From positions 267,827-331,826 of the forward strand of contig CAJNDT010001247.1 in assembly GCA_905221615.1 (NCBI GenBank): DNA of 64,000 nt, read 5' to 3'. Position numbers and translations under genes: made by a program. Source of the stretch: Symbiodinium sp. CCMP2592 (lineage: Eukaryota; Sar; Dinophyceae; Suessiales; Symbiodiniaceae). Shown one piece after another: positions 1 through 64,000 of the stretch (its first letter is position 1; every line of letters begins with the position of its first letter). Under the pieces are notes generated by a model, which searched no databases, was not told the DNA's origin, and saw only the letters and a list, made by a program, of their open reading frames with translations.

Positions 1-2797
1 GGCCTTTGTCGTCGATCGCCGGGTCAGACCTCGAACTGGAGCTGGGCAAAGGCCTTGAAGAGGCAGACAGTGCCGTAAAATCCACAGTCTGTAACAGAGG
101 TTGGCCTCGCGTGCTGGAGTCCATTTGGCCTGCACAGCAGTTCCATCGGGCAGCATGTTCTCGGAGCGCACTGAGAGCCAGAGGGCCACCAGCTCCACCG
201 ATTCAGCACTTTGTATAACCTGATCAGTGCGCTTGCCATGCTTATTGCTCCCCGAGGGAGCATACACCACCTCCCACTTGGCAGCCCAAAAGAGACCATC
301 CCCACATAGTGGTATCCATCGCATGTAGTTCTCCACCTTGTGTTGCAGGCTGTCTCGGTGCAAATACACCCCTGGACAGCCTGCCAGGAACCTGTCACCC
401 TTCGACTCATCGGTGCTCGGGAGAAGCTGGCCATGGTAGATAATGGAGGAAAGTGCCTCCATCTTGCATCCGTGCCAGCCCCGTAGCCAACCATCCTGAC
501 ACAGCAGCTCGCAGTGCGAAGGTTCCAGCGGTGTCCACGGGATTCGCCACCAACCATCAGGTTGCGGGACTGGGTCACCAAGTAAGGAGGCAAGGGATGT
601 GCCATCTGGGCCTGGCCGTGTCCTGAAGAAGCTCTGCAGAAATCCTTCCACGTCCAGAGTACAGGCAGGAGCACTCGGCGGTTGTGGTAGCTGTGACCTG
701 GCTTTGGCTCCCCAGATCAGTACCCGATCTGGAGTGGCAGGTAAAGCATGATCTGCCAGGTTCCACTCAGAAGGGCCACCAGAGGATTGAGGATCAAAGG
801 CTGGAGCAGGCTTCCTCTCTGTAGTTGGTGCCCCTGTGGCTGCAGCAGAAGCTGACGGTTGGGCCTCAGAGCTCGTAGTTCTCTGCCGAGCATCAATTCT
901 CACCCTCTTGGGAGGAGGTGGACTAGGAGTGCGAGGCTGTGGTATCGCAGTCCGGCCTCGCCTGGGCTTGGTGGGCCCACTCTCCTCTTCCTTCGGAAGG
1001 ACCAGGGCAGGCCGTGGTTTGCGCCAAGTCACCTGCTTTGTCCCCGGGTGGTAGTAGAAGGACCGATCGCTAGCTGGGTCAACGTGTTTTTCCCAGGGTG
1101 CCTCAAGCGAAGCATCTTCCACCGGGGGATGGGGCCAGCTGGACTCCGTTTGGGTGCCGCCGGAGGCACCATGGTCTCCAGGGCCTGGTAGCCAAGAAGG
1201 TAACGTGCGCTGTAGATGGTTAATGGTGGGGGAGCACATCTCCACCTCAAACTCGGCTCCATTCCATCACACATGGAAGCTTGTGTGGCTTCCAACCCCA
1301 GTCGGGGAGCGAGGTGCTCCTTGTCGATCGTAAAAATACGACGTTGTTCATCGCGAGGGCCTTGTATCATCCGCACATTCCGTGTGGTGTTGCGATCACA
1401 CTCCAAGGTAGGGAGCACAATCGCTCGGCGGCCGACAAGGTGACGTCTGTGACCGTCGATCACCTCTACTTCGGTCCCCACTGTAAGCGGGACGAGTGCT
1501 GCCTGCCAGTGTGGCTCCATGATCCCTCGAAGGGCACAGGTAGGGCACGCTAACACAGAGTAGTCCTTTGACTTAAGAAGTTGTGGAGTAGATACCTGCG
1601 AGTATTCTGCAAGAGGTCTCCCAGCCCTAAGGGATGCAAAGCGGGCAGGAGTTGTGGCAGGCTGCTGGGGTACCACATACTCATCCAGAGTCTGCAATGA
1701 GGCTTGGTTTGTGGAGAGCTGCAGGCACACGCGGTATCCACATGGTGAGGCTGCAAGATGCATACAAGAGCACGGCAGAGTCTCATGTTGGCTGATCACG
1801 GGTTGCAGCAGCAAGACTGAGATCCAAGCCCCGTGATGGGCAGGAAGGACACCGAAGTGGGCGTCTCGAGGGACCGGATACCTGTGACGAGCATCGTTAG
1901 GCATGGGTGCTCCAAGTGCAGATGGGGGGCGCCGCTGACCTGGAGCCTTCGCGAGGTCATCGAGGTCTGCCATGAGGACGGCCTGGGCATTACAGTCAGC
2001 ATGGAGGATAGTCCAAGCTAGCAGTGACAGTTGGCTCCAAGGAGGTGTCAGTACTAGCACGCTGACAAAGACAGCACGTCTTTTGTGAGTCCAACTCGAG
2101 AGGCTGCTGGGCACAAAACGGCAAGTCTGCATACAGGAAGAGACGGCAGAGAACTGACAGCTGTCCTTTGCACCTGTGGTGCTATCTCTGCAGAAAGCTC
2201 GTGCCTGGCCACCATAAGACCTGGTGTCTTGTGGCTCAACTCGGTGGCCTAACCGTGAGCGTGAAAGTCCAGCCCGCCACTTTGGTCGTGATGGTGGCAG
2301 GCTGCTGCTGCACGTGTCCAGCTGGTGTACCCGAAACTCCCTCCGCTGCATTGACACTCGTTGCTGGGTGTGCAGTCGGAGGAGGCAGCAAGGTCGTAGT
2401 AGGCGATGGGAGCGTGGGAACAGCCCCCATTGCAAGAGTGATAGGCCCTGTGCTTGGTGGAGCACCTGCTGGTAAGCCCTGGAGCCATGGCAGCAAAGGC
2501 CTGCACCGGTGTTGTCGGAAGAGACGTGCAGGATGCCGGAGTCGGCGGGGGCGGCCCCGCGGGCTTACTTGTGGCACATCCAACGCTGCCTCTTGGCCTG
2601 TTGACCGGCACTGGGGGGGGTGGCCCTGCTGGAGCACTTGTGGTAGCAACTGGTGGAGCAGTGGCCTCCTCGCCTGAGCTCGGTGGGCTCGGTGGGCTAT
2701 CAGATGAAGAGGACTCCGGAGCCACTGTTGCTTTGGCTTTTGGCCTTCCAGATCGCGACCTCGACGGGTTACCACGCCGTGCTTCCTTGGGTGACAT
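1..2797 (-). pseudogene. WW-domain protein with YHG...GVYL domain, frame-broken, open at left edge
   Basis: No single frame spans this region, but minus-strand coding sense is clear in pieces. From 2797 an ATG opens a basic, Ser/Pro/Ala-rich low-complexity N-terminus (MSPKEARRGNPSRSRSG...). The frame must shift near 2475, again before about 2000, and again near 1270. Positions 1018-1098 encode a WW domain: first Trp in PWEKHV, then the YYH core, second Trp in VTWRKP. About 30-500 encode a conserved-looking domain with IIYHGQLL (about 436), GVYLH (about 370) and ENYMRWIPL (about 330). I remember similar YHG/GVYL/NYMR proteins as abundant in dinoflagellates and suspect a distant ADP-ribosyltransferase-like fold, but that is memory plus inference. 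No gap of intron size separates the frames, so small indels (decayed copy or assembly errors) fit better than splicing. It lacks the MITEs and micro-exons of its neighbours, which suggests a retrocopy. Confidence 0.55.
1012..1098 (-). other. WW domain coding segment
   Basis: Translated on the minus strand this gives APWEKHV, then SFYYHPGTKQVTWRKP, i.e. the two signature Trp residues about 22 residues apart, an aromatic YY pair between them and a C-terminal Pro. WW domains bind proline-rich peptides; the following stretch of the same frame (about 900-1000) is itself proline-rich (PQPRTPSPPPKR). Confidence 0.8.
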
Positions 2798-3207
2798 CCT
2801 GGGCTGGTCGGGCTATGCAACAGCAAGGCTTGAGCACAGAAGGCGGCGCTCGGAAAAAGCTGCTCTGGAGTGCACCTAGCAACTGGCCACAAGGGTAAGA
2901 GGGACTGCGGATGCTGAGTGCTGGGCCAGGCACACGGGCTGGATGCTGTCCAATTAGGACACTGTGGCACAAAGTTTGAGCCCTGTTGCCATGGTGGGGC
3001 AGATGGAATCAAACAGGCAAGAAGCACAGCCATCATGCAGCCTACAGCCGTGTTGAGGTTGAGGCACTCAGACCTTCTAGTGCACCCATTACTGTTAAGG
3101 GTGGCAGGGTCCCGCTGTTTCGACAACATCTCTCTTTCTCAACCTGGCGGAGCCAAGGGGCTTAGCAGTAGCAGTAGTAGTAGTAGCAGTAGCAGTAGCA
3201 GTAGCAC

Positions 3208-3279
<72 letters not shown>

Positions 3280-3528
3280 GTTCCCCAACAAAAGGACTCT
3301 CTCTTGCTCTTTTTGCAGGGGCTAAAGGGCACTTTGCAGGACTCCCTTGAAGGGGTTTCTTCCGGGAGCCTTGCAAAACCTTTTTCGTGTGTACGTGTCT
3401 TCAAGAATGCCCTAAACCCCTGATACCCTTAAACCCTCGAACTCTTAGACCCTGGAACCCTGAACCCGTAAACCCAAACACAAAACCCTCATAGCCCTAA
3501 TCTGGCAGCCCTGGTGGAAAGAAAAGAC
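2798..3528. other. Spacer or intron between BBS2 exon 19 and the WW-domain region
   Basis: Contains the AGT microsatellite and, from about 3405 to 3500, degenerate CCCTAAA-like units. I see no further BBS2 exon here. If BBS2 continues off the left edge, this is intron sequence and the WW-domain region is nested inside that intron. Confidence 0.5.
3166..3279. repeat. (AGT/AGC)n trinucleotide microsatellite
   Basis: About 38 units of AGT with some AGC and ACT interruptions at the left end. It creates artificial poly-Ser, poly-Thr and poly-Tyr open frames on both strands that should not be called genes. It lies about 370 bp upstream (minus sense) of the WW-domain region. Confidence 0.95.
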
Positions 3529-3587
3529 CTCCGCTCCTGGGTCAGTTTCGCCTTCTGTGCCGTCAGCTCCCGCCACACTTCATTCTC
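3529..3587 (-). CDS. BBS2: BBS2 exon 19 (coiled-coil start)
   Basis: Encodes ENEVWRELTAQKAKLTQER plus two bases, aligned with EQDLIRELSQKKQNLLLE. AG|GAG acceptor, GT donor in phase 2, so the reading frame is meant to continue left. No following exon is recognised in the window. Confidence 0.82.
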
Positions 3588-6500
3588 CTTTTTCGGGTTT
3601 AGGGCTTCAGGTTTATGGTCTAGTGTTTACAGAGGATCTAGCAAATAGAAGCCTGAATTTAGTAGCCACACTACGACAAACATTCCCTAAAAGAACTATA
3701 CTTACTAGTCCCCCGATCGTCCTTATAATAAGAACCATTATAGACCCCGTTATCGAACCCCTCAAGGGTGCTAAGTCCCCCGACCCTCCAAGTAGACGAA
3801 GTCCCAAAGAAAGCCCCGAAAATGAGGCGTCAAAGAGATCTTAGCGGCCGCTTTGAAGACTTTCAAAAGACGTGTAAACAGGGAACCGGGTTTTGGGTAC
3901 TGCCCCCACTCAGTAACACTCGGACAATAGTCATAATATAGATATCTTAGGAACACTAGCCCTATGATAGACTGTTACTGTATGGGGGGCAGTACCCAAG
4001 GTTTAGGGTTTTAGGGTTCAGGGAAGTCTTCTTGAACTCAAGACATCGTCAAGAAATCTAACCGAGAGGGTGGAAGTACCAAAATAGCAGGACTTTCCTT
4101 CCCCCAAAACCCATAATTCATTTGAATGGTTTCTGGACCTTGCAGCCCTAGTATTTGAGCATTTGGACCCCTAAGGTTTGAACTCATAAACCCGAACCAC
4201 CTTGAACCCCTACGAAGAACATAAACCCTAAGGCCTTAAAGCCATATTAAGCTTTAATTACAAAGCCTTATTAAAACCATATTACAACTATTATTATGAA
4301 CAAGTGTGCATCCTTTCTTCAAGCGCGTTTAAACCGCTCTAACGCCCCACCTTCGCTTCTGCCGCCGCTGGGCCGGATGCCAGTCCAGAGTGCTCTGCAC
4401 CCGAGCTGGACCTCACGGTTATGTTGCTTTAGGGTTTAGGCCTTAGAGCTTATAGGGCTTCTAGCAGTCCATCTATCTATCTGTCGACCTACGTACCTAT
4501 CTACCTACCTATATGTCTCCTTTCTTGTCTAGGACTGAGGCCAGTGAGGGGCTAAGGGGGCAAACCCCGGTGTTCATGTTTTCTATCAAGGCCCTGTAAT
4601 TAAGGGTTCTTTCATGCTCCTGTAAGCACGACCAGAAATTCCGAAACGAACCTGGGATGGAACCCTTGAAGAATGCCAAGCGTAAGGGAGAGGGTATACT
4701 ACTATTTGCTTAAGAACCCCAAAAAAATAAAATATATATTCCTTATGGGGGTAATATAGGGATTATTATTTTTATTTTTTGGTGGTTTCTTAAGCAAATA
4801 GTAGTATATCAGGCCTAGTGGGAAGTTTCAAAAGGCGGAAGCATGGAGTACGGATGTTTGGGAGGACATTGCTGTCTTAGATTTCTGAGCGTTCTTTGAA
4901 GCCTCTCCAAACGCTGAGCCTCAAATACTCAACCCTACCTATAGTCTCCTTTGCAGTTTGTGTTTTTGGTTAACCAGTCTTATGGTTCGGATAATTTGGC
5001 TAGCCAAATGAGGACATACAACGGAGACTATAAATAGGTAAATTCGAATCCACGCGGCGGCAACCATCCACGAACTTCCCCTTCTGAGGTGAGGCACCTT
5101 GCATGTTGGCTTAGGGTTTAAGCTTTAGGGCTTTACTAGATGGTAAACCCCTAAACCCCTAAACCCAACAAATCCTAAACCCTAAACCGCTAAACCCTAA
5201 ACCCTTAAACCCTAAAACCCATACTTTAGAGTTTCGGGTCGCACTCAGTTCGACGAGGTTGGTGCTGCGAAGCATTCGAAACCTATGCACAAGCAAGATC
5301 CTCTGAAGCACAGAAGTCCACAAGGAAAAACCTACACCCAACCCCTAAACCGCAAACTCTTGAAACTTAAGCGCTTACGCCTTGTACCCTACACCCCTAA
5401 CTTGAAGCCCCCCCTGAACCCTCAACATAAACTGTGCCAGCGGCATACGTGGCTAGCACTCAACTCTACAGGTGCTGGATACAAGATTTGGTTCAGGTCT
5501 TCGGGATTCGAAGGCTTTAAGCGTCGGGGCGACTACGCTTGAGGCTGAGGGCTTCAAGTGTGTCAGGGCTCTGAAACCCGCAACCCGTCCAAGCCCCAAC
5601 CCTCAAACAAAACCTTAAACCCTCAAACCCCTATGCTTTCTAAAACCCGAAACCCCAAACCCCTAACCTTTCTAGGTTCCGGAGTAGCCCCTTTGACAAA
5701 AAGGGTACCCCTTTTTTGCTAACATTCTACAAAGGGCAAAAGGGTACTACACTAAACCATAACCCTTAATCCCTAAACTGGGTTCTTGTTTCAGGAACAT
5801 AAGTTAAGTTACGAAAATAGGAATCTACAGTAAATCCTACGAATTCCTTATTATGGTAACCTAGATTGAATCCCTTAACAACCACGCAAACCCTAAACCC
5901 TAAACCCTAAACCCTTTGGGGCTTGAGGGCTTCCTTGGTTCAAGCCGGCCCGTTGCTTAGGCATTATTCGCCTCATGCTCTCCGCCTAGGAGTTTCCGAG
6001 AATAGGGGGGCCCTGTAAGGGTTCCTTTAAGGGATCTATGAGGGTTCCCTATAAGGGAGATATGGGAGTTTCCGAAAATAGGGGACCCTAATATAGTACT
6101 CTTTTAAATAGTAGGGTCCCTATTCTAAGGACCCCAAAATCAGGTAACCCAAATTTTCTTCGGAAACTCCCACCTGGAGTTTAGCCTCTGGATATGAGGA
6201 CTCGAATGGAGCTTTAATGATCACTGTAAGCCCGCATTGGCTGAAAGCCTAAAAAAGAACTTGCAAACACCCCGCGGGTTTAAAGCCTTGAGCCGTGAAA
6301 GCCTAAAGCTCTAAACCTGAATCTTGAAGGGACCCCCTATATGGGTGGTTGTCAAAATTAGGGTCCCTTTTTGGGTACCCTAAATTTTAGGTGCCGTACC
6401 ATAATAGGGACCCAAAAAAGGGACCACAATTTTGACAACCATCCATATCTCCCTCTAACGAGCCCAGGCGCATCAGCGTCTCGCGGCCGTCCAGTCGATA

Positions 6501-9500
6501 GTCTGCATGGACGAGAGCAGCGACCTCGAATCGAAGGGTTTGTTGTTTTTTAGCAAAAAATGCTCTGTAAAGTTTGTTTTGTTTTATTTGGGTGTTCTAC
6601 GGGCTCTATCACGGTTCGATGAGGTTTCTGTTGACCTTTGGAAGGTTTGAGGAATTACGGTTGAGGGTTTCTAACCCTGACCACCGAAGCATCTAAGCCC
6701 GACGGCCCACAAGCATCAAATCCCTCCAGCCTGCCACCCCCACTAGAACCCTGGATTAGTCGAGCATCCCCCGGCAAAATCCAGAGATATCCATTTCCCG
6801 CATCTAAGGGTAAAATCGGTAAATCCCTTGTCCCATACTTTTATCATGGGACCCAGGTTCCCCTAGCGGCCCCGTAACAGAGTTTTAGTAAGGAGACCTC
6901 AAAACAGATGATTCTAAAGTACTACTTGAGACTTAGTAAGTAGCTGTTTTATAGAGTCACAAGTACCCTAAAATAGAAAGACTGCAGTGGAGGTTTTGAT
7001 ACTGATAACTCCATAAGGTCCATAGCAAAAGCTATGCTTATTAAGCCCCCCGACCCTCCAAGTACTGGGTGAGCTAGGGCCCCCCAAAAAAACCCAAGCC
7101 CTCTCAAACTCCCCGAATCCTTACTTATAGGGGCCTTCATGGTATAGGTGTTTATGTAAATTTCCAATATTACTATTAAATTGTTATCATGTAGGGATCG
7201 AAACGGGGATGCAATTGCACAGTCTCCTGCCCCCCCCATAATGTTGGCGATGATACTGGAGTCTGAAAGTAGTCCTTGCACATGACCTCGCCAGTCTTCT
7301 CGTTGCGAACTTCGACCTTTCCTTGGCTTCTTCGGGATGCCAACTACCTCATAATTGGGTAGTTAGGCTTAGGATAGAGGTAATGTAGGATCGCCGTTGG
7401 CATAACAGATGCTTGCTACTCGGTAGGTACACCCGGAAGGACCTCGACAGCAGATACCTCAGATGGGTTCTTAGGAATTACGCCGTAGTAACACAAGCTC
7501 CCATTGCAATTACGGGTCCTACTTTCTAGACCCCCTGGGGTTAAGGGTCCCTTAAGGGTCCAAAACCTTACTTCCAGACCCCGCCTCGGTTTAGGGCTTC
7601 AGTTTTAGGGTTCAGGGGACACCCCAACGCCCTTAAACATCTTGCTGCAAGACACGAGCCCCAGACCGCCTTGAGGATATGGGTAGTTGTCAAAATTATG
7701 GCCCCTTTTTGGGGTACCCTACATATTGGGTGCCGTATTATAATAAGGACCCAACAAGGGACCCTAATTTTGACAACCACCCATATGAAACATGGACACC
7801 CCGCCGACTTCCACGGCATCCCTACGAAAGACTGGCCAAGGCATGCTACAAACTTTTACGGGCTGAGTACCCTAGCCCAAAAAAGGTTAACCTCAGCAAT
7901 GGTAGGATTGTACAAGCCCCAAACGGTTAAAGGTTACCTACTCAGCCCCTACGGCTCAGGATATTGGGATTCGCCTTTCCAGATCATCCCGGTCTGGGCT
8001 TATGACCGACCTACTAAGTCAACTGTTTTGCGCGACCATCCCCAACAAGGATCCTCTACCCAGATTTCCGGGAGGATCCAAAAAGTAGATCCCTTAATGG
8101 TGGTTCCTATAAAGACCCTGTAGTAGCAAAGGGCCCCAAATTTGGGGATCTACTTTCTAGATCCTCCCGGGGGTCTGGGTAGTTAGGGACCCTATAGTAC
8201 TAAGGGCACTTTAAAGGACCTCTTCTACCTTCTCTCATAGGGACCCTTAGGGGTGTAGGGGGGAGGGGTGTAGGGGACTATATTTCCTTAAATAGGCCTT
8301 ATTCGTCCTTATTATGGGCATTAAGGCCCCCTACCCCCCCTCCCCCTACACCCCTAAGGGTCCCTATGATTCTCAATCCTTTGGAGGGTCGGGCTCCCTG
8401 AAAGCTGAACGTTTGGGCCTTTTGAAAGATCTACTTTGCTACTATTTGCTTAAGAACCCCCCAACAAATAAAACATATATTCCTTATGGGGGTAATATAG
8501 GGATTATTATTTTTATTTTTTGGGGGTTTCTTAAGCAAATAGTAGTTTGGGATTCGCCCAAGACCAACACAAATCCTACACCCTGGGAGGATCCAAAAGC
8601 AGCTCCCTCAAGGGAGTTCCTATGAGGCAGCCTTGAAGAAGCTCAGTAGTATCCGTTTCCGAGTTAAGGGATCAAATTTGCAGATCCTCGCGAACTACCA
8701 GGAAATCTTGCCCTACACCCAAAACCCCAAATGATCCCCTAAACCCCAAACCCTAATCCCTAAACCCTAAGCCGATCCCACACGAGTCTCCGTTCTCCCA
8801 TCCTGCGATGAGCTCCGGAACGCCGTCGTTGTCTAAGTCGAAGCAGTCGATACCTTCCGGGTGGAAGTTTAGGGGCTACATAAGTTTAAGCATATTCACG
8901 AAACTCTCCAACTTACATCCTTTGTGGGTGGACTATTATTCCACTATGTGCTGTGGCAGACTAGAGGTCATAAAGCGATGGTCAGGTCTCGGCAATCGAT
9001 TTGAAGTTGCTCCAGCATTCAACCGACTTTCACCTGGACGTCCCTAAACCCTAAACCCTAAACCTAAACCCTAAACCAAAACCCTAAACCCAAAAGGGCA
9101 GTAAAAAGGCCCTAACATGTAGAATCGGGTTTGGGGGTGCCTTTTCAATTTCAGTGTACACGATGACGAGTTAACACAATATTCAGGCCCCGAACATAAC
9201 TACCTACCGGGAGCCCTGGATTACTATACTATACTAATACTATGCTATATTGCATTGTACTATATACTATACGATATACCACTTCCTACCGGGAGCCCTG
9301 GATGGTAGTACTTGCCTACACTAAGCTGCTTCGCCGCGAATAGGGTCCGTGCTTTGGGGCTTCGGTTTTGCAGGTGCGGGGTCGAGTCCTGCACTGTCTT
9401 GGGGACCCCCCTCTCAAGAAGAAACAAGGTTTAGGTTTAGGGTTCTCTAGAGAACTCGTAAGGTTCATAGGAGTATGAACCGAACTCGCTCAGGCACCAA

Positions 9501-12500
9501 GAGCCTGTTATGTGGATCAGAGACTGATGCGGGAGTTTGTGTTCCCGGGATGCTAGCAGAAACATCCTGCCATCTGTTTTGGGACTTTACCCTCAGGCTC
9601 GCATCACCTTAAACCTCAAAGCCTAAACCTACACTGCAAGACCCAAACCCAAACCCGAACATCGAAACCCTCTTCGGACACCAAAGCTCTGGAAGCTTGT
9701 TTGTGTCAGCTGAGATGCAGTTGACACGATGTTTGGACTTCACTCGCCACGCTCGGGAGAGCTTGTCCTCAAGCAAGGTTTTTGTCAACTCGTGGCATGT
9801 GGGCTTTGGTCTCGGATGAAGGTCCAGGATTTGTGGAGAAGGATCTCTAACAGCAGCAATTAGGTCGCTTCCGCAAAGGATAACCCGTCATGAATGAACA
9901 TCGTAGACCCGAAGCTGTAGCTGCTGGGGCCCCTACGCAAACTCCAGATAGGGGCCTTAATCTTAGTTGTCCAAATTCTTAGGGAACTATGAGAACTTGA
10001 ACTCGCGGGGCTATATTGGGTTCTGCAGCCCAAACCCACTTAGTAACCATTAGAACATGGTGTTGGGATGTGTCAGCGCATACTTAAAGCAGGACTAAAC
10101 TGGTGACCAAATGTTAGTACTGAGCATTCCGATTGCTGGCTTGACTTGCTCCAGGAAACAGGATAGCCGGTTGACGACGGTGGGAATGTAAAGTAAACCC
10201 CGGAAAAGTTGAAGCGCTGCCCACTCAGCTGCTCAGGCAATGCTTTCGGGTTCAAGTCCTGAAGCATTGCACCGCCCGACTAAACCCCAAAGCCCTACCT
10301 GGACCCTGAAAACCCCACGACATGCTGAGGGAGCTGTGTAAGGAAATCATGATAAGGGGCCCTCAAAGGCTAGGTTATTTGAGGTCAAGGTAGACCGGAA
10401 ACCACCAGGCCGAAACCCTAACCCTAAGATGGGTTAAGAGTTTAGGATGTAGGGTTCAAGCCTCGCATTACCAGGAATGACACCGGTAGAACACACCACG
10501 GCCATTCAAGCCCGGTCCAAAAATAGATTCTCAGGCCCTGAACTACAAAGCCTAAACCTGACACTAAACAATCCTTAGCTCCATACAAAAAACGAAAATA
10601 AACTCAAACCCTTAAAGCAAAAAGCCTAAACTCCGGCAGGATCTGATGTAGAATGTAGATCCCTAAAGGGGTTGTTTATATAAACTACCCAGACCCCCGG
10701 GAGGATCCAAAAAGTAGATCCCTTAATGGGGATTCCTATAAAGCACCCTTAGTAGTATCGGGTCCCAAATTAGGGGATCTACTTTCTAGATCCTCCCGCG
10801 GGTCTGGGTACTCTGAGCAGACCAGTGGGTTTTGCTTTGTAGATCCTCCCCGAAATCTGGGTGTAAGCTGGCTCCCCCTAAACTAAAAACCCTGAACCCT
10901 ACACCCTAAACAAAAAGACCCAACCCTAAACCCCAACCCCAAACCCTAAGCCATCATCCCTGAACTAGAGCCCTAAAGAGTACCAGACATTTAGGTGCTC
11001 AGGTCCAAAGTCCCAAAGAGATCAAGACTAGGATACCCAGTAACCTAAGAATAAAAAGGCCTCTCTTTTGGTATTGGGTTTCTTTATAAGGAACCTAGGA
11101 CTACAAAAAGGGAATAAGGGTACTACTGGGCATCCTAGAAGATCAGCCCAGCTGCATACACACCCACCGTGCCATGCATCAGCCTGGGTCTAAGGATGGT
11201 TGGATGCAGGGTTTTAGGGGGTTTTAGGGGATCCTAGGAGAGTTTTTTTTTTAAAGTGCAGTGGCTCTTTCTGTGCGATGCAGGAGAGTTTAGGGTTTAG
11301 GGAGCTTGGGGCTTAGGGAGTCTAGGGTGTAGGGAGTTTAAGGGTGTTAGGGAGTTTAAGGTATCGGCTGTTTAGGGGGTTTAGGGTTTTTAAGGTTTGG
11401 GGTTCAGGGTTATCCTGTACTTCTCGACACTACAAAGCCTCAGAGAACCCCTACATGACCCTTTGACCCTTTGATAGAACAGTTATCGAAAACCTAACGA
11501 ACCCCGTATAGAACCCTTACAAACCTACTGTACTCACTCTTCTCCCTCCAGGAGACGACAGGCAACACAAAATCGAAAGTTCGAACAACAAAACCTCTAA
11601 TCTGCAATTTATACCATGAAAGCGGGTGTTACCTTTAAAGATTCGGGTAGCGTAAAGTAGAAGAACACTCCTCATTACCTTAAAACAAAGTAAGCATAGG
11701 GAATCTCAGCACCATTGATCCGAAATCCGTGTTCCAACTTCCAGGAGCCTTCGGTTCACTACAAACCTGAAGCGCCGAGCCACGCGTAAGCGAATCGCGC
11801 CTTGTGGAGTGGCTCAATGCGCAAGACTACCTTCGCAAACGATCCCAACGAGCACTAATGTGTGGGAATGAACAAACTGCAATAGGGTTTTGGGGTATAG
11901 TTAAATGGGGTTTTGGGGTATAGTTAAATGGGGTTTTGGGGTATTGTTAAATGGTATAGTTAAATGGGGTCCGATATGGACTACCATCATCAAACCACTG
12001 ATTCCGATCCCTACAGCCTCACAGGACCTGCAAGGCAGAACCTAGACGCAGTACCCAGAAAGCACAATGACAATACTCCCTAATTAAGGAGCATTCCTTA
12101 GAACATCAACCGTCTTATTTTCACTGAAAGAAGGTTCCTCAAGGTATGCAGCACGTTTCTGCATGGCTTAAGCAATGAATGCCTTGACATATGCGCAAGC
12201 CTTCCTATTGAAATTTTAGACATATTCTTGACTACAGAGTGCACGGCCCAATACTGCTAACACAGGGGCCTTACTGATTAGAACAGACTTCTGGGGCATA
12301 TTAAACTATAAATACAATAAGAAAACCCCCCAGAACCCTGTTCTAATTATTAAGACCCCTGTATTGGCTTGTTGGGGCTCTTTTGGTGGAGGCGAAAGCT
12401 GATCTCAGTCAAGCCACATCAGTCTCGGTGATCTCCTTGAGAACTACCTCAGGTTCTCTTGAGCGAAGGGCGGCGCAACAGTAGGGTCTCGGCGTTCCAG

Positions 12501-15500
12501 GACCCCCCCTCAAGTGCTCTTGAATAGAGCCCTCATGGTCCTCAATAGTGGGTATTTCGGGTATAGTCGTGGGTAGTTTGGGGGGTCTAAGCTGCTGTAC
12601 CAAGCATTATTGGAAGTCACACGATGCTGCAGCAACCTGGTCGGCGCTGCAAGCTGCCAAAAGGGACTTGTATTAATTTGGGGCATTATGGCATGGGACT
12701 AGAGGGAACGTGATCACCACCACTTCTTCGTGGCCTTTGAAAGAAGAGCAACCGAGCCTCAAGCCTCAAACCCCGACACCCCTGAACCCTGAATTCTGAA
12801 CGCTTAGCCCCTAAACCCCGAACCTGGGTTCGTGTTATATAAGGAACCTAACTTGTAAGCCACCATAATCGGGATTTATCGTAAATAATTAAGTATAGGT
12901 TTCCTGAATATGCTAACCCTTCACAAGAACCCATCAATAAACCCTAAACTGCCCGAAACTCTGAATCCCCGAAACCTTAAACCCCAAATCCCCAAAACCC
13001 CTAAACTCTAAAACCCTGAGGTCCCCCCGAAGCCCTGAACTAGGGGTCGATTTCAACAAACCACGAAATTATTTAATGTAATTGTAGCTGTCTATCAAAC
13101 AAGGGAAATGAACTACTGGTGATGATCTAATCAAGGACCCCAAACCTCTGGGAATTATGGTATATTCCTTATTATGGGTAGTGCAGGATTTATATCACAA
13201 CAACCCTACTATTTGCTTAAGAACCCCCAAAAAATAAAAAAAAAAATCCTTATGGGGGTAATATAGGGATTATTATTTTTTATTTTTTGGGGGGTTTCTT
13301 AAGCAAATCGTAGTTTATATCACAACAACCGTCTTGCCCCAAATGGATACCTAGCAAACTGCAGGCTCGAAGCTTCGTTCTTGAAGGCTCGAATTTCGAA
13401 GTCCTCCGTGGTTGAGGGTCAGGGGTTTAGGGTTTAGGGTTAGGGGTTTAGGGGTTTAGGGTTTAGGGTTTAGGGTTTAGGGTTGAGGGGTTTAGGGTTG
13501 AGGGGTTTAGGGTTTAGGGTTAGGGGTTTAGGGTTAGGGGTTTAGGGTTGAGGGGTTTAGGGTTTAGGGTTGAGGGGTTTAGGGTTGAGGGGTTTAGGGT
13601 TCAGGGTTTAGGGTTGAGGGGTTTAGGGTTGAGGGGTTTAGGGTTTAGGTCCTCCGTTCCGCAGATGAGCTCCGGCTGGCCATCGTCGTCGACGTCGCAG
13701 AAGGCGAGTGCGCTGACGTTGTCACCTTCAAAGCTTACCCAAAAGGTCCACTTCCTCTATCATACATGCTTATAGGTTAGAAGGGGCCCCCACCCTGTAA
13801 TCGTGACCATAAGGATTATATAGGATTATATTAGGGCCCTATTATATTCCTATTATACTACTATTACAGGGTGGGGGCAGCTTCTAACTTACAGGTCTAC
13901 AAGGGGCTGACGCATAGTAGCCTCAGAACCAAGCCATGATCTACAAAAATTGCGTGACCCTACAGGGAACTCCAGAAACTTGGAATATGGAATAATGGTA
14001 GGATCCCCTGTAATTTTGCCTTAAAGGGGTTACGATAATGATATTCCAACTTTCTGGCTTCTACTGTAGCTATACTGAACTTAGAACCCTAGCAAAAATA
14101 CAATTTTAGCTGTTTCTTAGGGATTATAATAACCCAAAATTAAAAAAATATTTCAAAGTACCCCTAAGACTATTTACTAAGTCCCCCGACCCTCCAAAAG
14201 TGTTAATATTTCTAAGTACCCCTAAGGTAGACCCTAAACCCTGAACCAACCGGCTAGAAGGACTCAGAGGCCCTCGAGGCCCTGAGTCGAATGCCATAAA
14301 CCTTATACTAGACCCAAGAATAATTGGAGGATCATGAGACTTAGTAAGGGGTTATAGGTACCTGATTTGGGGTTATAAGTAATTATAAGTATAGTTACCT
14401 GAATGATAACCCTAGTCTAGACCCAAGAATAACCTACGAATAAAAAGGGTGCCCTTTTTGGTTTAAAGGGGCTTATAAGGGAACCTGAACCCTTAAAAAG
14501 GGAATAGGGGCCCACTCGAGGTCCTAGTATAGGAGCCCTAAACACCTATAATCTTTTTTTTACAGGCTGGCAAGCGAACTACTGTAAACAAATTATAGGA
14601 GCCCTAAACACCCAGAGACTCCAAAACCCCTTAACTAAGGAATCCACCTTAAATCTTATTACGGTTCCTATTGTAATTTAAGGTAATTATATTGCTTAAT
14701 TATGGGTTTAGGGGAGTCCCTGGGCACCCAACCCTCAAAAGCCCCTCCCTATGAACCTAAACCCTATCGTACCCTTCACAGTATCCTTATAGGAACCCGA
14801 AGCCATAAACCCTCTAGGCAACACAAACTCGGATCCCTAACAACCGTGCCTGTGACGGTCCAGTAGAGCTCGCTGCCCTCTGCATCAAAGGCTTGGACGG
14901 AGCCTCGTTGAAGGGGTTTAGGACTTAGGGCCCAGGGTTTCGGGTGAGGTGAAGGGTGGGGAAAGCGGCTATTCCACGGTTTAGGGTTCATGTGTGGGCC
15001 TTGATGGCTAGAATCAGCTTATGGGGTTTAGTGTATATAACTGTAGTGTAGTTGTGTTACCCCAAGGGTCCAAGTACCTAAAAATTATATACTCTCCAAA
15101 ATCATAATCTGCAGAACTATGATTGTAACACCGAATTAATTATTGGGTCCGTTGGACCCTTGGGGCTAAGGAGCGCTAAGGAACAATAGACCTAACTCTC
15201 CAGGCCCTTGGCAGACACTCGCAAAAGCTGAAGCCCCCAACCTTGAACAGTCTGAACCCGGACCCCAAAAGGATTTAACAATAGATCCCTTAAAGGAGTT
15301 CCCATAACGAGCCCCTAAGTAGTACAGGGTTCGGGGACCTGAATCTACTTTTTAGATCCTTCTGGTGGTCTGGGAAACGCCAGGTGGCAATTGCCGCCGA
15401 CCACGCAGACAGGCTGCTCTATCGAAGCGAGGTGGCCGTAGGTGATGACGTTCACCTACCATAAGGATTTGGGGTTCAAGGACTGTCAACTATAACCCTA

Positions 15501-18500
15501 AGGGTCCAAAGGACCCAATAGTTAGGTACTTGGGTTTAGGATACTAGTTCTGTAGGCTACTATTTGGGAGAGTATATGATAATTAGGTACTTGGATCCTT
15601 AGGGTAAGCTGACAAGAAGAACCGTGGCCCCCGCTCCCCAAAGGGTCGTAAGTAACTATATAGTAAAATCTAGGATCAGGATTTCTGGGCTAGGAATTCT
15701 TATTCTCATTTGGGGAAGTACCCCACCTGACAGTGCCACCCATTGGGCTACCCTAGCAGCTGGTGACGCTAGCATGCTCAGCAAGTAGTTTCTTGAAGAG
15801 TTATTTGATTGGACTCTGGACTCTCCTATGCGACCTATCTTCTTGATATGAGGATAGGATTCATCTTGGCACTCGAAAAAGTCGTATGTTCACATCTGGT
15901 GGTACGATCCTCCAACTTGCAGGTGCTTGTGCCCAATGGGTCCTGGGTAGTTACTTGAGCCACTTTGGGGTTATGGATCCGCCAAGGTGTCGACATCCTG
16001 GACATCAAGCGGTCATACCGGGCAGCGAGAGGCCAGCCAAAGCCCCGCTGCAGCTTTTGCTATGGGTTTCTCTTCCTGTAGATTCACGTGTGCCGTGTAA
16101 AATGAAACGGCCATAGATTTCGCTTCCAAGGTGAATGACGGTGATTACTTCCTCAACTCCACACCCGAAATGGGAGTTTCCGAAAATAGGGGACCCTGAT
16201 GCCTAACATAGCACCCTAAATAGTAGGATCCTTATTGTAAGGACCCCAAAATAAGGTAGCCCGCCCTTATTTTCGGAAACTCCCTTAAATAGGACCTCGA
16301 ATTACTCCGGTTCTGGGCAGGCTGCTCCATCGTGCACGTCCTTAAAGAAGAGATCCGCATTCTCCTGGCCCCCACCAAGCTTTCCCTAAGGCTCCATGTA
16401 CCTATATAGTATATACTTAGGCCTTAAACTACCTATACTAGGATACCCAGTAACCTAAGAATAAAAAGGCCTCTCTTTTTGGTATTGGGTAACTTTATAA
16501 GGAACCTAGGACTACAAAAAGGGAATAAGGGTACTACTGGGCATCCTAGCCTATATAGGGACCCCTTTTAGGCTTAAGCATCTACTAGATCGGTACATGG
16601 AGCCTGTGGCTTCGGGCTTAGGGATTTGCTCCGGGGTATGTTGCACCACGCATGCGTACGCAGGATACTAGGTTGGCCCTATAGAGGTTCTGAAAGCCTT
16701 TCGTAGATCAAATCCTCTTAAGCCCAATGAAGGAAAATGTGGAATATCTCTCACGCCTACCTGGGATCCCTTTGGAATCGTCGTGGGCCCTCGCGACCAG
16801 GTCGGCTTTGAATGGGAATGATACACGCCCAGGCCCTCAGGGAGGAGCTAGACAGTAGAACCTCTGATTTGATGTCCTAAACTCGGTATAGGGTTTAGGT
16901 CTAGGGTTTACATCTGGTGGTTGATGGCACTGGGAGGACGCCCCTAAACATCAAGGATCTGAAAGGCCCTGCTGCAGTAAGCTTCTTTCGATTGCCTCCC
17001 TAACGTTCAGGAATCCTTATCCTAAACCCTAACATTCGGGACTCCCTCTCCAAAGTTGAACAGGGCCACGAATTCAAAGTTTTACGTTTAGAGGTTGAGG
17101 GGTTGCAGTCCTCCACGTTGTAGACCTTGAGGCGTAAGGGTCTTCATAAACAGAGCTTTGGGGGCATATTATACTATACTCACAATAGCATAGTATCGGC
17201 AATGATTTAGGCCCCTATATGCGGCTTTTCGAATCCTCCACATCGTAGACCATGAGGCTTAGGGGTCTTAATAAATAGAGTAGGCTTTACATGCAATAAG
17301 GAGCCCCCTACACCCTTATATGCGGCTTTTGGAATCCTCCACATCGTAGACCATGAGAGACGTCTGAGTGCCCACCATGAGCATGTCCCGCTGGATGGCC
17401 GGATTGAGCTCACCTCTGGGCAGCGGATAGCTACCCAGACCCCCAGAAGGATCTAGAAAGTAGATCCCCTAATATGAGGCCCTATACTACTAAGGGTACT
17501 TTATAGGAACCCCCATTAAGGGATCTACTTTTTGGATCCTCTCGGGGGTCTCAGTAGGTTCCTGAGTAGCCCCTTTATAATCAGGGCACCCTTTTCCCTA
17601 CTACTGTATTTGGTTTTTTGGTAAGGGAGCCCAAAAAGAAAGAGGGCACATGGGCAATACTGAGGAACCGAAGTATATAGGATTGCATGTTTCAGGTTTG
17701 AGTGTTTAGTCTGCTAGGGTTTTCTCTTGGGGGGAAGATGCTTTAACTAGGGCCCCACAAAAGCACATAAGCAAACATTAGGGTAGGGATATCCTTATAA
17801 ATGCTTATGCTTATGGGTCCCTAATTAACGTTTTTTGGCCAGGGTCCTTGACGAATCCAGCGCTCGCGGTTTACATGCACATGGGCAAAGATAAGAAGGA
17901 CACGATGTGAAGACTCATCGTCGTAGGTATTGCTACGGGTGTCACTTTCCCAAAGAATAATACGGTTGATGATATAAATCCTGCATTACCTTAATGACCC
18001 TAAACTATGGGAGTTATGTGACATTCCTTATTATGGGTAATGCAGGATTTATATCATCAACCGTACTGACGACGAAGATAGAAACCCTACAGTCAACTCT
18101 CTAGGTACTTAGGACCCGTCGGGATTCTAACCCGAGACATCAACCCCACATCCTAGGCCTGAGCCTAAGCCACAAAATCCGACATCGACATCCTGCGCGC
18201 CAGAAGCGCTACCACCCCTGCTTGACCTAAAAGGCTCATGGGACTTAGTAAGCGCAGTTACGAGTACCCTCACTGGGGTTATACGCATTTAGAATCATTT
18301 CCTTACTTATCACCCTAGTTGCCAGGTCCGACGAATCATGAACGCTTAAGTACTCATGATCGCTTAAGTACTCCTGCCACAATCCCTCAACCCTAAACCC
18401 CTAAAACCTTCATGGCTCGGTTTCGGGTTTTAGGTGGCATTCGGCCTGTGACCACGGATGTGATCTTTCGGTTGATGTTGAGGAACATGACCTTTGGTCT

Positions 18501-21500
18501 GGGTTTGGTTTTAGGCCTAAGGCTTACCCAGAGAGCCCAATACCCCCTTAGTTCAGGAAGATAGCTCAAATCATAATATGAAGCAATGTGGCTTAATTTA
18601 TATAGGGCTTCATAATATGACTTCTTTAATTAGGGGCTATTGGGCTCTCTGGGTAGATACTGGGGCGTAAGCTTTGGATTTAGAAGATGGGGATTGTGGC
18701 TCTGCCTAAGCACAAGCACCGAGTAAGGTCGATGGCTGAAAAGGCATATTGGTAGTTGTCAAAATTAGGGCCCCTTTTGCGTTATTCTAAATATTAGTTG
18801 CCGTATTATAATAGGGACCCAAAAAGGGACCATAATTTTGACAACCACCCATATAGATCATGCAAGCTTCGGATCCTTCTAGGGCTCATACTCTCAACAG
18901 TTGTAACGAGAGTGTCGAGAAAGGTTGTGGCTTAGGCTTTGTTGGTTGTAAGGCTTGTTGGATTGGAACTTCTGTCAGTCGGAATATTTAAGTCCAATGC
19001 TATTCCTTCGGGTTCCTGTTTATAAACATTGCACGTTGTTCCCCCTCAAACCCTGTTCTAATCATGAAGGCCCTTGTATTTCGGGCTCCTGATTTATAAA
19101 CATTTTTCGTTGTTCTCCCTCTCAAACACTGTTCTTTCTCAAAGAGGCCCTTGTATTATGCACCTTGACCCCCTGATCTTTTGCATGAAGGCCCCTTTTT
19201 ATGCACCTTGACCCAACACCAACAAGGCCGAGCAGAGCACTTGAAGTCACAGACAAGATGACTCGGCCTAACTTCTTGAAATATGAAGAACCCATGAACT
19301 TCAAAGGGGAAAAGGAGGGACCCTTAATGGGGACCCCTACCCTATAATGGGCTATATGATGGGTATATAACAGCTATATCAAGGGTATACCTAGGGGTCC
19401 TTATTAAGGGTCCCTCCTTTTACCCTTGAAGAACTAATCCCGGCCACACCGAAGCCCCTAGACCTTGAGAGCTTCAATCCTGCAACCCAGGTTTCGCACC
19501 CTCCACACGCGTGCCACAAAGTCCAAAACCAATGCTCAAGAAATGACGACTCGAACACACTAGGCCGCCCTGTAGATCTTGATCAAAGCTGACCCGCCTT
19601 TGTGGACTATTTTCGAGAACAGTACTCAATCATAGCTGGCCCCCAAAATCCCACGTGTGCATCGGAGAACTTCGTCAGGGGGGTTTGAGAGTGGTGCCTT
19701 GATACAGGAGTCTGAAGTCTTCGTGCTAGTATACCCCTAAAACCCAAACCATAAAACCCAAATGCATGTGCCCTACACCAAGAATAGTCCGTCATCAGAT
19801 AAGTGTAAGAGAATGTATCCGAGAAGCTCGCAGGGCCCTACTGTAGCTGCCTGAACAATTGCAACGGGTTTGTAGGGTTACACATACATAAGAATACATA
19901 TATACATATATGTGTGCCCGTAACATGTATCTGTGGATAAATGTGTATAGGTGTAAACATGTATGTGTATATATGTATATATACATATATCATCAGCTAA
20001 ATGTAAACAACCAACTATATAAAAGCTAAATCTGGGGAAATGAACTAAGTACTATTTCTGCAGGCGCTCATATTATTCTAGACAATTTGGGGCCCATATG
20101 TCTTGACACTTGCTGGCCTCATTCTGCGGATTCTCGACGCGGTTGTGCGGGCAGTGGATCAGCACCTACAACTTGGAGGATCACGGGACTTAGTAAGAAA
20201 GGCTATAAGTACCTTAGTTGGGGAAATATGTAATTATAAGTATAGTTACCTGTGTTAAATCCCTGGTTACTAAGTCTCCCGACCCTGTAAGTAGCCCTAA
20301 ACCCCCCTTATAGAACCCTTATAGATCCCTTTAAAGGAGCCCCTATAGAACCCTTTTGGAACCTTTAGTTACCAAGTCCCATGACCCTTTAAGAAGCGCT
20401 CAAGGCTCGCCGGAACCCTCACAAAGTCCACCGTGCAAGGACATGGCACAGGGAAATCATAGGAACCCCCCAAAAACCACCTATTTCCAGGAAATGCACA
20501 AAGAAACCGTAGTAGGAACCCACCAAAACGTAGGTCTTGTCGGCGTAAGGTGGTTTCTAAGCCTTTTGGGCTAGGGTTGAAGGGGATCCTGGAATTAGTA
20601 CCCCAACAAGGTTAATGGTTACCTACTCGCCTACGAGGGCTGCAAGACGCACACTCAGAACCCACGTCTTACTTGGAGGATCATGCGACTTAGTAGATAA
20701 GGTTATAAGCACGTTGATCGGGGTTACAAAGAACCATGACCCGTTAAGTACCCTAAACCCCCGCTTATAGAACCCTTATAGATCCCATTATAAATATAGT
20801 TGCCTGAATTATGACCCTGGTTACTAAGTCCCATGACCCTTTAAGTGCCTTCCCGGCGGTGGTCCCTGCAGACAGGCAGGGATGCTTGCCATCGTAGCGG
20901 CCCACGGCGACCAGGCCTTTGGGTATGGTTTTGTTTACAAAAAGGGACTTAGTGACTCCCACGAACCTCCAAGTAGGGTTCAGGCTTTAGGCAAAATCCC
21001 TGGTTTAGGGTTTCAGGTTTTAGGGCTCAGGGTCGAAAGTGTCAGGCTTTAGGGTTCAAGATTTAGGGTTTTAGAGTCGGGGCTTGAGGGTCTATTTTTA
21101 CAGTGCCGGGTTTCGAGTTCTCAAGATTTGGGCACGACCCAAAGGGTCCTGAGTACCCATATGGTAGAACGTAGGGTTTCTAGCTTAGGAACTACTATGA
21201 TGGTTTCGGGAAGTATCCCCCACAACAATATCCACATCCCTGGGGGAGAAGAGGTTCAAGGCTTTGGGGTTGAGGGCTGGAGTTGAGGACTTCAAAGTTA
21301 GGCTTTGGACGTTCGCGGTTGCGCGTCGGTTTAGAGTTGAAAAGGGGGTAGAGGGCAGAGGGTTTGGGGGCTTAGGGTTTAGAAGCCGCGAACGCTGGGT
21401 TCGCATGTTTGCCGGAACCGACGCTGGGTTTTCCTTTAGGGGCTCCTTGAAGCTTTCCTCAAATGCTTCTCTAGGGTTACAATGAGAGTTCAGAGTGCAT

Positions 21501-23279
21501 GGTACAAGGGTCCATGTACCTATGCCTTGGCCCGGAAGTTACTACATAGGAACCCCATTTAAAGGTCAATGTATACACTACAAAGGAACTGTGCATGCAC
21601 CCCTATACTCTAAACTCTTGACCCTGGCGGGGCCCTTTTGGAACACTATTTCCCTTAAAGGAACCCTCACAGGACCCCTATGCTTGGAGGGTCGGGGGGC
21701 TTGGTAAGTAGTTACTTTACAGGCAATCCCAATCAAGATCCCTTTTAGGGTGCTTGCAAGTCTAGAACGCAACGACTTACTAAGTCTCCCGAACCTCCAC
21801 GTGTATGGAAGAACTGACCTACTGCAAACTGCAAACGGAAGCGCGCTTCGCGGAAACACGGCTAGCAACGCGGCATAGTCAAAGTGCTAATGTAATTAAT
21901 GCGACCATACCACCGCAACATCCACAAGAATCGAGATACCCGGGCCTTGAAGGCCCCACCCCTGTAGAATGACTATATATAGTTCCAGCATCTGTATATA
22001 CACATATACATAGACACATACACATACATGCATGCTTACACATACATACATACATACATACATACATACATACACACACACACAGACAATACCACTACAT
22101 GGGCACATGAACCCGGCCTGATTGAAATCTGAGAAATCCAATTGTTAGTTTTACGTATAGTTACCTTTTTTTTATAACCCTAGTTGAACCTTTAAGTAAC
22201 TATACTGAACTTAAAACCCTAGCAACAAATATAATTTTCGCTGTTTCTTAGGGATTATCATAACCAAAATTTAAAAGTTATTTCTAAGTACCCCTAAGGT
22301 AAGGCTCATGGCTCCTCTGGCCCGGGATCCGAGACACTTGCAAGCTCTCGGGGTCCCAACACCGGCAAGAAGAGCGCTTTTCGAGTTGTTTTTGATTTGG
22401 GAGTTTCTGAAAACAGGGGACCCTAATCTAGTACCCTAAGTAGTAGGATGCTTTGGATTTGTACCTAATTTTGGGGTTTAGGCTTGAGAGGGGTCTGGGA
22501 TTTAGGGTTTAGGGTTGTCCGGGATTTATGGCTTAGGGCCTAAACCCCTACGCTAAGGGTCCAAGTACCCAAATAGTAGGGTTTCAAAGTCCACTGACAA
22601 TTCAGAGCGCAGTAGAAGCCAAAAAGTTGGAAACCCAGTAGCCTCAATCCTTAAGAGTAGTGTATGGGGAATCCCAGCACTATTTGGCCTTCATTCGGTT
22701 TCCAACTTTATGGGGATTACTGTAGGGACTTGGGGACCCAACATCTTACGATTTTGAACACTCGGACCCTCCAGGCTGAAAAAGAGCAAAATCCTGGCCC
22801 AAGACCTAAATGGGTAGTTGTCAAAATGATGGTCGCTTCTTGGGTACCCTAAATATTAGGTGGCCGTATTATCGTAAGGATCCAACAAGGGACCATCATT
22901 TTGACAACCACCCAAATAGAAAGAAATGATTCTACCTACTGTTGGGATCCATGTAAGGCTTAAGCTTTGAGCCTTGTCCTACTTGTCCAGTATCCCAGGG
23001 AACTAAAGATTAACCTTCGCGACCTTCTAGGGCATAGACATAGGGATCGTAAAACCCGAAAGAGGTCAACGGTTACCTACTCTACTAGGGTGGTTGTCAA
23101 AATTAGCGTCCCTTTTTGGGTCACTATTACATTACGGCACCTAATATTTAGAGTACCCAAACAGGGACCCTAATTTTGACAACCACCCACTAGTAGGTTG
23201 GCTTCTGGATCGGTTTAGGGTGACGGGTCGTGCCTTGAAGGACTTGGTGCCCCAGGGCAAATTGAAAGGCCGGAATCAT
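3529..23279 (-). CDS. BBS2: BBS2-like BBSome subunit gene, 19 exons seen, 3' half missing
   Basis: The joined exons match animal BBS2 from its N-terminus in order: MIPAFQFALGH start, VAVGRYDGKHPC, MLMVGTQTSLMVYDV, VVGGNC, ELYWTVTG, an FG-GAP-type DVDDDGQPELICG, ITETD, RFAYA, GTVGVY, RAWRVKSKH, DLDNDGVPELIAGW, TGEVMCKD, HADYRLDG, GEVRGWLP and a coiled-coil-like WRELTAQKAKLTQ. About 1,007 coding nt lie in 19.75 kb, so about 335 residues, roughly the N-terminal beta-propeller and start of the following helix of a protein normally about 720 residues. BBS2 is a core subunit of the BBSome, a coat for membrane-protein traffic in cilia. Exon phases agree at every junction except between exons 3 and 4 and 18 and 19, where a short loop is missing or an exon was not found. 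Donors: GC 9, GT 5, GA 4 (exon 18 inferred); acceptors AG|G. The C-terminal half is absent left of 3529. Confidence 0.93.
3893..3999. mobile_element. MITE-like hairpin, TIR TTGGGTACTGCCCCC
   Basis: Near-perfect 15-bp inverted ends around an AT-rich centre; no coding capacity. Single copy of this family seen. It lies in BBS2 intron 18. Confidence 0.7.
4699..4804. mobile_element. MITE family 3, TIR CTACTATTTGCTTAAGAA
   Basis: 106 bp with about 50-bp arms (T-rich/A-rich) and the internal motif TTATGGGGGTAATATAGGGA. Also at 8439, 13206, 34510 and 56707. Confidence 0.9.
4936..5040. mobile_element. T-family hairpin, TIR TACCTATAGTCTCC
   Basis: Inverted ends TACCTATAGTCTCC / GGAGACTATAAATAGGTA. 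Begins 5 bp after the proposed exon-18 donor of BBS2. Related pieces at 28254 and 42048. Confidence 0.7.
5046..5097 (-). CDS. BBS2: BBS2 exon 18
   Basis: Encodes CLTSEGEVRGWLPPRGF; GEVRGWLP matches GEIRGYLP. AG|G acceptor. The donor is inferred as GA (TTC|GAATTT), phase 0; a T-family hairpin begins 5 bp further on. About 14 residues of the animal linker are missing before exon 19. Confidence 0.8.
5775..5875. mobile_element. V-family hairpin, degenerate
   Basis: GTTCTTGTTTCAGGAAC through TAAATCCTACGAATTCC to a GGTAACC-type end; similar to 12826-12935 and 43520-43605. Arms are imperfect. Confidence 0.45.
5884..5918. repeat. Interstitial telomere-like tract (CCCTAAA)n
   Basis: Four exact CCCTAAA units. 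One of about 20 such internal tracts in both orientations, so not a chromosome end. Confidence 0.9.
5990..6172. mobile_element. MITE family 7 with duplicated half, TIR GGGAGTTTCCGAAAATAGGG
   Basis: A complete element at 6064-6172 (ends GGGAGTTTCCG and CGGAAACTCCC) preceded by a second left half from 5990, as from partial tandem duplication or self-insertion. Confidence 0.8.
6340..6448. mobile_element. MITE family 5, TIR ATGGGTGGTTGTCAAAAT
   Basis: Ends ATGGGTGGTTGTCAAAAT and ATTTTGACAACCATCCAT, core AGGTGCCGTACCATAATAGG. The element stops 12 bp from BBS2 exon 17. Confidence 0.9.
6460..6524 (-). CDS. BBS2: BBS2 exon 17
   Basis: Encodes VAALVHADYRLDGRETLMRL then G plus two bases; HADYRLDG matches EGDYRMDG. 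AG|GTC acceptor, GT donor. A family-5 MITE starts 12 bp into the next intron. Confidence 0.94.
6922..7064. mobile_element. MITE family 1, degenerate
   Basis: Ends TACTTGAGACTTAGTAAG and TTAAGCCCCCCGACCCTCCA; the interior is diverged, suggesting an old copy. Confidence 0.6.
7257..7321 (-). CDS. BBS2: BBS2 exon 16
   Basis: Encodes KVEVRNEKTGEVMCKDYFQT and P; matches KVDARSDRTGEVIFKDNF. AG|GA acceptor, GT donor, phase 0. Confidence 0.95.
7677..7786. mobile_element. MITE family 5
   Basis: ATATGGGTAGTTGTCAAAAT ... ATTTTGACAACCACCCATAT, same core as the copy at 6340. It makes a spurious 150-codon plus-strand frame here. Confidence 0.9.
7863..7945. mobile_element. Short hairpin with GGTTAACC/GGTTACCTACTC arms
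   Basis: GAGTACCCTAGCC...AAGGTTAACC faces GGTTAAAGGTTACCTACTC. Related right ends occur near 20610, 23056 and 52470. Confidence 0.5.
8058..8181. mobile_element. MITE family 6, TIR CCCAGACCCCCGGGAGGATC
   Basis: One of the most frequent families; internal AAAAAGTAGATCCCTTAA faces GGGGATCTACTTTCTAGATC. Left end slightly diverged (CCCAGATTTCCGGGAGG). Confidence 0.9.
8236..8368. mobile_element. Long GC-rich hairpin, arms about 45 bp
   Basis: CATAGGGACCCTTAGGGGTG then GTAGGGGGGAGGGG faces CCCCTCCCCCTACACCCCTA and AGGGTCCCTATG. The arms are unusually G-rich on one strand and long for this window. Confidence 0.8.
8439..8545. mobile_element. MITE family 3
   Basis: CTACTATTTGCTTAAGAA ... TTCTTAAGCAAATAGTAG, same orientation and core as 4699. 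Confidence 0.92.
8577..8702. mobile_element. MITE family 6, degenerate
   Basis: CCTGGGAGGATCCAAAAGCA through AAGGGATCAAATTTGCAGATCC; recognisable only by alignment to intact copies. Confidence 0.5.
8791..8853 (-). CDS. BBS2: BBS2 exon 15 (second FG-GAP-like repeat)
   Basis: Encodes IDCFDLDNDGVPELIAGWEN plus one base; the animal counterpart is FDLNSDGVNELITGWSNG. AG|GT acceptor, GA donor in phase 1 (G|GAGACT), confirmed by the fit to exon 16. Confidence 0.96.
9041..9095. repeat. Interstitial telomere-like tract (CCCTAAA)n
   Basis: Irregular CCCTAAA units with one CCTAAA and one CAAAA variant. Confidence 0.85.
9203..9303. repeat. AT-rich block between 19-bp direct repeats
   Basis: CCTACCGGGAGCCCTGGAT occurs exactly at 9203-9221 and 9285-9303, bracketing about 63 bp of ACTATACTAT-type sequence. 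Confidence 0.85.
9719..9767 (-). CDS. BBS2: BBS2 exon 14
   Basis: Encodes DKLSRAWRVKSKHRVN, aligned with DKTSRYWRIKSKNHAM. AG|GAC acceptor, GC donor, phase 1. Confidence 0.94.
10686..10811. mobile_element. MITE family 6
   Basis: ACCCAGACCCCCGGGAGGAT ... ATCCTCCCGCGGGTCTGGGT, followed at 10812-10864 by a second, diverged right half. Confidence 0.9.
11028..11138. mobile_element. MITE family 8, TIR CTAGGATACCCAGTA
   Basis: Ends CTAGGATACCCAGTA and TACTGGGCATCCTAG, core with AAAAAGGCC and CAAAAAGGGAATAAGGG. Flanked by AAGA on both sides (possible 4-bp target duplication). Exon 13 of BBS2 is 17 bp away. Confidence 0.88.
11156..11183 (-). CDS. BBS2: BBS2 exon 13 (28-nt micro-exon)
   Basis: Encodes LMHGTVGVY, matching LSNGTVGVY. 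AG|GC acceptor, GC donor in phase 0. A family-8 MITE ends 17 bp into the next intron. Confidence 0.92.
11784..11830 (-). CDS. BBS2: BBS2 exon 12
   Basis: Encodes VVLRIEPLHKARFAY plus two bases; RFAYA aligns with RFGYA. AG|GTA acceptor, GT donor, phase 2. Confidence 0.87.
11885..11969. repeat. Tandem repeat, 23-bp unit, about 3.6 copies
   Basis: Unit GGGTTTTGGGGTATAGTTAA plus ATG at 11885, 11908 and 11931, then a partial copy. The start of the unit resembles a telomere variant. Confidence 0.9.
12418..12447 (-). CDS. BBS2: BBS2 exon 11 (30-nt micro-exon)
   Basis: Encodes VVLKEITETD (animal IVAEMTETE). AG|GTA acceptor, GT donor, phase 0. Confidence 0.88.
12826..12935. mobile_element. V-family hairpin, degenerate
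   Basis: GGGTTCGTGTTATATAAGG ... CACAAGAACCCA with AGTATAGGTTTCCTGAAT interior; same family as 5775. Confidence 0.45.
13126..13335. mobile_element. MITE family 4 (partial) interrupted by family 3
   Basis: A family-4 3' portion (TATATTCCTTATTATGGG ... GCAGGATTTATATCA) is split by a family-3 element at 13206-13314. TTATATCACAACAACC occurs on both sides of the insert (13190-13205 and 13315-13330). Confidence 0.85.
13206..13314. mobile_element. MITE family 3, inserted in family 4
   Basis: CTACTATTTGCTTAAGAA ... TTCTTAAGCAAATCGTAG; bordered by a 16-bp direct repeat, which is longer than typical MITE target duplications. Confidence 0.9.
13374..13403 (-). CDS. BBS2: BBS2 exon 10 (30-nt micro-exon)
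   Basis: Encodes DFEIRAFKNE, the DFDIRVFKED motif of BBS2. AG|GAC acceptor, GC donor, phase 0. Only about 250 bp downstream of exon 9, with a long telomere-like array between. Confidence 0.92.
13419..13650. repeat. Interstitial telomere-like array, about 230 bp
   Basis: TTTAGGG with TTAGGGG and GGGTTGAGGGGTTTA higher-order variants. It forms the 5' end of the intron after BBS2 exon 9. Confidence 0.95.
13652..13725 (-). CDS. BBS2: BBS2 exon 9 (FG-GAP-like repeat)
   Basis: Encodes DNVSALAFCDVDDDGQPELI then CGTE, with the Asp-rich calcium-loop pattern of FG-GAP/VCBS-type propeller blades. AG|GT acceptor; GA donor in phase 0. The intron starts directly in CCTAAACCC telomere-like repeats. Confidence 0.95.
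13777..13888. mobile_element. Hairpin, TIR TTAGAAGGGGCCCCCACCCT
   Basis: GTTAGAAG..CCCCCACCCTGTAAT faces ATTACAGGGTGGGGGCAGCT. AT-rich centre. Lies about 50 bp upstream of BBS2 exon 9. Confidence 0.8.
13966..14072. mobile_element. K-family hairpin, degenerate
   Basis: Right end TTCCAACTTTCTGGCTTC then TACTGTAG matches intact copies at 22610, 46268 and 48449; left end eroded. Confidence 0.6.
14308..14432. mobile_element. Family-2 fragment inserted with 16-bp direct repeats
   Basis: CTAGACCCAAGAATAA stands at 14308-14323 and 14417-14432. Between them is one half of a family-2 element (TTGGAGGATCATGAGACTTA ... ATAACCCTAGT). The right repeat is the start of the Q-family element. Confidence 0.85.
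14417..14527. mobile_element. Q-family hairpin
   Basis: CTAGACCCAAGAATAACC ... GAGGTCCTAG, interior AAAAAGGGTGCCCTTTTT. Related to family 8; second copy at 46491. Confidence 0.75.
14609..14726. mobile_element. S-family hairpin, TIR CCCAGAGACTCCAAAAC
   Basis: CCCAGAGACTCC ... GGAGTCCCTGGG with AT-rich interior; relatives at 18525, 37508 and 49800. Confidence 0.7.
14850..14903 (-). CDS. BBS2: BBS2 exon 8
   Basis: Encodes SVQAFDAEGSELYWTVT, aligned to ALQGFNHEGSDLFWTVTG. AG|GC acceptor, GC donor in phase 1. Confidence 0.95.
15060..15165. mobile_element. P-family hairpin, TIR CCCCAAGGGTCCAAGTACC
   Basis: CCCCAAGGGTCCAA ... TTGGACCCTTGGGG. A diverged second copy is at 15493-15607. Confidence 0.7.
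15254..15374. mobile_element. MITE family 6, diverged
   Basis: GGACCCCAAAAGGATTTAAC ... AGATCCTTCTGGTGGTCTGG. Ends 14 bp from the donor of BBS2 exon 7. Confidence 0.7.
15389..15455 (-). CDS. BBS2: BBS2 exon 7
   Basis: Encodes VNVITYGHLASIEQPVCVV then GGN. Gap-free match to the NAIVLGTLGD...IIGGNC stretch. AG|GTG acceptor, GC donor in phase 1; exon 8 completes the Cys. Confidence 0.93.
15493..15607. mobile_element. P-family hairpin
   Basis: ACCCTAAGGGTCCAA ... TTGGATCCTTAGGGT. Contains AGAGTATATGATAATTAGG as in the copy at 15060, reversed. Confidence 0.65.
16171..16284. mobile_element. MITE family 7
   Basis: TGGGAGTTTCCGAAAATAGG ... TATTTTCGGAAACTCCC, complete copy. Confidence 0.9.
16326..16364 (-). 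CDS. BBS2: BBS2 exon 6
   Basis: 39-nt exon encoding ENADLFFKDVHDG, aligned with NNSDLFYREVADG. AG|GAG acceptor, GC donor, phase 0. Confidence 0.9.
16389..16604. mobile_element. O-family hairpin interrupted by family 8
   Basis: Outer arms GGCTCCATGTACCTATA and ...GGTACATGGAGCC are separated by a complete family-8 element at 16438-16549, which is flanked by CCTATA on both sides (16432-16437 and 16550-16555). Confidence 0.85.
17109..17257 (-). repeat. Two extra copies of the BBS2 exon-5 end
   Basis: The last bases of exon 5, its GA donor and about 20 bp of intron (original at 17318-17357) recur at 17217-17257 with one change and, more diverged, at 17109-17133. The copies carry possible decoy donor sites. 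Confidence 0.85.
17337..17413 (-). CDS. BBS2: BBS2 exon 5
   Basis: Encodes ELNPAIQRDMLMVGTQTSL and then MVYDVE, a strong BBS2 match. AG|GT acceptor; the best-fitting donor is GA (GAG|GATTCC), which keeps the length equal to animal BBS2. Its 3' end and the start of the next intron are copied twice more at 17217-17257 and 17109-17133. Confidence 0.93.
17434..17552. mobile_element. MITE family 6
   Basis: CCCAGACCCCCAGAAGGATC ... GATCCTCTCGGGGGTCTCAG. It begins 20 bp upstream of the BBS2 exon-5 acceptor. Confidence 0.85.
17550..17671. mobile_element. MITE family 9, TIR TAGGTTCCTGAGTAGCCCC
   Basis: TAGGTTCCTGAGTAGCCCC ... CAATACTGAGGAACC, interior AATCAGGGCACCCTTTTCCC. Directly abuts the family-6 element. 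Second copy at 28047. Confidence 0.8.
17746..17845. mobile_element. N-family hairpin
   Basis: GCCCCACAAAAGCACATAAGC then AGGGTAGGGATATCC faces GCTTATGCTTATGGGTCC. A longer copy is at 56367-56497. Confidence 0.65.
17961..18065. mobile_element. MITE family 4, TIR ACGGTTGATGATATAAATCC
   Basis: ACGGTTGATGATATAAATCC ... GGATTTATATCATCAACCGT with the asymmetric core CCTTATTATGGG. Clean full-length copy. Confidence 0.93.
18446..18491 (-). CDS. BBS2: BBS2 exon 4
   Basis: Encodes VMFLNINRKITSVVT plus one base; aligns without gaps with the VSLLSINQAVSCLTAG region. AG|GTC acceptor, GC donor, phase 1. Confidence 0.9.
18525..18655. mobile_element. S-family hairpin
   Basis: TACCCAGAGAGCCCAATACC ... GGCTATTGGGCTCTCTGGGT, AT-rich centre. 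Confidence 0.8.
18746..18855. mobile_element. MITE family 5
   Basis: ATATTGGTAGTTGTCAAAAT ... ATTTTGACAACCACCCATAT. Confidence 0.9.
19012..19158. repeat. Diverged tandem duplication, about 72 bp
   Basis: TTTATAAACATTGCACGTTG ... GGCCCTTGTATTT is followed at once by a diverged copy starting CTCCTGATTTATAAACATTT. Confidence 0.75.
19303..19429. mobile_element. MITE family L, TIR AAAAGGAGGGACCCTTAA
   Basis: AAAAGGAGGGACCCTTAATG ... TTAAGGGTCCCTCCTTTT; second copy at 50039. Confidence 0.9.
20118..20165 (-). CDS. BBS2: BBS2 exon 3
   Basis: Encodes VLIHCPHNRVENPQNE, matching VFIHNPHTR of animal BBS2. AG|GTG acceptor, GC donor, phase 0 on both sides. The acceptor AG is 5 bp from the end of a family-2 MITE. 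About 12 residues of the animal protein before exon 4 are not accounted for. Confidence 0.9.
20171..20395. mobile_element. MITE family 2, composite, abutting BBS2 exon 3
   Basis: ACTTGGAGGATCACGGGACT ... GGTTACTAAGTCTCCCGACC, followed by an extra right end (GTTACCAAGTCCCATGACCC). The left tip is 5 bp from the AG acceptor of exon 3. Confidence 0.85.
20668..20846. mobile_element. MITE family 2, composite, abutting BBS2 exon 2 donor
   Basis: ACTTGGAGGATCATGCGACT ... AAGTCCCATGACCCTTTAAGT. Read on the minus strand the intron is GC followed directly by the element end ACTTAAAGGGTC. Confidence 0.85.
20849..20916 (-). CDS. BBS2: BBS2 exon 2
   Basis: Encodes LVAVGRYDGKHPCLSAG followed by TTAGK, the most recognisable N-terminal block of BBS2. 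AG|GC acceptor, GC donor in phase 0. The donor dinucleotide is followed at once by the TIR ACTTAAAGGGTCATGGG of a family-2 MITE. Confidence 0.95.
21683..21800. mobile_element. MITE family 1
   Basis: CTTGGAGGGTCGGGGGGCTT ... CTTACTAAGTCTCCCGAACC; moderately diverged. Confidence 0.75.
21990..22090. repeat. (CATA)n/(CA)n microsatellite
   Basis: CATACATACATACA runs ending in ACACACACACA; produces artificial MCVCMYVCMYV-type frames on the minus strand. Confidence 0.9.
22199..22305. mobile_element. U-family element
   Basis: AGTAACTATACTGAACTTA ... TCTAAGTACCCCTAAGGTA closely matches 14070-14230. Inverted symmetry is weak, so the element type is uncertain. Confidence 0.5.
22610..22724. mobile_element. 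MITE family K, TIR CAGTAGAAGCCAAAAAGTTGG
   Basis: CAGTAGAAGCC...AAGTTGGAAACC faces GGTTTCCAACTTTATGGGGA then TTACTGTAG. Confidence 0.8.
22809..22917. mobile_element. MITE family 5
   Basis: AAATGGGTAGTTGTCAAAAT ... ATTTTGACAACCACCCAAAT. Confidence 0.9.
23081..23196. mobile_element. MITE family 5, inverted orientation
   Basis: CTACTAGGGTGGTTGTCAAA ... TTTGACAACCACCCACTAG; the core (ATTACGGCACCTAATATTT) is reversed relative to the other copies. Lies 38 bp into BBS2 intron 1. Confidence 0.9.
23234..23279 (-). CDS. BBS2: BBS2 exon 1 with start codon
   Basis: ATG at 23279-23277 begins MIPAFQFALGHQVLQ, which aligns with the BBS2 N-terminus (M.PVF...L.H.I). Ends in phase 1 at a GC donor; joining to exon 2 makes Gly and gives QGLVAVGRYDG. 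The sequence upstream of the ATG holds ACTCACCAG, a possible spliced-leader acceptor, then a CA/GT-rich tract. Confidence 0.88.
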
Positions 23280-23999
23280 GGCTGGTGAGTGCTGTTTTTC
23301 TGTGTGTGTGTGTATTTGTGGTTGCTTTTGTGCTCTTCTTGCGTCTGTCTGTGCAGCTTAAGGTGTTTATGAGGTGTAAGGGTTCGGTTAGGGGGTTTAA
23401 GGTTTGCAACAAGATTTAGGTGCACGTTGTAGCGGTGGGTTCCTTTATGTCGGGTCTTAAAAGCAAGCGTGCTTGATCTAGGGGTCTCAGATAAGTATAG
23501 AAGTATGAGTAGGGTTTTAGGGTACGTTGTACAATGATTGTAACAAAGAGCCCCAGAGTAGTATTGGTAACAGTTTAGGCCCCTATATCAGGGACTCGTG
23601 TCTGCGGGCATCGTTATTTGAGTTATGGAGGTGCAGTGCTGCACACTCCTAACGTTGAGATCGCACTTTGATTGCATGACCATCAGTGTGCCATTGCAGA
23701 GCTGCCCAACTACCCTGGCGGCTTGAGGGATTGGCGATGTAACGGGAAATATGGCTACAGTTCTCGGAATCTGGACCAAGCCTTCCTTAAGGATCACACG
23801 TCGCATGACAGGCGTCCATATCTTACGCGCTAAATCGTATATGGTACGAACCATGTTCACAAACTGTTTTAGAGTCCATTTGGTCCTTAGCAAGCCACCC
23901 CTTCATCTCAGTGCCTAAAGCGCTCAACCTAAATACACCCTTCAAGCTTCATCCCAGCAAAGGGCAAGCCCCACTAGGGCTCGCTACTACCCTCCCTAC

Positions 24000-24121
24000 A
24001 TGGAGGATCATGGGACTTAATAAGTAAGGTTCTACGTGCCTTAATTGGCGCAAGATGTAATTCTAAGTATAGTTACCTTAATGATAACCCTAGCTACCAA
24101 GTCCCATGACCGTTTGAGTAT
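24000..24121. mobile_element. MITE family 2
   Basis: CATGGAGGATCATGGGACTT ... CCAAGTCCCATGACCGTTTG. Confidence 0.85.
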
Positions 24122-24194
24122 CTTACCGTACATTACGTGGGAAGCTACGGGTAGGGCCTTGCTCAAGGCTTCTGATTTTTAGACTCTTTCGAGG

Positions 24195-24306
24195 CACATG
24201 GGTAGTTCTGCAAAGTGGTGTCTCTTTTTAGGTCCCCGACAAACAGTACGGCACCCTTATAAACAGCAGCCTAACTAAACCCTAATTTGGAGAACTACCC
24301 ACATGG
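24195..24306. mobile_element. Hairpin related to family 5, TIR CACATGGGTAGTTCT
   Basis: CACATGGGTAGTTCT ... AGAACTACCCACATGG with core CAGTACGGCACCCTTATAA, like family 5 but with changed arms. Confidence 0.7.
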
Positions 24307-24657
24307 ACCCTTACGGTGGCCGTAGTTCATACCCCAGAGCTTCGGCTGATTATGAAAGCCTCTGTATTGCAGCCTTCTAGTAACCCGTCTAGAAACCCGT
24401 ATAGAACCCCTTAAAGGTCTGGGTACTGGGTTTTGCTTTGAAGCAAACCGTTGAGCGTGCCCTCGTTTGGGTCTGTTGTTTACGGCTTAGGGACGGGACT
24501 ATAGTTTGGTGCTTCTGGTATAGGGGTTAACATTGTACCCACGTACCTGCTCTGGGCCCACGTACCTGCTCTGGGCTGGGAAAACTGCAGAAGCATGAGG
24601 ACTTGAACAGGTGCAGCTGTGGTCGCTTAGCTTCACATCAGCCAGCCAGGCCCCCGT

Positions 24658-24806
24658 AGATTATAGGATCCTTAAGGGGGGTGGTTCAAGGGGGGAGGGT
24701 ACTAGGGAGCTTTGGGGAACCTTAGGGAAGCTTAGGGAGTATTGGGGAATAATGGGGATTACTAGGTTACCAACCCCCCTTGGACCACCCCCCCTTAAGG
24801 ACATCC
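24658..24806. mobile_element. J-family MITE, TIR ATTATAGGATCCTTAAGG
   Basis: ATTATAGGATCCTTAAGG then GGGGTGGTTCAAGGGGG faces CCCCCCTTGGACCACCCCCC and CTTAAGGAC. Relatives at 34366 and 61774. Confidence 0.85.
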
Positions 24807-25546
24807 TGAGTAGAGAATCTACGCACGACAACCTCGAAAACCATTCTACGCCCGATCTATGGCTCAGGATTCAAGGCTTGAGGTTCAGGAGTTTTAGGGC
24901 TTCGGGTTTAGGGTTTGAGGTTTAGGGATTTAGGGCCTGAGGGTGTAGGGTATACGGGCTTGGGGTCTTAGGGGTTAGGTGATTAAAGGCGTAGTACAAA
25001 CGTACATGAGGGCTAGGCTCGGGCTTGGGCCACTTAGGGAGTTGCTAGCGCCCGATTTTTCAGGGGCCCAGAGCCCTAAACCCAAAGCCCTAAGCATTAA
25101 ACCCCGATCCCGAAACCTCCAACCCGAAACCCTAAACTTTTACAGGCAGTAAAACTCTAGACCCAGTGCTCCTGGTGTGGCTCCTCGTCCAGGAGCTCAG
25201 GGCCTAGGGCTACAGAAACCCTAAACCCTAAAGGGGTTCCTGTATCAGCCACTTGGTCCGGAAACTTAAAAACGCCGCATGACCTACCCAACACGAACCC
25301 AAACATCAGTGTCTGACTATTCATTGAATCGTTTCACAACTGGAGACGACAAACCCTACACAGTCTACTATAGGAGCCTTAGAAATTAAATAATATGGAA
25401 CCCCCCAAAAAATCACCCAAAATAGTATTGGTAATGATATAGGCCCCTATATATCAAACCCTGAGATAATAAAGCCCTCTAAACCCCATATTCCCTTATA
25501 TACCCTCTGGATTCTTTGAAGGAGCCCGTTTGGGATCCAAGGGCGC

Positions 25547-25615
25547 CTAAGACTTCCTCAGGGGCTCGGGCGCATCGGTGAGCTGGTTTCCACCGGCATC
25601 CAGCTTCTGCAGCTC
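25547..25615 (-). CDS. LRR exon, possible C-terminus
   Basis: Encodes ELQKLDAGGNQLTDAPEPLR, then KS and TAG. The LxxLDAGGNxLTDAPEPL pattern is a full LRR. AG|GAG acceptor 20 bp from a family-7 MITE. The TAG may be real, or a GA donor (CTGAG|GAAGTC) may splice past it. Confidence 0.65.
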   Translation of the reverse strand, partial: ELQKLDAGGNQLTDAPEPLRKS

Positions 25616-28600
25616 CTCCGGCGCAATCCACAACATGGGAGTTTCCGAAAATTAGGGGTACCTAAGGGTTCCTTTTAAAGGGTTACTCTAACGGTACTAT
25701 AAGGGTTCCTTTAAAGGGCTCTTTAAGGGTGTAGAGTTGTCGGAATTAGGCGTAGCTTATTTTGGGGTCCTTATAATAAGGATCCTACTATTTACGGTGC
25801 TATATTAGGGTCCCCTGTTTTCGGAAACTCCCACGTGAAAAGGACTGACGGCACGTAGGGAAGAGGGTCTTAGGGCGAGCTCAGCTAGGCCCCAACTACG
25901 ATCGGGGCCTTTATAATGGGAATAGGGTTTTGGGACCAATTATATATGCTTCCAAGATAACTTCAAAGTTAAATTTTTAAACTTTAGCCTCCTTATCATG
26001 GTTCATATAGAAACCCGAAAAGTTGAAGTCCTAAGAGCCAACCAGACGAACGCCGAGAAATGATACCTAAAAGGTCATGGGACTTAGTAACTAGGGTTAT
26101 ATCTCAGGTAGCTATACTTATAACTACTTATAACCCCAACTAACTGTACTTATAACCTTACTTACTAAGTCCCCACCCCTATGGATCCGTTATAGAGCCC
26201 TTTAAGGAATCCCTTAAGGAACCCGTGAAGTTACTAAGTCCCATGATCCTCCGAGTAGGGCTTGGGAGGTCGGAGGGTTTCGGGCTCGGAGTTCACCTTC
26301 CCGGGGTCTTACTTGGAAGCTTAGGGGACTTACGGCGGATGATATAAATCCTGCATTTCTTTAAGGACCCTAAACTATGGGAATTATGGCATATTCCTTA
26401 TTATGGGTCATGCAGGGTTTATATCATCTACCGTAGTAGGTACGGTTGCTTGAAAGGGTTCCTTCAAGGGCTCTTCGAAAGAGAATCTATAGGGGGTTCC
26501 ATGGATGGGAGGGGTTTGAGAGTTGCTTCGGGGCCCAGAGGATTTGGTAAGTAGGTGATAGGTAGGGATATAAGTAGGCTTTAGAAATGGAGTCTCCCCA
26601 ATTATAACCCTACTTATAACCTACTTATTAAGTCCTCTAGGCCTCTGAGTAATCCCTCAAAAGCATGGCCAACCAGAAACGCGACAAAGAGTAAACATTA
26701 CACCCCTAAACCTGGAATCTCCGAAGAAGCAAAGTGAAGAAAACGAAAACCTGGTGACCTGTGAAACGCTCCGGAACCCTGAATCCCTACACTTCAAAAG
26801 CCAAACCTCCAACTTGAGCTTCCTAATTTAGGCCCTGCCCGAAACGCGAAACCCTGAACCTTTGACCCTTCTTGGAGGTGCGGGGCACATGTAACTCATC
26901 AGCTGTACATATTGCCTGAGCAAACGGCTTCTGTAAATCGAAACTGTTACTGAGTTGTAGTCACAGTCGTGACTAGGGTTTACGCATCCACAACTTAGAC
27001 CCCCGCGAGGATCTAGAAAGTAGATCTCCTAATGTGGGGCCCCTTTTTTACTGAGGGTACTTTTTAGGAACCCCCATTAAGGAATCTACTTTTTGGATCC
27101 TCCCGGTGGGAAGCAAGTAAGACTCCTGCAGAGACCCCTTAAACTTGACCCCGAAGATCAACCGCCCTGAGAAAAAAAAGGCGTCGAACCAAGATCCCAG
27201 TCCCGTTCCCTCAACCCGAAACCCTCAAACCCAAAGCCCAAAAGCCCTAAACCCTGTAAAACCCTCAACCCCTAAAGCCCTAAAACCCTAAAGCCTTAAA
27301 CACCTAAACATCCCTAAAACCTCAAACCCTCAAGCCCTGAAGCCCTAAAATTCCCTAAAGCCTCAAACCCGAGATCCTATACTCCCTTAAACCCTAAAAC
27401 CCTACATCTAAAGCCCTGAAGCCCTAAAGCCTCAACGCCTGAAGCCCTAAAATCCCCTGAAACCTCAAATCCTCAACCCCTGCAGCCCTAAAAACACGCG
27501 AGATCCTCCCCTAAACCCTAAAACCCGACATCTAAGGCCCTGAACCCTAAAAACCTCAAACCCGAAACCCCCGTCCTGGCAGCGGGACACGCCTTGAAGT
27601 GACAGCAGGCCGCAACGCTCGATCGAGAGCTCCTAGGAGGGGGTGTCTATTTTTGGGTTTAGGGGTTTAGGGGTTTAGGGTTTAGGGGTTTAGGGGTTTA
27701 GGGTTTAGGGGTTTAGGGTTTAGGGGTTTAGGGGTTTAGGGTTTAGGGGTTTAGGGGTTTAGGGTTCGAGGTTTCTAAGTAGCCCATTTGTAATTTTAGG
27801 GTTCCTTGACTAGGAGGTTTAGGGTTTCTCTAAGGGTTTAGGGTTGATGGTTTAGGGTTCCTTTACGGTTTTAAGGTTTTGCTCGTTTAGGGTTGATGGT
27901 TCCGATAAAGGGTTTAGGGTTTCTCTAAGGGTTTAGGGTTGATGCTTGAGGGTTCCTTTACGGGCTTACGGTTTTGCTAGTTTAGGGTTGATGGTTCCGT
28001 TAAAGGGTTTAGGGTTTAGGGTTCCTTTACGGGTCCAGGACTTACCCAGGTTCCTGAGTAGCCCCTTAGTTTTAACGGGTACCCATCTTTTCCTACTATT
28101 TGGTTTTAGTAAGGGAACCCGAAAAGGAAAAACAAGTGCAACCGGATACTACCAGGGAACCTAGGTTTTGAGAACCAAGACAAATCCTCGCTCCTTTCCT
28201 TCGAAAAGGTCGGCTTAATGCGGGGTTGCCTTGTAGCATCCTCAATATAAATATGGTTACACCAAAATACGGAACTACTATGGAGACTATAGGTAGTGTT
28301 TAGCTGTCAGCGGTTCGAGGTTGGGGCCCGTGCGAGGCCTTCTACTGTCTCAGGGCTTGGTATTCTTGGCATGAGTCTGGAACGTGGAGGGTCGGGGGGC
28401 TCAGTAAGTAGTTATTTTAGAGACTTAAAAGTACCATAACCCCAATTAGGGTCCCCTTTAAGGGACGAATAAATCTACTTATAACCTACTTACTAAGTCC
28501 CCCGACCCTCCAAGAAACGACCTCCTGCTTGGTACCTTTGAATTTCGCCTACACGTTTGGGACATGTGGCTCGCCGTGGAAGTAAGCTGTGCCGGCAAAC

Positions 28601-30158
28601 CCTTAACAGGAACCCTTAGAAAAGCCTTACTCCGCCTTGATTAAGGTCCCTCTATGAAACCCTACTAGTAGCCCTTCCCTTAAACCAGCCCTTAAGGGAG
28701 CCCCGAAGGTACGGCAAGTGAGTGAATGAAGGAAAGTTCGAAAAGGAGTGCGCGGTGGGTAGGTTAGGGCCCTCCCAGGCCAGCACAGGCTACTGGTTAC
28801 TTGCCCCGCGAGCGCTGGTCCACTCGGGGTACCAGCTCCGCTACCAATTTGAAATTGGGGGGCTTTTTCACCTTGAGCAATTCAGGTGATTCTGCGGGTC
28901 CATGTGTACACTGATCAGGTACTAAAGCTGCAGGCAGTACACTTGACTTGCACGTAGCAAGAAAGTTCTTTGCCGCCAGCCTTCCCATAGCAACGCACAA
29001 GATATACTCTCACTAATGTGCAAGGAGGCTTGAACACCTCGCCAGAATGCCGAATGAACCCCTATAAAATTCGGAATGCAGCCCTATATACTTCTTGCAT
29101 TTATGCAGCTCCCTATAGTAACTTACGTGCTGCGAACCTACTAAACCCGAAACTCTACATCCTAAGCCCCAAAGCCAGAACTTCAAAAAACTGCACACCC
29201 CCACACCACTAAACTTCACTAAACCCCAAACCCCTAAACCTCTAGACCCTCCCAAACCCCTAAACCCCCCAAACCCCAAACCTCTGAACCTCTGAACCCT
29301 CAAACCCACACCCCTAAACCCCTGAACTCCAAAAACCCCAAGTATCGATCTGAAACCCTGAAATCCCCTAAACCGTAAACTAAACCCTAAGTCACCAAAC
29401 CACTACACTTCACTATCGATCCAAACCCTACGAACCCCAAAGCTTCACTCAAGCCCCCAAACCCCCAAGCCCCTAAACCCCTGAACCCCCAAGCCCTACT
29501 GTTGATGATATAAATCCTGCATTACCCATAATAAGGAATATACCGTTATTCCCATAGTTTAGGGTCCTTAAGGTAATGCAGGATTTATATCATCAACCGT
29601 AGTGATTCGCTTCTGCGTTGTCCCAAGACTGCCTGCATAAAGCCTCAACCCCAAATCCCCACACCTCTGAACCCTCAACTTTCTACCCAAAACCCACCCA
29701 AAAACTCCCCACCCCCCAACAAAAAAAAAACAAAACAAACATAAAAAAAACAACAAACAAAACAGAGGCGTCGATTACCGCAACCCCAATCTCCGGCCTC
29801 GAGCTCTTGAAGTGGCGGCAGCCTGAGGACTAGGAATCCTTGCCCTCAGGGAATCCTTCGGTTGATGATATAAATCCTGCATTACCCATAACAAGAAGCA
29901 TACCAGAATTCCCACAGTTTAGGGCCCTTAAGGTAATGCAGGATTTATATCATCAACCGTTTTGGAGGATCTACAGTTCTCCTTTCAGGTTTCCTTCGAG
30001 GGTCCAAATGCTCCTTAGAATAGCAATAACATTAATATGGATAGTAATAACAATAAACAACAATGTAAATAATTGATAATTCAGTAAATCAATCAAGCAC
30101 AAAGACACAAATACATAATGAATAACCAAATAAAATAAATGAACATGATATATATATT

Positions 30159-30213
<55 letters not shown>

Positions 30214-33200
30214 CACACACATAGACTTCGGCCCCAAAATACCTTCTTAGGGACTACTTCGAGGCCAAGGTACACATCATATGGGCCCATGGACCCTTAG
30301 GGTTCTGACAGCTCGTTGCTGTAACAAGGCTTTAGATTCGAGTTTAAGTTTAGGGTCAAGGGCTCCGTGTTTTCGGGTTCAGAGTTTTAGCATTCAGGGT
30401 TGGGGCATGGATCTTGGTTTTCAGGGTTCTGGTTTCTTGGAGGGCGACATTTTAAGTAGCTATTTCATATTGCAGACCTATAAGTTAGCTGAAAGGTATC
30501 ACAACCCGTTTGGGGCCCCTTTTAGGGTACCTACAAAACTACATATGGCCTACTTACTGAGTCCAAGATAAGGCACCCCAGAAACCACCCTTAGTCCTGA
30601 ACCCTAAGCCTTAATCCCTGAATCCACAACAAACGAAGCTGTTGTTCGGCCCCCAAATACCTGAGTCAACAACCATTAATTACTAGGATACCCAGTAACC
30701 TAAGAATAAAAAGGCCTCTCTTCTTAGTATTGGGTAACTTTATCAGGAACCTAGGACTACAAAAAGGGAATAAGGCTACTACTGGGCATCCTAGCTTTTG
30801 AAACCCTAAACCCTAAACCCAGAACCTTAAACCCTAAACCCTAAACCCAGAAACCTCAACCCTAAACCCAGCACCCAGAACCTTCTGGGCATGCTAGCCA
30901 AACACCTGGGTCAACAACACGTACACCCCGGAAGTCGAAGCCCTCAACCCATGGGCCTCGATCTCAGTGACTAGGCGACATGCAAACCACCAAAACTCCA
31001 CGGTTCAGGGTTTAGGGTTTAAGGTTTAGGGTTTAGGGTTTAAGGTTTAGGGTTTAGGGTTTAAGGTTTAGGGTTTAGGGTCAATCGAAGTACTCCGGAC
31101 TCCGAGGCCCATAGATTGAGGCTGGCCTGAATCGTGGCTGCGTCTGAGATCACCGGTGTGGCGTGCACTGACCCCAGTTGGGTTGCAACAATCAAACATA
31201 TCAGTGTGAAACCCCCCAACCCTACAGATTCGTTGAATTCCTTCGTCTGTATGTGCTCTGTGAGTCCGAGTGAAATACAAAGCATAACATCACAATGCCC
31301 AACCAGCTTGAAGGACTTTCGTTTTGATAGCTTTAGGGTGTCAGGAACGGGTTGCGGCTAGTTAGTGCCTTCAAGGTTTTGGAAACGATAGAAGACTTGC
31401 ATTATTAGATACTCAGGGCTGTGTAGTTCTTTTCTAAAACAGATTGTCATGAACCTTCCGATGAGGTCGCGGCCAGTCGAGGGTTCCCACTTCATTGTCG
31501 TCCAGGCACAGCGTCTGCACACGCGAAGGATATTGCACGACAAAGACCCAAATATGATTTAGGGTTCGGGGGTTTAATGGCTGCTTGGTATTCAGGGTTC
31601 TTGAAGGACTGAGTCTGCAGTAACTCATTTTGTTGTAACCAGTGTGCTGCTTCCAAACGTACCTCGCAACAAGGCTGGTGGTGGCCTCTTGCTCGGCCGG
31701 GCTTTCGAACGGATGAAGTCTCTCACCTAGTAATCAGTTAGCATTCGCGTTGTCGTGCGTTACGCGGATTTCTTTCGGTCATCGTGCAACACCAAAACTG
31801 GCCCTGAACCCTATGCCCTGAATCCAGGAATCAGAAACCTTACATCTGGCAAGACATCATAATCCGAACCCGAAAACCATAAATGCCAGACGCTTGTCGA
31901 AGCATCTAGCTATTGGCTGCCCGAGACTCGAAACCATACTTCTGGCCCTATTTCTCGAAATCCCATGCCCTATACAGGGTTTAGGGTTTAGGTTTTAGGT
32001 TTAGGGTCTCTAAGTGGTGCAAACCCTAAACCTGCCGTACGAGTTCAACAGTTTTAGTCACCCACTCACATTTCTAAAACTGGACTTCCTTGTCCTCCCC
32101 TACAGGTACCTTAAGGGGTCCAAACACCTACTGATCATGCGTAAACACCTGCCCAAAAAATACAAAGCTACATACGCACTGCTTTCCTAAACCCACTAAA
32201 CCCCTAAACCCCTCAACCCTAAACCCCTAAACCCTAAACCCACTAGACCCCTAAACCCTGAACCCCTAAACCCTAACCCTTTAAGGAAGACCTTAAGGAT
32301 CCGCCAAGTACGGTCCGTGGAAGCCTGGCAAGTGCTGAGGCCGGCGAGGCCCCCTGAGGTCGGTCGTTAGGGGATCTAGGGATCCTTAAGTTCTTCCTTA
32401 AAGGGTAAGGTGTTAGGGGGTCTGAAGGGGCTCCTTTAAGGGAAGGGGTTTAGGGTTTAGGGTTTAGGGTTTAGGGGTTTAGGGGTTTAGGGGTTTAGGG
32501 GTTTGGGGGTCTGAGGGGGCTCCTTTAAGGGATCCCTAAAATTTTCTTTAAGGCTTTGATAAGGGGTTCCGTTAAGGGCTCCTGTAGTGGGTCGTTAAGT
32601 TGAAGGGGTCTGAGGGATCCTTAAGTTGGTCCTTAAAGGGTGGGGTTTAGGGTTTAGGTGTTTGAGGGTTTTGGGTTTAAGGGTTTGGGGGTTTAGGGTT
32701 TAAGGGTGTAGGGTTTAGGGGTTCAGGGATCCTTAAGATTTCCCTGAGTGAATCTATATGGGGCTCAGGGGGTTGAGGGGGTTCAGGGGTTCAAGGTTAG
32801 AAAGGGGGTTTAGGGGTTTGGGGTTTATGGTTTGGGGTTTAGGGGTCTCGGGTTTGAGGCTTTGGCACCTGGCAGAACTTGGAGCCGTATTTTGGGGATA
32901 AACAAGCGGTACGCCTGCAACCGCTTGTGGCCTTTGTTGGCCTTAGCTATCCCGTAAACCACCTATAAAACAAGAACCCTCAGCAAAAGGACCAAAGAAT
33001 GGAAGAGTACCCCTATTGCCGCTTCCAGGGCCCACCCCGACATGAAGGATCTATACGGTTGTAGGTGGTGTTTCACATAAACAGCGATATTGAATTCAGT
33101 TTGAAGGTAGTGACGGCTTGTTTCTACAAGGCGGTAGGTTCAGGCTAACCAGTGTTCAGAACATAAGTTTTCAGGGTGCATATCTGTTTCTCTTGTGGCC

Positions 33201-36200
33201 TGGATAAACGGATCCTTACCCATAATTCTGCCAGAAGTCTACAACCCAGACCCCCGGGAGGATCCAAAAAGTAGATCCCTTAATGGGGGTTCTTGTAAAG
33301 TACCCTTAGTAGTAGTATCGGGCCCCAAATTAGGGGATCTACTTTCTAGATCCTCCCGGGGGTCTGGGAAGGGAGGGATTGGGGCTTAGGGTTTAACACT
33401 ATGTTCCTAAACAGGATGGAAGGCCAACTTCAGGCAAATCCTCTGAAACCTAAGCCCTGAACCCTATAATTAAACCCTAAACACTGAAGGTTTAGAGGGT
33501 GATTCACCGGAGCATTGCAGCCCTATATCGTAGGTTTAGTCTACCTAAAGTCTGTGGTCTGTACTCGTGGCCCTCGCAGATTGGCAGGTCCTGGATCTTC
33601 GTAAAGAACGTTTGGTCACTCGGGCCCTTACTTGGAGGGTCGGGGGACTTAGTAACTAGTTATTTTAGCGACTTATAAGCACCATAACCCCTATGTAGGG
33701 TCCCTTTTAGGGTACTTATAAGTCTACTTACTACCTACTTACTAAGTCCCCCGACCCTCCAAGTAAGTTCATGCTAGATCTGGGAAGCCAAGGGCGCGGC
33801 GCAGGTCAGAGAGTCCCAACCTGCGGAGGGACTCCATGTACTCTAAGACTCTAAGGGCCCAAACTCAGAAGTTTAGGGTTTAGGGTTTAGGGTTTAGGGG
33901 TTTAGGGTTTAGGGTTTCCCAAAACCACCCAGATCTTCCAAATTCGGCTGATCGAGGAACGCAATTACCTCAAATTACATCGTGATCCTACTATTGTTTA
34001 CAGGACACTTCTTACCTTACCTAAGGGATTTTGGAAGATCTGGGTGGATCGTTTCAATGGGTTCCTGGGTGCTCTTGTCATATCTTTTAAAGGGTACTTA
34101 GAGGATCACGGGACGTAGTAAGTGGGGTTATAGGTGCCTTAATTGAGGGTATAAGTAATTATAAGTATAGTTGCCTTAATTATAACCCCAGTTACTAAGT
34201 CCCATGACCCTTTAAGTAGCCCTAACCCTGCCTTATAGAACCCTTACAGATCCCTTTAAAGGAGCCCTTATAGAACCCTTATAGATCTTTTTAAAGGAAC
34301 CCTTAGTTCCTACGTCCCATGACCCTTCAAGTAAGCATGACCTAGATCTTCTAGGGGTTTAGTTATATTATCCTTAAGGGAGGCGGCTCCAAGGGGGGTA
34401 TTATATAGCCTAGTGATCCCTAACTCTCCCCGGTACTCCCTAAGGTTCCCCTAAGGATTCCTTGTACCCTTCCCCCTTGAACCACCCCCCCTTAAGGATC
34501 CTATAATTTACTACTATTTGCTTCAGAAACCACCAAAAAATAAAAAATAATAATCCCTATATTACCCCCATAAGGAATATATTGTTTTTTATTTTTTGGG
34601 GGGTTCTTAAGCAAATAATAATTTAGGGGTGGTGTATGGGCTCGAAAGAGGCGCCTTACAGGCCTGGTGTTCTTACTTGGAGGGTCGGGGGACTTAGTAA
34701 CTAGTTATTTTAGCGACTTATAAGCACCATAACCCCTATGTAGGGTCCCTTTTAGGGTACTTATAAGTCTACTTACTACCTACTTACTAAGGCCCCCGAC
34801 CCTCCAAGTAGGTAACGTAGGAACCTGACTAAGGAACCTTGGGCCTCCATAAGGGTTCCTTATAGGTTTAGGGTTTAGGGTTTAGGGTTTAGGGTTTAGG
34901 GTTTAGGGTTTAGGGTTTAGGGTTTAGGGTTTAGGGTTTAGGGTTTAGGGTTTTCCGAAAATAGGGGGTACCTTATTTTTGGGGAGCATATACTAAGGAT
35001 CCTACTATTTAGAGTACTATATTAGGGTCCCCTATTTTTCGGAAACTCCCATATGAGCCCTACTATTTTGGGGTTATATGCCCAGGGTTTCTTCATCAAG
35101 TTCCTACATTACCGTGTTAGATCGAGAACTGATTAGGGCAAGGCGGCCAGGGTTTGGGAAGAGCATAGGATTTTTGCACCGTTTGGGTATGGGGTTGTAA
35201 GCCTGGACCCCCGGGAGGATCCAACAAGTAGATCCCTTGCTGGGGGTTCCTATAAAGTACCCTTAGTAGTATCGGGCCCCAAATTAGGGGATCTACTTTC
35301 CCTTTTAGATCCCTAAACCCTAAACCCTAAACCCTAAAGGATGCCTTTAAGGAACCCTACTAAGCCCCAAATTAGGGGGGGATCTACTTTCTAGATCCTA
35401 CCGGAGGTCTCGGAGGCTGTGGGGTTCGAGAGCACGGGCTTTCGGGCACCAGGCTTTTGAAGCTTGAGTTTAAGCGATTGTGTCTTCGTATTTAGGGTTT
35501 GGGGTGTAGGGGTTTGGGTTTAGGGCTTAGGGTTTTAGGGTTTAGGGCTTTAGGGATTTCTCTAAAACCTCTCGACTTAAACCCTAAAGCCCTAAAACCG
35601 CCGACTTCCCGCAGATAAAACGCCGGACGCTAGCCGCCTTAGCACTCAAGCCCGTCAAATTCTAGATCCCACACTGTACAACCTTGGTAGTAGGCCTTAT
35701 GGTATATAACTCTCGAGGAACCTTCTTAAACAAGTCGCACCAGTAGTACCCTTTGCAATTTTTTTGCGATGGCAGTGGAATGTCGAGTTTGCTGTTTGTC
35801 TAGTCTGCCAGCCCTGTCCTGAGTCCAAGTCTCTACTGAGCATATACTCCCTCCAATGCTAATTTACCTGCATTTTTCTACCCGATACCGAGATACTCCA
35901 TTCGTTGGTAATTATAGAGGTCATTGAAAAGCGACCCATTGAAGGAATGACTCGGCGGCCCAACCCATGAAGATCCACCGCTGCGACCTGACAAAAGCGT
36001 CGTAGAAGGATTTCGGGGTTGAAGACTTTAAAGTTCAGCACCCTTCGGCTTTTTGCAGGTATTGCTGTGTAAGGGTACTTTTGAGGGCTTCATAAGGGTT
36101 TTACAGTTTATGGTTAGAGCTTTGGAAGAGGCTTAGGGTTCTTGCGGGTACTACGGCGAACCCGACAGAGTTGGAGCATGTATTACATGGAGCTTCGAAA

Positions 36201-37918
36201 ACCTCCCGGCTTAGGGTTGCGCCCTATGATGAATCTATGAACTGCTGTCTTGTAGCGTTTGAGGTCGCAGGTAAACATAGCTGCCGAATCTGTGACATAA
36301 GCCGGGGGTCTGGGTTCCTAGAAGCACAACATCCAAGTTAAATGAAGGTTTAGGGCATACTTGGAGGGTCGGGGGACTAGGTAACAAGCAGCTTTATAAG
36401 CACCCTGGAGGGGATCCTAACTGGGTTATTATGATATTCACAAGTCTGTGACACAACTACCTACTTAGTCCCCCGACCCTCCAAGCGTCGGGGGACTTCG
36501 TCGGGGGACTTATTAAGTAGTTATCTCATAGACTTATAAGTATGATAGCCCCGACTAGGGTCCTCTTTACTGTACTTATACGTCTATTTAGTATCTACTT
36601 ACTAAGTCTCCCGACCCTCCAAGTAGGATCCGGTGAGGGTCGACCCACGCTCTCGAACCCGAAAAACTGGCCTGACTCTTCCAGTTCGAACTCGAAATCG
36701 CCTGCCTGCTTTGTCGGTCATGGGCTTAGGAACTTATGCGGTTTTTGCAGGTTTTATGGCCTTGTACACACTGCTTCTGGAGTTCAGCACAAATGTGTTC
36801 GGATTTAGTCGGGAGAATTTATCGGTTCAGGGCTGCGCTATGCCGGGGCTTCAGGTCTTCAGGTGGAGTGGGGGAGGTCTTGGGGTCAAGCGTAGAGGAG
36901 TTGGGGGTTCGGGTTTGGCGCTTGGGGTTTCGGGTCTCCCAGGGGCCTTGTCCCTCTATGTAGCCTTAACCCAGACCGCGGGAGTATCCAAAAAGTAGAT
37001 CCCTTCATGGGGGTTATAAAGTACCCGTAGTAGTATAGGGCCCCAAATTAGGGGATCTACTTTCTAGATCGACCTGGGAGGTTCCGTTTAAAACTACCGT
37101 GTACCGAAAAGGGGAGCCCGTCTGATTCCTAGGTCGACGGCGAGCACAGGTCATGTCGGTCTATAGCAGCTTCACGAGACGGGCAGGGACTGTGTGATTG
37201 GAGTCCCAAACCAATGCCCCAATGCAGTAAGCAAGGGAATAGTAAAAAAACCGTGTGTTGAAGTTGCCCTCAGAAGAATGACGTCATCGGTGTGTGCACA
37301 GGAATGCAGTGTGTGAGCAAAGGATGACCACCACTTTTCCCTCTCGGGGTGTACAGCAGACACGCAAGCAATGAACACAAACTTAATCCCCGGACAAGAA
37401 TGACCATCAAGTAGTGAGGGTATCTGACGGCCATTCCCCTTTGAAGGTCAGCCAAACACAATAAGACTTTAGGCTTTCAGGTTTAAGGTTTAGGGTTTCG
37501 GGTTCCTTACCCAGAAACTCCAAAACCGTTCAGCCAGCTATGGAATATACCTGAAACCGTAACAGGAATACCCCCCCGGCCTTAGTTTAACGTATATTCC
37601 TTGATTCCTGGGTTTTGGACTCTCTGGGGAAACCATGGGCCAAAAGCAAGTCAACCCCTAAAGCCTAATCCCTAAACCATAAACCGCAGCGAATGCCTGG
37701 CCCCATGGGCAGAGTGGCTCCTTGGAGAACACCGAAGTCGTTTGAGGCTCAAAGCTTGGAGAGGTTCAGGGCTTTGGGTCCAGGGTCGCCGTAAGGTCTT
37801 CGGGCTAGTGTCTTAAGGCTGTCCATGAATACTGCTATGATGGAACTAGGTTCCCAAAACCATAGCAGGTCTGGTCTTTGGGGACCTGATTCCATAGTGG
37901 CAATGTGTATGTGTGTGT

Positions 37919-37949
<31 letters not shown>

Positions 37950-40588
37950 TGCGCTCGCCCCCCCCCAAGATCTACGTCTGCAGGTTTTGGGAGTCTGGAT
38001 TTCATGATTTCCGGCTTTCAGCAGTACGTAAGTTTCCAGATTCCAGATTTGCATGCACTATGTTTCCAGAGATTCCAGATTCCAGATTTCCAGATTTGCT
38101 CACCCTAAGGTTTCCAGATTTCCAGAAATCTGGAATCTGGAAACCCTAATGTTTCCAGAAATCTGGAATCTGGAAACTTAGAGCTGCAAATCTGGAATCT
38201 GGAATCGGGAAACTTAGAGCCTGCAAATCTGGAAATCTGGAATCTGGAAACTTATCCTGCAAATCTGGAATCTGGAAACTCTACGACGTGTAGAAACATG
38301 AGCATCAGCCGTGGCCTCATGAACATCAGTCGGCTTCGGGGCTGGTCCTAAAACCAAAACCGCCTGGTCCGAAAGCGTCTTTGAGATTGATCATGGTCAA
38401 AAAGAAGTGAATTTGCTTAATGCACCACTCAACAACGAGGTCATGGGGTAGCGGGTCCAGTTATTGCACTGCCATGCAGCACCGCTGATGCTCATAATGC
38501 GCGTGTCTTGTCCGTCCCCAAACCTGCTGATGCTGGTCCTAAAACCAAAACCGCCTGGTCCGTCTCGTTCTCCCACAGCCGAAGTCTTGAGCCAGTGAGT
38601 GTTTATGAGAGGGTCTAGTGAAGAGGGACATGCGATATGTGCTGGGTGCGCAGCTGACTCCAAGCCTATTGAAATCTTGCAGCACACGAAGCCATGGAAA
38701 TCCACCCGGACGAGGTGCGGTTCAACCGCACAAAACACTGTAATGCTCAAACAAATCAACTTTTTCAACCTTTGAAACGCACGAAACACTGCTATGCTCA
38801 ACAAATTCCAAACTTTTAAGGAATCTGCCACCGGCCCCTGGCCATAGATGCCACAATTTTAAAATTTTTGGAATTTTTTGAGCATTACAGTGTTTCATGA
38901 CTTTCAAGGTTGGAAATTTTGGGTTTTTTGAGCATTACAGTGTTTTCTGATGTCCAGGACAGGATATATTGCATCACAAGATAATTGTGTGCTTTCAACC
39001 GTTGTCAAGGACTGGAAGTAATGTTTTATGTGTCTTCTGGAACAACAATGGTTTTCATTATTCTTGTTTGATAAGTATGAAAAAGGCCTAGTCGTTGCAT
39101 AGTTTATTTCATGTATGTTTTCGGAGGTTGGTAGATCTATGGCACCAGCAGCACTGGCTCCAGTACCTGAGCTTTCTCGAAAATGGTTTTGACCCTTCTT
39201 CGGCAAGCTGCACCGCGTACAGATCCAACACTGGAGCAGCACAAGCCTATCTAGAGCTTAATTCATTTCATATTGAAGACTGTGGGAAACTGTTTGCATT
39301 TTGCTATCATCAGAAACAATGGAGACTTCCTATTCGGCTTCCTATGAGACACCCTCATACCTATCAAGCAAGAGACATGAAGATTCCTTCCTATCCAGAA
39401 GAAAATTCTACGATGTCACCTGTAGTCTTTGAAGACAGCTCCTTTTCATGTTGTGATACGAACTATGACAGCGTCTAAACCACAGTCACAGACAGAAGGA
39501 CCGGTATCGCTTTGTCAGGATGTGAGGGAGGTGTAGAAACCGATACAGGTCTTACGCCTCTTGCCCGTTTAATAAAAAAATAACCAGTAAGCAAGCTTTT
39601 CTTTGTTTGCTGATCACATCTGGGGAGTGTCGCTTGGAGACTGAAGAGAGCTACTTTTTCCGCTACTTTCTATGACACAAATTAGAGAAGGTATCTTCTC
39701 CGGGGTATAGGACAGCATCAATAAGAGTTAACCGAATGAAAACTCATGGCCCAAATGAGTATGCTCAAAAATAGATAGCGATTGCTATGCACATGGCTGC
39801 CTTTAACATCGATTCACAATATAAAGAGGAGTTTTCTTCCATGAAGTGCCATCTTGCTTTGTTTTACAAGGTTAAAGAGCCCCTGCCTTGTGATTGATAC
39901 GTATCAATGCAGCCAGTCGCAATTAGTCCTGCTTCATGTTTGGAAGGTCGCAAGAGCTCTCTTATTTCTTGCAGACGAGCCTTCTTGTGCGCCCGCATAT
40001 GCACATGAACTTTCCAACTCCAGCGGAGCTTTCCCATTTTTTATGGGGCAAAGAACAACTATTGGAGTATTGCTTCAAAAATAAACGCGCCCGTATATTC
40101 GACTTCCTTCATGTATAACGGACAGGGCATGAAAGGAGCTCTTTGTGTTTCGTAACTCATAAATCAAATGCTAGGGCTATTAGGCCGCATCAGAATCGGA
40201 CGCTTCACGAGCAGCGGGAAAGAGATGGCCCACGCACACAGACGTCTTCGTAAGATGGACAAAAGTATTTTTATTATTAGAGGAATGTCGTTAAATTACA
40301 CACCATAAATCGCAAAAAAAACACGAGGTTTTTTAGTACTGCCCGAACAAAAATAGCACGCCCTCCAGCATTTCAGCTTCTCCAACATATAAACTACCAT
40401 AAATCTGCTGCCGAGATTCGGCGCCAGATTTTTACACATATCAAACCCGCGACTTGTAGCAGCACGAGCACGATTGTATCGGAATTTACGCTGTTTTCGG
40501 CATATATGAGTAGTCGACCAATGTAGGGCAGCAACCTGTGGAATTGTGTGGAAGAGGCGGATGTAGATCTTGGGGGGGGTGGGTGACC

Positions 40589-40623
<35 letters not shown>

Positions 40624-43600
40624 CCCTCTGTAGCTTGACTAAGGGTTTAGTTAGGGTTTTGGTTGAAAATTTGAAGGTCGGGTTTCGAACGACGCTAGGG
40701 TTTATGGGTTAGGAGTTTCGCCTGCCAAGCCACGGGCTTTAGGTGCCCAGCCACACACCCAAAACCTTAACCACATGCTCCAGTAGGTGTTGCAACGATC
40801 ACCGAAAATCAGGTGTAGTCAGGGTTCAGCCTGGATTACCCTAAACACCCTCGAAAGTGAACGATAGCGCAATAGATCCCAGGACTCTCACACGTACTAC
40901 CAGCAGCCTGAACCTTTAAAGCCCTTCAACCCTAAGCAAAAATACCTATGTGCTAGCTGCTGCGGTTCCTGGCAGAGACAAAGTTAGCTTGCTTATGCCT
41001 ACACCGTCAACCCTAAACCTAAAGCTGCTAAGACACAGCCTCAAACAACACAGCCCCCAAACGCTGAACGCCCTTACCTCTAAACCCCAATCTTCAAACC
41101 CTCAACCGCATGAAACATTTCAGGTAAAGCTTAGGGTTTAGGGTGTAGGGAATTTGTCAACTTCCACTGCGGCCCAAACAAAACCCAATACTGTAGGGCC
41201 TATAGGGCCCTGAACAGTTACCAATACTATCTCGGGGGTTCCTTGTATAATTCTAGTATAATGGGCCCCAAAACCCCATTCTTGTGCACAGTCCAAGTCT
41301 CCCGGAGAGCCTTACTTGGAGGGTCGGGAGACTTAGTAGAACCCTAAAGGGGATCTATAGGGGTAACAGGCTTCTATAAGCGGTTCCTTTAAGATCTATA
41401 AGGGGTTGGAGGGTCGGGGGACTCAGTAGACTTATAAGTACCCTACAAAGGACCCTAATTGGGGTTATGATACTTATAAGTCTCTAGGCAATAAGTAGAC
41501 TTTTTTGTAGCCTAAAGGGACCCTAGTTGGGGTTATCATGCTTATAAGTCTCTAAAGTATCTACTTACTAAGTCCAGCCGACCCTCCAAGTTATGAGCTC
41601 ACTAAGACCCGCTTGACAGGATCCTAAGTACCTGTATGCGGGGGTTACTTACAGGAGTCAAAATCGGATTTCAGACGCTTACTTTCTACTATGATCTCCT
41701 GTGGAGGTATGTGGCATCTTTGGGCTGCTAGAAAAACCTCTCATGTAGGCACCTATAAACATGGGGGACTTGGCGTTTGTCGTCCACAATAGGATATCGA
41801 GTCTATACTGTGAGGAATACTGTTACACTACTTGCTCAAGCTATGTTGCATTGTCTGAGCCTTGGACAATAGAAGCTTGGACACGCGGTCGTTCTCGGGG
41901 TCGTAGCCTCAGCTGGCTGCTGTCCGAGTCCCTACTTGGAATCAGGGCTTGGGGCTTGGAGGTTCTGTTCTTATGGGTTCATGGGGTGCTGTAGGAATTT
42001 GTACGCTGCCTGTACTGGGGTCTTAGGTATTTGGGCAACCTGGAATGTAGTTCCTTTTTTTGGTCAACCCAAAAACTCTATTATAGGATCCTGACCATAA
42101 AACTGGTTTACCAAAAAAGGAACTACAATGGAGACTATAGGTAGTGTCTGAGTTAGGGAGAAGGTCGGTCACGGCGATGCCTTGGACTGTCTGGGTCTAG
42201 ACTGTTCCTGCTCACAGGGAGGTCGTTTCAAGACCTGGTTGGCACTACCAAGCTTTTTGAGCAGACCTCCTGAAAATTTTAGACTTGGGCTTCTGTCAAC
42301 GCTCTACATACTTTATAGCAACTTTTAAGGGGTCTTCTTGTTGGATCCTCCCTGGGTACTGGGTAGTTGAAGCTGGCCATGTTGGATACGGCTCCGACAT
42401 CTCCAGCCTCCCAAATCCATGTCCTGAAGCCCCATACCGTTGATGATAGAAATCCTGCATTACCTTAAGCACCCTGAACTATGGGAATTATGGGATATTT
42501 CTTATTATGGGTAATGCAGGGTTTGTATCATCAACCGTATGTCTGAATCTTCAGTTGTAGACCCATATCATCCCCCAAAGCAATGTACTATGCCATAAAA
42601 TAAATAAACTCACTTAGACTAGCTGCAATCAGTCTAGGACGAGATTTGCTGCTTGCGCTTTGGGCAGGTTCAAACGACAGGGCTGAGGGCTTGGGGTTTA
42701 GGGTCCACTTGGAGGGTCGGGGGACTTAGTACCCTTAAGGGGATCTCTAGGTACTATAGGGGTTCTCTAAAGGGCTCCTTTAAAGGGGTCTATAAGGGTT
42801 CTATAAGGAGGGTCGGGGGACTTAGTAAGTAGGTAGTAAGTAGACTTATAAGTACCCGAAAAGGGACCCTGATTGGGGTTATGGTACTTATAAGTCCCTA
42901 AAATAAACAGTTACTAAGTCCCCCAACCCTCCAAGCAGGGGTTAAGGTTTGGGGGTCAGGGCTTCTGGATTTGGGCTTTGAGTTGAGGGTTTCGGGTTTG
43001 GGGTTCACATCCGCAACTCAAAGCCCTGAGCTGCAAACCCTGAGCCTAAGCCTCAACAGGGGGAACCTGAAAGAAGCAGGGTGTATAGACTGCTACCGGA
43101 CGAGCTGGTACAGAACCCTCGTAGTCCATCTTTGCTACTACGATAACATACACTTAAAGCCGATCTTTAAGCGACCCAGACAGTACCATCACGCTCCTTC
43201 CTGCTGGGGACAGGGCACAGCTCCCCCGGCAATGGCGACCTTGGTGCCAGGGCTTTAGGTGTAGGGCTTTGGATTCAGGGCTTTAGAGTTTAGGTCTTCG
43301 GTAGGGTCGGTTAAGAACACCAAACCAACCACAACAAGAAGCTCCGGGCAGCAGTATTGCTTAGACCTGGCAGGTGTGGGGAGGTTCATACGGACTTCAG
43401 GATTCAGCCGCTCACGTTACTTTTCTCACCCTTGCGGCGGTCATCGACGTGACGTGAGATGTCCAATGCCGCCTGCGAACACGCCTGGTGGGCAAGACTG
43501 CGTGGTTGTTACGGGAATTTAAGTCACCATAATAAGGAATAAGGAAGTCAAGAGATTACTATAAATTCCTAGTGTAGTAACTGAAGTTAAGTTCCTTAAC

Positions 43601-46600
43601 AAGACCTAGAAGAAGAGCGCCTGCTGTGCCTCCCGGTTCACACACAGCCGCCACACCACGTCCTGGGTCCCCTTCGGCAAGAAGTTACTTGGAGGGTCGG
43701 AGGACTTAGTAAATAGTTAATTTTAGATACTTATAAGTATCGTATCCCCTACAGTATTTAGGGTCCCTTTTAGGGTACTTATATGTCTACTTACTACCTA
43801 CTTACTAAGTCCCCCGACCCTCCGAATACAAGCCAAGGACTGAAGCCGGCCCCTGCTTGGCCGACCAGGACCCTGAAACGCGAACAGAGGAGCGGGCTTA
43901 TAGGGTTTAGGGTTTTGGGTTTTTGGCTTTATAGGGTTCAGGGTTTGGGGGCTTAGGGTTTTGGGGTTTATATGGTTTACCTTAATCCTGAAGGAACTAC
44001 CTTTTCAAAGACTTATAAAGGGAAATCATAATAAGGAGCCCTAAAAAGTTAGGTTATTCAGGGTTAAGGTAGGGTTTCTAGGGCTTAGAGTTCTGGGTTT
44101 TGGGGTTTATATGGTTTAAAGTTTATAGGGCTTAGGGTTTTGGGTGGGACTCTCCGACCCCGACGGTGTGAACTGCGTGGGTGATGCGCGGTGAAGGTGG
44201 AAGTGTGATTTTCGACTCCGACAGGGCTTAGGGTTTAGGGTCTAGGGTCGAGGGTTTAGGGTTGAGGGTGTAGGGTTTAGGGTTTAAGGTGTAGGGTTTA
44301 GGGTTGAGGGTTTAGGGTTGAGGGTTTAGGGTTTAGGGGTTTAGGATTAAGGGTTTAGGGTTTAGGGTTTAGGATTGAGGGTTCAGGGTTTAGGGGTTTA
44401 GGGTGTAGGGGTCTCGGTTTAGGGTTTGTTTCATGTCTAATGGCCCGAGCCTCGAGACCCGGATCCTCTTTCAATGCAGGCTCAGATGGCAGCTTCACGT
44501 ACTTAAACCCTAAATGGCGTGTCTCCTCCCAACTGTATCCATCGCCGACTGTACAGATAACAAGCCAAACTCAAACCGAGCCTCCCGAACTGAAAAAAAT
44601 CGCAGCAGTCGTGCTGGACGTCTAATATCTCCTGATCCAGGGATGAAGATGCCTTGATGACATTGTATGCCATTGAAAAAATAAACCTACTCGGACTATC
44701 TACTGCCGCAGTCGTAGAGAAAGCGCTGCTGAATCAGGGCTTAGGTTATGACATTTTGAGTTTTGCCTAGACTAGAGCTTCTGTTTTAAAGGCCTGCAGC
44801 GAGGTTGCAGGTTGCAATATTGGGGTCAGAGTGAAAAACATGATATCATAGGGGTCTGAACAACGAATGACCGTATTCCCTTGCAGCCTCTGAAGATTTT
44901 ACTGCAGAGAATACCCGCAGAACTAGCTGAGTCCCGTAGAAAGTCCGAAGAACATCGAAGAACCACACCTCCTGTAAAAGGCGCTTACTGGCTCTAGGCT
45001 ATCAGTATAAGAATTTCTGTCAAGGTGCCTCCGCTCCTCGACAGAACCTGCACACGAAAGGCTATCGCTCAAAGGGCTTAGGGTTCCTTTAGGCTCCTCC
45101 AATGCATTCTTTTAGGTTTTCTACTTGTACAAAGGTTATTATTGTGGCTTAGGAGGTAGGTCTTCGCTGAAGTGCCACAAAAATTTGAATAGGGGTCGGA
45201 GGTACACACAGGGACCGTAAAGGGGTACCTACGCCACGAAGAAACTGTTGCCCAGTTTAGGAGTAGTGAAGTACTTTTAGGTGCAAGTCTGTTGGATCAT
45301 CCCAGGGTTCTAGTTCGTGGCCGCCTCGCTTCGGCGGCGCGAAGGCGTGGTGCTTCAGAATATCCTGAAGCGGGCTTGGGGATGTGGCTGATGCTCTAGG
45401 GTTTATGGGGCATGTGTAGGGTTTTTCAATATCCTGCACTGGGTTTTGGGCTTGGGATGGAAGGTGTAGAGTTGAGAAGTTGCGGGTTCAGGTTTACAGA
45501 GTTCCGCGTTTAGCGTTTCGGTCCTGAAATTGCCCGATATTATTGAAGTATATTACAATAACCCTAAACCCTAAACCCTAAACCCTATACAATAAACAAA
45601 AACAAACGACGGAACATTGAGGAATAGGATTACCAAGGATTCAGGCCCCGCTATTCCCCTCGCTGCGACTTTGTAAGTCCACTCATCTTAAGGGTTGGGT
45701 TGAGGGTTTCGGGTGTAGTGTAGGATCAGGATTACAGTCGGTTTAGGGTTTAGGGTCAGGGTTTAGGGGGTTTAGGGTTCTTAGGGCTTTAGAGCCTTAG
45801 GGGTTCAGGGCTTTAGGGTTCCTTTAAAGGAGCTACAAGGGCCATAGTGCGGTGTTCTGTCATCTTGCCTTTTGTGTGTCTGTGGGAGCAGGCCTTAGGG
45901 CCCGGGTGTATGGTATTGACAGAGGGTTGATATAGGGGCCTTACAAAGCAGGATACAACTTCAGGTGTATGATAGTCTGTTTAGGATCTGGAACACCGAA
46001 GAGGAAAGTATGTCGAAGTGTCAGAACCCTGCATCATTGGGTGTCATATGAGGGCCTGAGCACTTAGAATAGGGTCTTGGAACCCATTATACCATTTCGG
46101 CTGGCAGGGTTGCAGTCCTCTGTCAGATGAAGCTGGCGTCCGCGGCTGCGCTGAGTGGCCTCCTTCGTCCGGCAATCTATGGAAGGGTGTCGAGATTAAA
46201 TCTCGGGTTTAGGGGTTTACCCTAAGGCCCCATAGTAGTTCCTTTTTGGGATTACCTGTTAGGATTCTACAGTAGAAGCCGGAAAGTTGGAACATCATTA
46301 TCCTCATGCCCTCAAGGTAAAGTATAAGGGATCCAAGCACTAATCCTCCTAAAGCCATGTTCCAACTTTCTGGCTTCTACTGTAAACATGAACCACAAAA
46401 GGAACTAGTATCGGGCCTTGGGGTAGGGATTTTGGGCGACGTTTTAGGGCCTCGTCGCCTCTCTGAAGCTTCTGTCGGAAAACCTTCACTAGACCTAAGA
46501 CTAACCTAGGAACAAAAAGGGTGCCCTTTTTGGTTTACAGGGGGTTTATAAGGAACCTCAACCCTAAAAAAAGGGAACAAGGGCCTACTCTGGGTCCTAG

Positions 46601-49600
46601 TTTAACTTGATTCATGGCAATTACCAAGAGGGCAGATCATACTACTACACCCCCCAAGCCATAATAAGGATGGTCTTTCGGGGCCTAATTCATAATAGTA
46701 GTTTACTCGGACCCTCTGGGTTATCGGTAGTTTCCAAGTCCATCGGCTGGACCTCCAGGGCTGGAAACACGAGTGATTGCCTGCTCAGCGTCAGCTGGTC
46801 TTGCCCGAGGATGCCGGCCTATGCCTAGGAAGTGTTGCCTTTGGATGCATCCCGAGATATCCCGAGCACACCCCGATGTGAAACATAACTTGTGTCACGC
46901 TGTTGCTCTGAGTGCCGCGACAGCCGGCTTTCATACCCCTTGAGCTCCAAATGGCCCAAAGAAGGTACTATTTATAGACTTTAGACGTCAAAGTAGGTTA
47001 GGTACTATTTTGTTGCTTGAAGCCCTGGGGTACGGGAGAAAATATGTTCGCACACTTTCTCCGTGAAAGCGGAGGACCGAAGCCTCGCCGCTTCGGGGAC
47101 GAAGACGCTGTGTGCCATCCCTACTTAAAGGGTCATGGGACTTAGTAACTTAATGGGTTCCTTAAAGGGGTTCCTAAGGGGATCTATAAGGGTTCTATAA
47201 GGGGGTTTAAGGCTACTTAAAGGGTCATGGGACTTAGTAACTATAGGGTTAGAAGTAATAGGTAACTCTAGTTACAACTACTGATAACCCCAATTCAGGT
47301 ACGTATAACTGTACTTACTAAGCCCCATGATCCTCCAAGTAGGACGCATGTTCAGAATACGTTACGCACCGTACACAGCGGGAGGTACTTTGTCTCGATT
47401 GCACAGGACCAAGGTGTACGCCGATGCCAGGTTTAGGGTTTAAGGTTCAGGCTTGTCCTACACTTGCACCCCTGATAGCCAGGAGAACGACCGACTACAT
47501 TTGTGAATGTATGGTATCTGCAAATCTAGTTAAACGCTTGAAGTTTCTGAATATTTAAAAGATATAAGAGCAGTTAGGTATTGGAGCCCTATAGAACATG
47601 AGACAGCTGCAAACCTCTTACGCCCCGTGCAAAACCGCTGCACCAATATTACGAAATGATGACAACAGGACCTGTGCAACCATTTTTGTGGAGCCATGTT
47701 CGCTGATGTCCGGGCCCCCGAATTGGGACGGGAAAATCGGGCCGCTAATAAATAGAATAGGGCTTAGGGGGTATATCATCGTCTACTCATACAGGGGTAA
47801 TTCCTACACGTTGCCTGAACCTCAAACTGAAATCAAGAAGAACCCTCTAACATAATCTGAGTCCCCTGGGAGGATCTAGAAAGTGGAACCCTGAGTTGGG
47901 ACCCGACTACTGAGGGTTTTTCATATGAACCCCCAGTAAAGGATCTACATTTTGGATCCTCCCAGAAAGCCGGGAATGGCCTATCTGCCCACACTAAGCC
48001 CTGTAAGAGTGGGACACCGTTGTGTGGCTTCTACTTGTTAGATCCCTCAGCCCTAAACCCTCAACCCGAAGCTGTGAGGCAGAATCCCGGGAGGGTCTGC
48101 TGCTTTGTATAGGAACCCCATTAAGGCATTTATTTTCTAGATCTTCGCCGGGGTCTAACCTAAGGAGAACTCAAGGAAGCGCGGCTTCAACCCGCAGTAT
48201 GGCAAGGCATTAGGGTAGAAGGTTTATAGAGGTTTGGGGTAAGATACCTGTGTTTCGGGGCAACCCGGATTTTTGATCAAGATCTAAAACCCCTAAGAGT
48301 TGGGAACCTAATTATCCCACACAAAGGTATCTTGCAGGAGACCTTAGGAGGATGTACTTCTGGATACTCCCAGCGGTCTGGGTACACTTGCTGTGGAACC
48401 CTTTAAACAGGGTTTTGAACGGGAAGACCAAGACCAACCACGCAAACCCTACAGTAGAAGCCTAAAAGTTGGAAACCCAATGGCCTCAATCCTTAAGAGC
48501 AATTTATAGGGAATCCCAGCACTATTTGGCCTTAATCCGGTTTCCAACTTTTTGGTGTTTACTATAGACGAGGAATCTCGAAACTGCAACCCTGATGCCA
48601 AAAGCACAAACCCCAAACGTGTTGAAGAGCCTTCAATCCTTAAGGGTTAATGTCCTCACTTAGTATACTTGGAGGATCATGGGACTTAGTAAGTACGGTT
48701 TCAAGTACCTTAATTGGGGTTATAAGTAAATATAAGGATCGTTACCCTAATTATAACCCTAGTTGCTAAGTCCCATGACCCTTTAAGTATACTTGGTCTG
48801 AAAGTACGTAGTCCCTCTACAGGTACTTAAAGGCCAACGTATACACTACATGGGTTCCTGGATCCTTTGGGCAACAGAATCCAAGAACAAGACATATCAG
48901 GACCCTGCTTATACCCTCAAACAGGAGCATATGGTCCCAAATAATGGGCACACAGGAGGTCTAGGTAAGCAACATTAACAGAGGGGCCTTAATAACTACC
49001 AATACGAATTATTAGAATTGTAGTATACCACTATAACACTCTTCTCATCCCTTCTCATTATTGAACGCCCCGATATTATCGAACCCTACAACAAACCCGT
49101 CATAGAACCCTCTTGAAGAATCGTTTAAAGGGAGACACCCTTTTCTAGTCATTGAGGCCGTATAATATACTCCCAAATCCCCCTTCTAATCATTAAGGAC
49201 CCTATATTATAGTACCCTTATAGTATCCCTTAAACCCTAAACCCTCAACCCTTAAAGGAACCCTTTAAATCAACCCCTTCAGGCCCCCATAGTACTCAGC
49301 GACCGACCTTAACCTCCTCTGTGCTCACTTCTTGCCGGTCCAGCATCCTGCTTTCGGTTTGGGGTTTAGGCATTAAGGTTTAGGGTTTAGAGAGTTTAGA
49401 GACTAGATAATTAGGGTTTAGGCTTTCGGTTTGGGGTTTAGAGATTAAGGTCTAGGGCTTAGAGATTAGATTATTAGGGTTTAGGCTTTCGGTTTCCCAG
49501 TAAGGGTCCATGTACCCACATAGGATTCCTTCAAGGGTTTATAGGGTATAAGGGTCAATGTACCCAAAAGGGTTCCCTGAAGGGTTCTTTAAGGGTACCA

Positions 49601-52600
49601 TAAGGGTTCTATTAAGGGTACCATAAGGGTTTAGGGTTTAGCGTAAAAGGGTCCATGTTCCCAAATAGTATATACTTTGGGCCCAATGTACCTATATAGG
49701 GAGTACTTTCAGGCCGATGTATATATTGTGTGGGTACATGGACCCTTAGGGCTTGCGGGTTTAGAGATTAGGGCTTGTGGGCTTCGCCTTACAAAGCTTT
49801 CACAACAAAACCCCTGAAAGGATCAACCAACAATTAAGGAATATACTTTGGATCTTATTAGGGCTCCTTTTTGAAATTAAGGTATATTCCTTAATCAAGG
49901 TGTGTTGGAGTCTCTGGGAATTCTTCAGGCCGCTATACTACTCCATGCAAGTGGCTGTCCTCAGGTACACGAGCTTGGACAAGGCTGCCGTTCGCCAATC
50001 CTCCCTTGTAAGCTGATTGCCAAGGATGACCTGAATCAGAGGGGAAAAGGAGGGACCCTTAATGGGGACACCTACCCTATAATGGGGCTATGTAATGGGT
50101 CTATAGTAGCTATATTAAGGGTATATACCTAGGGGTCCTTATTAAGGGTCCCTCCTTTTCCCCTTGACCTGAAAGCAAGAAGCTTCAGGTTCTGTTCTGT
50201 ATAGGAATCTTTAAGGGTGGCTGTTGCAAGGTAAGACCCTAAACCCTAAACCCCTAAACCCTAAACCCTAAATTAGGGTTTACCAGGGCTTCGGGGTAGG
50301 CGTTTCTGGTTTGCGGTTTCGGGCATGGGCAGGTCAGCAAGTGAGTACAGAACTACGTGTTTCGCAATGTCTGACCGTATATATGCCAAACTTAAGCGCC
50401 ATGCTCTCGTCAACAACTTATTACGACGCTTCTCACAGACACCCATGCAGGGGCTTTCGGAGTCATCGGTGCATCGTGTCTGCTTTTGTATTCGACACAT
50501 CTTAAAACTCACAATGTGAGTTTTAAGTTACATGTCATGTAACTCAAGTCTCGCCATGTCTGGCCGTTGACGTCTCTGAGATACCCTGCCTACCGGATCA
50601 TGGGAGTTAGCAATACTGAGTTCTACCATAACAAGGAAGACCACATTATTCATTATAGGTCCCTATTATGGCCACTTACTTGGGTAGTTGTCAATATTAT
50701 GGTCCATATTGGGGTAGCCTAAATATTAGGTGCCGTATTATAATAAGGACCCGAAAAGGGACGCTAATTTTGACAACCACCCAAATATAACCATAGAATA
50801 GGGATAACCCATGCTGTGGTTCTGTGATAGAGTGCCCTCTGCTCTGAATCTTCCGACCGGGTCGCCATTGTGGCACTGTGGTGCACAGTAGAAGAAAGCT
50901 TTCTTCCCTGATCATGAAAACATGCTTGATGGTCCAACCGCGAAAAAACTAGGGCGCATGTCTGGAAAGTCCGGTCGTATGGTGCCACCGCAGAAAACAA
51001 GGTCGAAGAAGAATAGGGAAGTAAGCCCCAAACAGACGAACGCAAACCAACGCAACTGTTTCACGAAACCAAACCCAGGCTAGATATTGTCATTGTATTA
51101 TGTATGTATTCATATGTATCTACTCTACATACATATACACATGTATATATATATATATATGTATATTTCCACACCTTAATACAAAACACATACATAACTT
51201 AATCAACTCAACTGCGTACTAAATCCCCTGATTTTGTAAATCCCGCCAGCAGCCCCACGTCCCTTCGCCTTACACCGCAACCCACCCTAAACCTGAACCC
51301 TATAGCCTCTAAATCCTACACCCTTGACCCCAAACCCTACAATCTAAACCACGTCACAAACGCCCAAATCCTAAAATACAACCCTAAACCCTGCACCCCA
51401 CACCGTAAATCCTAAACCCCAAACAAAAATAAAGCCACAAACCCTACAAAACAGAGAAACCAGTTCTTGATCGCATAAACCCTAAACCACCGAAAACCAT
51501 GGACACCTGAGCCTTACCTCCAAACCACCGACTAACCAGTGGCTTTGGGGTTGGATTCAATTGGCTCTCTTTGACAGGGATTATCATCATCCCTGATTCC
51601 TTAGCTCCCCCAATATCACCCTAAACCCTAACTAAACCCTAAACTTTGCCGTAAACCCTCAATGGTTAGCCGAGCATGTGGCTAGGCTCTCCAGTCGCGG
51701 CGTATCGCGTGCAAGGATTCCGAAGGTCTCGGTGCTGAGGAGCCTTGGAGATTAGGGCTCTTTCAAGGGCCCCTGCCAGGGATCCTTGTAAGAGGGGTTG
51801 AGGGTTCTTTTTCTATTTTTGTGAGCATCTTTTTGAAGGGGTTGAGGGCTTAGGGTTCAGGGTTTAGGGCTTTAGAGTTCAAGGTTCCTTGTAAGGGCTC
51901 CTTCAACGGCTCCTTTAAAGGGATCTGTGTCGGAATCCTTGCAGAGATCCTTTAAGGGGACCGTCTAAGGGGACCCTGAAAAGGGATCCGTTAAGCCTTC
52001 ACTGGAAGGATCCTGTATTCGGGGTTTGGATTTAATTCTGGTGGCTTCTACAGAACTGTCTAGCTCCCCTTGGCGACTGCTCTGAACTGTACGGTAAGGG
52101 TACCACCAATCCAAACCCAAAGCCGAATTCCAAATACACTCTAAACGCCAAACCTCTTATGTAGCCTCATTCCAACATCCTAAACAACAAGCACACAACC
52201 CACCCCAAGTGTCCTGACCCCTCAACACTCAGATTTCTGAGACCACACAACAAATCCCGAGGACCCTCTTCCTACTTGTCCAGTATCCTTGCCCAGACCC
52301 CCGGGAGGATCTCGAAAGTACATCCCCTAATTTGGGGCCCTATACTACTAAGGGTACTTTATAGGAACCACCATTTAGGGATCTACTTTTTCGGGGGCCT
52401 GGGTGGGAACTTAAAGTTAACCTTTGGAAGTATATTGGGATTATGTTGGGGTCCTAGTACCCCAAAAGGTCCAAGGCTACCTACTCTGCGACCAAGCTTT
52501 AACATTTTTATGGAAGGTCCCAACTTTCCACGGAGATACGGAGAACCCTTACGAAAAACTGCAGAAGCCTTCCGCAGTACCCTTATAAACAGCCTATTAG

Positions 52601-53744
52601 GGCCTCTATGCATCCTTAACAACCCTTATCTACCTTCTAGAACCTTATTCCAGCACCCTGAAGCCCTGACCCCGAAACCCTACAATGCAGATATGGGTGA
52701 CCTACCCATATGGGAGTTTCCGCAAATAGGGGACTCTAATATAGTACCCTACATCGTAAGATTCTTACTATAAGGACCCCACAATACCGTACCCCATTTT
52801 CGGAAACTCCCATAGAGTAACCCCGGAGAAGGAAGCCCGGAAACTGAAGCCCTGAGCCAGCCCAGGTCTCAAATCCTGGGCTTTGAAGTGAGAAAAAAGT
52901 ACCTAGACCCTCCATCTACCCTCAATTAGACCCTAAATGCCCATTATTTGGGACCATATACCCCTATTTGAGGGTACAAGGAGGGTCCTGGTATAGACTT
53001 TTTTCTCATAATTGGTTCCCTTTAAGTAGCAGGTCCCCAAAAAAGTATGAAAGTATGGTACTCCAAAGCCCAGAATCAGATTTTCGTCCACAACGCCGGG
53101 CTCAAAACGCTGCCAGCTCGAAACCGGAACCAGAGCTTAGAGCTTTAGGGTTTGAGGTTTTCGGATGTTATAGGGCTCACGTTTATAATGAAGGTAACTA
53201 TACTTATAACCCCATTTAAGTTACTTATAACCCTAATTACTAAGTTCCATGATCCTCCAAGCAGGAGTTTTAGGCTTTAGGGGCCTTAGGAATTTGGGGT
53301 TTAAGTGAAATGGCGGCTCAAGAGTGTGGGGTTTAGGGCTTAGGGTTTAGGGTTTAGGGGTTTATAGGGCTTGGGGTCTGTTAAGGAAGGCACAGAGGGT
53401 CGCAGAGGGCTCCGGTCTTTTTGAGGATTGGTCTGGGGGTTGTAGTAGGGTTGTATGATGGGCATTGAGTTACAATTCTATTGGGTCTTTGGCTCCTAAG
53501 GTTTAGGGTGGTCGTCGGGTTCTCAGCGTTACGGCTTCAAGCGTTTAGGGTTTAGTGGGGTTCCCGTGTTCTTCGTTGTGTTGGGTTGAGCTGGTGTGTT
53601 ACCAGTTTCACCGTTTCGGTTTTGGGTCTGGGTATGAACCACTATGCTAGAGAAGCCCTACATTAAACTATTCTTCAGACATGTGGTTCTGGATTCCGCA
53701 AAAAGTTATGATGGAACCCCAGGCAACCGATGCGCCGACGGCAT
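25547..53744 (-). CDS. Leucine-rich-repeat protein gene (tentative chain of micro-exons)
   Basis: A series of GC-rich minus-strand segments with AG|G-type acceptors and GT/GC/GA donors join in phase and carry LRR patterns: RLESLVILGNQLT, LSKLVYLMLDR, LGLSDLRRALGF, TLCLDDNEVGTLDWP, ASLNLWAS, LPPLQELEAG, ELSIERCGLL and LQKLDAGGNQLTDAPEPL. The middle (46.8-41.8 kb: DVVWRLCVNREAQQ, ALDISRHVDDRRKG, YDPENDRVSKLLLSK) is not LRR and I do not recognise it. LRR blocks at both ends around a non-LRR middle may mean one long protein (LRRC9-like layout is one possibility) or two adjacent genes. Proposed start ATG at 53744, proposed stop TAG at 25547-25549; both are inferences. Exons between 41.8 and 33.8 kb are unresolved. 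Confidence 0.55.
25635..25833. mobile_element. MITE family 7 with internal extra sequence
   Basis: ATGGGAGTTTCCGAAAATTA ... TTTTCGGAAACTCCCACG, about 90 bp longer than other copies because of an inserted TTTAAAGGGTT-type stretch. 20 bp upstream of the exon at 25547-25615. Confidence 0.8.
26069..26258. mobile_element. MITE family 2, composite
   Basis: CTAAAAGGTCATGGGACTTA ... ACTAAGTCCCATGATCCTCC, with two right ends. Confidence 0.75.
26332..26445. mobile_element. MITE family 4
   Basis: ACGGCGGATGATATAAATCC ... GGTTTATATCATCTACCGT. Confidence 0.9.
26996..27109. mobile_element. MITE family 6
   Basis: AGACCCCCGCGAGGATCTAG ... TTTTTGGATCCTCCCGGTGG. Confidence 0.85.
27200..27560. repeat. Degenerate CCCTAAA / CCTGAAGCCCTAAA region
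   Basis: Long stretch of CCCTAAA-like units with higher-order variants such as CCTGAAGCCCTAAAG and CCTCAAACC. Low complexity, no coding sense. Confidence 0.85.
27591..27632 (-). CDS. LRR exon
   Basis: Encodes ELSIERCGLLSLQG. AG|GAG acceptor, GT donor in phase 0. Flanked on one side by degenerate CCCTAAA tracts and on the other by a TTTAGGG array. Confidence 0.6.
27651..27766. repeat. Interstitial telomere-like array (TTTAGGGG/TTTAGGG)
   Basis: Alternating GGGTTTAGGGG units in the opposite orientation to the neighbouring 27200-27560 tract, i.e. the two face each other around the exon at 27591-27632. Confidence 0.95.
28047..28153. mobile_element. MITE family 9
   Basis: CCAGGTTCCTGAGTAGCCCC ... 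ACTACCAGGGAACCTAGG. Confidence 0.85.
28385..28514. mobile_element. MITE family 1
   Basis: GTGGAGGGTCGGGGGGCTCA ... ACTAAGTCCCCCGACCCTCC, complete copy. Confidence 0.92.
29499..29600. mobile_element. MITE family 4, reverse core
   Basis: CTGTTGATGATATAAATCCT ... GGATTTATATCATCAACCGT; core orientation opposite to the copy at 17961. Confidence 0.93.
29792..29822 (-). CDS. LRR micro-exon
   Basis: 31 nt encoding LPPLQELEAG in phase 2 after AG|G, GA donor in phase 0. Confidence 0.55.
29859..29960. mobile_element. MITE family 4, reverse core
   Basis: CGGTTGATGATATAAATCC ... GGATTTATATCATCAACCGT; 37 bp upstream of the LRR micro-exon at 29792-29822. Confidence 0.93.
30150..30207. repeat. (TA)n microsatellite
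   Basis: About 28 TA units with a few substitutions. Confidence 0.95.
30683..30794. mobile_element. MITE family 8
   Basis: CTAGGATACCCAGTAACC ... TACTGGGCATCCTAG, very close to the copies at 11028 and 16438. Confidence 0.92.
30798..31082. repeat. Two facing telomere-like tracts
   Basis: CCCTAAA units at 30798-30880 and TTTAGGG/TTTAAGG units at 31004-31082, opposite orientations, about 120 bp apart. Confidence 0.85.
31094..31126 (-). CDS. LRR exon
   Basis: Encodes ASLNLWASESG after AG|GCC; the LNL core falls 21 residues after LCL of the previous exon, normal LRR spacing. GT donor, phase 0. An exon seems to be missing before the next one. Confidence 0.5.
31455..31514 (-). CDS. LRR exon
   Basis: Encodes TLCLDDNEVGTLDWPRPHRK, a clear LRR (LxLDDNxVxxLDWP). 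Acceptor AG|A, GT donor in phase 0. Confidence 0.7.
32175..32850. repeat. Low-complexity telomere-variant region
   Basis: CCCTAAA units at 32175-32280, TTTAGGG at 32451-32510, and scattered CCTTTAAGGG-type words to about 32850. No exon recognised. Confidence 0.8.
33244..33368. mobile_element. MITE family 6, intact reference copy
   Basis: CCCAGACCCCCGGGAGGATC ... GATCCTCCCGGGGGTCTGGG: perfect 20-bp ends. Confidence 0.95.
33567..33626 (-). CDS. LRR-region exon
   Basis: Encodes GPSDQTFFTKIQDLPICEGH. Its acceptor AG is the last two bases of a family-1 MITE end (CCTCCAAGTAAG). GA donor inferred, phase 0. Confidence 0.62.
33628..33766. mobile_element. MITE family 1, end used as splice acceptor
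   Basis: TTACTTGGAGGGTCGGGGGA ... CCCCCGACCCTCCAAGTAAG. On the minus strand the tip CCTCCAAGTAAG runs into exon 33567-33626, so the element end supplies the AG. Nearly identical to 34673-34811. Confidence 0.93.
33775..33820 (-). CDS. LRR exon
   Basis: Encodes LGLSDLRRALGFPDL in phase 2 after AG|G, with a GC donor in phase 0. The same frame is open upstream (YMESLRR), so the true acceptor could be earlier. Confidence 0.6.
33869..33912. repeat. Interstitial (TTTAGGG)n
   Basis: Six units of TTTAGGG with one TTTAGGGG. Confidence 0.9.
33924..34044. mobile_element. Hairpin, TIR CCACCCAGATCTTCCAAA
   Basis: CCACCCAGATCTTCCAAA faces TTTTGGAAGATCTGGGTGG. Single copy in the window. Confidence 0.8.
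34096..34336. mobile_element. MITE family 2 with extra right end
   Basis: GAGGATCACGGGACGTAGTA ... GTTACTAAGTCCCATGACCC to 34217, then a second end CTACGTCCCATGACCCTTCA at about 34310-34336. Confidence 0.8.
34366..34508. mobile_element. J-family MITE
   Basis: TATTATCCTTAAGGGAGGCGG ... CCCCCCTTAAGGATCCTATA. Confidence 0.8.
34510..34622. mobile_element. MITE family 3, reverse core
   Basis: TACTACTATTTGCTTCAGAA ... TTCTTAAGCAAATAATA; core reads CCCTATATTACCCCCATAAG, the reverse of other copies. Abuts the J element. Confidence 0.9.
34673..34811. mobile_element. MITE family 1, twin of 33628-33766
   Basis: Identical to the 33628 copy over about 137 bp except one T to G in the right arm (ACTAAGGCCCCCGACC). 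Confidence 0.93.
34829..35108. mobile_element. R-family hairpin split by a telomere array and family 7
   Basis: Left part GGAACCTGACTAAGGAACC ... and right part CCTACTATTTTGGGGTTATA ... match the intact R copy at 53967-54066. Between them lie (TTTAGGG)n at 34866-34952 and a family-7 element at 34952-35050 whose first bases are replaced by telomere repeat. Confidence 0.85.
34866..34952. repeat. Interstitial (TTTAGGG)12 array
   Basis: About 12 perfect TTTAGGG units, the cleanest array in the window. Confidence 0.97.
35206..35410. mobile_element. MITE family 6 with internal telomere insertion
   Basis: GGACCCCCGGGAGGATCCAA ... CTAGATCCTACCGGAGGTCT. At about 35312-35338 CCCTAAA units interrupt the right arm; part of the arm (CCCCAAATTAGGGG, GATCTACTTT) is present before and after. 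Confidence 0.85.
35930..35984 (-). CDS. Candidate LRR exon, frame ambiguous
   Basis: After an AG|GTC acceptor one frame reads VAAVDLHGLGRRVIPS, close to an LRR motif, while another reads SQRWIFMGWAAESFLQW. Boundaries are approximate and I could not settle the phase. Confidence 0.35.
36359..36627. mobile_element. Two adjacent MITE family 1 elements
   Basis: First 36359-36486 (ACTTGGAGGGTCGGGGGACT ... CCCCGACCCTCCAAGC); second from about 36487 to 36627, lacking part of the left tip. Confidence 0.85.
36968..37078. mobile_element. MITE family 6
   Basis: CCCAGACCGCGGGAGTATCC ... CTTTCTAGATCGACCTGGGA; right end eroded. Confidence 0.8.
37508..37628. mobile_element. S-family hairpin
   Basis: TACCCAGAAACTCCAAAACC ... 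GGTTTTGGACTCTCTGGGG. Confidence 0.8.
37900..37951. repeat. (TG)n/(TA)n microsatellite
   Basis: TGTGTATGTGTGTGTATACA followed by about 14 TA units. Confidence 0.95.
38031..38283. repeat. TTTCCAGA/TCTGGAAA repeat cluster with central dyad
   Basis: Left of about 38125 the words are TTCCAGAT, right of it ATCTGGAA; the junction TTTCCAGAAATCTGGAA is self-complementary. The right part repeats a roughly 40-bp unit CTGCAAATCTGGAATCTGG three to four times. Confidence 0.88.
38284..40580. other. Island with little telomere-like repeat and no recognised MITE
   Basis: About 2.3 kb of different texture: few CCCTAAA words, AT-richer, no element of the local families. It holds the 31-bp direct repeat, an inverted repeat pair GAGCATTACAGTGTTT (see findings), a plus-strand open frame 39095-39478 (127 codons) and another at 39854-40084. 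I recognise no domain. It could be a large unrelated insertion or an unrecognised gene. Confidence 0.5.
38341..38562. repeat. 31-bp direct repeat, 191 bp apart
   Basis: The same 31 bases, starting GCTGGTCCTAAAACCAAAAC, occur at 38341-38371 and 38532-38562. Confidence 0.9.
40590..40622. repeat. (TA)n(GA)n microsatellite
   Basis: ATATATATATATATA then GAGAGAGAGAGAGAGA. Confidence 0.95.
40946..40968 (-). CDS. Candidate 23-nt micro-exon
   Basis: GAA CCG CAG CAG CTA GCA CAT AG between AG|G and GT, phase 0 in and phase 2 out. In phase with the previous exon but too short to support itself. Confidence 0.3.
41311..41591. mobile_element. MITE family 1, composite with repeated ends and core
   Basis: Two left ends (41312 and about 41406) and two copies of the core (CTAATTGGGGTTATGATACT and CTAGTTGGGGTTATCATGCT) before one right end. 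Confidence 0.85.
41861..41907 (-). CDS. Exon of the middle region
   Basis: Encodes YDPENDRVSKLLLSK; the split Gly codon joins it to the previous exon as DDRRKGYDPENDRV. AG|GC acceptor, GC donor. Confidence 0.65.
42048..42148. mobile_element. T-family hairpin
   Basis: TAGTTCCTTTTTTTGGTC ... CCAAAAAAGGAACTACAATG GAGACTATAGG. Confidence 0.75.
42436..42539. mobile_element. MITE family 4
   Basis: ACCGTTGATGATAGAAATCC ... GGTTTGTATCATCAACCGT, a few substitutions. Confidence 0.92.
42709..42936. mobile_element. MITE family 1, composite
   Basis: Two left ends (42711 and about 42806) separated by TTTAAAGGGG-type sequence, one right end (CCCCCAACCCTCCAAGC). Confidence 0.85.
43430..43472 (-). CDS. Exon of the middle region
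   Basis: Encodes AALDISRHVDDRRK plus one base; GT donor (GTGAG) in phase 1. An alternative acceptor 12 nt upstream would add four residues in frame. Confidence 0.65.
43621..43671 (-). CDS. Exon of the middle region
   Basis: Encodes GTQDVVWRLCVNREAQQ. AG|GGG acceptor, GC donor in phase 0. A family-1 MITE begins 13 bp upstream of the acceptor. No family recognised. Confidence 0.65.
43684..43828. mobile_element. MITE family 1
   Basis: GTTACTTGGAGGGTCGGAGG ... AGTCCCCCGACCCTCCGAAT; 13 bp upstream of the acceptor of exon 43621-43671. Confidence 0.92.
44224..44425. repeat. Interstitial telomere-like array, about 200 bp
   Basis: TTTAGGG mixed with GGGTTGAGGG and TGTAGGG variants. Confidence 0.93.
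45317..45364 (-). CDS. Candidate exon of the middle region
   Basis: Encodes DILKHHAFAPPKRGGH. AG|GAT acceptor, GA donor, phase 0. GC-rich island in otherwise repeat-derived sequence. Confidence 0.5.
46121..46162 (-). CDS. Candidate exon
   Basis: EATQRSRGRQLHLT in the frame that fits its neighbours; AG|GAG acceptor, GA donor. All frames and the plus strand (KLASAAALSGLLRP) are open here, so this is a weak call. Confidence 0.3.
46233..46410. mobile_element. Hairpin with TAGTTCCTTTTT arms, interrupted by family K
   Basis: Outer arms TAGTAGTTCCTTTTTGGG and CCACAAAAGGAACTAGTA flank a complete K element (46268-46385: CTACAGTAGAAGCCGGAAAG ... GGCTTCTACTGTA). Confidence 0.8.
46491..46602. mobile_element. 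Q-family hairpin
   Basis: ACTAGACCTAAGACTAACCT ... CTCTGGGTCCTAGT; interior AAAAAGGGTGCCCTTTTT as at 14417. Confidence 0.8.
46753..46818 (-). CDS. Candidate LRR-region exon
   Basis: Encodes AGILGQDQLTLSRQSLVFPA then LE; GILGQDQLT resembles VILGNQLT. AG|GCC acceptor, GT donor, phase 0 both sides. Another frame is also open, so the reading is not certain. Confidence 0.45.
47123..47341. mobile_element. MITE family 2, composite
   Basis: Left end ACTTAAAGGGTCATGGGACT twice (47125 and about 47215), one right end CCCCATGATCCTCCAAGTA. Confidence 0.85.
47856..47975. mobile_element. MITE family 6
   Basis: GAGTCCCCTGGGAGGATCTA ... TGGATCCTCCCAGAAAGCCG. Confidence 0.75.
48449..48567. mobile_element. 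MITE family K
   Basis: CTACAGTAGAAGCCTAAAAG ... CAACTTTTTGGTGTTTACTA. Confidence 0.85.
48664..48791. mobile_element. MITE family 2
   Basis: TATACTTGGAGGATCATGGG ... CCCATGACCCTTTAAGTATA. Confidence 0.92.
49308..49347 (-). CDS. LRR-region exon
   Basis: Encodes MLDRQEVSTEEVK; the split codon with the previous exon gives Leu, so the join reads LVYLMLDRQEV, an LRR continuation. AG|G acceptor, GT donor. Confidence 0.62.
49800..49920. mobile_element. S-family hairpin
   Basis: ACAACAAAACCCCTGAAAGG ... GGAGTCTCTGGGA; inner ATTAAGGAATATAC faces GTATATTCCTTAAT. Confidence 0.65.
49963..50030 (-). CDS. LRR-region exon
   Basis: Encodes VILGNQLTREDWRTAALSKL and VY plus two bases, a typical LRR unit with the N-x-L core. 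AG|GTC acceptor, GA donor in phase 2. An L-family MITE ends 9 bp upstream of the acceptor. Confidence 0.72.
50039..50167. mobile_element. MITE family L
   Basis: GAGGGGAAAAGGAGGGACCC ... GGGTCCCTCCTTTTCCCCTT; ends 9 bp from the acceptor of exon 49963-50030. Confidence 0.93.
50501..50544. repeat. Two adjoining palindromes
   Basis: CTTAAAACTCACA-A-TGTGAGTTTTAAG (50501-50527) and AGTTACATG-T-CATGTAACT (50526-50544), both perfect around a single central base and overlapping by two bases. Confidence 0.9.
50680..50786. mobile_element. MITE family 5
   Basis: TTGGGTAGTTGTCAATATTA ... TAATTTTGACAACCACCCAA. Confidence 0.9.
51683..51743 (-). CDS. LRR-region exon
   Basis: Encodes LLSTETFGILARDTPRLESL. 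AG|G acceptor, GC donor in phase 0. Joined to the next exon it makes an LRR core, RLESLVILGNQLT. Confidence 0.65.
52293..52406. mobile_element. MITE family 6, right arm shortened
   Basis: CCCAGACCCCCGGGAGGATC ... GATCTACTTTTTCGGGGGCC TGGG; about 10 bp of the right arm are missing. Confidence 0.85.
52710..52813. mobile_element. MITE family 7
   Basis: ATGGGAGTTTCCGCAAATAG ... ATTTTCGGAAACTCCCAT. Confidence 0.9.
52889..53009. mobile_element. M-family hairpin, TIR CTAGACCCTCCATCTACC
   Basis: GAGAAAAAAGTACCTAGACC ... GGTATAGACTTTTTTCTC; inner CCCTCCATCTACCCTCAA faces TTGAGGGTACAAGGAGGG. Relatives at 55859 (inverted) and 62981. Confidence 0.85.
53078..53109 (-). CDS. LRR-region exon
   Basis: Encodes RFEPGVVDEN plus CT; a GA donor in phase 2 joins it to the next exon as DENLLLSTETF. 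The acceptor is AG|C rather than AG|G. Confidence 0.5.
53718..53744 (-). CDS. LRR-region first exon, possible start
   Basis: ATG at 53744 reads MPSAHRLPG to a GT donor in phase 0, which fits the next exon. Only 337 bp separate this ATG from the stop of the upstream gene. Short, so the call rests on phase and position. Confidence 0.4.
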
Positions 53745-54081
53745 AGATTTGGGACTTTGAGCTTCAGGGTCTAGGGGTTACAAAGGAGCCACAGAGTCAA
53801 CAGCTATTGAAGCCTACTCCCTAGTAGGGACACGGCCTTCACAAGATTTTGTGCTGTTCCCACATCCCCGGGAGGAGCTAGAAAGTAGAACCCCTAAAGT
53901 GGGAACGAATACTACTCACGGGTAACGGGTACTTTAGAGGATCCTAACCCCATAATATAGGGGCTGTAGGAACCTGATTAACAAATCTTGGGCCTTTATT
54001 CGGGCTCCTAATATGAATCCACTATTTTGGGGTTAAAGGGCCAAGGGTTCTTAATCAGGTTTCTACCTTACCCCAAGCCCA
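53745..54081. other. Short spacer between the GST-like stop and the LRR-region start
   Basis: 337 bp. Contains an intact R-family hairpin (53967-54066) and a family-6 half-element (53868-53952). Head-to-tail spacing this tight fits polycistronic-style dinoflagellate arrays resolved by trans-splicing; no promoter is visible. Confidence 0.5.
53967..54066. mobile_element. R-family hairpin, intact
   Basis: GTAGGAACCTGATTAACAAA ... TTCTTAATCAGGTTTCTACC. Serves as the reference for the split copy at 34829. Confidence 0.85.
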
Positions 54082-54123
54082 TTATGCGCTGCCACTCAGA
54101 CTCGCAGCCAGCGATCGGATCGC
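54082..54123 (-). CDS. GST-like last exon with stop
   Basis: AIRSLAASLSGSA and TAA at 54082-54084 after an AG|GCG acceptor. The same frame is open upstream (SPYASKWQLQ to about 54154), which would fit the family better but needs another acceptor; phase with the previous exon is unresolved. Confidence 0.55.
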   Translation of the reverse strand, partial: AIRSLAASLSGSA

Positions 54124-56956
54124 CTGGAGCTGCCACTTGGATGCATAGGGAGAGCTTTGTGGGGTTTAGGGTTTAGGTTTGAGTTGCAGGGCTTCATGAC
54201 CGCAACTGTTGAACTTCCCTTAACCGTAACTAAGCCCTAAAACCACACCCCTGATAAAGCATATCCCAGACTCCGAATGTTCAAGCCCTCTACCTTACAC
54301 TCCCCTGCCCCGAGGAGGATCTAAAGCGTTTGGAGCTTAGGGCTTCCGGTTGTGGGGAAACCATTGGAGAGATCTCCTTTCCAGATCCTCTGATGGTCAT
54401 CCCGATTCCCAAAGCACAAGAACCCAAACCCCCTTTGCAGGATCCAGAAAGTAGACCCCTTAATCGGGGTTCCTGTACAGTACCCTTAGTGGTATAGGGC
54501 CCCAAATTAGGGGATCTGCTTTCTAGATCCTCCCGGGGGTTCTGGGAATGCCTTGCAGGCCAAGCCGTAAGCCCGTAAGCATGTTTGATTCAGAACAGAA
54601 GTCCTATCCTTCCCTGTGAGTTCACATTATACCACTAAGTGAACACCTTAAATAGGTATAGGTACGTGGAGCCTTATACATACCCTAAATATCTCTATGC
54701 TTAAACGAACGTTTAAAGGTACCCTGTGTGCCCTTTAAAGTAAGAAGCACCGTGAAGCCTTGCCAGGGAGGAATCCCATGTCCCTGGGCACACACATGCG
54801 CGAGTCCAGGTACCTGGGCGGGGTTTGGGATTGAGGGTTCAGGGTTTAGGGTTTAGGGCTAAGGTTTAGGGTTTAGGGTATAGGGTTTAGGGTTTGGGTC
54901 TACCTCAAAAGTATGTATAAGAATAGCAGCTTTCTTAAGCTCTTGGCAATTAATCTACTTATTTTAGGCTTACCTGGATCCCAAATCCGCAACCTTAGGG
55001 CTCCAAGTATACAAGCTGTACCTACTTCGGGGTCTAAAGTCCATAAAATTAGTACCTGCTTTGGGCTATTTGGACATCCAGGGGGAAGAATAGCCTCCGA
55101 TAGTTGTTAGCCATTATTCTACCTATTTTGGGGTGTTAAGGGAGGGTTTCATCATGCTGCGGGGCTTCAGGGATAATGTAGGCGCGTGGAGAAGTAAAGT
55201 AAGGTTCTCGGGTATATTATACGATACTACAAGGGCTATTGCGGCTATTCTCAGTGCTTGTGCGACCCCTCCATAGAGGGTTTCAGGATTCATGCTTTCG
55301 GCATCAAGGTTTAGATCCCAGGCTATACACCTGCATCCTACCTCGCGCCACACCTTCAAACAAATCATGCTCTCCATTATATATTGAATTGAATAGATTG
55401 AATTCAATGCCACCGCAAAGACATAAGTCCATCGGTAACGGTAACGGTGCGACAAGGGATCGCTGTAATGCCAAACATGGAGGATGCTACGATGCATAGA
55501 TTTCAGATCCTGAGTTTTCTTAGCCCCTTCGTGTACGCATAACTTCGTCTAAAGCCTAAACCCCGAACCATGAACCCTAAACCCTTAATCCTAAACCCTA
55601 AACCCTTAATCCTAAACCCTAAACCCCCCGATTCCCCGATCCGTCAAGCGGGTTTCGGTGCTTTGCCACAGATTTTACTTTTTTTCGAGCGAACTGATGT
55701 AAACAAAGGCCTATTTTACATGGCAATTGCATGGGAATTCTGCCAGAAGCAAATACTGTAGGGGCCTTAGACATTAGAGTATGATTTCGGAGAATATATA
55801 ACATTATATATCATAACTATAATCAGGAACCCTAAGGACTAATATTGGCAAACATTTCCAGGACCCTCCATGTACCCTCAAATAGGGGTATATGGTCCCA
55901 AATTAAATAATAGGCATTTAGGGTCTAATTGAGGGTAGATGGAGGGTCTAGGTTATATAAGGAAATCATATCAAGGAACCCTAAACAGGTAGGTTCTTCA
56001 GGGTAAATTTGAAGGGCTTATATAAGGAAATCATGTCAAGGAACCCTAAAACTAGGCTGTTCAGTAACACACTGGGAAAAAGTATATACTTTTTAGGCTT
56101 CTTATTTTATAATAGGAACCTAGAAACCTGCAAGTAAAAACGTGTGCCACTGAACAGCCTGGAAAATCTTAGGATGTTATCTTTGTCGGCCTTAGAGAGT
56201 AGAATATGATTTTGGAGGATATGATGTAGCATAACTATACATACTCAGGAACCATATGGACTACTATTGGCAAACATGTAGGATGTTATCTTAGTCGGCC
56301 CAAGGTCTGCAGCCTACGTGCGAGGTCGTGGTTTAAGGAAAGCCTCGATCCATCTCTGTGCTTAGTTAGGCCCCAAAAAAGCACGTAAGCAAAATTAGGG
56401 TAGGGATATCCCATATAAATCCCCTTATAATGAAGCCCAATAAGGTAGGGATATCCCCACAAAATGCTTATGCTTATGTGCTTTTTGGGTCCCTAATGCT
56501 TGGCTTTTGCCCTAAACGGTGATGCCAGAGTCAAAGAGGGACCCAAATTCAGAACGACAACATAGTGCCCCACCCTCAACCCCTAAACCTCCAGCCCCGA
56601 TGCTCCAAAGCTCCGAAAGTGACGCAAGAATGCACCGATCTGTCGCTCCTTGGGCGAGGCACTTTGCCACAGCGACCACTGCATCGCTGACATCCTGCAA
56701 CGATTAACTACTATTTGCTTAAGAAGCCCCAAAAAATAAAAAATATATTCCTTATGGGGGGTAATATAGGGATTATTATTTTTTTATTTTTTGGGGGCTT
56801 CTTAAGCAAATAGTAGTTAAAGGCTTGGGCCTTAAGGGGCCTTAGGGGCCTTTCTGGGGTTTACGGCTTCTTCAAGTAGCTTCTTCTTCTGCAAGCTGTG
56901 ATTGAAGCAGAGGGAGAGGGCGAGGGCGAGTGAGAATACAACCCTAAACCCTAAAC

Positions 56957-57006
<50 letters not shown>

Positions 57007-60000
57007 GGCCCCTCTTGCCTTCGTTTCTCGGGCGGCGCTACTGCACCTTGACACTGTGCAATTAAGGAGTGCTGATCTTGAAATGGATATAAGAAGGCGT
57101 TTACTTAAAGGGTCATGGGACCTGGTAACTAGGGTTATAACTAGGGTAACTATGCTTATAATCACTTATAACCCCACTTGGAGGCCCTTTTGACTAGTAA
57201 GTCTACTTAGTATCCCCTAGAAACCCTATTATAATCCCCATAACCCAGCTTACTAATCCTATGTTACTAAGTCAAAAGGGCCTCCAAGCAGTTAAGGTAC
57301 ACATAACGTTACTTACTAAGTCCCATGACCCTCCAAGTACAATCGGAGGAGCTCTCTAGATTGTAATTAATGGGAAGCCCTTTATTATCATTCAGGGGGT
57401 CTTCCGTAATTCAGGGGGGGTCCTCTAAAGCCCCGTAGAGACAAATGAACTCTACAACACCTTACAAGCCCCGGTGGAACCCTAGGATTATTCTATAACA
57501 CACGCACCTAAAGCAACCCTAGAACTTGGAACACTCTAAACCCGAAACCCAACTTGGAGGGTCATGGGACTTAGTAAGTAGAGTTATATGTACCTTAATT
57601 GGGGTTATAAGTAATGATAAGTTTAGTCACCTGGATTATAACCCTAGTTACTAAGTCCCATGATCCTGCAGGTACACACCCTGTCAACCCTATAAGCCCT
57701 GAACCTCAACCTCTACACCGTATACACACACGGGAGTTTCCGAAACTAGGGGACTCTAATGTAGTACCCTAAAGTGTAGCATCCCCATTATGTGGACCCC
57801 CAAATTATGGTAGCCCCTGTTTTTTCGGAAACTCTACACCCTTATGGAGCCCTTTAAAGGAGCCCTTATAGTACCCTTATAGTAACCCTTTAAAAGGAAC
57901 CGCAAAAGTACCCCCCCAAAAAAATTCACCCACAGGTCCCGAGTCCTTTTTCGAAGGAGAAGCCCCTGCAGAAAGTAGTGCAGCCACTCCGCGGAGGCCT
58001 TCGTCCACCTGTCGGTGCGAGGGTTTAGGAGTGTACCAACCTATATTTCCTTGTAGTATTCAAAGGAAATTATAAACGCTAAACCCTAAGTCCCAAACCC
58101 TAGATTATATTAGATCACAGTTTTTTGAGAGTTTAGGCTTAGGAAATTGGGGTTTAGGTTTTGCAGTTTGTTAAGGGATGGTGGTTTGCTTGGCGTTAAA
58201 CCGTTAAACCTGCAACAACCAGGTGGATTTACAATTCATCTTAGAAGGTTTTCAGGAAATCAGCTGTGTAGAGTTGCATGTTTTTGCTCCAAGGTGTGTG
58301 TGTTACATAATTACCCAACGAGAATTTGTCGTTGGTAATATGCTTTCGTACGTCGATTTGAAAACGGCTTGTCAACGAAGCCCAGGTGTAGGGCTGCGTG
58401 AGTTCCAAGTCTGGTTGCACCTTCGGGCGTTAGCGTAGGGATACCGGGAATAGTAACTTTAGGGCCGAAGTAGCTACCACATGGGTACATGGTTACGTAG
58501 GGTGCCCTACAGTGACGCACATGCTTGCCGCCAGAGAACATGCTACGTACCCGGTGCCTACTTTGCCGAAGTATTTTGTCAGCTGAAACTTGAAACAACA
58601 CGACTGAACTCCAACGCCCCGAGAGAACCCTGAAGCCCTCCTCCTGCTGTGAACGCCTGAAAACTCGACTCGCCCCTAAACCCTGCCGGGTTTGGACCCC
58701 AAACCAACTTGGAGCCAAAGGGTGTTAAGAGGAGCCTGCTTATCCGTGACAATCCCGCTGGCCACCGCATCTTTGGCAAGGGCCTCACCTGGGCTGTTGG
58801 GGTCCCAGGTCTCACGCGTAAGGCTTTTGAGGGCGAACAAAAACAATCCACTCTCATAATGTATAACCGAGTTCTAGCATTCTGACGTCATAATTTCACT
58901 GCTGGGCCCATGCGAAAAAAAGCACTTGGGATCAGGCAAGCAGAGTTTCGGCTTTGTGGCTCAATGCTGGGAAAACTTGACAGAGCTTCTTTTCAGAGAC
59001 CTCAGGAAATCTGCCACAAGGGATCTAGCATTGCCTTGTACATCTTGTGTTTCCTCACAATGGAAACCTGCATCAAGTTCGTCCCTCTGAAACACATATA
59101 ATGGCCCCTTATCATGTTTTCGTAGCTTTAAGCTGCTGGTGAAGAGCCTTGAATCCTAAACCAGCCTGAACTCCCAAAGGGCCCTAAGCACCTATGTAGA
59201 ATGTGGAGTTTCTATATTCGGAATTACCATTATGATTTGGCAGTATCCCCCCCATGACAGTACCCTAAACCCCAAGTCCTAAACACTGGACCCCTAAAGT
59301 TTAAAGCCCTTACCCCCAAACCCTAACCCGCAAGCCTAAACCCTAAACCTTCTAACCCTATAGATCCCCTAAAGGAACCCTTAAAGGGAGTCTAAACCCT
59401 AAAGCCTAGGACCCTTTGGGACAGGTCCCAGCATCGGTTTCGCACGATGCGGGCGGCTGCCTCCTCGTGCGGCGAATTCGCCACGAAAGGCTTCCTTGGC
59501 TCAGGCCGGGGGCGACCGCCTTGGGGGTTTACATTAAGCTACCATATAGGGACCCTACAAAAAATTAGGTTTTGGTAGCTTAAGGTAGGGTTTAAGGTGT
59601 ATAGGGTTTAAGGTGTAGGGTTTAGGGTTTGAGGTGCAGGGTTTGCGGTTTAGGGTTGAGGGGCTTTGGGGATTAGGGTTTACTATAGGTATATCTAGTT
59701 ATAAGGTACTTATAACCCAACTTACTAAGTTGCATGACCCTCGAAGGGGTTAAGTAGGGTTTTATGACCCTACTTAAAGGGTCAAGGGACGTTGTAGGTA
59801 AGGCTATAAGTATGGTTGTACTCGGTAATTCGAATACCCCCACTTAGGCACTTATACTGCCTGATTCTTCCGTCTTCTTATTCTCTTGGGTTTTATATGA
59901 ACAGAAAATTAAAACACATCCTAAGGAGAGTATACATCAAAGGCCCGGACGTTGCCACTACATGGGTAGCCAGTCTGGTCTTTTTGAGGGATACATTAGG

Positions 60001-63000
60001 GTTTAGGGTTTAGGGGTTTAGGGTTTAAGGTTCAGGGGTTGAGGGTTTAAGGTTCAGGGTTTAGGGTATAGGGTTCTTTGAGGGGTACATTCCTGCAGTT
60101 CGCTCTAAGGTCCTGTGGTTGCCCCTGCACACTGTGAGTATTGTGAGTACATTGACTTACCCAGGCCCAGTATTCCAGAAATCAGAAAAGGCCCTGGACC
60201 CTAAACCCTGCAAAATAATTCTGAAGAGATGTCCAACATGACTCCGAATATCGTGGCCAGGTAAGCTTCCGTACCATTGTCTTGCTCTTCGGTGACCTTC
60301 TGTTCAGGTACTATAGACGTAATCTGATAGCTTAAACTACATTCCTGCTTGCATACTTTAGCCCCATTTGGGTAACGTCAACATATAGGCATAAACTGAG
60401 TTCCGTAAAAATAAACTCGATAAAACCTAGCGCAACCCCGCACAGACTTCCATTGACCACCCTCACCAATTCCTGTATAAAACCAGAATCGTAAGAGCCT
60501 TGCGAAACCATATTACAATCCGGTGAAACTTGACACCATCAAACTTGCATAACCTGGTAGTGGGAGCAGTCAAGCTGCTCCTGCGTGTAAGCCGCCCAGT
60601 CTCCGGTAGCTGCCTTGCAGATGGCTTCTCAGGTTGGTCGGACTCGTTATGTCTAAAAGTGTAAATAGTATAGGGGTCTTGAACATTTCTAGTATAGTGA
60701 TAAGAAGGTTCCGGCACTCCTCTGCGCCGATACTGGTCTCAGAACTCAGAGTTTTGGGTGCCTCAACCGCTTCAGGACCTTTACTTGGAGGATCATGGGA
60801 CTTAGGGTTATAAGTACCTTAATTGGGGTTATAAGTAGTTATAAGTATAGTTACCTGAATTACAACCCTAGTTACTAAGTCCCATGATCTTTTAAGTAGG
60901 GTGAACCCAACCATCCCCCAATAAATCCTGGTCTGGAATGGAGTGACTGGAATCTGCCCTAAGCCCTACACTCCAGCATCCTAAACACCAGAACCATGAA
61001 CCCCTAAACCCCCTTTACAGATCCCTTATAGATCCCTTTAAGTAAAGGAACCCATATAGAGCCCTTTACTGCTTATGGAGCCCTTTCAATGGAACCCTTT
61101 TAGAGCACACCCTTGTAGATCCCCAAAACTGATGGGGGGCCAAAAAGGGGGTTGAAGATTCTTGGGGTAGGGATTCCTGAATATGAACCCTATTATGGGA
61201 ACCCTAATCCCTACTAAACCCCCCTAGCCTAAAACCCCTTTTGGCCTCCTATGAAAAACCCACGAAGAATGGCCTGGGGATGGCTGGAGTCTTCCTTGGC
61301 CACGAGATGTGGCGGTACCCCGGCATTACCGTAGCCTCGGCAAGCCACATTCGGGGGGTTTTAGGGTTTTTAAGGGTTTAGGGTGTACCTCAACCTACCA
61401 AACCCTGCACGCCTCGGCAAGGCCCCACATTAGGGCTTAAAAGCTTTTAGGGCTACTAATTTCCATCGGGGAACCTCGGCAAAGCCAAGAAAGCTCTAAG
61501 ACAAATTATGAGAATACGGAACTCGAAACTCTAAACAGCAATGTTGCTACAAAGTAAAGGTGGGGGCAGCCTATGAGCGGAAGTGGGCAGACGGAGAGGA
61601 AGGAGATGATAGGCATAGTAGCCACAGAGACGAACACGGAGTTCAACACACCACCATTGCTGGTGTTGAAAACCATGTTATCAGGATCAGGATCATGCCA
61701 CAGAAAAAATCTCAACGCCTCAACCCGAAACCCTGAATCCTAAACTCCCACAGCCCCTAAACTCACTCACTCAATTATAGGATCCTTAAGGGAGGGTGGT
61801 TCAAGGGGGGAGGGTATAAGGAATCCTTAGGGGACTGTAAGGGAACCTTAGGGAGTACTAGGGAGAATTAGGGATCACTAGGATATATACCCCCCTTGGA
61901 CCCCCCTCCCTTAAGGATACTACAACTCAACGCCGAAAGGAAAATCTCCTGCGGGGGTCACGGCATGCAAAAGGCCGAAAAGCAGTCCGAAGAACGGCGG
62001 CCAAGAAGCTTAGGGTTTAGGGTTTAGGGTTTAGTTCGAAGAACGGCGGCCAAGAAGCTGTACAAGGGGGGGAGGCTACTTAAGGGTCATGGGACTTAGT
62101 AACTAGGGTTATTAGTTACCTGAATCAGAACCCTCGTTGCTAAGTCCCATGATCCTTTCAGTAAAAGAGGAAACACGTTTCAGTCAAGGAGCCCGCTTGC
62201 GCCAGAACCTTGCGCCAGGAGGCATCGTCACCACGTACACGTGCGGAGTAGGAAGGAAATAGTTCATCCATGGCCTGCGCCCGCATTTCGCAGCTTCTAA
62301 TATGTGTGAGTCAGCTTCCACAACAAATCTGAAAACCAAACACAGCTGTCGCCCAGATAGATATTTCAGCCCTCCACAATCAATCCATGAAGCAACTCCT
62401 GCCCATGCTGTCGTCGGGGGACTTCGGGCTTCAAATCCACGGGCCAATCTCAAACCATGTGTCTCATGGAGCCCAAGAGTAGAGCCCTTCAGGGGGTTTC
62501 GTATAAACGCTTTGGTAACATGAGGCCCCCGAATTAGGGGATCTACGCTGTAGATCCTCCCGCGGTCCAAGGTTAATGGGGTTTGGGTTTAACACCTTGA
62601 CATAAACTGCTGCCTACAGCATAACGAACGAGCTCTGATCAGTGTTCGGTTCCCCTCAAACCCCTAAGCACTTAGAAGGTTTACGGCTTTCAGGTTGCAG
62701 TGCTTAGGAAGTACAGCTAAGGTTTTTTTGATTTTGGGTTCAAGAGTTCAGGAAGCAGGGCTTACTGAAGGCGCATGCATGTCTACATATGCGGGGTAAA
62801 GTCCGACAATCCATGGCCCTGCGCTGACTCACCATTCCACACCGTCGGGTTAAAACCCACTGTAGAGACTTTTTGGGTTGGCTGTTTTATAACAGGACTC
62901 AGAAGCAAGAAACTAAGAAGTATACCACTGAACAGCCTAGTAATTTTGCAACCCGGAACCATCAGACTTTGAAGGAGCTTCCCTAGACCCTCCATCTATC

Positions 63001-63471
63001 CTCTATTAGACCCTAAATGCCCCTTATTTGGGACCATATACCCCTGTTTGAGGGTACAAGGAGGGTCCTGGTCTGCAGGTTGTTGAAAGGCTTGCGTTTG
63101 TCTCAGTGGCCGGGACGAAATAAACCCTTGAGGCCAAAAGCTCCCTGCAATCGGTTGAAGTCCGCTGGTCTGGTTTAGGGCTTTGGGTTTAGGGATTAGG
63201 GTTTAGGGTTTAGGGTTCAGGGTTTAGGGTTTTAGGGTTTAAGGTTTAGGGTTAAGGGTTTAGGGGTCTGTCTCTTCGACCATTCAGCTTCTGGCTCTCT
63301 CGGACTCTCTCGCCTTGTCTCTGCTGCTTGTGCTCCCTCTCTCGCTCTCTCTGTCTTTGTCTTTGTCTCTGTCTCTCTCTCTTTCTCCATATGTGTGTGC
63401 TTCTCTATAATTCTGTCTCTCTGTCTCTCTGTCTCTCTCTCTCTCTCTCTGTCTCTGTCTCGCTCTCTCTC

Positions 63472-63528
<57 letters not shown>

Positions 63529-63808
63529 CTCTTTCTCTCTCCTCCTTCACAAAGATGAAAGCAATCTATCATGCAGCCAGGCACTTTGGTGGCGCCGAGT
63601 CCTGAAACTTCCTAGACAAGATCTAGATTTTCAGCCCCTTCGTTTCTGGTTGTTGGCTTTGAGCCTAGGGTTTAGCGTCTTTGGGTTTAGGGGTTTACGG
63701 AATAGGCTGACCGCAAGGGCGTGCCGACGAGACCATGAACTTTAGATATTCAGGAAGCAACGAGAGTTGGAGGCCTCGTACCACGCCGCCAGCTTGGGCC
63801 AACGTGAC
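54082..63808 (-). CDS. Glutathione S-transferase C-domain-like protein, 9 exons, 5' part off right edge
   Basis: Minus-strand micro-exons join in phase to a protein that reads ...RWPKLAAWYE-AMDELFPSYSARVRG... then ...ASWRKVLAQAGYGNAGVPP..., ...SPHEEAAARIVRNR..., ...EALAKDAVASG..., ...VDEGLRGVAALLSAG, DVSDAVVAVA, ...KYLDSRMCVPRDMG... and ...AIRSLAASLSGSA-stop. The PKLAAWYEAM block is the usual end of a GST C-terminal helical domain. The trailing GNAGVPP / NREAL / VPRDM blocks I recall from algal and dinoflagellate proteins annotated as GST-like; that part is memory. The thioredoxin-fold N-terminal half, with the glutathione site, would lie right of 64000. Enzyme activity cannot be judged from what is visible. 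Donors GC 5, GT 2, the last unresolved; acceptors AG|G. Confidence 0.72.
54425..54546. mobile_element. MITE family 6
   Basis: CCCAAACCCCCTTTGCAGGA ... AGATCCTCCCGGGGGTTCTG. Confidence 0.8.
54776..54813 (-). CDS. GST-like exon: YLDSRMCVPRDM
   Basis: Encodes YLDSRMCVPRDM after AG|G. The 3' end is uncertain: GA (ATGG|GATTCC) and a later GC donor (GCAAGG) are both possible. Confidence 0.75.
54838..54897. repeat. Interstitial (TTTAGGG)n
   Basis: Eight TTTAGGG-like units with TATAGGG and CTAAGG variants, just upstream of the GST-like exon at 54776-54813. Confidence 0.9.
55859..55954. mobile_element. M-family hairpin, inverted
   Basis: CCAGGACCCTCCATGTACCC ... GGGTAGATGGAGGGTCTAGG, core reversed relative to 52889. 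Confidence 0.85.
56054..56160. mobile_element. Hairpin, TIR GGCTGTTCAGT
   Basis: GGCTGTTCAGTAACACACTG ... GTGTGCCACTGAACAGCC with an AT-rich middle. The right half recurs at 62915-62940. Confidence 0.75.
56367..56497. mobile_element. N-family hairpin
   Basis: GGCCCCAAAAAAGCACGTAA ... TTATGTGCTTTTTGGGTCCC; two AGGGTAGGGATATCC-type inner motifs. Confidence 0.75.
56663..56694 (-). CDS. GST-like exon: DVSDAVVAVA
   Basis: Encodes DVSDAVVAVA plus two bases; GT donor in phase 2, split codon gives Lys and the join AVAKYLDSRMCVPRDM. A family-3 MITE ends 12 bp upstream of the acceptor. Confidence 0.75.
56707..56818. mobile_element. MITE family 3
   Basis: TAACTACTATTTGCTTAAGA ... TCTTAAGCAAATAGTAGTTA, 12 bp upstream of the acceptor of GST-like exon 56663-56694. 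Confidence 0.95.
56957..57007. repeat. (GA)n microsatellite
   Basis: About 25 GA units with one GC interruption. Confidence 0.95.
57102..57340. mobile_element. MITE family 2 interrupted by another hairpin
   Basis: Outer ACTTAAAGGGTCATGGGACC ... GTCCCATGACCCTCCAAGTA. Inside, at about 57178-57290, a second element TTGGAGGCCCTTTTGACTAG ... CAAAAGGGCCTCCAAG. Confidence 0.85.
57550..57674. mobile_element. MITE family 2
   Basis: ACTTGGAGGGTCATGGGACT ... GTCCCATGATCCTGCAGGTA. The left tip carries the GGAGGGTC of family 1, showing the two families grade into each other. Confidence 0.9.
57731..57834. mobile_element. MITE family 7
   Basis: CGGGAGTTTCCGAAACTAGG ... TTTTTTCGGAAACTCTA. Confidence 0.88.
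57964..58008 (-). CDS. GST-like exon: VDEGLRGVAALLSAG
   Basis: 45 nt, phase 0 both ends, AG|GTG acceptor and GC donor. An overlapping frame (RWTKASAEWLHYF) is also open but breaks phase with both neighbours. Confidence 0.75.
58736..58788 (-). CDS. GST-like exon: EALAKDAVASG
   Basis: Encodes EALAKDAVASGIVTDKQ. AG|GT acceptor, GC donor in phase 0; junction reads IVRNRCEALAKDAV. Confidence 0.75.
59433..59519 (-). CDS. GST-like exon: SPHEEAAARIVRNR
   Basis: 28 codons from GRPRPEPRKPFVANSPHEEA to ARIVRNR. AG|GC acceptor, GC donor in phase 1. A short hairpin (59530-59585) lies about 10 bp upstream of the acceptor. Confidence 0.75.
59690..59830. mobile_element. Two family-2 halves in inverted order
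   Basis: TATAACCCAACTTACTAAGTTGCATGACCC (read in parts) is followed by CTTAAAGGGTCAAGGGACGT: the right half comes first and the left half second. Confidence 0.65.
59995..60072. repeat. Interstitial (TTTAGGG)n
   Basis: TTTAGGG with TTCAGGGG and TTGAGGG variants. Confidence 0.88.
60782..60899. mobile_element. MITE family 2
   Basis: TACTTGGAGGATCATGGGAC ... GTCCCATGATCTTTTAAGTA. Confidence 0.92.
61131..61250. mobile_element. Hairpin, arms GGGGGCCAAAAAGGGGGTT
   Basis: GGGGGCCAAAAAGGGG ... CCCCTTTTGGCCTCC, inner GGGGTAGGGATTCC faces GGAACCCTAATCCC. Confidence 0.75.
61264..61335 (-). CDS. GST-like exon: YGNAGVPP
   Basis: Encodes YGNAGVPPHLVAKEDSSHPQ and AIL; the split Gly gives QAGYGNAGVPP with the previous exon. 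AG|GC acceptor, GT donor in phase 1. Confidence 0.8.
61774..61923. mobile_element. J-family MITE
   Basis: AATTATAGGATCCTTAAGGG ... CCCTTAAGGATACTACAA. Confidence 0.88.
61988..62059. repeat. Telomere-repeat insertion between 23-bp direct repeats
   Basis: The same 23 bases (starting CGAAGAACGGCGGCC) occur at 61988-62010 and 62037-62059; between them are 26 bp of TAGGGTTTAGGG type. Confidence 0.93.
62077..62163. mobile_element. MITE family 2, short form
   Basis: GCTACTTAAGGGTCATGGGA ... GTCCCATGATCCTTTCAGTA, only about 86 bp; 30 bp downstream of the GC donor of exon 62193-62274. Confidence 0.9.
62193..62274 (-). CDS. GST-like exon: RVRGDDASWRKVL
   Basis: 27 codons, AMDELFPSYSARVRGDDASW then RKVLAQA. 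AG|GCC acceptor, GC donor in phase 1. A longer open frame here (62184-62570) is in another phase and is not the coding one. Confidence 0.85.
62981..63075. mobile_element. M-family hairpin
   Basis: CCCTAGACCCTCCATCTATCC ... TACAAGGAGGGTCCTGG. Confidence 0.85.
63174..63265. repeat. Interstitial (TTTAGGG)n
   Basis: About 12 units with TTAAGGG and TTTTAGGG variants. Confidence 0.93.
63293..63545. repeat. (CT)n microsatellite, about 250 bp
   Basis: CTCTCT with TGTCT and CGCTCT interruptions. Produces poly-Leu/Ser and Arg/Glu frames on the two strands that are not genes. Lies in the first visible intron of the GST-like gene. Confidence 0.97.
63775..63808 (-). CDS. GST-like exon: WPKLAAWYE
   Basis: Encodes SRWPKLAAWYE after AG|G; GC donor in phase 0 so that the next exon continues AMDELFPSY. 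First exon visible; upstream exons are outside the window or not recognised in the last 190 bp. Confidence 0.75.
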
Positions 63809-64000
63809 CTGCCAACGTACACTCATGTTTCTCAGGCAGCCTAGACCCTAACCTCAAGACTTCGAACCCAGAAGGCATTCATGAAAATACAGCTGATGGA
63901 CACAATCGTGCACTACCATACTAACTAACCCCTAAACTGCAAATATTCTGGTCTGTTCGGCGCAGTTGACAATGTGGGAATTCGTCCCTCAGCGGCTCAG

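Follow-up and report, generated by a model that had tools for sequence, protein, structure and literature searches.

Two copies of a foldback repeat family lie at the two ends of a BBS2 intron in Symbiodinium sp. CCMP2592 and probably colonized an existing intron

The window, a stretch of 64,000 bp from contig CAJNDT010001247.1 of Symbiodinium sp. CCMP2592, carries BBS2 on its minus strand, with 20 exons modeled within the window and 20 more to its left. The second gene is glutathione S-transferase (GST)-like, its only two matches being a glutathione S-transferase of Symbiodinium microadriaticum and a EukProt protein. BBS2 exons were placed using a protein of a relative, P0121, whose coding sequence runs uninterrupted along a contig of 2.3 kb that is presumably a transcript. 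The 20-exon model of the window encodes 346 amino acids and aligns without a gap to P0121 (95.7%) and P0122 (91.0%). Splice sites throughout were defined by protein homology together with the AG|G rule. Thirty-eight BBS2 introns and 10 further introns from the GST-like gene made up the set of 48 used below, with BBS2 intron 20 (12.9 kb) left out. The donors of these introns were GC (n = 33), GA (n = 9), and GT (n = 6), and the acceptor was AG|G in 47 of 48. Genome searches were performed against the 1.1-Gb assembly.

The left part of the window (1-19248; G000:C1247:267572-287074) forms a near-exact 19.5-kb repeat with G000:C1247:247222-266726. Across 19,250 aligned bases, the two copies differ by a single small gap and no mismatch, and the repeat ends at a run of 100 Ns left of the window; it is probably an assembly artifact, not a gene duplication. 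At window positions 17100-17340 (minus strand), the intron that follows BBS2 exon 5 contains two degenerate copies of a sequence made up of the last part of the exon and the beginning of the intron itself. BBS2 intron 20 contains a reading frame (L111; G000:C1247, about 242358-242630) with a YADD-like stretch, which suggests a reverse transcriptase remnant. Two translated frames of 23280-38280 (minus strand) had no match in Pfam, predicted-exon strings from 25 to 63 kb had no match in PDB and matched Pfam only below the cutoff, and the search of viral contigs gave no match. Protein kinase matches were identified on several contigs (e.g., G000:C5051), many in long open frames, and five kinase loci had a GC content of 53 to 54%; the assembly may be mixed, or there may be many intron-poor genes.

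A preliminary description of this DNA, made from sequence alone, had called the borders of BBS2 exons 2 and 3 exact, and they are: the junction is in phase 0, the peptide of the two exons (with a few residues past exon 3) matches BBS2 in PDB (6vbu; E = 9.8e-11), and the spliced model is ungapped. The ends of the intron between them (Table 1) read GGGAAG|GC + ACTTAAAGGGTC ... GATCCTCCAAGT + TGTAG|GTGCTG. As described, the intron starts with GC followed immediately by an end of the repeat family referred to here as family 2, the tip lying 2 nt inside the donor. A second family 2 tip is present near the acceptor, although its distance from the AG is 3 nt and not 5 bp; exon 3 begins after 5 nt. 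Both tips thus belong to one family, but they are the ends of two separate units in the same orientation rather than of one element. The outer inverted arms of the intron are 38 nt long and 76% complementary. Nothing convincing was identified in a search of the intron for tRNA or Rfam content.

Table 1. Coordinates of features discussed in the text (positions in the window)
Feature	Position	Strand	Description
BBS2 exon 2	20849..20916	-	Ends GGGAAG; BBS2 homology and ungapped spliced model
BBS2 intron 2	20166..20848	-	683 bp, GC-AG, phase 0 (GK|VLIH)
GC donor	20847..20848	-	Outside the element; GC before the tip in 3/92 sampled copies, T in 83/92
Family 2 unit A	20671..20846	-	176 bp; 122-bp unit with about 58 nt extra inside (20730-20787)
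Core of BBS2 intron 2	20394..20670	-	About 276 bp; probable remnant of older intron; sole full-length match is its own locus
Family 2 unit B	20171..20393	-	223-bp long form; 122-bp core at 20171-20292; genome matches
Acceptor stretch TGTAG	20166..20170	-	Separates element tip from exon 3; not part of the element
BBS2 exon 3	20118..20165	-	Starts GTGCTG; BBS2 homology and spliced model
Other foldback element	56704..56820	-	Ends 9 nt before a GST gene acceptor
Other foldback element	50040..50164	-	Ends 9 nt before a GST gene acceptor
Other foldback element	17431..17557	-	Ends 17 nt before BBS2 intron 4 acceptor
Other foldback element	18511..18670	-	Ends 19 nt before BBS2 intron 3 acceptor
Other foldback element	16389..16605	-	Ends 24 nt before BBS2 intron 5 acceptor
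BBS2 intron 9	13404..13651	-	GA-AG; wholly degenerate CCCTAAA array; 9-bp direct repeat ACGGAGGAC across both boundaries

The exact 26-bp tip of family 2 occurs 700 times genome-wide (333 + 367), with none for the reversed control; loosely matching sites number 59 in the window, whereas three simulated sequences gave 0, 2, and 2. The family was characterized from 92 tips in 90 loci, a nonrandom sample of the genome taken from 100 listed places of the 700; the other end was found in 86. The commonest length was 122 bp (46 of 86 copies). The tip was preceded by T in 83 of 92 cases, by C in 7, and by GC in 3, while the base next to the far end was A in 83 of 86 copies and T in none, with AG following in 48. 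Terminal inverted repeats (TIRs), short length, multiple copies, and a TA target site duplication (TSD), all features of a MITE, are present, and family 2 is a 122-bp noncoding foldback MITE that inserts at TA with some preference for (C)TAG. By these flank counts, neither the donor GC of BBS2 intron 2 nor its TGTAG belongs to the element. The TA flank is absent at both outer tips of this intron, which read C|ACTT (as in 7/92 copies) and AAGT|T (0/86 copies). A single contig (G000:C236; 1.34 Mb) holds 20 of the 100 tips listed among the 700, and the family seems to be very unevenly spread.

Searches with the parts of the intron gave different results for its ends and its middle. Many genome matches of unit A align as query positions 1-59 plus 118-176 (40 of 1,141 candidates scored), indicating that unit A is the 122-bp unit with extra sequence inside. 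With the whole intron as the query (40 of 4,546 candidates scored), near-full matches covered about positions 456-678, corresponding to unit B, at 76 to 85% identity; most stopped at or before the tip (674-678), while four extended 3 to 4 nt beyond it, to 681-682. Since each of the two end pieces has many repeat matches in the genome, the earlier proposal that the intron was remodeled by family 2 insertion is supported. For the core (20395-20670), the only full-length match was itself (30 of 30 candidates scored, in a search that skips very common words); of the 29 other matches, all short, 28 spanned about 43 bp and one spanned 85 bp at 78%. The piece at 20596-20638 (roughly 43 bp) recurs at 28 other places in the genome at 87 to 93% identity.

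The reading that we prefer, with a probability of roughly 0.6, is that two copies of the TA-inserting MITE colonized a pre-existing BBS2 intron 2, one near each end. Its starting points were directly observed: the anatomy, the repeat membership, the TA flanks of the family, the core without a second full-length match, and the predicted pairing of the ends. The intron would be an ordinary spliceosomal GC-AG intron older than the arrival of family 2. Two foldback copies would then have inserted in the same orientation, unit A directly downstream of the donor and unit B directly upstream of the acceptor (the order of insertion being conjectural), and the sequence between units A and B would be the remnant of the older intron. 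The complementary outer ends are predicted to pair in the transcript and so to bring donor and acceptor close, which might affect splicing. The duplex between the first and last 80 nt has a predicted energy of -48.8 kcal/mol, the first among 48 possible acceptor partners, and the intron, when folded together with 15 nt of flanking exon at either end, has a z score of -3.9 against 20 shuffles; unit A also folds on itself. End pairing was rejected as a general rule, since across the 48 introns own ends paired no better than swapped ends (P = 0.93).

Besides the absence of general end pairing, three observations stand against colonization. Random insertion would rarely place tips within 5 nt of an intron's two ends: under uniform placement, with tips in 29 introns considered, P is about 0.001, a value that is suggestive and not overwhelming, as it is uncorrected for roughly 20 families and for the choice of the case afterwards. 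Colonization does not account for the missing TA at both outer tips, and two clean TA insertions are not seen. Furthermore, the crowding of foldback ends near splice sites in general, described below, is not predicted by plain random colonization.

The preliminary description had also proposed that the intron arose from family 2 insertion. On this account, a family 2 copy that had entered a BBS2 exon was removed by splicing from the beginning, and both the second unit and the 276-bp core were added afterwards. The closeness of the outer tips to the splice sites (2 and 5 nt) fits such an origin, as does the (C)TAG preference: the AG that follows 48 of 86 ends makes AAG-TAG a latent 3' splice site. 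Introners are moreover documented in dinoflagellates, according to the sections of PMC11453091 and PMC9860276 cited here. Of the features expected of an introner, TIRs are present (the 38-nt outer arms and the foldback units), but neither a TSD nor carried sites that would give seamless splicing were found in family 2 (TA flanks; GC in 3/92; T in 0/86). An exon insertion that duplicates TA alone can be removed seamlessly only if splicing cuts within the TA, so that the intron would begin with TA, AC, or CT; a seamlessly born G[TCA]-AG intron is thereby excluded, while the spliced model has no gap against P0121 and P0122. The argument would not hold if the insertion had been imprecise or the reading frame had been repaired later, and it therefore lowers the probability of an introner origin without excluding it. 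The GC and TGTAG are not part of family 2, the core has no second full-length match, and none of the 45 foldback elements detected in the two genes spans an intron. No end-to-end similarity of BBS2 intron 2 to other introns was found. In a pairwise comparison of the 48 introns, no pair coincided at the donor ends and five ordered pairs did at the acceptor ends, all five involving the telomere-repeat-rich introns BBS2_9 or GST_hi. Family 2 tips occur in 11 of the first 29 homology-defined introns, and only in BBS2 intron 2 are they within 5 nt of the ends; in the ten others they lie away from the ends, the nearest being 30 nt from a donor.

The flanks of family 2 copies elsewhere were scored with a coding model trained on the two genes. 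Upstream, a score above 3 was obtained for 27, 28, and 20 of 92 flanks at 2, 20, and 50 nt versus 10, 11, and 14 at 100, 150, and 200 nt; downstream, the corresponding numbers were 16, 17, and 18 of 86 versus 13, 5, and 12. Median scores were negative, i.e., noncoding-like, at all distances, which counts against an introner origin. When the flanks were spliced together across the element and compared with random placements, with all thresholds looked at together, 4/86 copies versus 3/516 placements scored above 5 and 5/86 versus 10/516 above 4. At lower thresholds the copies hardly differed from random (6/86 versus 25/516 above 3, 9/86 versus 28/516 above 2, and 14/86 versus 70/516 above 0). 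A small minority of family 2 copies may therefore bound introns, visible at the highest thresholds only and with exons that are themselves predicted. With few copies resembling whole introns, a core without a second full-length match, TA flanks, and splice sites outside the family, the proposal that BBS2 intron 2 arose from family 2 is unsupported. We consider an introner origin unlikely, and a single family 2 insertion as the birth of an introner is rejected as the best reading on the grounds of TA flanks, element borders, and core.

Direct repeats at intron boundaries were examined in 49 introns. Their mean length was 2.82 versus 2.51 when permuted (P = 0.013), and repeats of at least 6 numbered four versus 1.97 (P = 0.12), with two 9-mers standing out. 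They are disfavored as TSDs. BBS2 intron 2 has inverted repeats at both ends and an AG|G direct repeat over the boundaries, the pair of features (with a direct repeat of 3 to 5 nt) that marks a Suessiales/Amoebophrya introner element in the loose sense, but the AG|G repeat is largely the ordinary splice consensus of the BBS2 and GST genes.

The preliminary description had further suggested that about 20 element families may have created or remodeled introns in this way across these genes. De novo detection, with elements pooled and not sorted into those 20 families, identified 45 foldback elements in 26 of the 48 introns. Their ends do cluster near splice sites, under permutation tests that assume uniform placement of elements in introns: 16 lie within 50 nt, versus 5.07 expected with independent placement (0 of 20,000 shuffles as high) and 5.77 with nonoverlapping placement (0 of 5,000), and 14 versus 5.23 when BBS2 intron 2 is removed. 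Within 25 nt there are 8 versus 2.61 or 2.99 expected (P = 0.0036 and 0.0068), or 6 versus 2.68 without BBS2 intron 2 (P = 0.045). Very tight clustering was rejected, with only 2 ends within 5 nt versus 0.6 expected (P = 0.12), both from intron 2. The generalization is supported in a weaker form, as clustering in these two genes, but not one element (0/45) spans an intron among the 48, even when 100 nt is allowed at both intron ends. The excess of element ends suggests that elements in this genome are preferentially inserted or retained near exon borders.

This crowding bears on a second alternative, in which the intron is old and the spliceosome shifted, after insertion, to splice sites that coincide with the element tips or adjoin them. 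Such migration would account for the exact adjacency and for the lost TA flanks, and foldback ends crowd acceptors in particular (6 versus 1.3 expected within 25 nt). The protein is, however, ungapped across the junction relative to P0121, so that any shift must have kept the coding sequence intact, and we regard migration as distinctly improbable. That unit A, cargo, and unit B were inserted as a single 676-bp composite block, as their shared orientation and the outermost tips at both ends might suggest, is very improbable, since neither a second composite copy (among 40 of 4,546 candidates scored) nor a second full-length copy of the core (30 of 30 scored) was found.

A second pattern at intron ends concerns telomere-type heptamers. 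In the first 100 nt of the 48 introns, TTTAGGG alone was present in 15 and CCCTAAA alone in 3, while in the last 100 nt CCCTAAA alone was present in 16 and TTTAGGG alone in 1. This orientation lock (Fisher test, 4e-6 overall, 1.7e-4 for BBS2 alone, and 0.048 for GST alone) was first seen on 49 introns and was not a prior hypothesis. TTTAGGG is the dinoflagellate telomere repeat according to the sections of PMC11453091 and PMC11508785 cited here. Around 90 codon-model exons (L009 to L098), for which exon and strand calls are uncertain, motif counts point in the same direction (upstream, 412 C and 132 G; downstream, 139 C and 220 G), and motif presence does so more weakly (C/G 32/21 upstream and 33/41 downstream). 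Four of five kinase loci were without a contrast (three had no heptamer and one had 7 and 7 upstream), and the remaining one showed a weak contrast in the expected direction. No account of orientation-locked heptamers appeared in the titles or opening abstracts of the open papers among the matches listed.

BBS2 intron 9 looks as if telomere-type DNA had entered an exon. Telomere fusion at broken exons is not favored as the origin of the pattern: introns with only the G motif in the first 160 nt and only the C motif in the last 160 nt number 7 of 48, close to the 8.3 expected if the two occurred independently (25 and 16 of 48). It is possible, although doubtful, that strand-asymmetric repeat cassettes make up or hold the intron ends and let introns be re-ended or regrown repeatedly. 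G-rich ends (TTTAGGG type and left foldback tips) would then follow donors and C-rich ends (CCCTAAA type and right tips) precede acceptors, and a foldback element with a G-rich left and a C-rich right tip would suit both positions in either direction of insertion. BBS2 intron 2 would represent one family at both ends, and BBS2 intron 9 an intron made wholly of telomere-type repeat. If true, the repeats would be carriers of splice signals, with GGG enhancers at donors and, at acceptors, a CTAAA branch point accompanied by a C tract. Together, the excess of foldback ends and the heptamer orientation lock provide testable leads toward understanding how genomes very rich in introns maintain their intron ends.

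MITEs that insert at TA (Tc1/mariner-type, Stowaway-like) are short, have TA flanks and TIRs, and occur in many copies. Family 2 (122 bp) shares these features and resembles such MITEs. Inverted repeats at the ends of an intron are insufficient to call it an introner; here the target duplication, the borders of the elements, and the intron's own core indicate that family 2 probably colonized the intron, and introner counts that rely on inverted plus direct repeats within introns may contain colonized introns. Dinoflagellate introners (Roy et al. 2023, as cited in PMC11453091; for S. microadriaticum, PMC9860276), as far as the sections cited describe them, resemble BBS2 intron 2 in being short nonautonomous elements with TIRs at the intron ends, in an intron-rich host with GC donors. 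Those of S. microadriaticum are described in the cited part of PMC9860276 as having 4-bp TSDs and carrying the 3' splice site, with the 5' site derived from the TSD. In contrast, the elements of BBS2 intron 2 belong to a TA-flanked family in which neither splice dinucleotide is contained, and the intron is a composite with its own core. The introner elements of Amoebophrya, in the cited part of PMC7789003, share with BBS2 intron 2 hairpin-capable inverted repeats at the ends and a short direct repeat at the boundaries (AG|G); unlike those variable, noncanonical introns, BBS2 intron 2 is GC-AG and its AG|G repeat is largely consensus.
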